From the NCBI GenBank assembly GCA_029945625.1, contig JAQSCW010000029.1, forward strand, positions 109,355-151,152: a stretch of DNA of 41,798 nucleotides, in the 5' to 3' direction. The stretch comes from a bacterium. GTDB lineage: Bacteria > Bacteroidota > Bacteroidia > B-17B0 > Aurantibacillaceae. The notes beneath the pieces were generated by a model. The model did not search any database. It was not told the DNA's origin and saw nothing but the letters and a program-made list of their open reading frames with translations. Below, piece after piece: positions 1 to 41,798 of the stretch. Position 1 is the stretch's first letter, and each line of letters begins with the position of its first letter. The position numbers and the translations under genes are program-made.

Positions 1-788
1 AGAACAAGTACACGCTTTTGGTCGTTCGGGCGGGCACTAAGGCACTGAGGACACTGAGGAACACTTAGGAAGGAAGGGTAACCGCAAAGGTCGCTAAGGA
101 AGGTGAAAGAGAGTATAGGAAAAGAAGAGGACGCAAAGTACGCTTCGGCAAGCTCAGCGACCGCGCGATGCTCGATTTGGTAGGGAGAAACCACTAAGGT
201 ACTAAGGGGCACTAAGGAGGGAATTTTAAATTATTAATTGAAAATTAAGAATTAAGAATTGGGTTTAGTTGAATTAAATTCAAACAGACAGAGGGGTTGG
301 TTGGGAAAAAGGAACAAATGATAAATGTTGAATGAGAAATTTTTAATGAACTATGTTCATTAAAAGATAAGGTTTAAAGACAATTCAATATTTAACATTT
401 ATAATTTAACATTTTAGTCATGGGACTGAGGTGGCGAAGCTATGTAGAGATTATAAATTTTGAATGATAAATTATAAATGAGGGCCCAAGGAAACAAGAA
501 GAAATGATAGATGTTAAATGAAACCCCTATAATTATTTTTAGGTTTATGGGAGCTATACGTAACACGAATTTCAAAGGGATCGAATTCGATTCCTTTCGG
601 ACAGGAGTGAGATTAACGCTGTTACAAGCTGGGCAAGAAAAAGACGTTTAGGCGAACCGATTGCAAATGTGGTAAAAAAGCCCATCCAAATTAGTGGTTT
701 CAGCTAAACCACAGATTGTCCCGAACTCTTTAGAGGAAAGGACCATAGAAGTAAAGGAAAAGAAATTGAATATTTTCGCATAAATAAA
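1..788. repeat. Non-coding spacer with degenerate intergenic repeats
   Basis: I see no gene in this stretch. Positions about 35-230 contain several degenerate copies of a short CACTAAGG / CACTGAGG / ACACTTAGG word separated by purine-rich sequence; the same words recur at 4801-4929. Positions about 225-260 and 340-415 are AT-rich simple sequence built of AATTAAGAATT and TTTAACATTT-like words, also found near 3369-3396. Positions 141-175 carry a fragment of the GCTTCG...AAGCTCAGCG repeat seen again at 1865-1910. Only a 34-codon open frame from 547 is present, and it resembles nothing I know. No convincing promoter could be assigned. Confidence 0.6.
574..597. repeat. 24-nt near-perfect palindrome
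   Basis: The 24 bases at 574-597 read as their own reverse complement except for one G/T position, with a perfect 12-base core ATCGAATTCGAT. It lies about 190 bases upstream of the nuclease gene at 789. It could be an operator, or a stem in a transcript; there is no T-run after it, so I do not call it a terminator. Confidence 0.5.
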
Positions 789-1796
789 ATGAAGACCCTT
801 AAAAATAAAAATCCTCTTTCATCATTAATTAAGCAGATTCGATCGCTAGTTGAAGGAGCAAGGGTTAATGTTACGCGAAACATTAACAAAGAAATTCTTC
901 AAACCTATTGGCAAGTGGGAAAGCATATTGTTGAGTTTGAGCAAAAAGGAAATATAAAGGCTGAATACGGAAAGCAATTGCTTTTAAATCTTTCTAAAGA
1001 ACTTGTATTAGAGCTAGGCAAAGGCTTTTCTCGTTCAAATCTTACTTATATGAGACTGTTCTACCAACGCTATCAAAAAGGTGAGACAGTGTCTCACAAA
1101 TTGAGTTGGTCACATTATTTTGAACTTTTAAAAATAGATGATGAATTAGAAAGAAGTTTTTATCAGCGACAGGCTATTACCGAAAACTGGACGACGCGAG
1201 AATTGAAAAGACACAAAACTAGTGCATTATTTCAAAGATTGGCATTAAGTAAAGATAAACAAGGTATTCTTGCTTTGGCAAAAAAAGGACACATTATTAA
1301 AAATGACACAGATCTTGTAAAAGACCCATATGTGTTAGAATTCCTTAACATTCCGGAGAAGTATAAGTATTCTGAAAAAGAATTGGAACAAAATATCATT
1401 GATAATTTACAGGAGTTTCTACTCGAGCTTGGGAAAGGTTTTGCATTCATTGGCAGGCAATATAGAGTGACTCTTAACAATAAACATTATCGGATTGATC
1501 TTGTTTTTTACCACCGAATTTTAAAATGCTTTGTGCTCATTGACCTAAAAATAAACGATATAGAGCACCATGATATTGGGCAGATGAATATGTATCTCGG
1601 ATATTTTGAAACTGAACTAAATGAAAAGAACGACAATCCGCCAATAGGCATTATATTATCTGCTGAAAAGGATTCAGTGATGGTGGAATACGCTATGCAT
1701 GGTATTTCAAACAAGATTTTTGTTTCAAAATACCAGCTTTACCTACCCGACAAAAAGACACTACAAAGGAAAGTGCAAGAAATATTAGATAAATAG
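789..1796 (+). CDS. DUF1016/YhcG-type PDDEXK nuclease
   Basis: This 335-residue protein matches the DUF1016 (YhcG) family: an N-terminal helical DUF1016_N part (about residues 8-150, with the typical TYWQVGKHIVEFEQKG and LSWSHYFELLKIDDELER stretches) and a C-terminal PDDEXK nuclease part (about 170-335). The nuclease core is visible as D237 in RIDLVFYHR and D252-L-K254, so the usual E/D-x-K position is an aspartate. Family members are predicted DNA nucleases found in accessory and defence regions; the substrate of this one is unknown. It starts at an ATG after a 788-base repeat-rich spacer, and is followed by another repeat-filled spacer, so it is probably its own transcription unit outside the glycan operon. 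Full length for the family and apparently intact. Confidence 0.88.
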   Translation: MKTLKNKNPLSSLIKQIRSLVEGARVNVTRNINKEILQTYWQVGKHIVEFEQKGNIKAEYGKQLLLNLSKELVLELGKGFSRSNLTYMRLFYQRYQKGETVSHKLSWSHYFELLKIDDELERSFYQRQAITENWTTRELKRHKTSALFQRLALSKDKQGILALAKKGHIIKNDTDLVKDPYVLEFLNIPEKYKYSEKELEQNIIDNLQEFLLELGKGFAFIGRQYRVTLNNKHYRIDLVFYHRILKCFVLIDLKINDIEHHDIGQMNMYLGYFETELNEKNDNPPIGIILSAEKDSVMVEYAMHGISNKIFVSKYQLYLPDKKTLQRKVQEILDK

Positions 1797-1970
1797 TGGC
1801 ACAAGTCAAAATGATTAATGCAACAGTTCATTAGTTCAAAGTAAAAATTCAAAATTCAAAATTCGACGCTTCGATAAACTCAGCGTCCACAAGCTCAGGG
1901 CAGGCGTTTAGCGTGAATGAATCAAATGTTCATGATTGTTTTAAAATGCAGGTATGATTAAGTCAAAACA
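1797..1970. repeat. Spacer with GCTTCGATAAACTCAGC-type repeat
   Basis: This short spacer contains AT-rich direct repeats (AAAATTCAAAATTC) and then, at 1865-1910, a GC-richer element with a perfect six-base stem GACGCT/AGCGTC (1865-1870 and 1882-1887) followed by AAGCTCAGGGCAGGCG. Related pieces occur at 141-175, 2893-2910 and 41731-41746, so it is a dispersed intergenic repeat, not a unique regulatory site. Confidence 0.5.
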
Positions 1971-2246
1971 ATGACAAGAAAAACCCTCATTAAAAAGTAT
2001 AGAACCTTGTTTTGGTATTTCGACCAGGCAAAACTCGACAGGATGAGTGATGCGGTATTAGTTGAGTTTATTTTAAATTATGGGAGTTGGGAAGCTTTTT
2101 GTGATTTAGTTAAAACCTTAGGTATGCATAAAGTTGCTAAACTATTCAATACACAAAGAACAAAGAAACGAACAAATTTATTACCTGAAATTAGTTACTT
2201 TTTTAAATTGTTTTTTAAAAAACATGCACCTCAACATATTAAGTAA
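1971..2246 (+). CDS. Small putative antitoxin partner of the AbiEii-like protein
   Basis: A 91-residue protein starting at ATG 1971. It overlaps the downstream nucleotidyltransferase gene by 23 bases, the arrangement of a translationally coupled antitoxin/toxin pair. The sequence has the pattern LFWYFD..KLD....VEFIL.YGSWEAF..L....G..KVAKLF, and the same pattern is seen in the stand-alone protein at 3059-3376 (LFWDVN..TLD....IVERVIQRGTY...). I associate this small Bacteroidota family, from memory, with DUF6922, which often sits beside AbiEii-type genes. The C-terminus is basic (RTKKR, FFKKHAP). The antitoxin role is inferred from context and overlap only; no DNA-binding domain is obvious. Confidence 0.65.
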   Translation: MTRKTLIKKYRTLFWYFDQAKLDRMSDAVLVEFILNYGSWEAFCDLVKTLGMHKVAKLFNTQRTKKRTNLLPEISYFFKLFFKKHAPQHIK

Positions 2247-2835
2247 AGAACAATTTCAACAACTCGAATTGCTGGCTGCATTTAAGCGTGAATATATTCT
2301 CGTTGGGGGAACAGCAATTGCACTGCATATAGGGCATCGCAAAAGTATTGATTTCGATTTATTTAAAAGCACTTCAATTAATGCTGCAAGAATAAAAAGC
2401 ACATTGGCTTCTAAAAATGTGAAATATCAAATTTTATTTCAAAACGATGAAGGGTTTCATTTGATGATAAAGGGTGTGAAGTGGACTTTTTTCTGTTATC
2501 CATTTCCAGTAAATGAAACGTTGATTTCAGAAAAACAGTTTAAGATGCCCGATTTGTTAACTCTTGCGGCGATGAAAGCATACGCTCTTGGGAGGCGCTC
2601 AAAATGGAAAGATTATGTTGATTTGCTTTTTATACTTGAAAGCCATTTTAACATTGATCAAATTTCGAAACGGGCAGCTGAACTATTTAAAGACGGTTTC
2701 TCGGAAAAGATGCTACGTGTACAAATGGTTTACTTTAAGGATATAGATTATAGTGAAACAGTGGAGTGGGTGGTAAAACCAAGGAGCTTAAAAGAAATTC
2801 AAAACGGGTTAATTCATTATGCTTCTCAATTATAA
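2224..2835 (+). CDS. AbiEii/AbiGii-like nucleotidyltransferase (putative toxin)
   Basis: I place the start at ATG 2224, giving 203 residues. An open frame reaches back to 2134, but those codons lie inside the upstream gene and precede the conserved part. The N-terminal motif GGTAIALHIGHRKSIDFDLF is the nucleotidyltransferase signature of the AbiEii/AbiGii toxin family (GG-T/S-A...R.S.D.DLF). A LALGRRSKWKDYVDLLFIL-like region (here starting ALGRRSKWKDYVDL) follows, typical of these proteins. AbiE toxins transfer nucleotides and arrest growth, giving abortive phage infection. The 23-base overlap with the small upstream gene supports a two-gene module. The exact target is not readable from sequence. 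Confidence 0.82.
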   Translation: MHLNILSKEQFQQLELLAAFKREYILVGGTAIALHIGHRKSIDFDLFKSTSINAARIKSTLASKNVKYQILFQNDEGFHLMIKGVKWTFFCYPFPVNETLISEKQFKMPDLLTLAAMKAYALGRRSKWKDYVDLLFILESHFNIDQISKRAAELFKDGFSEKMLRVQMVYFKDIDYSETVEWVVKPRSLKEIQNGLIHYASQL

Positions 2836-2930
2836 TTTTGATAATCGAATCTCTTCACCTCTCTTTCGTTTTCCCTGCGACTTCGCTGTTGCTTTGCTCA
2901 GGGCAGGCTGTTCAATGTGAGGGGTTAAAA

Positions 2931-2974
2931 CCGCCCTCGCACACCCGATATTTATCGGAAGCGGCGGACGAGGG
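2931..2974. repeat. Nested inverted repeat downstream of the AbiEii-like gene
   Basis: CCCTCG at 2934-2939 pairs with CGAGGG at 2969-2974, and inside it CCGATA (2945-2950) pairs perfectly with TATCGG (2953-2958) across a two-base loop. The element is GC-rich compared with its surroundings and lies in the 223-base spacer between the nucleotidyltransferase gene and the small gene at 3059, next to a GCTCAGGGCAGG repeat fragment. It has no T-run, so it looks like a dispersed palindromic repeat instead of a classical terminator. Confidence 0.5.
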
Positions 2975-3058
2975 TTCATACTTAATTTCAACGCAATTCT
3001 CAACCAAAACAATTCTCCCGTTAGGAATACAAATTGAAAAGGCATTTATTCTAACAAA

Positions 3059-3376
3059 ATGAAACAAAATAATCCGATAGCAGGAGGTTTATCGTCTCAT
3101 TTATTTTGGGATGTGAATAAAGAAACACTGGATTGGGATAAACACCTACGGCTTATTGTGGAGAGGGTAATACAGCGAGGAACATACAAAAATTTATTGT
3201 TGATAGAAAAAGTGTATGGGAAGGAGAAAATTAGTGATGTTATAAAACATCTTCCTTTTTTGACTACAAAGGATATGATGTTTGTTCATAGGTATTATAA
3301 CATCGCTTTAGAGGACTTAAAATGCTATAAAATGAGGCGAAGCTTCGGCCCGATAGGTATCGCATTCAACATTTAA
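3059..3376 (+). CDS. Second small protein related to the putative antitoxin
   Basis: A 105-residue protein from ATG 3059. Residues about 13-90 carry LFWDVN..TLDWDKH....VERVIQRGTY and VYGKEKISDVIK, matching the Bacteroidota small family I associate with DUF6922 and resembling the 91-residue protein at 1971. Such proteins usually end soon after the CY of LEDLKCYK; here the frame runs on for about 15 codons through a CGAAGCTTCG palindrome and an intergenic repeat, so the C-terminal tail is probably repeat-derived. No AbiEii-like gene follows: the next gene is the antiterminator at 3402. It may be an orphan antitoxin or a regulator of the glycan operon; neither is shown. Confidence 0.6.
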   Translation: MKQNNPIAGGLSSHLFWDVNKETLDWDKHLRLIVERVIQRGTYKNLLLIEKVYGKEKISDVIKHLPFLTTKDMMFVHRYYNIALEDLKCYKMRRSFGPIGIAFNI

Positions 3377-3396
3377 CATTTAACATTCAACATTTC
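3338..3396. repeat. Palindromes and short tandem repeat at gene end
   Basis: CGAAGCTTCG (3338-3347) is a perfect 10-base palindrome; CGATA/TATCG (3351-3355, 3358-3362) is a second small stem. They are followed at about 3366-3396 by tandem ATTTAACATTTAACATTCAAC words. The block overlaps the 3' end of the preceding small gene and runs to the TTG start of the antiterminator gene. The same AT words occur at 390-415, so this is mobile or amplified spacer sequence. Confidence 0.45.
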
Positions 3397-3401
3397 AAAA
3401 A

Positions 3402-3899
3402 TTGCCCTGGAAAGTCCTATACGTGGCCTCTCGCTCTGAGAAAAAAGTGAACCAACGGTTACAGGAACTAGGATTGGAATCATACGTGCCATTGAAGACC
3501 GAAAAAAAACAATGGTCAGATCGTATAAAGACAGTTGTGAGTCCTCTTATTAGCGGTTATGTTTTTGCAAAAGTGAATGATGCTACGCGCGAGGAAGTAT
3601 TTAAGGTAAATGGTGTTATAAATTATGTACGTTATAATGGTGGGGATGCGGTAGTGAGGGAACAGGAAATTGTAGCACTAAAATCTATTGAAGAAAAAGG
3701 GTACTATATAGAAGGGTCTTTTTCGGAAGAATGGAAGACTGGTGATAAAGTCCTAATTCAATATGGGCCATTTAAGGGGCTATATGGTGCTATACAATCG
3801 GAGGCCCACGAGGATGTTTTTAAAATAGCCATAGAGGATATTGGATATATTTTAACGATAAAGGTGCCGAAAGAGGTTTTGGTGAAGCATAAATCCTGA
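3402..3899 (+). CDS. UpxY/NusG-like transcription antiterminator
   Basis: A 165-residue NusG paralogue. An N-terminal NGN domain (about 1-105, beginning PWKVLYVASRSEKKV, with LISGYVFAKV) is followed by a KOW domain (about 110-165, TGDKVLIQYGPFKGLYGAI). Bacteroidota UpxY proteins of this length and layout bind RNA polymerase early in the leader of a capsule/O-antigen operon and let it read through; RfaH and LoaP act similarly in other phyla. The gene is immediately upstream of the structured leader and the 37-kb glycan locus, the expected position. The start is a TTG at 3402; no better in-frame ATG lies upstream. The target is most likely its own downstream operon. Confidence 0.88.
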   Translation: MPWKVLYVASRSEKKVNQRLQELGLESYVPLKTEKKQWSDRIKTVVSPLISGYVFAKVNDATREEVFKVNGVINYVRYNGGDAVVREQEIVALKSIEEKGYYIEGSFSEEWKTGDKVLIQYGPFKGLYGAIQSEAHEDVFKIAIEDIGYILTIKVPKEVLVKHKS

Positions 3900-4016
3900 A
3901 AAATTTGCACACATTGAATATAGGTATAGGTGGGGGATTGTTTTGTGGATATTATAAACCACATAGAACACATAAGAAAAGGAGATAAACTATATGCCTA
4001 GAAGTAACTCATAGTG

Positions 4017-4033
4017 ATTTCGCTTTGCGAAAT
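4017..4033 (+). promoter_or_regulatory. Leader hairpin 1
   Basis: ATTTCGC (4017-4023) pairs perfectly with GCGAAAT (4027-4033) across a TTT loop. It lies inside the 21-bp inverted repeat, upstream of hisH. A small stable hairpin in this position is a candidate recognition or pause element for the NusG-like protein encoded at 3402. Confidence 0.5.
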
Positions 4034-4081
4034 GAAAGCTTAAATAAGGATGAAACACTTAAAACATACAGTAGTATTAAC

Positions 4082-4102
4082 AGTTGAAACCAAGTTTCAA
4101 CT
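4082..4102 (+). promoter_or_regulatory. Leader hairpin 2 (possible pause site or attenuator)
   Basis: AGTTGAAAC (4082-4090) and GTTTCAACT (4094-4102) form a perfect nine-pair stem with a three-base loop CAA. It is followed by a moderately T-rich stretch (CTTTGTGACTCTTTT), so it could act as a weak terminator that the antiterminator overrides, or as a pause hairpin. Confidence 0.55.
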
Positions 4103-4189
4103 CTTTGTGACTCTTTTAAAATTATACCATGGACCTATTAGCAAGGGAAACTATGTGTTCTATGTGGTTTATTTTTTTATAGTCCAATC

Positions 4190-4801
4190 ATGATAGTCAT
4201 TGTCGACTACGGCCTTGGAAATTTAGCATCGGTTTTGAACATGTTTAAGAAAATTGGAACTAAAGAAGTTGTCATTTCAGGAGATGCGGATGTAATTTCA
4301 AGAGCAGATAAACTCTTATTGCCCGGTGTGGGTGCATTTGACGGAGGGATGGGGAATTTGGAAAAATCGGGGCTTCTGCCTGTTTTGAATACGAAAGCAC
4401 TAAAGGAAAAGGTGCCGGTATTAGGAATTTGTTTGGGCATGCAAATGCTCAGTAAGAAAAGTGAGGAAGGTGTGAGACCGGGACTAGGATGGATAGATGC
4501 GGAGACCATCAAATTTAATTTGGATCCTGCTTTAAAACTAAAAGTGCCTCACATGGGTTGGGATTATATTCAAGTAAAGAGAGAAAACCCACTCATTGAA
4601 ATGGAATCAAAAAGCAGGTTTTATTTTGTTCATTCTTATCATGTAAAATGTTTTGATGAAAAACAATCCTTGGCTACCTGTCATTTTGGTGAAGACTTTA
4701 CGTGCATGGTAAATAAGGATAATATTTTCGGGACTCAGTTTCATCCGGAGAAGAGTTTGAAATTCGGCATGAAACTTCTCGAAAATTTCGCAAAGATTTA
4801 A
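4190..4801 (+). CDS. hisH: HisH-type glutamine amidotransferase (class I)
   Basis: A 203-residue class I glutaminase of the HisH family. The catalytic triad is visible as C81 (in GICLGMQ), H185 and E187 (in QFHPEKS). HisH hydrolyses glutamine and passes ammonia to HisF. Here no other histidine gene is present; the pair sits at the head of a glycan operon, and an N-acetyl-sugar amidotransferase of the WbpG/PseA type is encoded at 24786. In known O-antigen systems such HisH2/HisF2 pairs supply ammonia to that enzyme to build acetamidino groups. Histidine biosynthesis is therefore the less likely role. First enzyme gene after the leader; separated from hisF by a 128-base repeat. Confidence 0.88.
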   Translation: MIVIVDYGLGNLASVLNMFKKIGTKEVVISGDADVISRADKLLLPGVGAFDGGMGNLEKSGLLPVLNTKALKEKVPVLGICLGMQMLSKKSEEGVRPGLGWIDAETIKFNLDPALKLKVPHMGWDYIQVKRENPLIEMESKSRFYFVHSYHVKCFDEKQSLATCHFGEDFTCMVNKDNIFGTQFHPEKSLKFGMKLLENFAKI

Positions 4802-4929
4802 CCACAAAGGCACTAAGATCACCAAGGAACACTTAGTACTGATAAACAATGATTCAAATAATATTACACAAAGAAAGAGCATTTCACTTAGTGAACCCAT
4901 GTGTCCTTTTGTCTTAGTGGTTTTGTAGC
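4802..4929. repeat. CACTAAG-family intergenic repeat between hisH and hisF
   Basis: The spacer begins with ACCACAAAGGCACTAAG and ends with the roughly inverted CTTAGTGGTTTTGT, and contains the small palindrome TTCAC-TTA-GTGAA (4883-4895). The same words are scattered at 35-230. The imperfect dyad spans almost the whole gap, so the spacer looks like an inserted copy of a dispersed repeat within the operon. Confidence 0.5.
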
Positions 4930-5688
4930 ATGGCGCTGAAGAGAATTATACCTTGTTTACTCTATGACGGCTCAGGCCTAGTAAAAACCATCAAATTCAA
5001 AAACCCCTCTTATATTGGTGACCCAATTAATGCCATTAAGATCTTTAACGAAAAAGAAGTGGATGAGCTCATTTTGATCGACATCATGGCCTCAAAACAA
5101 AAACGCAAACCCAATTTTGATAAGATTGCAGATATGGCATCTGAAGCCTTTATGCCTTTTGCGTATGGTGGAGGAGTTAAAACGTATGAGGATTTTGAAC
5201 GTTTGTATAAGTTGGGTGTGGAAAAGGTAGTTGTTAATTCATTGATTCAGGAAAAGCCGGAGGTGATCAAAAAAGTAATTGCAAAATACGGTGCACAGGC
5301 TGTGGTGGCATGCGTTGATTTTAAAAAGCCATTAATTGGCCGCGTGGCCCCTTATTCGTATATCGGTCATAAAATAAAACACGACCTTAATGGATATGCA
5401 AATTATTTAGCGAATGACATAGGTATTGGAGAATTGATGTTATATAGTGTTGACAAAGACGGAACATGGGAGGGCTATGACTATGGACTGATCGGTGAAC
5501 TTTTAAATGCAGTAGATATTCCGGTAATAGCCTGCGGTGGCTGCGGCTCTGTTGCCGATTTAAAAAAAATATTATACGAAACTAAAGCTAATGCGGCGGC
5601 AATTGGAAGCATGGCGGTTTATAGCAAAAAAGGAATGGGCGTGTTAATAAATTTTCCTCAAAGAAATTCAGTAATATTGGAGCAGTAG
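4930..5688 (+). CDS. hisF: HisF-like ammonia-channelling protein (acetamidino sugar type)
   Basis: A 252-residue (beta/alpha)8 protein of the HisF family from ATG 4930, starting ALKRIIPCLLYDG. In canonical HisF, D11 (in the sequence CLDV) and D130 are the cyclase acid/base pair. Here residue 11 is leucine, while D130 is kept in ACVDFKK. Loss of D11 argues that it is not an imidazole-glycerol-phosphate cyclase but a HisF2-type subunit that conducts ammonia from HisH to a sugar amidotransferase. The partner is probably the WbpG/PseA-type enzyme at 24786, although it lies about 19 kb downstream. The stop overlaps the GTG start of the next gene by one base. Confidence 0.85.
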   Translation: MALKRIIPCLLYDGSGLVKTIKFKNPSYIGDPINAIKIFNEKEVDELILIDIMASKQKRKPNFDKIADMASEAFMPFAYGGGVKTYEDFERLYKLGVEKVVVNSLIQEKPEVIKKVIAKYGAQAVVACVDFKKPLIGRVAPYSYIGHKIKHDLNGYANYLANDIGIGELMLYSVDKDGTWEGYDYGLIGELLNAVDIPVIACGGCGSVADLKKILYETKANAAAIGSMAVYSKKGMGVLINFPQRNSVILEQ

Positions 5689-6548
5689 TGGCTTACGAAA
5701 ATAAAAATAATGATTATTGGGATATCGTAGTTCAGCCAAAATCTACATTTTTTCAATTTGATTTCAAGGAACTGTGGGCTTATCGCGACCTTATACTATT
5801 AATGGTAAAACGCGATCTTACCGCTGTGTACAAACAAACAATTCTTGGTCCATTATGGATGTTTATTCAACCAATTTTTATTACAATTATATATAATTTC
5901 ACGTTTCAACAAGCAAAGTTGTCCACCGATCACATTCCATCGATTTTGTTTTACCTTGTAGGTCAAACATTTTGGGTTTTTTTTGCCGACTGCTTAACTA
6001 AGACCTCTAACACTTTCATATCCAATGCAGCAGTGTTCGGAAAGGTATATTTTCCAAGATTGGTCATGCCAATTTCAATTGCTATATCAAATTTTGTTAA
6101 ATTAGGTATCCAGATATCACTGTTGGCTGTATTTTACTTTTATTATTTGATTACAACTGATGATTTGCAGCCTCATTGGATTTTTTTCCCAGCTATTTTG
6201 TTTTTTATTTTACTTTTATGTGGCTTCGGTCTCAGTCTCGGTATTCTTTTTTCTTCGGTAACAACGAAATACCGTGATTTCAATTTTCTTATTACTTTTG
6301 CCGTTCAGTTGTTCATGTTTTTAAGTTGTGTTATTTTTCCCGCAACCATGTTTAGTGGTACCAAGCAATTCGTAGTTTTGTGTAACCCTGTGGCAGGTGC
6401 TTTGGAAGCAATAAAATACGTATTGACGGGCCATGGAACCTATTCAGTTACACTTTTACTCATCAATTCATTAATTACAATTCTATTTTTAATCCTTTCG
6501 GTAATAATGTTTAACCGAACCGAAAAATCGTTTATGGATACAGTTTAG
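5688..6548 (+). CDS. wzm: ABC polysaccharide exporter, permease (Wzm)
   Basis: A 286-residue inner-membrane protein of the ABC-2 permease family. The N-terminus carries the amphipathic FKELWAYRDLILLMVKRDLTAVYKQ stretch (first part at about residues 26-45) and ILGPLWMFIQP that mark Wzm/TagG/KpsM permeases. Six hydrophobic segments follow. The start is a GTG overlapping the hisF stop. The gene is followed after one base by the ATPase, the standard Wzm-Wzt pairing. It should form the homodimeric channel that moves an undecaprenol-linked glycan across the inner membrane. Confidence 0.92.
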   Translation: MAYENKNNDYWDIVVQPKSTFFQFDFKELWAYRDLILLMVKRDLTAVYKQTILGPLWMFIQPIFITIIYNFTFQQAKLSTDHIPSILFYLVGQTFWVFFADCLTKTSNTFISNAAVFGKVYFPRLVMPISIAISNFVKLGIQISLLAVFYFYYLITTDDLQPHWIFFPAILFFILLLCGFGLSLGILFSSVTTKYRDFNFLITFAVQLFMFLSCVIFPATMFSGTKQFVVLCNPVAGALEAIKYVLTGHGTYSVTLLLINSLITILFLILSVIMFNRTEKSFMDTV

Positions 6549-6549
6549 G

Positions 6550-7818
6550 ATGTCGCAAAATGTTATAGAAGTAATTGATTTAAGTAAGCAATACAGGTTA
6601 GGGCAGGTTGGCACTACAACATTATCTGACGACTTAACTCGTTGGTGGTATAAGTTAAAGGGCAAGGAAGACCCCTTTCTGAAAGTTGGTGAAGAAAACG
6701 ATCGCTCAACTAAAGGCGAATCAAATTACGTTTGGGCTTTAAAGGATCTGAACTTTTCTGTAAAGAAGGGCGAAGTTTTGGGAATAGTTGGTAATAATGG
6801 AGCTGGTAAATCTACCCTCCTTAAAATTTTATCCCGTACCACATCGCCAACCACAGGTTTATACAGAATTAAAGGTCGCGTAGCTTCACTGCTTGAAGTA
6901 GGTACGGGTTTTCATCCAGACCTAACCGGCCGTGAAAACGTTTTTTTAAATGGAGCGATTTTGGGCATGACAAAAGCAGAAATCAAAACAAACTTTGACG
7001 AGATTGTCGCATTTAGCGGAGTTGAACGTTATATTGACACTCCGGTTAAGCGTTACTCATCTGGAATGTACGTGCGATTGGCTTTTGCCGTAGCGGCGCA
7101 TCTTAATCCGGATATACTTATTGTAGATGAGGTGTTAGCTGTTGGAGATCTCGACTTTCAGAAAAAATGCCTAGGCAAAATGAAAGCGGTTAGCAACCAA
7201 GGCAGAACGGTACTGTTTGTTAGTCACAATTTATCAGCTGTTAAAAGCCTTTGCTCACAAGTAGCTTTTATTGACAAGGGAAAACTGGCTGAAATAGGTG
7301 ATACGGAAAAGATTATAAATTCATATCTTAATAATAATCAACAAGACTCGTCGTTACGTAGACTATTTAATGAAGAAAATGAGTTCGAGAACGAAGAATT
7401 TAAGTTGCTGGAATACTGGGTATTACCTTCGAATGGGAGGGAGAATATTTTCGTAGATTCGCCTCTTAAAATCGGCTTTAAATTTAGAATTAAGAAACAA
7501 TTATTTAGTTTTTATACCGGGGTACATGTAAACGATCTATATGAAGAGTGTGCTTTTATCACGACAGAAATTCCTGGGCCAATTGGTGAGGGGGATTATG
7601 AATCTAGTTTCGAAATACCTTCTCATTTTCTTAACGATAGAACTTATGTGATAGATGCTTATTTTGTGAAGAATGGGAATGACATTGTCATGGTGGCAAA
7701 GAAATTAATTAAATTTGAAGTAAATGATGTACAAAGATTAGAAGGACAGTTTATGGGCGAATACATAGGCTCCGTGAGGCCTAAGCTGAATTGGAAAACT
7801 ACCAAAATTAACACCTAA
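6550..7818 (+). CDS. wzt: ABC polysaccharide exporter, ATPase with C-terminal domain (Wzt)
   Basis: A 422-residue ABC ATPase. Walker A is GNNGAGKST (81-89), the signature is YSSGM (169-173) and Walker B ends in VDE (192-194). Residues about 275-415 form an extra beta-rich domain of the Wzt_C type (beginning near FKLLEYWVLPSNG), which in O9a-type exporters binds the end modification of the finished chain. Its presence suggests that export depends on a terminal cap, for which the methyltransferases at 16738 and 25966 are candidates. This domain is what distinguishes it from a plain TagH-like ATPase. Confidence 0.92.
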   Translation: MSQNVIEVIDLSKQYRLGQVGTTTLSDDLTRWWYKLKGKEDPFLKVGEENDRSTKGESNYVWALKDLNFSVKKGEVLGIVGNNGAGKSTLLKILSRTTSPTTGLYRIKGRVASLLEVGTGFHPDLTGRENVFLNGAILGMTKAEIKTNFDEIVAFSGVERYIDTPVKRYSSGMYVRLAFAVAAHLNPDILIVDEVLAVGDLDFQKKCLGKMKAVSNQGRTVLFVSHNLSAVKSLCSQVAFIDKGKLAEIGDTEKIINSYLNNNQQDSSLRRLFNEENEFENEEFKLLEYWVLPSNGRENIFVDSPLKIGFKFRIKKQLFSFYTGVHVNDLYEECAFITTEIPGPIGEGDYESSFEIPSHFLNDRTYVIDAYFVKNGNDIVMVAKKLIKFEVNDVQRLEGQFMGEYIGSVRPKLNWKTTKINT

Positions 7819-7828
7819 CAAATTTATA

Positions 7829-8983
7829 TTGGAAACAAGAAAAGAATATTTGCCTTTTGGAAAACCAAATTTTTCGGAAGAAGAAATTGATGCTATAACG
7901 CGTGTTATGCGTTCAGGTTGGATAGGTATGGGGAATGAAGTGCAAGCATTTGAACAGGAAATATGTGCTTACATTGGATCAAAACATGCAATTAGCATGG
8001 ACTCTTGTACATCGGCACTATTTCTGTCGTTATTGGCCTCAGGAGTAACCGAAGGTGATGAAGTTATTATTCCTTCGCTCACGTGGTGCAGCACAGCTAA
8101 TTCTGCGATATATTGTGGAGCAACTCCCGTATTTTGCGATATAGATGAGAGTACGCTTTGTTTAACCGTTGAAAACGTGTTAAAAGCAATATCGTCAAAA
8201 ACTAAAGCTGTCATGGTCGTTCACTATGGCGGCTATACGGTCGATGTAGCTGAGTTAAGAGCTCATTTGCCCGATAGAATTGCCATTGTTGAAGATGCAG
8301 CCCACGCATTTGGTTCGTCTTTTACTAATGGAAGTAAAGTTGGTTCTTCAGGCAACTTAACCTGTTTCAGTTTTTATGCAAACAAAAATTTGTCTACGGG
8401 AGAGGGAGGTGCGGTATGTACGAACAGTGATGAATTGGCTAATAAACTTAGAAGCTTGCGGCAGCATGGAATGCCCGTTAATGCTTGGAAAAGGTTTATT
8501 AATCCAAAAGCGATGATTTATTCCCAGATAGAGCAATTAGGTTATAAAATGAATTATATTGATTTGCATGCCTGTATCGGACGAGTGCAACTAAGACGTT
8601 TTAATTATTTGCAGATTACCCGACAAAAAATAGCGGATACATATCTTTCAGAATTGAGCAAATTGCAGCCGAAAATAAAATTCCAAAACGGATTAGGAGA
8701 AATGAGTCATGCCAAACACCTCTTTGTCGTTAAACTTCCGGTAAGTGAATTAAAATTAAATCGCGATGAGTTTTTAATTGCTATGAGGGAATTGAATATT
8801 GGGGCAAGTATTCACTATATGCCATTACACATGATGGATTTTTACAAAACCAATTACAGTGTTCAAAAATTACCCGTTAGCGAAAAAATATTTAATCAAA
8901 TAATAACTTTACCAATAAGCGCAGCGATGACTGAGCAAGATACAAATGATGTAATTAACGCAATTAAAACAATTTACAAATGA
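7829..8983 (+). CDS. DegT/DnrJ/EryC1/StrS-type sugar aminotransferase (first copy)
   Basis: A 384-residue PLP-dependent aminotransferase from TTG 7829, directly before LPFGKPNFSEEEIDAI. The PLP-binding lysine is K186 in SFYANKNLSTGEGG, and SMDSCTSALFLSL and WCSTANSAIYCGATPVFCDI match the family. These enzymes transfer an amino group from glutamate or glutamine to a keto-sugar. The gene overlaps the radical SAM gene by four bases (ATGA), and a second DegT gene follows that, so the keto substrate may be generated by the radical SAM enzyme. The exact sugar cannot be deduced. Confidence 0.9.
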   Translation: METRKEYLPFGKPNFSEEEIDAITRVMRSGWIGMGNEVQAFEQEICAYIGSKHAISMDSCTSALFLSLLASGVTEGDEVIIPSLTWCSTANSAIYCGATPVFCDIDESTLCLTVENVLKAISSKTKAVMVVHYGGYTVDVAELRAHLPDRIAIVEDAAHAFGSSFTNGSKVGSSGNLTCFSFYANKNLSTGEGGAVCTNSDELANKLRSLRQHGMPVNAWKRFINPKAMIYSQIEQLGYKMNYIDLHACIGRVQLRRFNYLQITRQKIADTYLSELSKLQPKIKFQNGLGEMSHAKHLFVVKLPVSELKLNRDEFLIAMRELNIGASIHYMPLHMMDFYKTNYSVQKLPVSEKIFNQIITLPISAAMTEQDTNDVINAIKTIYK

Positions 8984-9978
8984 GCACATTAACAAATGAC
9001 AAAAATGTTAGATATGGATTTTATGGACGCTTAAGCCCTGAATTCCCTTCTCAAATTATTATCGATTCAACAGAGTTATGTAACTTAGCATGCATTCATT
9101 GTCCGCATCCAACATTCAAACAATCCGAACATTATGCCGGGCGTTCGCAAGACGCTGAACTTAACAAAAAGATAGTGGATGAAGTACGCGAACATGGAAA
9201 AGGTATTACACAATATATCAGATACACCGGAGAAGGTGAACCATTGTTGCATAGATACATATACGAAATGATTGACTATGCTGTTAAGAATTCGGGCACA
9301 ATGGTGACTTTGACAACTAATGGAACATTGTTGACTCCTTCTCGCATCGAAAAATTATTAGATACAGGTGTAAATGTAATTGACATAAGCACAGATGCTT
9401 TTAAAGATGAAACATACGAGAAAATTCGTGTGAATGGTGATTTAAAAGTGGTGCGCCAAAACATACTTAATTTAATTAAGAGAAATAAAGAAAGAGGCGG
9501 CTTGGCAAAAATTATTTTAAGTTTTATTGAACAACCTCAAAATCACGGTGAAGGCCCATCGTTTGAGCAATTTTGGAAAGAAGCTGGGGCGGATTATGTT
9601 GTTGTTCGACGTTTGCATTCTGGTGCTGGAGCCGTAAAGGAATTAGCTCAGGATTTAGTGCGTGAGGCAGATTCAGAACAGAGAACTCCATGCTTATATC
9701 CTTGGGAACGTATAATTATTAACCCCCGTGGCGAACTTGTTTTTTGTCCGCAAGATTGGGTGCATGGCTCAGTAATTGTTGACTATCGTACAACTACAAT
9801 TAAAGAAACGTGGCAAAGCAACTTCTACAAAGAATTAAGAGAGGCTCACATGTGCAATAAGTTTGAAAATCATGCGTTTTGCGGTAATTGTCCTGACTGG
9901 AAGCAAACGCGTTGGCCTGATGAAGGCAGAAGCTATGCCAATATGGTTGAGGAATTTAAGAATAAAGAACTCGAATAA
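8980..9978 (+). CDS. Radical SAM enzyme with SPASM/Twitch-like C-terminus
   Basis: A 332-residue radical SAM protein. The [4Fe-4S] motif is C34-x3-C38-x2-C41 (LCNLACIHC), followed by the GEGEPLL glycine-rich SAM contact. Five further cysteines near the C-terminus (C238, C256, C292, C301, C304) suggest one or more auxiliary clusters of SPASM/Twitch type. The gene lies between two DegT aminotransferases with a four-base overlap on one side and one base on the other. Known SPASM/Twitch enzymes such as BtrN oxidise an alcohol of an aminocyclitol to a ketone, consuming one SAM and releasing 5'-deoxyadenosine each turn. A sugar dehydrogenase or epimerase role is inferred; a peptide-modifying role seems unlikely as no precursor peptide is seen. 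Confidence 0.88.
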   Translation: MSTLTNDKNVRYGFYGRLSPEFPSQIIIDSTELCNLACIHCPHPTFKQSEHYAGRSQDAELNKKIVDEVREHGKGITQYIRYTGEGEPLLHRYIYEMIDYAVKNSGTMVTLTTNGTLLTPSRIEKLLDTGVNVIDISTDAFKDETYEKIRVNGDLKVVRQNILNLIKRNKERGGLAKIILSFIEQPQNHGEGPSFEQFWKEAGADYVVVRRLHSGAGAVKELAQDLVREADSEQRTPCLYPWERIIINPRGELVFCPQDWVHGSVIVDYRTTTIKETWQSNFYKELREAHMCNKFENHAFCGNCPDWKQTRWPDEGRSYANMVEEFKNKELE

Positions 9979-9979
9979 A

Positions 9980-11008
9980 TTGATATTACATTCTAAGCCC
10001 TGGATTACCACTGAAGATATTGATGCAGTTACTGCAACTATTGCTACGGGCATGTTAGCTCAGGGAATGGTAGTTGAGGAGTTTGAAAGTAGTTGTGCCG
10101 ATTGGGTCGGTGTAGGAGGAGGTATAGCAGTAGCCTCAGGTTCATCGGCTATAGAACTTGCACTGAGGGTACTGAATCTAGGAGTAAATGACGAGGTTAT
10201 ATTACCCACGTATGTGTGCAAATCGGTTATGGAAGCAATTTTGACAGTAGGAGCTACGCCGGTTTTGTGTGACATTGGTAAGAATTGGGTGGTTGAACCA
10301 CATAATGTGGAAAGCAAAATTAGCAATAAAACAAAAGCTATTATTATTCCGCACATGTATGGAATATTTGCTGAGGTGAACTTATTCAAAAAATTTAATA
10401 TTCCTTTAATTGAAGATTGTGCTCAAGCTTTGGGAGACAAATCCATCGATAATGTAGTAGCTGACCTCGGTGTATTGTCATTTCACCCAACAAAATGTTT
10501 GACCTGTGGCGAAGGTGGGATGCTGGTTTCTTCTGATAGGAATCTATTAAAACAAGCGAAAATTATTCGCGATGGCAATGAAATGGCAAATGAAAAGCGC
10601 GTTATTGCACCCATGAGCGATATTCAGGCAAGTTTGGGACTAAGCCAGTTAAGACGGTATCCCGATTTTTTGAAACGAAGAAGAGAAATTGCAGGAAAGT
10701 ATTTAACACATCTTGCGGCAATCAACCTTCGACTTGTAAATTACGATGCTAAGGCAAGTTCAATGTTTTTTCGTTTACCGCTGAAGGTTGAAGGCGGGCT
10801 TACAAAGTATCAGACTAAATTTCTTAAGAAGGGAATTCACATTCGTAAAGGTGTTGATAGACTATTGCATCGCTTAAGTGGATTGAGTGATAGTGATTTT
10901 CCGGTAGCAACGGAACTATTCAATAATACAATTTCAATTCCGATTTATCCTAATTTGAATGATGAAGAGGTTAATGCTTGTATTGAAGCGTTGGGATTGT
11001 TAAGGTAA
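9980..11008 (+). CDS. DegT-type sugar aminotransferase (second copy)
   Basis: I place the start at TTG 9980, one base after the radical SAM stop, giving 342 residues; the frame extends upstream to 9863 but only within the radical SAM gene. The PLP lysine is K172 in SFHPTKCLTCGEGG, and IAVASGSSAIELALRVL and EVILPTYVCKSVMEAI match the family. It is shorter than the first DegT protein (342 against 384) and has an unusual cysteine-rich loop at the PLP lysine (KCLTC). Together with the first copy it implies two aminations, or one amination plus a dehydratase-type reaction as some family members catalyse. Confidence 0.87.
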   Translation: MILHSKPWITTEDIDAVTATIATGMLAQGMVVEEFESSCADWVGVGGGIAVASGSSAIELALRVLNLGVNDEVILPTYVCKSVMEAILTVGATPVLCDIGKNWVVEPHNVESKISNKTKAIIIPHMYGIFAEVNLFKKFNIPLIEDCAQALGDKSIDNVVADLGVLSFHPTKCLTCGEGGMLVSSDRNLLKQAKIIRDGNEMANEKRVIAPMSDIQASLGLSQLRRYPDFLKRRREIAGKYLTHLAAINLRLVNYDAKASSMFFRLPLKVEGGLTKYQTKFLKKGIHIRKGVDRLLHRLSGLSDSDFPVATELFNNTISIPIYPNLNDEEVNACIEALGLLR

Positions 11009-11010
11009 TA

Positions 11011-12147
11011 TTGACAGTAAAGCACATATATTTCCCCAATTTAAACGGCATACGATTTCTGGCTGCTTTTTTTGTGCTGATAAATCATTTGGAGTGGTTC
11101 AAAAACACGGAAAATGTAGCTAATCTTAGTCAATTTACAACGGTTGCAAAACTTGGTGGACTGGGGGTTACTTTGTTTTTTGTTTTGAGTGGGTTTTTAA
11201 TTACATATTTACTTCTTACTGAAAAGAAAATAGCTGGTGATATTAATATTAAAAATTTCTATGTCAGGCGGATACTAAGAATTTGGCCACTATACTTTAT
11301 TATTATTGGACTATCATTTTTTATACTGCCACATTTTATTAGTATAAAAGGCATTGAACTTAATTTGTATGACAAGTCCTTTTTTATTAGGCTGGTTTTA
11401 TTTATTGTTATGTTACCTAACCTAAATTATGCGGCTTTTAAGCTCGTTCCTTTTGCTTCGCAATTATGGTCGGTGGGCGTTGAAGAACAATTCTATTTAG
11501 CATGGCCTTATTTAAATAAATATAAAAGCAAAAATATTGCAGATTTCCTTTTGGTAATAATATTTGGCATGTGTTTGCTTAAGTTTTTCCTGCGATATTA
11601 TATATTAAACTACAATGCGGGAACTTTTGCAACAGTATCAAATAACTTATTGGTTCATTTCCGCATTCAATGTATGGCCATTGGAGCAATTGGCGCCTAT
11701 ATCCTTGTTACAAATAAAGCAGAGACATTAAGGTTCATATATTCAAAAAAGGGGCAGGTATTGGCATTGATTCTCTTAGCTATCTCTGTTTTAACTCCCT
11801 TTGATGCAGGTTTGTATAATGATGAAATAATTTCAATAGTATTCGTGGTTTTGATTGTAAATGCAGCCACTAATCCCCTCTGTCTTTTTAGTTTGGAAAA
11901 TAAGTTGTTTTTATTTTTGGGGAGAATATCCTACGGTATCTACATGTATTAAATTATAGCAATTAAACTGGGGTTTTTAATTGTATTTAATAGCATTGGC
12001 TTCGTAGATCATATTTTTCTTTCAAATGTACTTTATTATACGGTTTCGACAGTACTTACAATAGTTATCTCAGCGATCTCATTTTTCCTCATTGAAGAAA
12101 GAATATTGCGGTTAAAGAGTGGATTTTCGACAATAAGCAGTAATTAA
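11011..12147 (+). pseudogene. Membrane acyltransferase (acyltransferase-3) with in-frame stop
   Basis: From TTG 11011 the protein reads as an acyltransferase-3 (OafA/NodX-type) membrane enzyme: YFPNLNGIRFLAAFFVLINH with the presumed catalytic H26, then FVLSGFLITYLLL, RRILRIWPLYF and WSVGVEEQFYLAWP. Translation stops at TAA 11950-11952 directly after SYGIYMY (313 residues). The same frame then stays open for 64 more codons to TAA 12145-12147, encoding hydrophobic sequence ending in the FFLIEERILRLK type of tail typical of the family. The paralogue at 38915 has H at the stop position (YGIYMYH). So this is a single nonsense disruption, removing the last one or two membrane helices. The product may be inactive or partly active. 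Family members O-acetylate sugars using a membrane donor. Confidence 0.85.
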
Positions 12148-12149
12148 CG

Positions 12150-13259
12150 ATGCTCATACAGAACCAACATTACCGAACTATATGGCTAAGTCCAGAAAAC
12201 GAGGAGGTTGTATGCATCATTGACCAAAGATTACTACCTCATAAATTCGTGGTAGAAGAATTGCGTACAGTTAGTCAATTAATTACAGCTATTAAGGATA
12301 TGCATGTGCGGGGCGCAGGTTTGATTGGAGCCACTGCTGGTTATGGAATGTATTTGGCTTGCCGTGAAGCCAAAGAAAATCACGGGAGTGAAGACTATAT
12401 TTATGCCGCGGCAAAAGAGTTAATTTCTTCGAGGCCAACCGCCATTAATTTGGAGTGGGCAGTAAAACGGCAATTGAAATTAATACAAACCAAACAAACC
12501 ATTGATGATAAAATTATAATTGCGAAACGAACCGCAATTGAAATAGCGGATGAAGATGCGGAATATTGCAGACAAATAGGATTGCATGGGGTAAGTTTAA
12601 TTGAAAAAATAAGTAAAGTAAAGCAAGGCGCTGTGGTTAATGTTTTAACACATTGCAATGCAGGCTGGTTGGCCTTTGTTGATTTTGGCTCGGCTCTTGC
12701 TCCGATTTATAAAGCACATAACGAAGGGATTAAGGTGCATGTATGGGTGGATGAGACCCGTCCACGAAATCAGGGGGCCAGTTTGACAGCATGGGAATTA
12801 TTAAACCACGGAGTACCTCATACAATAATAGCAGACAATACCGGCGGGCATTTAATGCAACATGGTATGGTTGATATGGTGATTACCGGGGCAGACAGAG
12901 TTACTGCAGCCGGTGATGTCGCTAATAAAATAGGCACCTATTTAAAAGCATTAGCTGCAAAGGACAATAATATCCCTTTTTATGTCGCCTTACCATCTTC
13001 AACGTTCGATTGGAATATTTACGATGGCTTGACGGAAATAGAAATAGAAACACGTAGTGCAGACGAAGTTAAATACATTTCGGGAATTTGCAACGATGAA
13101 TTTATTACAGTTCTTGTAGCCCCAAAAAATAGTAGTGCTATTAATTATGGATTTGATATTACACCTGCGCGACTTATTACAGGCCTCATTACTGAGCGCG
13201 GTATTTGTGGGGCCAATCAAGAATCAATTGCTGCATTGCACAAAAATATTTCACATTAA
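12150..13259 (+). CDS. mtnA: MtnA-type aldose-ketose isomerase (methylthioribose-1-phosphate / 5-deoxyribose-1-phosphate)
   Basis: A 369-residue protein of the MtnA/eIF2B-alpha-like family from ATG 12150. The catalytic pair is present: C169 in LTHCNAGWLA and D249 in GADRV, 80 residues apart as in B. subtilis MtnA (C160/D240). RGAGLIGATAGYGMYLA, RPTAINLEWAV and WVDETRPRNQGASLTAWEL also match. MtnA converts 5-methylthioribose-1-phosphate to the ribulose form; the same fold acts on 5-deoxyribose-1-phosphate in the DHAP shunt. It overlaps the aldolase gene by one base and a phosphorylase follows, completing a three-step route. None of the later methionine-salvage genes (mtnB to mtnE) is recognisable. 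Confidence 0.93.
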   Translation: MLIQNQHYRTIWLSPENEEVVCIIDQRLLPHKFVVEELRTVSQLITAIKDMHVRGAGLIGATAGYGMYLACREAKENHGSEDYIYAAAKELISSRPTAINLEWAVKRQLKLIQTKQTIDDKIIIAKRTAIEIADEDAEYCRQIGLHGVSLIEKISKVKQGAVVNVLTHCNAGWLAFVDFGSALAPIYKAHNEGIKVHVWVDETRPRNQGASLTAWELLNHGVPHTIIADNTGGHLMQHGMVDMVITGADRVTAAGDVANKIGTYLKALAAKDNNIPFYVALPSSTFDWNIYDGLTEIEIETRSADEVKYISGICNDEFITVLVAPKNSSAINYGFDITPARLITGLITERGICGANQESIAALHKNISH

Positions 13260-13855
13260 TGGAAATAGGAATTAAGTTTAAATGCAGTTGGATTGAAGGT
13301 GCACCATTACCTACTGAAAAAATAAAAGAAATTAATTATTGGAGAAAAAAAATATACCTACTTAATCTTATTGGGAAAGGAAAGGATGGAGTTGGTTTCG
13401 GAAACATTAGCCAACGATATAGAAACGATGAATTTATTATTAGTGGTGCTGCCACAGGTTTGGTTGAGAGCACTACTAATGAACATTTTTCCACTGTCAC
13501 ATCTTTCGATATTATGATGAATAGTTTGAATTGCAGGGGGCCAATTATAGCATCTTCTGAAGCGATGACACATGGAGTAGTTTACCGGTTGAATGGGAAC
13601 ATAAACGCTGTTGTGCACGTACATCATCACGAATTATGGAAAAAGTGCTTGGGAAAAATGCCTACAACGCAAGCTGATGTCGAATATGGGACACCCGCAA
13701 TGGCTTTGGAAATTGTGAGACTTTATAAGGAAAGTGATTTTGCGAAAAATAAGATGCTAGTAATGGCTGGGCATCAGGATGGACTGCTTTCATTTGGAAA
13801 TAATTTGAGGGAGGCTAGTGAAGTCGTAATTAATTTGATGAAAGCACTTTTGTAA
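13259..13855 (+). CDS. Class II aldolase/adducin-family enzyme (5-deoxyribulose-1-phosphate aldolase candidate)
   Basis: A 198-residue protein from ATG 13259, which overlaps the mtnA stop (TAATG). It has the class II aldolase fold with E101 (ASSEAMTH) and metal ligands H120 and H122 (VVHVHHH), spaced 19 residues as E73/H92 in FucA, and a third ligand H172 in MAGHQDGLLSFG. FucA and MtnB normally show HG at the third histidine; here it is H-Q-D-G, pointing to a distinct subfamily. By position after mtnA I predict cleavage of 5-deoxyribulose-1-phosphate (or its methylthio analogue) to DHAP plus acetaldehyde (or methylthioacetaldehyde). The alternative is an MtnB-like dehydratase, which has the same fold; sequence cannot fully separate the two. 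Confidence 0.8.
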   Translation: MEIGIKFKCSWIEGAPLPTEKIKEINYWRKKIYLLNLIGKGKDGVGFGNISQRYRNDEFIISGAATGLVESTTNEHFSTVTSFDIMMNSLNCRGPIIASSEAMTHGVVYRLNGNINAVVHVHHHELWKKCLGKMPTTQADVEYGTPAMALEIVRLYKESDFAKNKMLVMAGHQDGLLSFGNNLREASEVVINLMKALL

Positions 13856-13951
13856 AAAAGTAGTAATTATTGAATAGGATATTTGAGATAGGGAGTAGCA
13901 GGCAAAAGCACTATGTTGGCACGATTACCTGATTATTAATTGGCTTTGCAA

Positions 13952-14695
13952 ATGAAAATGGTAGGAATAATAGGAGGTTCCGGACTTAATAACCCGGATA
14001 TCATTAATGATTTACGGGAAGTAAATATAGCGACTCCTTATGGTAGCACCACATCACCATTGTATTGTGGTGAGATTGGGGATACTACTGTGGCTCTTAT
14101 TGCTCGTCACGGTATAAAACATCAATACAGTCCAACTGAAGTAAATTATCGGGCAAACATTTATGCATTAAAAGAATATGGCGTTACCAATATAATAGCA
14201 ACGACAGCTTGTGGAAGTTTGAAACAAGAAATTGAACGCGGACATTTTGTAATACTGGATCAGTTTATCGATTTTACCAAGCAAAGAATTAGTAGTTTTC
14301 ACACCTCTTTTTCAACTGGAGTAGAGCACACACCTATGGCTGAACCCTTTGATAGAAATCTACGCGAAATTTTGGTTGCGACTGCCGAAGAGCTAAATTT
14401 TGTTTGTCATAGAAAAGGTACAGTTATAACAGTGGAAGGTCCAAGATTTTCAAGTCGTGCCGAATCAAAAATGTTTATTTCGTGGGGTGCCGATGTAATA
14501 AATATGTCTATTGCTACAGAGGTCGCTTTGGCGAATGAAGTAAAAGTGCCATACGCAGCGGTAGCAATGAGTACAGATTATGATTGCTGGAAGGATGATG
14601 AGGAACAGGTGTCTTGGGATGAGATATTGAAAGTGTTTAATCATAATGTAGATAGGGTAAAGAGTTTAATAATTCGAGCAATTCAAAAAATATAA
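13952..14695 (+). CDS. mtnP: Methylthioadenosine/5'-deoxyadenosine phosphorylase (MtnP family)
   Basis: A purine nucleoside phosphorylase-fold protein, 247 residues from ATG 13952 (TTG 13940 would add four). MVGIIGGSGL, EGPRFSSRAESKMF, WGADVINMS and STDYDCWKD (with D209 and D211 at the adenine site) are the hallmarks of MTA phosphorylase. The family cleaves 5'-methylthioadenosine, and often 5'-deoxyadenosine, with phosphate to adenine and the 5-substituted ribose-1-phosphate, which is the MtnA substrate. Its gene follows the aldolase after about 96 bases. Together the three genes encode a complete nucleoside-to-DHAP route. Confidence 0.92.
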   Translation: MKMVGIIGGSGLNNPDIINDLREVNIATPYGSTTSPLYCGEIGDTTVALIARHGIKHQYSPTEVNYRANIYALKEYGVTNIIATTACGSLKQEIERGHFVILDQFIDFTKQRISSFHTSFSTGVEHTPMAEPFDRNLREILVATAEELNFVCHRKGTVITVEGPRFSSRAESKMFISWGADVINMSIATEVALANEVKVPYAAVAMSTDYDCWKDDEEQVSWDEILKVFNHNVDRVKSLIIRAIQKI

Positions 14696-14696
14696 T

Positions 14697-15401
14697 ATGC
14701 AGGTTGCAGTTATACAATCTAATTATATTCCCTGGAGGGGTTATTTTGATTTTATAAATAGCGTGGACACTTTTGTAATTTACGACGACGTTCAGTTTTC
14801 GAAGGGGAGTTGGCGAAATCGCAATAAGGTCAAATTTCGAAACGAAACAAAATGGATAACGCTGCCTGTTAAAATAAATTTGGGAATGCTAATTAATGAG
14901 GTGAAAATAAATAATTCAAAAGATTGGAAAAAGGAGCACGCTGACCTGTTTAAACTTTCACTTTCACATGCTCCAAATTATAAAGAGGCAATTGAATTAT
15001 GGGACGAAGGAGTGAATAAAAGTACAGAATATTTATCTGAACTAAATGAGCACATGATGAAAACGATTTGCTCGTATATGGGCATTAGCACAAAATTTGT
15101 GCGTTCAGAGAAATATAATTTATCAGGGACTAAAACTGATCGATTGATGGATTTATTTACCAAGCTGGATTGTACTTCTTATTTATCAGGGCCAGCGGCC
15201 GATGATTATCTCGATTTCGAGCATTTTAGAAACAATAAGATAGCACTTAAATATAAATCTTATGATTATAACCCTTATCCGCAACATGATGGTTTTGAAT
15301 TTAACGGTGGGGTTAGTATCATCGACTTAATAGCAAATACCGGGAAGCAAGCGCTAATTCACTGCACAAGCAAATCGACCAATCAGATTATTGTTGAATA
15401 A
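14697..15401 (+). CDS. WbqC-family protein
   Basis: A 234-residue protein of the WbqC family, recognised by the start VAVIQSNYIPWRGYFDF, YDDVQFSKGSWRNRNKV, and the conserved YLSGPAADDYLD with the C-terminal FNGGVSIIDLI. WbqC-like genes are common in O-antigen clusters beside DegT aminotransferases; to my knowledge their reaction is not firmly established, though a role in amino-sugar modification is often suggested. It begins one base after mtnP and abuts the next gene, so it is co-expressed with the radical SAM/mtn block. No membrane segment or signal peptide is visible. Confidence 0.85.
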   Translation: MQVAVIQSNYIPWRGYFDFINSVDTFVIYDDVQFSKGSWRNRNKVKFRNETKWITLPVKINLGMLINEVKINNSKDWKKEHADLFKLSLSHAPNYKEAIELWDEGVNKSTEYLSELNEHMMKTICSYMGISTKFVRSEKYNLSGTKTDRLMDLFTKLDCTSYLSGPAADDYLDFEHFRNNKIALKYKSYDYNPYPQHDGFEFNGGVSIIDLIANTGKQALIHCTSKSTNQIIVE

Positions 15402-16730
15402 TTGGAAAAGAAGTTAAAAATAGGTTTTGCGGGTAACACAAATAATTATCCTTATACACTTGCAATAGCATTCAGTAAATTGGGGCATGATGTTAAGTTT
15501 TTGATTGATAGTACTGAAAAGCTACATCGGCCCGAAAATAGATTTATTTTGGCCTCTAAAGTTTTCATAAATACAATAGATTTGAGTCCGTTATCTTTTA
15601 ATTATTGGGAAGAAACAGATAGGGATAAGATTAGAAAGTGCAGATCTTTTTTTGCGGATAGAGATGTTATTATATTAAACTCTGATTTTGTTTCAATGAG
15701 CACAGAATTTAATCGGCCTCACATTGTTTTACTAACAGGTTCGGATCTGGATTTTCTTGCTTCTGAGAAATATGTTGAAGAGTTTAAGAATCAAATCAAA
15801 AAGAAATTTCAAACCAAGTATAGTAATTTATGGGTCTACTTTGCTGAAAAAATAAGTTATTGTATACCTGCAAGCACGAAATATTATTTGTTCTACTCAA
15901 ATAGCATGTTAGTAAAATATGTAGGACTGACTATACTTTTTAAAAAAGTTAGAAAACAAATGTGCTTGCAAGCAGAAGCAATTAAGAGATCTCCATTTCT
16001 TATTAGTTTTCCAAGGGGCTTAAATAAAAGTGGAGAGTTAGTTCTAAAGAAACTAAAGGCAACGGAAAAGCAAAGAGTTTTTAATTTGATGACGGATGTA
16101 ATTTCTGTAAAAAATGTCCCGTTAGTAAAGCACAATAATTCAGTTCGCATTTTTAATGTAGCTCGCTTCAACTGGCACCAGGCAACAGCGCCAAGCACTT
16201 TTACAGAAATGGATTTTAAAGGGAATGATGTCATGATTAATGGAATTGCACTTTTTGTAAAGCAATTTCCAAATGCACAAATTGAAGTTGTTTTTGTTAG
16301 AAAGGGTGAAAATTTGAAAGAAACTTATGATTTGATTAGGAATTTAGGATTAGAAGCAATTATAACATGGAAAGATGAATTATCACAAGCGCAAGTGTTG
16401 GAGGAGTATGAAAAGGCGGATATAGTATTTGATCAATTTACTACCAGTTTAGTTGGAATGGGGGGACTTGATGCGCTAGCAGTGGGTCGACCACTTATTG
16501 CTAATTGGCGCCCAGAATTCTTCGAACAATACGAAGGTAAATGGCCGGTTTGCCAGGCAACAAATGTGGAAGAAGTTTTTGATTGGCTTAAAGAGTTGGT
16601 ATTTAATGAAAATAGGAGGATTGAAATTGGGAAGAAAGGAAGAGAGTTTGTTGAGAAAAAACTTTCTTCTGAAGCCTTTGCAAATAGAATACTTCAGGCA
16701 CTAGTTCTAAATAAATCACTATCTAATTAA
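15402..16730 (+). CDS. Glycosyltransferase, GT4-like
   Basis: A 442-residue cytoplasmic GT-B-type protein from TTG 15402, which directly follows the WbqC stop. The N-terminal half starts KIGFAGNTNNYPYTLAIAFSKLGHDV, a nucleotide-free acceptor domain pattern; the C-terminal half has NGIALFVKQFPNAQIEVVFV and ADIVFDQFTTSLVGMGGLDALAVGRPLI, a divergent GT4 donor-binding region. Family and sugar specificity cannot be told. It should add one sugar to the lipid-linked chain at the inner face of the membrane. Confidence 0.7.
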   Translation: MEKKLKIGFAGNTNNYPYTLAIAFSKLGHDVKFLIDSTEKLHRPENRFILASKVFINTIDLSPLSFNYWEETDRDKIRKCRSFFADRDVIILNSDFVSMSTEFNRPHIVLLTGSDLDFLASEKYVEEFKNQIKKKFQTKYSNLWVYFAEKISYCIPASTKYYLFYSNSMLVKYVGLTILFKKVRKQMCLQAEAIKRSPFLISFPRGLNKSGELVLKKLKATEKQRVFNLMTDVISVKNVPLVKHNNSVRIFNVARFNWHQATAPSTFTEMDFKGNDVMINGIALFVKQFPNAQIEVVFVRKGENLKETYDLIRNLGLEAIITWKDELSQAQVLEEYEKADIVFDQFTTSLVGMGGLDALAVGRPLIANWRPEFFEQYEGKWPVCQATNVEEVFDWLKELVFNENRRIEIGKKGREFVEKKLSSEAFANRILQALVLNKSLSN

Positions 16731-16737
16731 AATTGTT

Positions 16738-17544
16738 ATGAATAATTTGAGAGTAAAGCAAGAAGACATTACATTTTCCTTTGGTAAAAACTGGCAAAAT
16801 ATGTTGAAGGTTGTGGCAAAAGATGATTTTGATAGATCTCTAGCCGATCTAAACAGATGGTTTGATAACCGTTATGATCTTAAAGACAAAACTATTATTG
16901 ATATTGGAAGTGGTTCGGGAATACATTCACTTATGTTTTATTCGAAAAATCCGGCAAAACTTTTTTCGTTTGACTACGACAAAAATAGCGTGGCGGCTAC
17001 AACATCTGTTTGGGAGAAGGCTGGTAGACCTGAGAATTGGAAAGTGGATCATGGAAGTGTTTTGGATAAAGACTATATGGATAAGCTAGACAAGTATGAT
17101 TTAGTTTATTCTTGGGGTGTCCTGCATCATACCGGAAACATGTGGGAGGCAATAAAAAACGCTTCAAAAGTTGCTAAACCAGGTGGCTATTTTATGTTAG
17201 CGCTGTACCAAGATGTGAAAAATTACGAATACGATATTTTTGTAAAGAAGAAATACAATGCTGCTGGCTTTTTATTAAAAAGATGGATGGAGTGGAGTTT
17301 ACATATTTGGCCTCTTATGAAAGAAAGAACACGCAACAAAAAAAATCCATTTAAGTGGAACGAAAAACTCCCACGCGGAATGAATATTTACCATGATATT
17401 GTAGATTGGTTGGGAGGTCTTCCATATGAAGTTGCAACTGAGGAGGAGCTCATTCAATTCCTTGAGCCTCTTAAATTCACCCTTGTTGATAAGGATTCGA
17501 CCAGGATGTTTGGTACTTACCTTTTTCAGAAAACGCAACCCTAG
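16738..17544 (+). CDS. Class I SAM-dependent methyltransferase
   Basis: A 268-residue soluble methyltransferase. Motif I is IIDIGSGSGIHSLMF (about residues 52-66), then an acidic residue in FSFDYD, and YDLVYSWGVLHHTG with WEAIKNASKVAKPGGYF form the post-motif regions of the Methyltransf_11/25 type. A C-terminal extension (about 165-268, rich in W and K) probably binds the substrate. In this setting it would methylate a sugar hydroxyl, an amino group or a carboxylate; a chain-terminating methyl cap recognised by the Wzt C-terminal domain is one option. It ends four bases before the next gene. Confidence 0.8.
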   Translation: MNNLRVKQEDITFSFGKNWQNMLKVVAKDDFDRSLADLNRWFDNRYDLKDKTIIDIGSGSGIHSLMFYSKNPAKLFSFDYDKNSVAATTSVWEKAGRPENWKVDHGSVLDKDYMDKLDKYDLVYSWGVLHHTGNMWEAIKNASKVAKPGGYFMLALYQDVKNYEYDIFVKKKYNAAGFLLKRWMEWSLHIWPLMKERTRNKKNPFKWNEKLPRGMNIYHDIVDWLGGLPYEVATEEELIQFLEPLKFTLVDKDSTRMFGTYLFQKTQP

Positions 17545-17548
17545 TATT

Positions 17549-19366
17549 ATGTGTGGCATTGCCGGATACATTTCATTAAAAGGCCAAAGCCATGGTCACA
17601 TTGTTGAATCCATGACCCATTCTATTAAGCATCGTGGTCCTGATGGATTTGGTTTTAAAAGCATTGATAATGTATCAATAGGTCATCGAAGACTTTCTAT
17701 CATTGACTTAGAAACGGGTGCACAACCAATGAGTAATGCAAGTGAAACAGTTTGGATAACATACAATGGCGAGCTTTATAACTATGGTGAATTAAAAAAT
17801 GAACTTGAAAAAAGTGGCATTAGGTTTAAGACCAATTCAGACACCGAGGTAATCGTCTATTCATATCAAACCTGGGGAGTTAGCTGTCTTCAAAAGTTTA
17901 GAGGAATGTTTGCATTTGGAATTATCGATTTGAATAAACGGCAGATATTTCTTGCACGGGATCATTTTGGAATTAAACCAATTTACATTTACCAGGACGT
18001 GGCGTCCATTGCTTTTGGAAGTGAGATGCAGCAATTTAATTTAGTGCCGAGCTTTAACAAACAAATTAATTACAGTGCCCTCGACGATTACCTGTGGTTG
18101 CAATACATTCCTGCGCCCAAAACTATATTTAAGCACGTTCAAAATTTGAAACCTGCACATTATTGCACAATTAGTTTTGAGGGGATAATTTCAGAGCAAA
18201 AGGAATATTGGAATGTAAATTTTGCTAAAAAGGAAAATAAAACAAAAGGAGAATGGCTGGAAGCTACTTCTGCTGCAATTAATGAGGCGGTAAAAGTGCA
18301 TTTAGTATCTGATGTACCATTCGGCGCATTTCTTTCCGGCGGAATTGATTCTACTACTGTTGTAAAGTATATGAGTGCTAATTTACCACAGCCTGTTAAA
18401 ACTTTTAGTATTGGCTTTGAAGAAGAGGAATACAACGAATTGAGTTATGCTCTTATTGCGTCAAAAAAATATCAAACCGAGCATTATACTGAAATAGTTA
18501 GGCCAGACGCACTTGGCATATTGCCAGATTTAGTGCGGCACTATGGTGAACCCTTTGGCGATAGTTCTTGCATTCCAACCTATTATGTTTGTAAGTTAGC
18601 CAAACAGCATGTAACTATGGTGTTAAGTGGTGATGGTGGAGATGAATGTTTTGGTGGTTATCCATCCTATTCCGCTTGGATGAGAAATATTGACCTAATT
18701 ACTGATCGATCGTTAAAGGGACGACTAAAAGCAGTGTTAAATCCCGGAGCATCTGCACGCAAAGAATTAGACGAATGGATGCAAATAATACAGTGCCTTA
18801 ATTTAGATTGGAGAAATAAAATTTGGAATAAGGAGATAAATAAGGGGGGTAGAATTGAAGAAAGTATTTTTGCTAGCCTTTACAAACAAACTTCGAAAAT
18901 GGGGTATGCAAATAAAGTGCAGTATATGGATATGAAAACTTATATGCCATTTGATATTTTGCCCAAAGTTGATGTTGCGAGTATGATGCACGGCTTGGAA
19001 GTTAGAACTCCACTTATAGATAGAAAAGTATGGGAATATGCAGCGGGAATACCAGAGGAGATGTTAATCAACAAAACTTCAGGAAATTGGGAAGGTAAAT
19101 TACTATTAAAGCAATTGCTTGAAAAAGATTTTAGAAGTGATTTTATTTATCGTCCCAAAAAGGGATTCGCAGTTCCTCTTTCAAAGTGGTTTTCCAGCAA
19201 TGGAGAATTAAGTCAAGTAATACAAGAAAAGGTGTTGGCTAAAGACTCGTTGATAAATACCATTTTTGATGTTGAAGTTGTCGCTCAAATTTATCGGGAA
19301 AACAATTTAGATGCTGTTTGGTTGCTTCTATTTCTCGAAGAATGGCTAAATCAGTTTAATAATTGA
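17549..19366 (+). CDS. asnB: Asparagine synthase-type amidotransferase (AsnB-like, first copy)
   Basis: I start at ATG 17549, because glutamine-hydrolysing enzymes need Cys at position 2 (MCGIAGY); the open frame upstream to 17426 lies within the methyltransferase gene. The product is 605 residues: an N-terminal class II glutaminase domain (about 2-190, with HRGPDGFG, GHRRLSIID and YNGELYNY) and a C-terminal ATP-pyrophosphatase domain with the PP-loop SGGIDS (263-268). Stand-alone asparagine synthesis is possible, but AsnB paralogues in glycan loci commonly convert a sugar or side-chain carboxylate to an amide, using ATP to adenylate it. A second AsnB at 22823 supports specialised roles. Confidence 0.88.
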   Translation: MCGIAGYISLKGQSHGHIVESMTHSIKHRGPDGFGFKSIDNVSIGHRRLSIIDLETGAQPMSNASETVWITYNGELYNYGELKNELEKSGIRFKTNSDTEVIVYSYQTWGVSCLQKFRGMFAFGIIDLNKRQIFLARDHFGIKPIYIYQDVASIAFGSEMQQFNLVPSFNKQINYSALDDYLWLQYIPAPKTIFKHVQNLKPAHYCTISFEGIISEQKEYWNVNFAKKENKTKGEWLEATSAAINEAVKVHLVSDVPFGAFLSGGIDSTTVVKYMSANLPQPVKTFSIGFEEEEYNELSYALIASKKYQTEHYTEIVRPDALGILPDLVRHYGEPFGDSSCIPTYYVCKLAKQHVTMVLSGDGGDECFGGYPSYSAWMRNIDLITDRSLKGRLKAVLNPGASARKELDEWMQIIQCLNLDWRNKIWNKEINKGGRIEESIFASLYKQTSKMGYANKVQYMDMKTYMPFDILPKVDVASMMHGLEVRTPLIDRKVWEYAAGIPEEMLINKTSGNWEGKLLLKQLLEKDFRSDFIYRPKKGFAVPLSKWFSSNGELSQVIQEKVLAKDSLINTIFDVEVVAQIYRENNLDAVWLLLFLEEWLNQFNN

Positions 19367-19370
19367 AAAT

Positions 19371-20366
19371 ATGAAATTTAAATACCAGCTGCCTGAAAAA
19401 ATTGACCATCTCTCATTTCTTATAACGGGAGGGGCAGGTTTTATTGGTAGTAATTTAATTGACTTCTTATTGCAAAATAAGGCGAAAAGGGTAAGAGTGT
19501 TAGATAACCTCTCAACGGGATTTGAAGAAAATATTAAGGAATTTATTTCATACAGTAATTTCGAATTTTTTAACGGAGACATTACCATCTTTGATGATTG
19601 TTTAAATGCGTGTGAAGGCATTGATATAGTTTTTCATGAAGCTGCTCTTGGAAGTGTACCACGCAGTATAGTAAACCCGATGGCTACCAATAATGTAAAC
19701 ATATCAGGTTTTGTAAATATGCTTTTTGCGGCAAATAAACATAAGGTAAAACGTTTTGTTTATGCATCGTCTTCTTCGGTTTATGGTGACGATAAAAATA
19801 TGCCAAAGCAAGAAAATTTAACGGGAAATTTACTTTCACCATATGCAGTTACTAAAAAAGCAAACGAATTGTACGCTGATATTTTTGCTAGAACTTATGG
19901 CATGGAAGTCATAGGACTTAGATATTTCAATGTGTTTGGTCCTAAACAAAATATAGTAGGACCTTATGCTGCGGTTATTCCAATATTTATTACTCAAATA
20001 ATTAAAAAGGAGTCGCCAACAATTTTTGGTACAGGTCAAACAACACGGGATTTTACATTCGTTGAAGATATTATTCAGGCCAACATTTTGGCAGGACTGA
20101 CTGAAAATGAGAAGGCTTTAAATCAAGTGTATAATGTGGCTTATGGCTCAACAACATCTTTAAATAATTTGTTTGAATACATTTCGGAAAGACTTGGAAG
20201 CAAGATTAAACCAATATACTCCGAGGAGCGTAAAGGGGATATTAGAGATAGTTTTGCGGATATAAATAAGGCAAAAAGCCTTTTGGGGTATTTACCAACC
20301 ACACCTATTACGGATGGAGTTAAAATTACTGTCGACTGGTATATTGATAATTTTAATAGTAATTAG
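19371..20366 (+). CDS. NAD-dependent sugar epimerase, UDP-N-acetylhexosamine 4-epimerase-like (WbpP/TviC type)
   Basis: A 331-residue extended short-chain dehydrogenase/reductase. The Rossmann motif is TGGAGFIGSN near residue 20, catalytic SSS and the Y-x3-K pair are seen in YASSSSVYGDD and SPYAVTKKANELYA. The segment ALGSVPRSIVNP is a mark of the WbpP/TviC/WbgU group that interconverts UDP-GlcNAc(A) and UDP-GalNAc(A). It would supply a GalNAc-type precursor. Its stop overlaps the GTG start of the next gene by one base. Confidence 0.85.
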   Translation: MKFKYQLPEKIDHLSFLITGGAGFIGSNLIDFLLQNKAKRVRVLDNLSTGFEENIKEFISYSNFEFFNGDITIFDDCLNACEGIDIVFHEAALGSVPRSIVNPMATNNVNISGFVNMLFAANKHKVKRFVYASSSSVYGDDKNMPKQENLTGNLLSPYAVTKKANELYADIFARTYGMEVIGLRYFNVFGPKQNIVGPYAAVIPIFITQIIKKESPTIFGTGQTTRDFTFVEDIIQANILAGLTENEKALNQVYNVAYGSTTSLNNLFEYISERLGSKIKPIYSEERKGDIRDSFADINKAKSLLGYLPTTPITDGVKITVDWYIDNFNSN

Positions 20367-21556
20367 TGGAACAAGTGATAGTGGAACAAGTGAAGGGAAT
20401 TAAGATCTGTTTTGTTTTACCTGATGCTTATTCCTTATTCGACAATTCGACAAATTACCCGTTTGGAGGTGCCGAAGTTAGAGCTAGCATATTATCTAAA
20501 AAGCTCGCTACTATAAAGTTTCAGGTTAGTTTTATTACTAATAACCACAATCAGTTACCATTTCAGAAACTATATGAAGTTTGTGTTTTGGCTGATCGCT
20601 ATAGCAGGTCACCATTACGTAGTCCGTCGAAATTGTATAAGATACTCAATTTCTTTTATGATGCCTTTATAAAGATTGAATACAGGTATTTCAGGATACT
20701 CAAAGAGCCGTTCGAGGACTACTTTAAATACTATTGGCTTAATAAATCCAGGGCCGACTATTTCTTTGTGTTTAATATGACGTATTCCAGTCTTTCGGTG
20801 GTAGATTATTGCATTGAAAATAATAGAACTTATTTCTTATTTATTGCAAGTGACGAAGAGGTAAATATTGAAAATTCAAAACTTGGTATTGAAAAGGACG
20901 CCATATTAAAGTTTGTTAGAAATGCAACAAAAATTGTTGTGCAAAATACATTACAGAAAGATGCAATTCGCAATCTCTTTAATAAGGAAGCCTATGTAAT
21001 GAATAATCCCATGGTAATGGATTTTAAACCTACTAATGCAAAAAAAATGAATTTTGTCCTTTGGGTGGGAAAATCTAATGTTATAAAACGACCGCTTTTA
21101 TTTATAGAACTTGCTCGCAAAAATCCCAATTTAGAATTTGTAATGGTATGTAATAAGGACTCTGACATTATTTATAATGAAATATTGACCAAACTTCCTA
21201 AAAACGTGACTTTCTTTGAAAGTAAAACGTTAGATGAAATTGAAGAATTGTTTGCCAGTGCGCTAATTTATTTGTCGACTTCTGAGTTTGAAGGTTTTCC
21301 GAACACCTTTTTGCAAGCAGGTAAATTTGCAACACCTGTTATTAGCACAACCGTTAATCCAAACAGTTACATTACCGAGAATAATTGTGGCATAGTTTGC
21401 GAGGCGGTGTTAAATGAACTTTCAGAGGCATTAAATACAATTTATTATAACGGGGACCAGCGAATAATCATGGGAATTAACCATTTTAACTATGTGAAAA
21501 AAAATCATGAAGTTGGCAAAGTTGTTAAAGAATTTACGGAGTTCATCAAATCTTGA
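20366..21556 (+). CDS. Glycosyltransferase family 4-like
   Basis: A 396-residue GT-B protein. KICFVLPDAYSLFDNSTNYPFGGAEVRASILSKKL (first part near residue 13) is the N-terminal acceptor domain with the typical GGAEV loop; FVLWVGKSNVIKRPLLFIELA and STSEFEGFPNTFLQAGKF form the donor domain with the GT4 E-x7-E type motif. The GTG at 20366 overlaps the upstream stop, and a 15-base tandem duplication places a second GTG in frame at 20381, so the first five residues are repeated (EQVIVEQVK). Either GTG could be used. The sugar is unknown. Confidence 0.82.
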   Translation: MEQVIVEQVKGIKICFVLPDAYSLFDNSTNYPFGGAEVRASILSKKLATIKFQVSFITNNHNQLPFQKLYEVCVLADRYSRSPLRSPSKLYKILNFFYDAFIKIEYRYFRILKEPFEDYFKYYWLNKSRADYFFVFNMTYSSLSVVDYCIENNRTYFLFIASDEEVNIENSKLGIEKDAILKFVRNATKIVVQNTLQKDAIRNLFNKEAYVMNNPMVMDFKPTNAKKMNFVLWVGKSNVIKRPLLFIELARKNPNLEFVMVCNKDSDIIYNEILTKLPKNVTFFESKTLDEIEELFASALIYLSTSEFEGFPNTFLQAGKFATPVISTTVNPNSYITENNCGIVCEAVLNELSEALNTIYYNGDQRIIMGINHFNYVKKNHEVGKVVKEFTEFIKS

Positions 21557-22818
21557 TAATCAGTAATACAAAACCCTTGCTTACTCCACGATATTTTGAA
21601 AATACACTTTATTTTTTTGTTGAAAATCTTTCTAATGAAAGGAGAGAATCTTTTTTTGAAAAGGAATTACCTTATTTGTGTGAAAATTTTAAGAAAGTGT
21701 ATATTGTTCCACTTTATCCAGACGAGACTCAGCTACATTTTTTCGCCAATAATCTTGAAGTAGTTAGTTTCGATTTTTTCAGGCCCTGCAACAGAATTCG
21801 AGTATTGTTTGCGAATTTATTCCCAATAATTACCATTTATTTATTTGAACTAATTTATAGCCACAACAAAGTGCATTATATTAGGAGGTTCACGACCATG
21901 CTAAACTTGCTAATATTACGATTTGCAGCTTCAAAAAAAATAGAACAACTCATTGGAAATGACATCGGAAATAATTCTGTCTTTTATAGTTACTGGTTTA
22001 TGCAGTGGACATTTTCACTGAGCATTTTAAAATTAAAATATCCTAAATTAAAGTTGGTAAGTAGAACGCACGGTGCGGATTATGATGAAAACCAAATTCA
22101 AACTACACTACCATTCAGATATTTTCAATTATCAAAGGTAAACAAAGTGTTTCCGGTTTCACAATACGGGGCCGATTATCTTCAAAGGGAGTTTAGGTTT
22201 CCAAAAGAAAAGATTAGCGTTTCAAGACTTGGTCTTGTCGGTCAAAATGCCCTTTCGCCTGTTGACAGTACAACCCTGCATATTGTTTCCTGTTCGTCAC
22301 TAATACCATTGAAAAGAGTAGGTTTAATAATTGAGATTTTGAACCAGATGCACATAGATGTGAAGTGGACACATTTTGGCGATGGCCCTTTGCTTGAGGA
22401 ATTGGTTCAGAAATCGAAAAGGCTTACCGATGGTTGCATAGTTAATTTTAAAGGAAATGTACCCAATAGGGAATTCTTAAGTTTTATGGCAACCACAGCA
22501 GTAAGTATATTTATAAATGTTTCAGAAAGCGAGGGTTTGCCAGTTTCACTAATGGAAGCTATTTCGTTTGGTGTTCCAGTTATGGGAACATCTATTTGTG
22601 GTGTCCCAGAAATTGTAACGAAACAAACAGGTTTTCTAATTGATAAGAATTTTGATCCGACTGAAATAGCTATATTAATAGTGAAAAACCACAACAATGG
22701 GGCGCTATATTTAATTAATTTTAGAAACGCTATTCAAAATTTCTATTACGAATTTTTTTACGCGCCAAAGAATCATGTTTTTTTGGCGAAACAATTATTA
22801 CAAATAAGTCAAAATTGA
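21553..22818 (+). CDS. Glycosyltransferase family 4-like
   Basis: A 421-residue GT-B protein from TTG 21553, overlapping the previous stop by four bases. LVSRTHGADYDENQIQ and KVFPVSQYGADYLQREF belong to the acceptor half, VSCSSLIPLKRVGLIIE and VSESEGLPVSLMEAISFG to the donor half, and CGVPEIV to the phosphate-binding loop of GT4 enzymes. Similar proteins are common in Bacteroidota exopolysaccharide clusters. Donor and linkage cannot be inferred. Confidence 0.85.
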   Translation: MIISNTKPLLTPRYFENTLYFFVENLSNERRESFFEKELPYLCENFKKVYIVPLYPDETQLHFFANNLEVVSFDFFRPCNRIRVLFANLFPIITIYLFELIYSHNKVHYIRRFTTMLNLLILRFAASKKIEQLIGNDIGNNSVFYSYWFMQWTFSLSILKLKYPKLKLVSRTHGADYDENQIQTTLPFRYFQLSKVNKVFPVSQYGADYLQREFRFPKEKISVSRLGLVGQNALSPVDSTTLHIVSCSSLIPLKRVGLIIEILNQMHIDVKWTHFGDGPLLEELVQKSKRLTDGCIVNFKGNVPNREFLSFMATTAVSIFINVSESEGLPVSLMEAISFGVPVMGTSICGVPEIVTKQTGFLIDKNFDPTEIAILIVKNHNNGALYLINFRNAIQNFYYEFFYAPKNHVFLAKQLLQISQN

Positions 22819-22822
22819 AAGT

Positions 22823-24808
22823 ATGTGTGGCATCGCAGGCATATGGCACCTTAACAAAAATGAACTCAGTTTCGAAAAACTAAAACGCTTTACCGATTCT
22901 TTGTATCATCGTGGGCCTGATGGTGAAGGATATTTTATTGATGATAAAGCGCAATTAGGTTTGGGGCATCGTCGGCTATCTATTCTCGATTTAAGTGATG
23001 CTGGTAAACAGCCAATGTCTTTTGCCGATGATCGATACCAGATTACTTACAATGGGGAAATATACAATTTCATTGAATTACAAACAGAGTTAGCTGCGAA
23101 GGGTTATACATTTAAAACGGAAACAGATACGGAAGTACTTTTGAGCGCTTATCATTGTTGGGGGAAAGATTGCCTATTAAAATTCAATGGAATGTGGGCA
23201 CTTGCCATCTGGGACAACAAGGAAAAAACTTTATTTTTAGCACGCGACCGCTTTGGCGTAAAGCCTTTGCACTTTCTTCACACGGCAACTATTTTTGCCT
23301 TTGCATCAGAAACGATTGCATTTAAACATCTCGAGGATTATGAGCGTAAAATAGATGGCCAAATGCTCGTGCGTAACATTCTTGATTATCGACGTATGGA
23401 AACCGGCGGTTATACATTGTTTGAAGGCATTCAGCAATTGCAAGCAGGTTGTAGTATCACATTAAGCAGTAGCGGGCGAATTAAAGAAGAACGTTGGTGG
23501 AAAACATTAGATCAAGTTACCCTTTACAAAAACTCTTACGAAAATGCGGTAGAAGAGTTCAAAGACATATTTGAAGATGCCTGCAAAATAAGGTTAAGAA
23601 GTGATGTGCCTATAGCTTCGGCATTAAGTGGGGGCGTAGATTCTTCTGCGGTCTATTGTATGATAAAACATTTGATGGAAAAAAAGGAAAACACAAAACG
23701 CGTTCCATCAAACTGGCAAAAGGCATTTGTGGCGACTTTTCCGGGAGCTCCTGAAGATGAAAGAAAGTATGCGGAAGAAGTCATCGCATTTACAAAAGGG
23801 CAGGTTAACTACATTGAACCTAATTATAAAAACCTGCCGCAGGATATTATTCAATCAACTATTCAATTCGATGCTATTACCGGTACAGCATTAATTGCCG
23901 TGCGTGACGTATATAAAGCTATGCGTGAAAATGGGATAGTGGTGTCTATGGATGGTCATGGTGCTGACGAAACAATGTTTGGATACAGAGCAAGCGTAGC
24001 GGAAACGTTTTTTGATGCGGTTTTATCTGGAGATAAGTTAAGGGAAGATGATATTTTAGAAACTTATATAAATATGGTGGAAGAGGAAAATAGGTCTTCT
24101 GCTGGTAAACGTTTACATGAAAGAGCGAAGCAAATTTTAGTTTTTGAAAAAGGAGGACTTACAAAAAAGTCACTTAACAAGCTAAAGCTTGAGGTAAAAT
24201 CAATACTACATCCAAACCATATTTCCTATTTACAGAAAATTAAAACCGACGATTGGTTCAATGAGACTGAGTTAGATATACCATCTGTATTATTTGACAA
24301 GTATCCAGATTTCAAAAAATATTCGCGCTCCGATTCCCAGTTGTTAACAGACTTTCATATTGAACACATTCCATACAACATGCGTGATTTTGACAGAGCT
24401 AGTATGCAGAATGGGATTGAAATTAGAATGCCTTTTATGGACCATAGGCTTGTTACCTTTTTATTTGGGTTAAAGACCGAGTATAAAGTAGGCCATGGAT
24501 ACACAAAGCGTATTTTGCGCGACAGTATGAAGGGAATAATGCCTGAAAACATCCGTAACAGACGGTTAAAATTAGGATTGAGTGCGCCAATAACCACTTG
24601 GTTTAATGGTCAATTGAATGAATTTGTATTAGACCAAATTAGTTCACAATCCTTCATTCAATCCAAATACTGGAATGGACCCCTGGTTAAGAAATTTGCC
24701 GAAAATAGAACGAATAATAAAACGTGGAATAATGAGGAGGCAGAAAAGTTTTGGAAGATCTTAAATGCGCATATTATTATTAGAAATGACAAAAGTGCAG
24801 GAATATAA
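22823..24808 (+). CDS. asnB: Asparagine synthase-type amidotransferase (AsnB-like, second copy)
   Basis: A 661-residue protein from ATG 22823 with Cys2 as nucleophile (MCGIAGIWHLN). The class II glutaminase domain shows HRGPDGEG, GHRRLSILDLS and TYNGEIYNF; the synthetase domain has the PP-loop SGGVDS (269-274) and DGHGADETMFGYR. It is about 55 residues longer than the AsnB at 17549 and only moderately similar, so the two are not a recent duplication. The last 23 bases overlap the WbpG-type gene, suggesting that the two amidotransferases are made together. Likely amidates a carboxylate in the glycan or its precursor. Confidence 0.88.
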   Translation: MCGIAGIWHLNKNELSFEKLKRFTDSLYHRGPDGEGYFIDDKAQLGLGHRRLSILDLSDAGKQPMSFADDRYQITYNGEIYNFIELQTELAAKGYTFKTETDTEVLLSAYHCWGKDCLLKFNGMWALAIWDNKEKTLFLARDRFGVKPLHFLHTATIFAFASETIAFKHLEDYERKIDGQMLVRNILDYRRMETGGYTLFEGIQQLQAGCSITLSSSGRIKEERWWKTLDQVTLYKNSYENAVEEFKDIFEDACKIRLRSDVPIASALSGGVDSSAVYCMIKHLMEKKENTKRVPSNWQKAFVATFPGAPEDERKYAEEVIAFTKGQVNYIEPNYKNLPQDIIQSTIQFDAITGTALIAVRDVYKAMRENGIVVSMDGHGADETMFGYRASVAETFFDAVLSGDKLREDDILETYINMVEEENRSSAGKRLHERAKQILVFEKGGLTKKSLNKLKLEVKSILHPNHISYLQKIKTDDWFNETELDIPSVLFDKYPDFKKYSRSDSQLLTDFHIEHIPYNMRDFDRASMQNGIEIRMPFMDHRLVTFLFGLKTEYKVGHGYTKRILRDSMKGIMPENIRNRRLKLGLSAPITTWFNGQLNEFVLDQISSQSFIQSKYWNGPLVKKFAENRTNNKTWNNEEAEKFWKILNAHIIIRNDKSAGI

Positions 24809-25961
24809 ACAATGTAAGCGTTGTGTATTGGACACTACTAGCAACACTATTGACTTTGATGAAAATGGAATATGTAATTATTGTCATGCGTTTGATAGGC
24901 AATTGACAAAATTTATTACCATTGACCCGCAATTGCGAAAACGTAACTTGGATGAAATGGTTAATTACATTAAACTATGTGGTGAAAATAAAAAGTACGA
25001 TTGCATTTTGGGTTTAAGTGGAGGTGTTGACAGCACTTACATGGCGTATATGGCAAAAAAGCTGGGATTACGGCCAATGGCTGTGCATTTTGATAATGGA
25101 TGGAATTCTGAACTTGCTGTGAAAAATATTGAAAATATTGTTTCTAAATTGGAACTCGATTTAATTACCTATGTAATAAACTGGGAAGAGTTTAAAGAAA
25201 TGCAATTAGCATATTTAAAGGCATCAGTAGTGGATATCGAAGTGCCAACAGATCAACTTATATTTGCCGCGTTGCATAAAATTGCTGTCCAAAACGGAAT
25301 TAAATTTATTTTAAGTGGGTCAAATATAGTTACTGAATACGGTATGCCATCAGATTGGGCCTACAGAAACAAATCGGACCAGACTAATTTATTAAATATA
25401 TATAAAGCATTTGGTAGGGGAAAAACGTTAACCACTCTTCCCAAATTTGACCTATTTAAAAAATTTGCGTACCAATCTTTACATGGAATTCAAACACTTG
25501 CATTGCTTAATTACATAGATTTTAATAAAGCGGAGGTTAAAAAACTAATCACGAAAGAACTGAATTGGAGAGACTATGGCGGGAAACATTACGAATCGAT
25601 ATTTACTAGGTTTTATCAAGGATACATTCTGCCAGTTAAATTTAATGTCGATAAACGAAAAGCACACCTTTCTGCATTAATCTGCTCTGGTCAGATTACG
25701 AAGGAAGAAGCTATAGCTGAGCTAGAAGAGGAAACCTATGATCCAATCCTGCAGAGAGAAGACAAAGAATTTGTGAAGAAAAAATTTGATTTGACGGAAT
25801 TGGAATTCCAGGACATACTAAAGAGGACTAGAGTTGAACATGAATTTTATGGGGTTGAGAATGAAAGCGCGTTTAGCTTTATAACTTATAAAGCAATTAT
25901 GGCGTTACCAGTGTGGGGAGTAACAAATTGGCGCCGCCTGAGAAATAAATTAAAACGATAA
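24786..25961 (+). CDS. N-acetyl sugar amidotransferase (WbpG/PseA/LegA-type)
   Basis: A 391-residue PP-loop ATPase; I choose ATG 24786, just before the conserved zinc-ribbon-like cysteines C10-x2-C13-x16-C30-x2-C33. The PP-loop is SGGVDS (78-83), and SGSNIVTEYGMPSDWAYRN belongs to the family core. WbpG, PseA and LegA-type enzymes adenylate the N-acetyl group of an activated sugar and use ammonia from HisH/HisF to make an acetamidino group. The HisH/HisF partners at 4190 and 4930 are in the same operon but 19 kb away. The gene overlaps asnB by 23 bases. Substrate could be a mannosaminuronic, bacillosamine or nonulosonic acid derivative; no nonulosonic acid synthase is visible here. Confidence 0.9.
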   Translation: MTKVQEYKQCKRCVLDTTSNTIDFDENGICNYCHAFDRQLTKFITIDPQLRKRNLDEMVNYIKLCGENKKYDCILGLSGGVDSTYMAYMAKKLGLRPMAVHFDNGWNSELAVKNIENIVSKLELDLITYVINWEEFKEMQLAYLKASVVDIEVPTDQLIFAALHKIAVQNGIKFILSGSNIVTEYGMPSDWAYRNKSDQTNLLNIYKAFGRGKTLTTLPKFDLFKKFAYQSLHGIQTLALLNYIDFNKAEVKKLITKELNWRDYGGKHYESIFTRFYQGYILPVKFNVDKRKAHLSALICSGQITKEEAIAELEEETYDPILQREDKEFVKKKFDLTELEFQDILKRTRVEHEFYGVENESAFSFITYKAIMALPVWGVTNWRRLRNKLKR

Positions 25962-25965
25962 CACT

Positions 25966-26964
25966 ATGAACGCAGCCGAAATACACCACTACCTGAGTAT
26001 ACAGCATCGCAATATTTACCAGGAAGCTGAGCTTTTTACTCAAAACCGCAAAAAAGTGGCAGAATACAAAGATGTGCTATGTCACCCCTTTAAAAATGAA
26101 TTAGGTCTTGAATTGGAAGGAAGCACGTTGAAAGCTAGTAATGGCGACATTTTTAATGTTGAAGATGACGTAATTGACTTTAGAATTATAAGTACGAAAG
26201 AAGATAAGGTGAATATACATTGGAGCGAATTAAATAAGACACTAGTTAATTACCAAAGGTATCTTACTCCATATGTGCTTTTAAATTCCTTACCGATTTA
26301 CAACTACATTGGTGAGAAGACGGGATTAAATAAAATTAAAGATGCTTTGGTTATTGACGTAGGTGCTGGCACAGGTCAAATATTTGGTACATTTTTTTAT
26401 CATCAGGAGTCAATAAATTATTTTCTAGTAGATCCAAATTTACGATTGCTACACGATCAGTTTTTAAGATTATACCCAAAGATAGCTACTTTTCCTTTAT
26501 CTCACTTGCTTAGCTATGCTGAAAATTTACCTTTTAAAAGCGGAGTAGCAGACCTTGTATTGAGCCTATCATCCATAGACCACTTTAAGGACTATAAACA
26601 ATTTATGCGGGAGGCTCACCGTGTACTAAAAAATGGCGGTCAAATACTAATTGCAAGTCATTTAGATACAGTATCGCGCGAAACAAAAAAGGTAAATGAA
26701 CCCAATGAATTGAAAACTATTGTTATTAAGAATAGTTTAATGAAAAAAGTATATAACCGACTAAATCTGAAATTCGAGGAGCTTTCTAGGAAGTTCCACA
26801 ATAAGAAACGTGGTAATATAGAAGATGATCATATGCATCATTTCGACGGAACTGAATTGCTGGAAAAAAGTTTAAAAGAATGTGGCTTTGAGGTGGAGCT
26901 AGCAGAAGTGTTCAAACATAATTTTTTCATCAAAGCAAAAAAAGTATCTAACTTCGAGTTATGA
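25966..26964 (+). CDS. SAM-dependent methyltransferase with degenerate Trm112-like N-terminus
   Basis: A 332-residue protein. Residues about 36-72 (LCHPFKNELGLELEGS...GDIFNVEDDVIDFR) resemble the Trm112/UPF0434 fold that precedes many class I methyltransferases, but the usual zinc cysteines are missing. The catalytic domain has VIDVGAGTGQIFGTF (motif I), an acidic FLVDPN, AENLPFKSGVADLVLSLSSIDHF and REAHRVLKNGGQILI. It probably methylates a sugar or sugar side chain. The stop overlaps the ATG of the next gene (ATGA). Confidence 0.8.
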   Translation: MNAAEIHHYLSIQHRNIYQEAELFTQNRKKVAEYKDVLCHPFKNELGLELEGSTLKASNGDIFNVEDDVIDFRIISTKEDKVNIHWSELNKTLVNYQRYLTPYVLLNSLPIYNYIGEKTGLNKIKDALVIDVGAGTGQIFGTFFYHQESINYFLVDPNLRLLHDQFLRLYPKIATFPLSHLLSYAENLPFKSGVADLVLSLSSIDHFKDYKQFMREAHRVLKNGGQILIASHLDTVSRETKKVNEPNELKTIVIKNSLMKKVYNRLNLKFEELSRKFHNKKRGNIEDDHMHHFDGTELLEKSLKECGFEVELAEVFKHNFFIKAKKVSNFEL

Positions 26965-28190
26965 TGTTGAGACTTAGCATTCTTGTCATCTCCTTCTACT
27001 TCCCGCCCTACGATAAAGTTGGCGGGAGACGTTGGGCAAAACACTGCAAGTATTTAAAAAAAGAAAATATTAATTTTGAGGTTTTGTGTGGTGATTTCAA
27101 AGGGACTTCGGCTTGGGATAAAGATCTTCAATCATACCAGGGACAGGTACATAGGGTCGATATCAAACGGAAATATTGGCCATACCACTTAAGGATCCTT
27201 CCTCGAAATTTTCCGGAAAAAATATATTGGAAGTTATCGCTTAAATTCTGGGAATGGAAAAGGACGAGACTTCAAGGGAATTACTTTGATGTTTCAGCGG
27301 GAAGTGAAGATCTGTTTTTTAGACGAGCTGCTTCGCTTCTGAGAAGTAATAATATAAACGTAGTAATTCTAAGTTGCGGGCCATTTAAATACAGCATTAT
27401 TTTAGCGCGGTTAAAAAAGGAATTTCCCCAGCTTAAGTTTATTATTGACTTTCGGGATTACTGGGAAGACGTGCATGCTGGCTTGACTGAAAACCAAATC
27501 GAATATGAAAAAAAGTTGCAGCGAGAGGTATTGGATTCTGTTAATCTTATCTTAAGTCCAAACAGTGAAATGGAAAAGCACTATGCATCTACAGGAAAAC
27601 CCTCGTACCTTTTACCACACTGTTTTGATGCGGATGACTTACAGATGGCAACCAAAAAAACCGAGTTAAACAAGAGTGTTATAAATCTTTTATATGGTGG
27701 AGCATTTTATGCCGGACTAGAAGAAAATATTGAACTTGTAAAAAAATTTGTTGATGCGTTGAATGGCGCCAGACCTTCAAAAGTAGAATTTTATGTTTCC
27801 ATTAAAGGCTATGAAAACGCATTAAATCATCCGCACATTAGTCGCTATGGTTTTATTAACACGGATGAGTATTTTAAGAAGATTCAAGAGGCCGATTATG
27901 TCTTATTGATACTGCCTCCCAATAGGGTAAATGCTATGTCTTCTAAATTCTTCGAGTTGGTAGCTATGCGAAAGCCGATTTTATATTTTGGAGGTAGAGG
28001 TGCGGTTTCTGAATATATTGAAAAGTTTGAATTAGGTTTTCACATTACCGCATATAGTTTGGACGAAAAGATAGAACAAGTTCTTAGGAACATTTCTAAA
28101 AAAGCAGTTCCCGATCTGTCATATGATATATCGGCACATAGCTTTGAATACCAAACAAAAAGATTAATTAAGCAGTTGCAACTCTTGTGA
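26961..28190 (+). CDS. Glycosyltransferase, GT4-like (GGRRWAK group)
   Basis: A 409-residue GT-B protein starting LSILVISFYFPPYDKVGGRRWAKHCKYL. It is clearly paralogous to the protein at 35354, which shares FPP..[K/E].GGRRWAK[F/H]C at the N-terminus and the layout LPH.FD/AYD...LYGGAFYAGLE...K.SAYL/ADYVLL..P further on. The C-terminal half has KFFELVAMRKPILYFGGRGAVSEYI, a GT4-type donor site variant. It overlaps the next gene by four bases (GTGA). The sugar is unknown. Confidence 0.78.
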   Translation: MMLRLSILVISFYFPPYDKVGGRRWAKHCKYLKKENINFEVLCGDFKGTSAWDKDLQSYQGQVHRVDIKRKYWPYHLRILPRNFPEKIYWKLSLKFWEWKRTRLQGNYFDVSAGSEDLFFRRAASLLRSNNINVVILSCGPFKYSIILARLKKEFPQLKFIIDFRDYWEDVHAGLTENQIEYEKKLQREVLDSVNLILSPNSEMEKHYASTGKPSYLLPHCFDADDLQMATKKTELNKSVINLLYGGAFYAGLEENIELVKKFVDALNGARPSKVEFYVSIKGYENALNHPHISRYGFINTDEYFKKIQEADYVLLILPPNRVNAMSSKFFELVAMRKPILYFGGRGAVSEYIEKFELGFHITAYSLDEKIEQVLRNISKKAVPDLSYDISAHSFEYQTKRLIKQLQLL

Positions 28191-29182
28191 TTCGGCCAAA
28201 AAAGAAAGTAGAAGCCTTGGTTGCAGACGATGCAACAACAATTTTATATGGACAACGTACCCTGAATATTTTCGGGAAAGTGCATTATACTAAAATTGTT
28301 CTTAAGGCTTATTATGATATTCTTACATTTTATCGCAAAGCATTAAGAGACAAAGAATGTTACTATGGTCCTTTTAAAGGAGAGTTTGGACATTTATTAT
28401 TGCACACTGTCCCATTTTTAATGCATCTCCATAAAATGGGAGTTAAGATTCACTTTTGTGGTTTAGAAATCGGCAAACCTTTTTTAATTGATGATAAGGG
28501 AGAATCGATCATTTATAAATTTTATCCTCTGAGGGATTTTTACGCGGAGGTTCCGCCTAGTATGAACGAGGCAGTGCCACCGCCAGACGTACAAGAGGAA
28601 ATTATAAAATTTCAGAAAATCGCCTATGCATCAAAAAAAGGATATTTGAATATTGCCGATCATGATATGTATTGGTTTGTTTACCGAAACTGGCAATTGA
28701 AAGGAAGGCAATTCCTTTATCCGATCCAAACTATCTACAAAACCAAAACCGAAAATTCCTGCGTCATCTTTCCAAGGAAAAAGGGAGATGCTTATACCAC
28801 AAATAATGGTGGTCCCTGGGATTACATGCGTATCGCCAGGATGGTGGCGCCCGGTTTTGATAAAGTATATATTACAGGGCATCCGAGCATGAGTGCAGAA
28901 ATACAATCAGAAGGCAATATTGAAGTTTGTGTTTCGGCCGATAACAAAGTAGTTCTTGAAAAGTGTAGTAACGCCAGTTTGATTATTACGCAACATTCCG
29001 GCGCAGTGCATATGGGTGCCTATACCAATACAAAAGTGCTCCTAATATTTAACGGTAACCTGCCAATTAGAGGCCTGGCAGATACACTGAGATATCGTGT
29101 AAATTTATCTTCCGAACCCGTTAACTTTGCCTTATCTTATGAGGAAATAGATGGCTATGTAAAATCATTTAATAATAACTAA
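28187..29182 (+). CDS. Putative glycosyltransferase with GT9-like C-terminal motif
   Basis: A 331-residue protein from GTG 28187. I do not recognise the N-terminal half (YYGPFKGEFGHLLLHTVPFL and onward). Near the C-terminus ITQHSGAVHMGAYTNTKVLLIFNG resembles the DSG.xHLAAA...LFG donor motif of GT9 heptosyltransferases, and CVIFPRKKGDAY looks like the start of a GT-B C-terminal domain. It lies directly before genes for a heptose-like nucleotide-sugar pathway, which fits transfer of that sugar. The assignment rests on one motif plus context. Confidence 0.55.
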   Translation: MIRPKKKVEALVADDATTILYGQRTLNIFGKVHYTKIVLKAYYDILTFYRKALRDKECYYGPFKGEFGHLLLHTVPFLMHLHKMGVKIHFCGLEIGKPFLIDDKGESIIYKFYPLRDFYAEVPPSMNEAVPPPDVQEEIIKFQKIAYASKKGYLNIADHDMYWFVYRNWQLKGRQFLYPIQTIYKTKTENSCVIFPRKKGDAYTTNNGGPWDYMRIARMVAPGFDKVYITGHPSMSAEIQSEGNIEVCVSADNKVVLEKCSNASLIITQHSGAVHMGAYTNTKVLLIFNGNLPIRGLADTLRYRVNLSSEPVNFALSYEEIDGYVKSFNNN

Positions 29183-29184
29183 TT

Positions 29185-30057
29185 GTGTTAAAAGAACTGG
29201 AATTATTTTTTGAAAAAGTAAAAAATCTGCATGTTCTGGTGGTTGGTGAAACCATAGTGGATGAGTTTATTGATGTAACTTATGAAGGGCAATCCATGAA
29301 ATCCATTTGTCCTGTATTTAAATTAGAAGGCGGGAAAACCATACAGCAAGGGGGGGCACAAGCCATCGCAAATCACTTGTATGATTTTGTAAATAAGGTC
29401 GAAGTGATCACCAATACACAAAACGAAATTATCAAAACCCGTTATGTAGACATAAGTGATAAGAAAAAGCATGTTGAGATTAATAAATTTGACACTGCGA
29501 ATTTTCCCAAAATTAATATTGACACCTCAAAATACGATGTTGTGATCGTAGCCGATTTTGGACATGGTTTTTGTGATAAACTAACAATTAATGATGGTTT
29601 TCATCTAATGTGTCAAACAAACTCTAATAATTTTGGATTTAACAGGATTTCAAAATGGAAGAGCCTTAAAAAGAAAAGTGCCTGCATTGATTTGCGCGAG
29701 GCTAGTTTGCAGGTAAATAAAAAAATATCAGAGCCTACAGAATTCGAGATTAAAAACATTTTTAATTACGAATTAAATTCAGAACATTTGTACGTTACTA
29801 CTGGAAAACAAGGCTCTACTTACACCAATGGAAAAGAGTTTATTAAAAGAAAGTCCTTTAAAACCGACATTCTAGATACTATAGGTGCAGGGGATACTTT
29901 TTTTGCCTTTGCTTCGGTGTGCGCTGCTTTAGATGAAGCTGTTTCAGATAAATTATTAATACCTTCATTAGCGGCAAGTTTATCCACCACTTGGCTTTGC
30001 AACGAAAAATCAGTTACTAAAGAAAATCTCTTAAATCATGCCATTAAATATATATAA
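29185..30057 (+). CDS. PfkB-family sugar kinase (HldE/HldA N-domain-like)
   Basis: A 290-residue ribokinase-fold protein from GTG 29185. VLVVGETIVDEFIDV and KTIQQGGAQAIANHL correspond to the N-terminal substrate region of heptose-7-phosphate kinases, and the catalytic anion hole is GAGDTF (234-239). It would phosphorylate C1 of a sugar-7-phosphate made by the SIS isomerase encoded next. It is divergent from standard HldE, in which kinase and nucleotidyltransferase are fused; here the two are separate genes with isomerase and epimerase genes between. It overlaps the SIS gene by 20 bases. Confidence 0.8.
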   Translation: MLKELELFFEKVKNLHVLVVGETIVDEFIDVTYEGQSMKSICPVFKLEGGKTIQQGGAQAIANHLYDFVNKVEVITNTQNEIIKTRYVDISDKKKHVEINKFDTANFPKINIDTSKYDVVIVADFGHGFCDKLTINDGFHLMCQTNSNNFGFNRISKWKSLKKKSACIDLREASLQVNKKISEPTEFEIKNIFNYELNSEHLYVTTGKQGSTYTNGKEFIKRKSFKTDILDTIGAGDTFFAFASVCAALDEAVSDKLLIPSLAASLSTTWLCNEKSVTKENLLNHAIKYI

Positions 30058-30562
30058 ATTAAAATTTCAGGAATTTCTAAATTCCGAACAAATTAGCAAA
30101 CAGATTTTTGAATCTGTGGAGTTAATAAAAAAGTGTAAACGCATCTTCTTTATTGGTAATGGTGGCTCTAACTCCATTTGTTCACACATGATGGAAGATT
30201 ATGCCAAAATATTGAACTATCCGACATTTGCATTCAGTGACGCTGCATTAATAACTTGTTTTGCAAATGATTATGGCTTCGAAAACGCAGTGGCGGAATG
30301 GCTGAAAAGACATTTTATTGAAGGAGATCTTTTGGTAGCAATAAGCAGTTCTGGAAATTCCGCAAACATTAATAATGCTGTTGATTTTGCAAAAGGCTTA
30401 AAAGGACAAATTATTACTTTAAGTGGTTTTGAAAAAAACAACAAACTAGTTGAAAAAGGCCTAATTAATTTTTGGTTAAATTCTTCAAGTTATGGTATAG
30501 TAGAATGTTACCATCAAACCATCCTTCATATAATTTTAGACGAACTACATGCAAATAAATAG
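30038..30562 (+). CDS. SIS-domain phosphosugar isomerase (GmhA-like)
   Basis: A 174-residue single SIS domain. FFIGNGGSNSICSHMMEDYAK and LVAISSSGNSANINNAVDFAK are the two phosphate-binding serine/glycine loops of GmhA (sedoheptulose-7-phosphate isomerase), and the C-terminal VECYHQTILHIILDEL matches the metal/active-site helix. ATG 30038 overlaps the kinase gene. The reaction predicted is sedoheptulose-7-phosphate to a D-glycero-heptose-7-phosphate, but another ketose phosphate cannot be excluded. Confidence 0.83.
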   Translation: MPLNIYKLKFQEFLNSEQISKQIFESVELIKKCKRIFFIGNGGSNSICSHMMEDYAKILNYPTFAFSDAALITCFANDYGFENAVAEWLKRHFIEGDLLVAISSSGNSANINNAVDFAKGLKGQIITLSGFEKNNKLVEKGLINFWLNSSSYGIVECYHQTILHIILDELHANK

Positions 30563-31463
30563 AGTACTAATAACAGGTGTAGCGGGGTTTATTGGGTCTA
30601 ATTTATTGGATTACCTTCTGGAAAAAACAACATGGCAAATTACCGGGATAGATAACTTAAGTACTGGCAGCAAAAATAATATCAGTACGCACCTAAACAC
30701 TACAAGGTTTAGATTTGTTAAAGATAATATTAGAAATTTAAACTCTGTAAAGCAATACGATTGCATTTTTCATTTAGCCGCATTGCCCAGGATACAACCC
30801 AGCTTTGAATTTGTAACCGAACATATTACTGAAAATTTAACGAGCTCCATGCATATCATTGAACTCATGATAGGGGAAAATCATTTTCCGAAATTTGTTT
30901 TCAGTAGTTCCAGCGCGATTTATGGCACGCCTACTACAATTCCTACTCCTGAAACAGAAGCAATTGAATGTCTTAGTCCTTACGCTTTTCAGAAATACGA
31001 AGTAGAAAAATATCTGGAACTCTTGAGCACGCGTTATCCCTTAGATTATATTTGTCTCCGTTACTTTAATCCTTATGGCCCACGTAGCTTTAATCCTGAA
31101 AATAAATTTAATGCGTATAGCAGTGTTGTCGGAATCTTTTTATACCGAAGAGAAAAGGGTCAAAAGTTATTGGTAACCGGCGAGGGGTCGCAAAAACGAG
31201 ATTTTATTCACGTATCAGATTTAGCAAAGGCAAATTATTTAGCAGCAATTAATCCCAATAAACTGAACACGGCCTTTAATATTGGCAATGGTTCAACATT
31301 AAGCGTTTTAGAATTGGCTCAGCGTATTTCAGGCAAGGATTACGAATTTATTCCAAAAAGAGAAGGAGAGTCAGACATTACCTTTGCAGATGTTAAAAAG
31401 GCTAAAGATTTATTAGGATGGCATCCCGAACAAAAAATGGAAGATTATTTAAAAAGTAATTAG
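30549..31463 (+). CDS. NAD-dependent nucleotide-sugar epimerase/dehydratase
   Basis: A 304-residue extended SDR from ATG 30549, overlapping the SIS gene by 14 bases. VLITGVAGFIGSNLLDYL is the NAD motif; SSSSAIYG and SPYAFQKYEVEKYL hold the catalytic serine, tyrosine and lysine; RYFNPYGPR and GSQKRDFIHVSDLA are GalE/RmlB-like. Within the kinase-isomerase-nucleotidyltransferase group it could epimerise the nucleotide-activated heptose, as HldD does, or modify it at C4. I cannot tell which. Confidence 0.8.
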   Translation: MQINRVLITGVAGFIGSNLLDYLLEKTTWQITGIDNLSTGSKNNISTHLNTTRFRFVKDNIRNLNSVKQYDCIFHLAALPRIQPSFEFVTEHITENLTSSMHIIELMIGENHFPKFVFSSSSAIYGTPTTIPTPETEAIECLSPYAFQKYEVEKYLELLSTRYPLDYICLRYFNPYGPRSFNPENKFNAYSSVVGIFLYRREKGQKLLVTGEGSQKRDFIHVSDLAKANYLAAINPNKLNTAFNIGNGSTLSVLELAQRISGKDYEFIPKREGESDITFADVKKAKDLLGWHPEQKMEDYLKSN

Positions 31464-31464
31464 A

Positions 31465-31866
31465 ATGAAAATAGGGTTTACCTGTGGTGTTTTTGATTTG
31501 TTTCATGCCGGCCATGTTTTAATGTTAGAAGAATGCAAAAACAATTGTAACTATTTAATTGTTGCGTTGAATAAAGCAGAAAACATTTCAGAAACTATTA
31601 ATCCGGGTAAGAAAAAGCCAATCTTTACAATAGAAGAGCGTGTTCTGATAATGAAAGCATGCAGATATGTGGACGAGGTACTTACCTATAATTCTGAAGA
31701 AGAACTTTTAGAAATTCTTAAAACTAAAAACATAAGCGTCAGATTTTTGGGTGAAGATTATAAAGGAAAGAAAATTACGGGATCTGAGCTAAACATGAAA
31801 ATTTATTTTACAGATCGCGGTCATGGACTCTCAACCTCGCTTTATCGGACACGCGCTGGCTTATAG
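31465..31866 (+). CDS. Cytidylyltransferase-family nucleotidyltransferase (HldE C-domain/TagD-like)
   Basis: A 133-residue protein with the nucleotidyltransferase-fold HxGH motif H14-A-G-H17 in TCGVFDLFHAGHVLML, the FTIEERVLIMKACRYVDEVL stretch, and the C-terminal STSLYRTR equivalent of the ISTT-x-I-x-x-R signature. It should couple a sugar-1-phosphate to ATP or CTP. Placement next to the PfkB kinase and GmhA-like gene suggests that it activates the heptose-like sugar, giving an ADP- or CDP-linked donor. The nucleotide cannot be read from the sequence. Confidence 0.85.
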   Translation: MKIGFTCGVFDLFHAGHVLMLEECKNNCNYLIVALNKAENISETINPGKKKPIFTIEERVLIMKACRYVDEVLTYNSEEELLEILKTKNISVRFLGEDYKGKKITGSELNMKIYFTDRGHGLSTSLYRTRAGL

Positions 31867-31887
31867 AACTAATAAATAGACAAAGCG

Positions 31888-32568
31888 TTGCTCTTTAACA
31901 CCTTCGACTTCCTCTTTCTCTTTTTTCCACTGGTAACGCTCGTGTATTATTTACTACCCCACAGTTACAGATGGATATGGCTTTTAGGAGCCAGCGTCTA
32001 TTTTTACTCGTATTTTATCCCTTATTATCTTTTCATTTTAATCATAGCAATTATCATCGATTATTCTGCAGGCATATTAATTGAAAATTCAAACAATCAA
32101 AAGCACAAAAAATATTATTTAATTACCAGCATCTTTTCAACCGTTTTATTGCTTTTTATTTTCAAGTATTATAATTTCGCAGTAGAAAACATCAATCACC
32201 TAGGAAGTTTCGTTCAAGAGGGTTGGAAATTAGATTTTATATCAATCGCATTACCGGTTGGCCTCTCGTTTCATACATTCCAGAGTTTAAGTTATGTAAT
32301 AGAAGTATATAGGGGAAAGCAAAAGGCGGAACGCCATTTTGGAATTTATAGTTTGTATGTAATGTTTTACCCGCAATTGGTTGCCGGGCCAATTGAAAGG
32401 CCTCAAAATATAATACACCAATTTTATGAAAAACATAATTTTGATCATTTTCAATTCACAATGGGATTGCGACTAATGGTTTGGGGTTTATTTAAAAAAG
32501 TGGTGATTGCTGACAATATTAACCACGTTACAAATAATATCTTCGCAAATTATGCGCACTTAAATTAG
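31888..32568 (+). pseudogene. MBOAT O-acyltransferase, N-terminal half only
   Basis: From TTG 31888 this reads as an AlgI/DltB-type MBOAT membrane protein: LFNTFDFLFLFFPLVTLVYYLLP, then ALPVGLSFHTFQSLSYVIEVYRG and MFYPQLVAGPIERP. It ends at residue 226 after GLFKKVVIADNINHVTN, just where the family would continue into the conserved WRRWHISLS region with the catalytic histidine; full-length members are roughly 460-500 residues. The next gene is an SGNH-type protein that lacks its own N-terminal anchor, so a deletion seems to have joined the two. As it stands the protein lacks the catalytic half and should be inactive. Confidence 0.82.
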
Positions 32569-32588
32569 AAGGTGGCCAGACAAAATTA

Positions 32589-33347
32589 ATGTTTAATGAT
32601 TTAAAAAAATTTGAAGCGGATGATAGCACTATTTTCGTGATAGGTTCTTCTCATGCTTACAGAGGGTATGATCCGCGGATTTTTGAAGCCGCCGGGATAA
32701 AATTATTTAATATGGGTACATCTGGCCAAAATATGAAAGATTCATATACTCTGATAAAGGCAAATCAATCGAAAATTCACAGACTAGTGGTCGATATCTA
32801 CCCTGGTGTATTGGAAGAGGTTTCGGAAGAGTCTACGCTCATGCTGATTCAAAATGTAAATGTTAACCGTATTGCTTTTGAAATTCTTAAAAATAACGTC
32901 ACTATAAACAGCATAAATAATATGACAGCTCGGTTGTTTGACTTAAATCATAAATCCCTACCCGTACGAGAAAAATATATTTACAATGGTTATGTTGAAA
33001 GAGATACTTATTTTAAAAGTGATAGCAATCGAGCCTTCGGTAGTTTTACCCCAGGTGGGAATTTTATATACCTTGATTCCATGTTGAATTTTTGTTCTTC
33101 ACACTTTATTAATACTTGGATTGCCAGTCATCCTTTAAAATGGAACGCTTCATATAGGAATTATTACAAAAATTCATATTTACCTTGGATCCAAAAAATA
33201 CTTTCTAAGTACCCGGATGTTGTTTTTTTAGATTTCACCTTAAATCATTCAAATTCTGATTCGCTTTTTTCTGATGAAGGTCATTTGAATCAAAGAGGTG
33301 TAAATTATTACAATAATATGTTATTAAGGAAGTTGAGTGAATTTTAA
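32589..33347 (+). CDS. SGNH-hydrolase-like protein, probably N-terminally truncated
   Basis: A 252-residue protein from ATG 32589. The first catalytic block is GSSHAY with S20/S21 (VIGSSHAYRGYDP) and the last is D229-E-G-H232 (LFSDEGHLNQRG), the Ser...Asp-x-x-His arrangement of SGNH esterases/acetyltransferases that partner MBOAT proteins (AlgX/DltD-like role). Related proteins usually start with a membrane anchor and about 40 residues before the GSSH block; here only 18 precede it. The open frame continues upstream to about 32538 without a membrane helix. Together with the truncated MBOAT this points to a deletion spanning the junction near 32560-32590. Confidence 0.65.
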   Translation: MFNDLKKFEADDSTIFVIGSSHAYRGYDPRIFEAAGIKLFNMGTSGQNMKDSYTLIKANQSKIHRLVVDIYPGVLEEVSEESTLMLIQNVNVNRIAFEILKNNVTINSINNMTARLFDLNHKSLPVREKYIYNGYVERDTYFKSDSNRAFGSFTPGGNFIYLDSMLNFCSSHFINTWIASHPLKWNASYRNYYKNSYLPWIQKILSKYPDVVFLDFTLNHSNSDSLFSDEGHLNQRGVNYYNNMLLRKLSEF

Positions 33348-33448
33348 AGATGCTGGAAGATTCTAAAGTTTTAGGACTTATTTCTACACTCACAATCTCA
33401 GGTAGAAATGTGAGAAATAGAAAATCTACTAAATAAAATAATTTAATT

Positions 33449-35275
33449 ATGTGCGGAATATTTGGCATTATTGCTCCAGAAGCTGTTAATAAGGGGGACC
33501 TAAAATTATTGGTGAAACATGCTCAGCAAAGAGGAAAGGATTCCAGCGGATTGATATTTATAGAAGGCGGTCAATACAATATATACAGAGCAGATTATAA
33601 CATCGAAAAGCTTCTAAAGAAAACCAAGCCTTATGCCTCTTCAATTGTTTTGGGTCATAGTCGACTTATTACCAATGGGCTAGCTGATAATCAACCTGTA
33701 ATTAGGGATGATGTGTTTGTGCTTCATAACGGCATCATTGTGAATGATGACGAAATCTGGAAGGATCTAAAGATGGAAAGGAAATTTCAAATTGATTCAG
33801 AAGTTATAGCAGGCATTGCTTTAGAGCATCTTAAAAACAGTATGCCTATTGCAGATTTGGCTAATGTTATAATGACTAAATGCATAGGCGTTGTTTCATG
33901 CGCTTTATTGATTCAAAACCTCGGCAAAGTTATTTTATTCTCAAACAACGGAAGTTTGTATGTTGGCTTAAAGGAGGGGGCAACTTATTTCGCCTCCGAA
34001 AAATATGCATTAACAGAGATTGGATGTGAGAATATTTCTCAGATTCATAAATCATTTAAAATTATTGATATACCAGTACCAGGTAATTTGAAGTGGAATC
34101 TAAATGACTTCAAGGTTCGGACAGAGGATTTAATTCCTGAATTTGTTTACAATAAAAGCCAAGAGGCATTATTAGAATATAAGAAACATCACTTAAGGAG
34201 ATGTTCGAAATGTATTTTACCTGAAACAATGCCATACATTCGTTTTAATGAGCAGGGCGTTTGTAATTATTGTATGCACTATAAACCACGCAATACGCCG
34301 AAACCGAAAGAGGAGTTATTCAAACTACTTGAACCATACAGAAGGACGAGTGGATTAGAGTGTGTAGTTCCGTTTTCTGGTGGAAGAGATAGTTGTTACG
34401 GACTACATTTAATCGTAAAAGAACTAGACCTGAGACCAGTGACTTATACCTACGATTGGGGCATGGTAACCGATCTAGGCAGAAGAAATATTAGCAGAAT
34501 GTGTGGAGAATTGGGAGTAGAAAATATTATTGTGGCAGCGGATATTTCTCTAAAACGCAAAAACATCCGTATGAATTTAGAAGCTTGGCTAAAAGCACCC
34601 AATTTGGGGATGATGGCTATGTTGACTGCAGGTGATAAACATTTTTTCCGATATGCTGAGGAAGTGAAGAAACAAACCGGCGTAGAGTTAAATCTCTGGG
34701 GCATTAACCCCTTGGAAGTGACGCATTTTAAAACCGGTTTTTTAGGTATTAAACCCGATTTTGAAGAAGAGCGAGTTTATAGCCATGGTGCTATGAAGCA
34801 ATTGCGCTATCACCTCAAACGCTTTCGGGCAATGTTAGACAGTCCGGGGTATTTTAACTCATCACTTTGGGATACCTTATCTGGTGAGTATTACAGGAGT
34901 CTGACTAAGAAAAATGACTACTATCATATATTCGATTACTGGCGCTGGGATGAGGAATTAGTTAATTCTGTGCTGATCAATGAATATAATTGGGAACTTG
35001 CAACAGATACCAGTACTACATGGAGGATCGGTGATGGGACAGCAGCATTTTATAATTATGTCTATTACACGGTTGCTGGCTTTACTGAGCATGATACATT
35101 TAGGAGTAACCAGATTCGTGAGGGTCAGATGACCAGAGAAAGAGCACTGGCCTTGGTTGCAGATGAGAATCAGCCCAGATATCAAAACATAAGATGGTAC
35201 CTTGATACTTTAGGACTGGATTTTGAAAACGTCATAAAAACTGTAAACAAAATTGAAAAATTATTCAAGGAGTAG
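33449..35275 (+). CDS. Fused class II glutaminase and WbpG-like PP-loop sugar amidotransferase
   Basis: A 608-residue protein from ATG 33449 with Cys2 as glutaminase nucleophile (MCGIFGI). Residues about 2-230 are a class II glutamine amidotransferase domain (GHSRLITNGLADNQP, VLHNGIIVND). Residues about 250-600 resemble WbpG/PseA enzymes: cysteines C252-x2-C255-x16-C272-x2-C275, with exactly the spacing seen in the protein at 24786, and the PP-loop SGGRDS (310-315). It therefore combines its own ammonia source with a sugar amidotransferase, instead of relying on HisH/HisF. It is not AsnB: the cysteine cluster and the layout after the PP-loop differ. Substrate unknown; it may form a second amidine or amide in the glycan. 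Confidence 0.82.
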   Translation: MCGIFGIIAPEAVNKGDLKLLVKHAQQRGKDSSGLIFIEGGQYNIYRADYNIEKLLKKTKPYASSIVLGHSRLITNGLADNQPVIRDDVFVLHNGIIVNDDEIWKDLKMERKFQIDSEVIAGIALEHLKNSMPIADLANVIMTKCIGVVSCALLIQNLGKVILFSNNGSLYVGLKEGATYFASEKYALTEIGCENISQIHKSFKIIDIPVPGNLKWNLNDFKVRTEDLIPEFVYNKSQEALLEYKKHHLRRCSKCILPETMPYIRFNEQGVCNYCMHYKPRNTPKPKEELFKLLEPYRRTSGLECVVPFSGGRDSCYGLHLIVKELDLRPVTYTYDWGMVTDLGRRNISRMCGELGVENIIVAADISLKRKNIRMNLEAWLKAPNLGMMAMLTAGDKHFFRYAEEVKKQTGVELNLWGINPLEVTHFKTGFLGIKPDFEEERVYSHGAMKQLRYHLKRFRAMLDSPGYFNSSLWDTLSGEYYRSLTKKNDYYHIFDYWRWDEELVNSVLINEYNWELATDTSTTWRIGDGTAAFYNYVYYTVAGFTEHDTFRSNQIREGQMTRERALALVADENQPRYQNIRWYLDTLGLDFENVIKTVNKIEKLFKE

Positions 35276-35353
35276 GAAGCAATTAATTCTTTGATGTAAG
35301 TGTTCCCGTAAATTTTCTCAACCCACCTAACCCACTTAAACACTAATAAAAAA

Positions 35354-36565
35354 GTGCATTTTACAATTGTTACCTATGCTTTCCCGCCTTCAAAAGAAAT
35401 TGGAGGCAGACGATGGGCTAAGTTCTGTCAACAGTTGGTACAAAAGGGACAAGAAGTAACCGTTGTTTGCGCAAATGATTCGGTAAATCGAGAATACTAT
35501 GAAAGTGAATTTCCCGGAATTGAAGTAAGGGTGTTGCCAAAATGTTATCCAGAGTGGCTTGGCGGTTTTACGAAATCTTTAAGGGAGAAATTATTGTATT
35601 TTATTTATATACGTGTAGTGAGCCTCATTACAAAACAAAATTTATTCGATAGGGGATATTCGTGGAAAAAAACGATGTTAACTGCATTAGCGGATATACA
35701 CCGTGTAAAACCCATTGACGTTTTGGTGGTTACAGGCGCACCGTTTTCTTTATTATATTATGGGTCGCTCTTTAAAATGCGTCACAGGGAAATACTATAT
35801 GTCTGCGACCTACGTGACCCATGGACTTGGGGAAGCTACTATGGAATACCGACCTTATCAACATCCAAAAAAAAGTATCAAGAGGAGTCAGAGTACAAAG
35901 CCATGGAAGCTTGCGACATCTTTTGTTATCCAACCGAACACATGGGTGAGGCTTTAAAGAAAATATATCCTGCATTTTGCTCTAAACTCTATCTGCTTCC
36001 ACACGCTTATGATCCAGATAAATTTTCAAATTCAACTGTGGAGGAAAAGAGGGTTGGGTTTATTTATGGTGGCAGTCTATACCCCGGTATTGAAAAATAC
36101 ATTAAACAACTAGGTGAAATTGTGAAGGCAAATCCTACTTCAGGTTTTAAGTGGGATATTTATACAGGAACAAATTATCCATTGTTGGATTCAGGCTTTG
36201 CTAATGGTTGTGTTCAAAAACATTCGTTCATTCCTGAAGAACAGTTGTTTCAAAAGATTAAGAAATCTTCTGCTTATTTGGCTTTCTTCCCAATTACAGA
36301 TAAAGATTTGATTTCAACGAAATTCTTCGAAATAATTTACGCTAAAACCCCGATACTGTACATTGGAGAAGAGGGTGATGTTGGAAGATTTGTTAGAGAA
36401 AACCGTGTTGGTGTCCATATATTACCAGAAAACATGAAGCGTGATTTGCCAAAATATTTAAGCGGAAATGTGCCTTTTGAAAAAGATTATTTTAATGTGA
36501 CGCAATACGCATTCTCTACTGTTACAGAGAATTTTTTAAGCGCATTAAAGCACTACAGAAACTAG
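35354..36565 (+). CDS. Glycosyltransferase, GT4-like (GGRRWAK group)
   Basis: A 403-residue GT-B protein from GTG 35354, beginning HFTIVTYAFPPSKEIGGRRWAKFCQQL. It is a paralogue of the protein at 26961. YVCDLRDPWTWGS, LLPHAYDPDKF and KKSSAYLAFFPITDKDLISTKFFEIIYAKTPILYIG outline the two domains (the last begins near residue 300). The acidic donor-site residue of typical GT4 enzymes is replaced by the STKFFEI region. A 78-base spacer without recognisable structure precedes it. The sugar is unknown. Confidence 0.78.
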   Translation: MHFTIVTYAFPPSKEIGGRRWAKFCQQLVQKGQEVTVVCANDSVNREYYESEFPGIEVRVLPKCYPEWLGGFTKSLREKLLYFIYIRVVSLITKQNLFDRGYSWKKTMLTALADIHRVKPIDVLVVTGAPFSLLYYGSLFKMRHREILYVCDLRDPWTWGSYYGIPTLSTSKKKYQEESEYKAMEACDIFCYPTEHMGEALKKIYPAFCSKLYLLPHAYDPDKFSNSTVEEKRVGFIYGGSLYPGIEKYIKQLGEIVKANPTSGFKWDIYTGTNYPLLDSGFANGCVQKHSFIPEEQLFQKIKKSSAYLAFFPITDKDLISTKFFEIIYAKTPILYIGEEGDVGRFVRENRVGVHILPENMKRDLPKYLSGNVPFEKDYFNVTQYAFSTVTENFLSALKHYRN

Positions 36566-36655
36566 AGAATAGTAAATCGATGAGCAAGATAAGGTTTAAG
36601 ACTTCAATAAAGACAATAGCAAATTGTCTTCAAAAATGAGTTTAGGATTATTAAG

Positions 36656-37756
36656 ATGCAATATAAAAATATATATATTTTAATCGGCACCCGGCCAAAT
36701 TTCATAAAAGTCACCCAATTTAAAAAAGTTGCGAAAAAATTGCATCCAACTTTTGCTATTAAATTAATTCATACCGGCCAACATTACGATGAAAAAATGG
36801 CGGATGTTTTTTTTAAACAGTTTAATTTGATACCGGATTATTACTTAAACATTAAATCGGCATCGGCCAACAAACAAATTGCAGAGATTATGATTAAGTT
36901 GGAGGATTTAATCTTTGAAATAGGTAAACCAGATATTTTGCTAGTACCGGGTGATGTTAATTCGAGCTTAGCTGGAGCAATATTTGCTAATAAACATGAA
37001 ATTAAATTAGGGCACATAGAATCAGGTTTAAGAAGTTTTGATAAAAGTATGCCGGAAGAGCACAATCGAATTTTAACGGATGAGTTAAGCGATTATTATT
37101 TTGTTACAGAACCTAGTGGTCTAAAGCATTTGAAGAACGAAGGCAAGGCCTCCTCAAAAATTCACTACGTTGGTAATACTATGATAGATACAATGGTAGC
37201 ATATAATAAAGAAATAGATGAATCAAATGTCTTAAACGATTTAAAAATTGGGGCCGATAAATTTATTTTAATGACCATGCACCGACCTGCAACGGTTGAT
37301 AATAAAGCAGAGCTAGAAAAACTAATTCAATTTATTGAAGAAGTAAGTATAAAATATATAGTTGTTTTCCCAATTCACCCAAGAACAATTAAAAACGCTA
37401 AAGAATTTTCTTTGTACGAGCGTTTGATTTCAAATAAAAATTTAATCGCTACAGAACCTTTAGATTATTTTGCGTTTCAAAAATTAGTAAAGAACTGCGA
37501 ATTTATTCTGACAGATAGTGGCGGAATTCAAGAAGAATCAACCTTTAGACAAAAACCCTGTCTAACTCTTCGTCCTAATACCGAAAGGCCGGTTACAGTA
37601 GAAGAAGGAACCAATACACTTTTGGATTTTGATTTAGAAAAAATAGAGGAATACATTCAACAAATAGAAGAGGGAACCTATAAAAAGGGAAAGATACCAA
37701 CTCTCTGGGATGGAAGGGCAACGGAGCGAATTTTAGAAGTCCTAAGCAAACTTTGA
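36656..37756 (+). CDS. wecB: UDP-GlcNAc 2-epimerase (non-hydrolysing, WecB-like)
   Basis: A 366-residue GT-B-like epimerase. LIGTRPNFIKV, HTGQHYDEKM, LVPGDVNSSLAGA, HIESGLRSFD, PEEHNRILTDELSDYYFVTE, MHRPATVDN and LTDSGGIQEE are the conserved blocks in order. The family converts UDP-GlcNAc to UDP-ManNAc; WbpI-type relatives act on diacetamido-uronic acid forms and feed WbpG-type amidotransferases, so either substrate is possible. No UDP-ManNAc dehydrogenase is in the window. It overlaps the next gene by four bases. Confidence 0.88.
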   Translation: MQYKNIYILIGTRPNFIKVTQFKKVAKKLHPTFAIKLIHTGQHYDEKMADVFFKQFNLIPDYYLNIKSASANKQIAEIMIKLEDLIFEIGKPDILLVPGDVNSSLAGAIFANKHEIKLGHIESGLRSFDKSMPEEHNRILTDELSDYYFVTEPSGLKHLKNEGKASSKIHYVGNTMIDTMVAYNKEIDESNVLNDLKIGADKFILMTMHRPATVDNKAELEKLIQFIEEVSIKYIVVFPIHPRTIKNAKEFSLYERLISNKNLIATEPLDYFAFQKLVKNCEFILTDSGGIQEESTFRQKPCLTLRPNTERPVTVEEGTNTLLDFDLEKIEEYIQQIEEGTYKKGKIPTLWDGRATERILEVLSKL

Positions 37757-38898
37757 TTTTTTATTTAACATATAATGATGGCCCCTCAGGAATATTTTCT
37801 AGTCAAGTTATTGATGTTGTTAAACATTTGCGATTTAACCTCCAAGCAAAAATTAAATTGGTGTCCTTTGTTTCGGCGCGTAATTTCTTGATAGTGCGAA
37901 AAGAAATAAAAGGGGAACTACCTGATGCACTAGTTTTACCTATGTTTCCGGGCGTTTTTAGATGGAGAGCCAATATTCCGTTATTAAAAATTATTTGCCG
38001 TATATTTCGCCCCAAGCTAATAATTGGCCGTGGCCTATTAGCAACAAATTTGGCTTTTAGAGCGCACCCTAAGCGAACTATTTATGATGGAAGGGGGGCT
38101 ATAGAGGCTGAGTGGATGGAGTACGATGTGGTGAAGAGTAAATCACTGCTTTCGCAGGTACATAAACTGGAGAACGAGGCCATAAATTCTTCAATTTTTC
38201 GATTGGCGGTTTCGCAGAAACTTGTTGACTATTGGGTAAGTCAATTTAATTACCGGAAATTGGATCATGTGGTAATACCATGCACTCTAAATGAAAGTTT
38301 TGAGAATATTGAGTTAAACATGAATTCTATTTCGAATGTAAGATTGGAGCTTGGTTTAGAAGGGGATGATATTGTATTTCTATATTCTGGTTCAACTGCC
38401 GGTTGGCAGTCCTTTAAATTACTTCATGATTTTATCCAGCCAATACTGTTGGCATCAATGAGAAACAAAATAGTTTTTTTCTGTGATTTAGACGAGAATA
38501 TAGAACTACTTCAATCTGAATTTGGCCAGAGAGTGATCAATAGGAAGTTGCAAAGTTCGGAGGTGTCTAAGCATTTATTGGCGGGTGATTATGGTTTGCT
38601 AATCAGGGAAGAAAGTGTGACGAATCAGGTGGCTTCACCTGTGAAATTTGCCGAATACCTGGCAAGCGGTTTGTTTGTGATTATTTCGGAGAATCTTGGT
38701 GACTATAGTGAATTTGTAAAGGATAAAAAATGCGGCTATTTAAGTAATGAACATAAACATTTGGTGAAGCCTGAGTTGGATGACAAAATAAGGATTAAAA
38801 AGCTCGCGAATGATTATTTCACAAAAGCAAACTATATGCAACAATACAGCCAGCTGATAGGTTTTTGCGAAAAAGAAGAGCATTCTGTGGATTCTTAA
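37753..38898 (+). CDS. Glycosyltransferase, GT4-like
   Basis: A 381-residue protein from TTG 37753, overlapping the upstream stop. The N-terminus FYLTYNDGPSGIFSSQVIDVVKHL and IIGRGLLATNLAFRAHPKRTIYDGRG belong to the acceptor domain; FLYSGSTAGWQSFKLLHDFI and VASPVKFAEYLASGLFVII to the donor domain. This pattern is common in Bacteroidota envelope loci. It is the last plus-strand gene before the inverted acyltransferase gene. Confidence 0.75.
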   Translation: MIFYLTYNDGPSGIFSSQVIDVVKHLRFNLQAKIKLVSFVSARNFLIVRKEIKGELPDALVLPMFPGVFRWRANIPLLKIICRIFRPKLIIGRGLLATNLAFRAHPKRTIYDGRGAIEAEWMEYDVVKSKSLLSQVHKLENEAINSSIFRLAVSQKLVDYWVSQFNYRKLDHVVIPCTLNESFENIELNMNSISNVRLELGLEGDDIVFLYSGSTAGWQSFKLLHDFIQPILLASMRNKIVFFCDLDENIELLQSEFGQRVINRKLQSSEVSKHLLAGDYGLLIREESVTNQVASPVKFAEYLASGLFVIISENLGDYSEFVKDKKCGYLSNEHKHLVKPELDDKIRIKKLANDYFTKANYMQQYSQLIGFCEKEEHSVDS

Positions 38899-38914
38899 TC
38901 AAAAGTAGATTCAC

Positions 38915-40174
38915 TCACATTTTCTCGTCACTTGATCTTATTATGGCATATTTGGATTTCAATTTAATAAATGGGCTCTCAACTAGGGAATAGGAAATGC
39001 CTGCCAAAAAGATGGTTCCAAAAATGCTGCCAAGATAAATGAAAAAATTTGTACCTAGCGCATTCATCCCTAGTCCGTATTTTTTTACTAAGAAGAGCAT
39101 ACTTGGAATCACTAAGAGGTGGTACATGTAGATGCCGTAAGAAATTTTACCCAAGTAAGAAAAGATACCGGTTTCCAGATTTACCCATAATTTCTTGCCT
39201 GAGCTGATATAAAGTATAATGATCAGAAAAATGAAGGAATAGAGAATGTGTATTCCATCTTGAATTAGGTCAGGAGTGAATAGAATCAAAAATGGGATAC
39301 AAATTAGGGACAAATTGAAAACTCGGGCATTATACACAAATCTTTGTATATTGATTAATTTGCCACGATAAATAAGTGCAGCAATCCCGCCAATGGCCAT
39401 ACATTCAAATTTTGACATGGCTACAAAATTTTTGAGCACCTGATACCACCTAAGGCCGGAGTAAAAATGGCCCAAGATCAACACAAAAATTTTCAGAACT
39501 AAAATTGCCAGGATTAGGTATACGAGAAAACTCAGTAAATTTTTTGCTTTTGAGATGAGCCAGGGCCAAACCAGGTAAAATTGCTCTTCAACGCCAATGG
39601 ACCATAATTGGCCAATGTGCGGTACGGCCGGAAACATGGAAAAAGCCAAGTTGGGTAGAATTAAGAGGTAGAGAAGCAAGTTTGAGGCAAAATGCTGCTT
39701 AAAATCTGTTTCAAGATAGGAAATTTGGAGACCGGTAAAATAGGGCAAAATGAAAAAACCAAGCACGCAAATAATATAGTAGAGAGGCCAAATTCGTAAA
39801 ATGCGGCGAATGTAAAAGGATTTGATATTTATGGTGCCATATTTTTCTTTCTCCTCCAAAAGAAGGTAAGTGATGAGAAAACCACTCAATACAAAAAAGA
39901 AATAAACGCCGAGACCCCCTAAATTAAAAATAATGGGATTAGTCCAGCAATTTTCAAAACCAAATGAGCCTTTAAGCAATTCCACATGCGTAATAATTAC
40001 TCCGAGAGCCGCAAAAAAACGCAAAGCATTTATCCCTGGAAAATAGAGCTTTTCTTTGTGACTCGTGATTGCGCTTATTTTTTGAAATTTATTCACTTTC
40101 CAACTTGATGTATTCGTTTTCAAAATTAGAATTTTTTTCCGAGTATCAAGCCTTGCGTCAAATAATTTGCACAA
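38915..40174 (-). CDS. Intact membrane acyltransferase (acyltransferase-3)
   Basis: The only minus-strand gene of the locus. It encodes an acyltransferase-3 protein of up to 419 residues, with YFPGINALRFFAALGVIITHVE (presumed catalytic H), FFVLSGFLITYLLLEE, RRILRIWPLYY, WSIGVEEQFYLVWP and a complete C-terminal part after SYGIYMYH. It is clearly related to the disrupted copy at 11011. The start is uncertain: no ATG precedes the conserved part; the TTG at 40174 gives a long basic tail before the family start, and the GTG at 40096 gives 393 residues. It would O-acylate the glycan in the membrane. Its inverted position between two plus-strand genes suggests a later arrival. Confidence 0.88.
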   Translation of the reverse strand: MCKLFDARLDTRKKILILKTNTSSWKVNKFQKISAITSHKEKLYFPGINALRFFAALGVIITHVELLKGSFGFENCWTNPIIFNLGGLGVYFFFVLSGFLITYLLLEEKEKYGTINIKSFYIRRILRIWPLYYIICVLGFFILPYFTGLQISYLETDFKQHFASNLLLYLLILPNLAFSMFPAVPHIGQLWSIGVEEQFYLVWPWLISKAKNLLSFLVYLILAILVLKIFVLILGHFYSGLRWYQVLKNFVAMSKFECMAIGGIAALIYRGKLINIQRFVYNARVFNLSLICIPFLILFTPDLIQDGIHILYSFIFLIIILYISSGKKLWVNLETGIFSYLGKISYGIYMYHLLVIPSMLFLVKKYGLGMNALGTNFFIYLGSIFGTIFLAGISYSLVESPFIKLKSKYAIIRSSDEKM

Positions 40175-40186
40175 CTATAATTTGAA

Positions 40187-41563
40187 ATGAGAGATCAATT
40201 ACTTCAAAAAGCAGAAAGTAAAAATCAATTATGGATAGTTATTTTTATCTACCTCTCAATTTTTATTAACTCATACGTTTTTTTTACAAGTCCTTTTGAA
40301 TTCTATTTTGGGTATTTAATTTACATCGTGCTTTTACCTGTTTTTATGTTTCGGTATCAATTTAACCGGAGTTTGGTTTTTATTTTTTTGACACTTTTAG
40401 TTACCGGTATATTTAACATTGTGCTTGGAAATAATACTGTTGCCTTGTTTGTAAAAGTATTTGCAGGGCTCGTTATGGCATACTTTTTCTATTATTACGT
40501 GATCTTGGAATTTGAGTATAATATCGAACAGTTATTCAAGTGGTACCTGTTGGGCTCATATATTGTATGTGTAATAGGGTTAATTCAGTTTATTTCCTTT
40601 CAAATTGGTTTTACACCCGGCTATGATTATAGTTGGGTCTTAAATAAAGGGGGGGTTGTGCGAGGTGGAAATTTTGGCATTCGCGTAAACTCCGTATTTA
40701 CGGAGCCCACTTATTTGGCAAGTACAGTATCTGCTGCTTTTTTTGTGGCAGTATATAATCTTTTTCGACGTGAAAATTATTATTTAAGTAAATTTCAGAG
40801 TCTCCTGATTATTGTGGTGTTTATACTTTCATTTTCGAGTTTGGGGCAAACGGGTGTTTTTCTCACTTTTATTTTTCTGGCTGTCAATTTCGGTTTGGCT
40901 AGATACATAATTATTTTAGTGCCGGCTGCTATTGTATTGTTTAATGTTCTGTACACAAATGTGAGTGATTTTAGGGAGCGGTATGATGGTTTAACTACGT
41001 TATTTTCGGGCGGTGATTTTAGGTTGGGGAAGACTCACGGATCTTCGTATATTTTGTATAATAACTATCATGTTGCGACTGAGAATTTCAAAACTAATTT
41101 TTTGTTTGGTGGGGGAATTGGCTCACACCCCGTGGCCTTTGAGAAGTATTCGCTAGCAAAAGGTATGAAGGTATACGGGTTCAATCTTAATTCGGCAGAT
41201 GCGAATTCGATGTTGTTACGGTTGATTTCAGAGACAGGAATATTTGGTACAGGATTGTTTCTTTTTATTGTTTTTAAATGCTATGTGAGGAGGAATAGCC
41301 ATTACGACACCAGTCACTGGCTCATTAGCAATGCCATTTTGGTGATGATCATGCTCAATCTCTTTCGGCAAGGGCATTACTTTTTAAACGGGTTTCCATT
41401 TTTTGTCATTCTATATTATTTTAATTGGAAGTCGTACCACCTATATTTAGACACCGGAAGAACCTTGTATGAGCAGACGATGGAGGATAGGGGTATTGTT
41501 GTGAAAGAGGGGGAGGATGAGTCGAGTGCGGGGCATGCTGAGGAGGCTGTGGCAAAAGTTTAG
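40187..41563 (+). CDS. O-antigen ligase/polymerase-like membrane protein
   Basis: A 458-residue polytopic membrane protein with roughly ten hydrophobic segments and a large periplasmic-type loop around residues 250-330 (NTSDFRERYDGL..., GGGIGSHPVAFEKY). RVNSVFTEPTYLASTVSAAFF, together with the loop and the NANS/DANSMLLRLISETGIFG-like segment, is typical of the Wzy_C/WaaL superfamily. Because the locus has an ABC exporter, a ligase attaching the finished chain to lipid A-core seems more likely than a Wzy polymerase, but the families overlap. The acidic tail (about 435-458) is rich in E and looks cytoplasmic. It is the last gene before the terminator. Confidence 0.8.
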   Translation: MRDQLLQKAESKNQLWIVIFIYLSIFINSYVFFTSPFEFYFGYLIYIVLLPVFMFRYQFNRSLVFIFLTLLVTGIFNIVLGNNTVALFVKVFAGLVMAYFFYYYVILEFEYNIEQLFKWYLLGSYIVCVIGLIQFISFQIGFTPGYDYSWVLNKGGVVRGGNFGIRVNSVFTEPTYLASTVSAAFFVAVYNLFRRENYYLSKFQSLLIIVVFILSFSSLGQTGVFLTFIFLAVNFGLARYIIILVPAAIVLFNVLYTNVSDFRERYDGLTTLFSGGDFRLGKTHGSSYILYNNYHVATENFKTNFLFGGGIGSHPVAFEKYSLAKGMKVYGFNLNSADANSMLLRLISETGIFGTGLFLFIVFKCYVRRNSHYDTSHWLISNAILVMIMLNLFRQGHYFLNGFPFFVILYYFNWKSYHLYLDTGRTLYEQTMEDRGIVVKEGEDESSAGHAEEAVAKV

Positions 41564-41594
41564 GTTATAAGTTTAAGGATTAATGGAAAATGTG

Positions 41595-41622
41595 ACCTGT
41601 CGGGATGGACGGGTTTTTTTTT
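41595..41622 (+). terminator. Rho-independent terminator at operon end
   Basis: ACCTGTC (41595-41601) pairs with GACGGGT (41608-41614) through seven pairs including one G-T, with a six-base loop, and is followed by an unbroken run of nine T (41614-41622). It lies 31 bases after the stop of the ligase-like gene, the natural end of the glycan operon. Confidence 0.8.
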
Positions 41623-41750
41623 GTGTCTTTGACATACTTAGCATAAGTAAAATAAGAACCTAGCTCGATAGTTTTTGGGATCTATACGGCATTTTGAATT
41701 CTAATTTATTTCTCTTCGTTCTTTTTTCTTGATGCTTCGATAAACTGGAA

Positions 41751-41798
41751 ATTTCACTCAAACAGACCCCTACATTTCACTCTAAACTGACCCCTCAC
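41751..41798. mobile_element. Tandem terminal repeats, possible end of an IS21-like element
   Basis: Two near-identical copies of ATTTCACTC(T)AAAC(A/T)GACCCCT lie head to tail, starting at 41751 and 41774, and the window ends inside or just after the second. IS21-family elements carry several direct repeats of this size at their ends as transposase-binding sites, and the GACCCCT word is of that type. No transposase gene is within the window, so this is a suggestion only. Confidence 0.4.

Follow-up and report, generated by a model that had tools for sequence, protein, structure and literature searches.

A GlmS-type glutaminase joined to an N-acetyl sugar amidotransferase domain: a likely single-chain amidinase in bacterial surface-sugar gene clusters

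Acetamidino sugars lend positive charges to otherwise acidic surface polysaccharides, and the locus described here raises the question whether the nitrogen of their amidine group may be introduced by one self-sufficient protein. The window, i.e. the whole stretch of 41,798 nt that was analyzed (contig JAQSCW010000029.1, positions 109,355 to 151,152, from a member of the Aurantibacillaceae), contains a run of genes on one strand from 4190 to 38898. Within this run lie the components of the classical acetamidino system: the class I glutaminase HisH (4190..4801, + strand; TIGR01855, 236 bits), a HisF of the AglZ/HisF2 type (4930..5688, +; 307.9 bits to AglZ_HisF2, cut-off 310) and, about 19 kb from these two, a separate N-acetyl sugar amidotransferase (NASAT) of the WbpG/WbuX type (24765..25961, +; TIGR03573, 286.9 bits), which might instead start at 24786. 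The host genome carries, in addition to this three-part system, the open reading frame at 33449..35275 (+, ATG start, 608 aa, beginning with MCGIFG), which the initial annotation described as a fusion of a glutaminase with a PP-loop domain that combines the functions of all three proteins and shares an operon with the WbpG-type gene. As regards the operon, the two genes do belong to the same run, and what can be seen of their linkage is the common strand and the short gaps, the largest of which is 197 bp. The HisH of the window is the only one over the cut-off in the host genome and the HisF is the only match of HisF strength (the next best reaches 34.9 bits); because there is only this pair, and because hisD gave no match in the host genome, which is listed as 100% complete, HisH and HisF are unlikely to serve histidine synthesis here, and the host probably cannot make histidine.

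The N-terminal part of the fusion (residues 1-209, 33449..34075) matches the Pfam families GATase_6 (33 bits) and GATase_7 (31.4 bits) above their cut-offs, and the GlmS model NF001484 aligns with residues 1-192 at 69 bits; the cut-off of this whole-protein model is 381, which a single domain is not expected to reach. The catalytic residue of this class II (Ntn) glutaminase would be Cys2 (33452..33454), which becomes the N-terminal nucleophile once Met1 is lost and aligns with Cys1 of GlmS (1xff). All Pfam matches in the protein are confined to this part, and the same search found no SIS/isomerase domain. The C-terminal part (residues 246-608, 34184..35272) carries the zinc tetracysteine C252-x2-C255-x16-C272-x2-C275 (34202..34273), with spacing identical to that of the protein at 24765, just as the initial annotation had pointed out, and a PP-loop SGGRDS (S310 to S315, 34376..34393). 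TIGR03573 (WbuX, N-acetyl sugar amidotransferase) matches residues 251-589 at 132 bits (E 3.4e-38). The curated cut-off of this model, 203.2, is missed by the fusion and exceeded by the separate NASAT of the window; the fusions of 12 other genomes score 127-148 bits, all under the same threshold. Owing to these scores we file the fusion as a sister clade rather than as a member of TIGR03573. A direct comparison of the two NASAT-type proteins of the window yields 26% identity over 191 aa (E 2e-15).

A structural model of the fusion was built with AlphaFold2 from 67 aligned sequences (63 of the 80 loci introduced below, the window and three long forms), with a mean pLDDT of 91.8 and a pTM of 0.91, and comparison with solved structures divides it into two parts, resembling the GlmS/PurF glutaminases over residues 2-209 and 8WEX over residues 246-608. 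The best glutaminase match is 1xff_A (Z 22.8, 206 residues, 2.6 A, model residues 2-209), and the second part matches the Legionella NASAT 8wex_B (Z 22.8, 325 residues, 4.2 A, 20% identity). The initial annotation had asked whether the second domain might be that of an ordinary AsnB synthetase. This reading was rejected: the Asn_synthase family PF00733 is absent from the fusion at E <= 0.1, at which the AsnB-type protein at 22823 of the window scores 193.7 bits, and asparagine synthetase B (1ct9; Z 19.1, 185 residues) aligns in effect with the glutaminase domain, the rest having the NASAT fold. The fold matches also include the nitrile synthetase ArtA (Z 12.3), and one plasmid homolog is annotated as '7-cyano-7-deazaguanine synthase', so one could imagine another PP-loop reaction for the second domain, such as nitrile or thioamide formation of the kind performed by QueC, ArtA or sulfur transferases. 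We regard this as extremely improbable, as 8WEX is far ahead and covers the whole domain, and wherever a locus was gone through gene by gene, the fusion had polysaccharide genes around it. As judged from sequence and from the predicted fold, the protein is an intact GlmS-type class II glutaminase joined to a zinc/PP-loop NASAT domain, an arrangement that we assign with high confidence.

The residues of both active-site regions are conserved. In an alignment of 81 fusions (the window and 80 loci, with the row L089, which has an internal stop, kept in the count) 178 positions are invariant, among them C2, R28, R72, T75, H93-N94-G95, D116 and E118, as well as the four zinc-binding Cys residues and the whole PP-loop; the initial annotation was thus right to expect a class II glutaminase with Cys2 as its nucleophile, unrelated to HisH, and the glutaminase active site, on whose presence it had made its proposal depend, is intact in 81/81 rows. 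The invariance of Met1-Cys2 in all aligned relatives also backs the ATG start of the reading frame. The motif blocks of the domain align with C1, HTRWATHG, HNGII and ETDTEVI of GlmS 1xff, and R72, T75, N94, G95 and D116 of the fusion fall in these aligned motifs; we take R73, T76, N98, G99 and D123 (GlmS numbering) to be the glutamine-binding residues of GlmS. All 81 fusions have Leu where GlmS has Trp after the active-site Arg, and the AsnB-type protein of the window also carries Leu there. A chance occurrence of the motifs was considered and rejected in view of the fold match and the 81/81 conservation. According to the available part of PMC10607449, NASATs are defined by a zinc tetracysteine CxxC...[GN]xCxxC together with a PP-loop SGGxDS, and the fusion family agrees with this motif definition in 81 rows out of 81.

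The fusion is not unique to the host genome, and its family is found widely in gene clusters for bacterial surface sugars. Among the loci inspected, the fused architecture occurs in at least five of 296 genomes of the host phylum, the host included, with a sixth partial match. A scan with one genome per species found 497 relatives, some of which may be one-domain relatives, since they were matched by one pattern from each domain; the best 80 of the 497, which were kept and examined, are 62-90% identical to the query and cover at least its residues 1-579. They represent Bacteroidota, Campylobacterota, alpha-, beta- and gammaproteobacteria, Planctomycetota, Verrucomicrobia, Bacillota and further groups, many being MAGs. 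In plasmids, 3 of 232 matching records cover 80% or more of the query, with general annotations only. A longer form of the fusion (frames of 676-680 aa in the loci L005, L006 and L007) has a more diverged glutaminase with extra sequence inside and after it. In a tree of the NASAT domain (23 of the 81 short fusions, 3 long fusions and 32 unfused rows) one branch with support 100/99 parts the 26 fused from the 32 unfused rows, with long branches present. After 7 long-branch unfused rows had been dropped, 20 core positions were common to 26/26 fused and at least 90% of the 25 remaining unfused rows, and 24 conserved positions separated the fused clade from the unfused NASATs. These 24 positions and the scores under the WbuX cut-off mean that the chemistry or the substrate of the fusion may differ from that of WbpG and WbuX. 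Members are currently labeled 'hypothetical protein', 'glucosamine 6-phosphate synthetase' (a name that looks misleading) or '7-cyano-7-deazaguanine synthase'. In the titles and abstract openings listed from the open-licence PMC literature we found no description of a class II glutaminase-NASAT fusion; its parts are already known, and within that literature the combined enzyme appears undescribed and seems to have neither a name nor a tested function.

Does the fusion depend on HisH and HisF, as WbpG does? The strongest evidence that it needs no outside glutaminase comes from genome content. No WbpG, HisH or HisF was found in 59 of the 80 loci, while all three are present in 14; HisF lies near 16 of the 17 fusions that have a separate WbpG nearby, versus 1 of the other 63. 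In one locus (L037) HisH and HisF occur with no WbpG nearby, and in three (L065, L109 and L110) HisH occurs alone. These neighbor counts are lower bounds, since the gene calling in the loci was a crude longest-ORF procedure that missed even the fusion frame in 5 of the 80; the numbers also vary slightly between clusterings, many loci end at contig edges, and 53 of the 80 extend 8 kb on both sides. The same picture emerges from 12 whole genomes, all of named isolates, hand-picked from the 80 loci: a separate WbpG-type NASAT scored over the cut-off in 4, a HisF2 and two HisH proteins scored over their cut-offs in the same 4 and in none of the other 8, and the latter have no HisF2 and at most one HisH over the cut-off (none in Taylorella asinigenitalis). 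Gene content at both levels makes the idea that the fusion needs HisH/HisF unlikely, and the lack of a HisF2 or a second HisH over the cut-off in these eight genomes bears out the description of the fusion as self-contained. The same data bear on the proposal that the fusion is mainly a supplier of ammonia, or a regulator, with a separate WbpG performing the sugar chemistry. Such a WbpG exists in the window and in the 17 loci, but the eight fusion-only genomes contain none over the cut-off that could be served, and the fusion has an invariant zinc site and PP-loop of its own, so that we consider this scheme highly improbable.

We consider it likely that the fusion is a single-chain, glutamine-dependent N-acetyl-sugar amidinase that acts on a UDP-2-acetamido-2-deoxy-hexuronic acid; its chemistry is more certain than its sugar, and both the substrate and the position of the amidine are proposals. 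In this scheme, Cys2 would hydrolyze glutamine, the released ammonia would reach the PP-loop domain by an internal route, ATP would adenylate the carbonyl oxygen of the N-acetyl group on the nucleotide sugar, and ammonia would displace AMP to yield an acetamidine (NAm) group. The fusion would thereby stand in for HisH, HisF2 and WbpG together, with UDP-GlcNAcA or its 3-NAc or manno derivatives as the likeliest substrates and a zwitterionic sugar of a surface polysaccharide as the product.

The window itself is of limited help in identifying the sugar, as the neighbors of the fusion do not add up to one. Directly downstream lies a GT4-type glycosyltransferase (35354..36565, +; PF13439/PF13579, E ~2e-6 and 4e-6, just under the cut-offs). 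The window also has a non-hydrolysing UDP-HexNAc(A) 2-epimerase of the WecB/WbpI type (36656..37756, +; TIGR00236, 301 bits), and on another contig the host genome encodes a nucleotide-sugar dehydrogenase next to a WbpB-like gene. The run also contains an AsnB/WbpS-type amidotransferase (17426..19366, +; TIGR03108, 548.9 bits, below the cut-off of 816.9; TIGR01536, 450.5 bits, over the cut-off; PF00733, 285.8 bits) and a second AsnB-type amidotransferase (22823..24808, +), which overlaps the start of the WbpG-type frame by 44 nt; the window thus holds three kinds of amidation enzyme. The co-occurrence of the fusion with the WbpG-type gene might, as the initial annotation proposed, reflect two different amidated sugars. 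Other genes of the cluster deserve mention in their own right. A methionine-salvage-like trio is found at 12150-14695 (MtnA, 453.9 bits, the sole MtnA match in the host genome; a class II aldolase; and an MTA phosphorylase, 287.9 bits), and at 29185-31866 a PfkB kinase, a SIS isomerase, an epimerase and an HldE-like nucleotidyltransferase stand in a row that resembles an NDP-heptose activation cassette. At 8980-9978 a radical SAM/SPASM protein, whose best NCBIfam matches are far below the cut-offs, is flanked by two DegT aminotransferases, and the frames 31888-33347, 37753-38898 and 40187-41563, in or beside the run, have no Pfam match at E <= 1e-4.

More can be learned from T. asinigenitalis, in whose genus two of seven genomes carry a full-length fusion, and whose published O-polysaccharide structure differs from that of T. 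equigenitalis, according to the accessible part of PMC3250509. The draft genome of strain ATCC 700933 yielded no NASAT besides the fusion. A profile search of this genome revealed no HisH (best match 19.2 bits) and no HisF, the best match to the HisF2 profile (66.8 bits) being a HisA-like protein that scores 150.5 bits to the HisA model and 76.8 to HisF; this protein, which by eye lies directly after a MurA-like fragment (L131, 494-1249), may be what is left of a lost histidine operon. WbpB and WbpI gave no match in the genome, which has one TviB-type UDP-GlcNAc dehydrogenase over the cut-off (685.6 bits). The fusion locus (L107) encodes a phosphoglycosyl transferase (TIGR03025, 251 bits, below the cut-off), a NeuD/PglD-type acetyltransferase (TIGR03570, 175 bits, over the cut-off), a UDP-GlcNAc 4,6-dehydratase-type protein of 614 aa (TIGR03589, 195 bits, below the cut-off), a DegT aminotransferase, a single GT4 and a flippase-cluster protein, together with the fusion and a protein that by eye is Wzy-like. 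We take the O-polysaccharide of this species to be a disaccharide of diacetamido-bacillosamine and 2-acetamidino-2-deoxy-glucuronic acid; if this structure is right, the gene content fits it, and no NASAT other than the fusion was found that could introduce the amidine. A VimE-type deacetylase (NF053580, cut-off 440) was also noted near the fusion in 16 of the 80 loci, among them L107 (104 bits, below the cut-off), L096 (158 bits, likewise below), L070 and L047.

A second case is found in Escherichia coli. A near-identity DNA search of this species with 8.35 kb of the window as the query gave no match, and a distant search with a Xenorhabdus copy located the fusion in 2 of 5426 genomes, Z1323CEC0003 and Z1323CEC0011, 66% identical to that of the window. 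It lies in an O-antigen cluster with the order galF-[Gfo/Idh, TviB, acyltransferase, DegT, flippase, polymerase, GT4, WecB, fusion, GT4]-gnd, in which no WbpG, HisF2 or AsnB is annotated. We read the Gfo/Idh, TviB, acyltransferase, DegT and WecB genes as a putative WbpB/A/D/E/I set for ManNAc3NAcA, the NCBIfam matches of three of them being general only. The cluster is rare (L129, 5005-18058 in NZ_CP148493.1; L130 in NZ_CP148440.1) and contains two frameshifted ISAs1 transposase genes. Between the GT4 genes that follow the fusion in the window and in E. coli no orthology is evident (E 0.009), and a fixed fusion-glycosyltransferase pair is not proposed for the window.

As read here, the common denominator of the two cases is a 2-acetamido-hexuronic acid. 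The TviB model matched over its cut-off in 4 of 7 fusion genomes and more weakly in the other 3 (565.8, 228.5 and 222.9 bits); as a pointer to a uronic acid these matches are only partly specific, with 13 of the 14 control genomes giving hits under the cut-off too. The sugar could also be a different one, such as the diacetamido-bacillosamine made by PglF, PglE and PglD, with the fusion amidinating its N-acetyl group. PglC-, PglD- and PglF-like genes are indeed common around the fusion (44, 27 and 32 of the 80 loci), and T. asinigenitalis has such genes next to its fusion. The annotation of the E. coli cluster, however, shows no bacillosamine set, and its nucleotide-sugar genes belong to the WbpA/B/D/E/I type, which leaves this substrate improbable in our view.

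The main rival to the amidinase reading accepts the uronic acid and changes the chemistry: the NASAT-derived domain would amidate the C6 carboxylate of the 2-acetamido-hexuronic acid, in the manner of the AsnB-type WbpS, and the fusion would be a uronamide synthase. The TviB matches speak for this proposal, neither the E. coli nor the T. asinigenitalis locus lists an AsnB near the fusion, and WbpS makes uronamides of just such sugars, as stated in the available parts of PMC7468200 and PMC6025236. On the other hand, the domain has the NASAT fold, and the NASATs with known products, WbpG and WbuX, amidinate N-acetyl groups (PMC10607449, in its available part). A uronamide synthase would also be redundant with the AsnB-type enzymes that occur near the fusion in 22 of the 80 loci (two in the window), in some of which uronamides may be made by those enzymes. 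Finally, the O-polysaccharide structure given above for T. asinigenitalis would combine an acetamidino group with a free carboxylate. We consider the uronamide proposal unlikely, and keep it as the one to be weighed first against amidination of the N-acetyl group.

Our broader interpretation, towards which we lean with less assurance than towards the enzymatic assignment, is that the fusions form an unnamed, widespread family of single-chain amidinases that constitute a second, HisH/HisF-independent acetamidino route, in which a GlmS-type glutaminase became attached to a NASAT specialized for 2-acetamido-hexuronic acids, in parallel to the domain order of asparagine synthetase. If this is true, the presence of the fusion in a gene cluster predicts a zwitterionic residue, with an amidine and a carboxylate, in the surface polysaccharide, and the gene would become a marker of amidinated residues for O-antigen prediction, including that of the E. 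coli cluster described above. The NASAT family has a crystal structure, and its functional properties are called little known in the available part of PMC10607449; a single-gene version that works with no HisH or HisF would let amidotransfer be tested with one purified protein.

The proposed enzyme can be placed among four known systems. With the NASATs WbpG and WbuX it shares the zinc tetracysteine, the PP-loop and the fold of the whole domain, but these proteins are unfused, and in the four genomes where one stands beside the fusion it is accompanied by a HisF2 and a second HisH. With the complete HisH/HisF2/WbpG system it would share the overall reaction, the transfer of glutamine nitrogen to the N-acetyl group of a sugar; there, however, the glutaminase is the separate class I protein HisH and ammonia passes through the HisF barrel, whereas the fusion has a class II glutaminase on the same chain. 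The AsnB/WbpS amidotransferases resemble it in domain order, a class II glutaminase followed by a PP-loop ATPase, and in the fold of the glutaminase, but the fusion has no Asn_synthase domain by sequence, and its second domain folds like a NASAT and carries a zinc site. GlmS, finally, is the closest relative of its glutaminase by sequence, with matching active-site motifs, and differs from it in the isomerase domain, for which no counterpart was found in the fusion, and in the Trp that Leu replaces after the active-site Arg.
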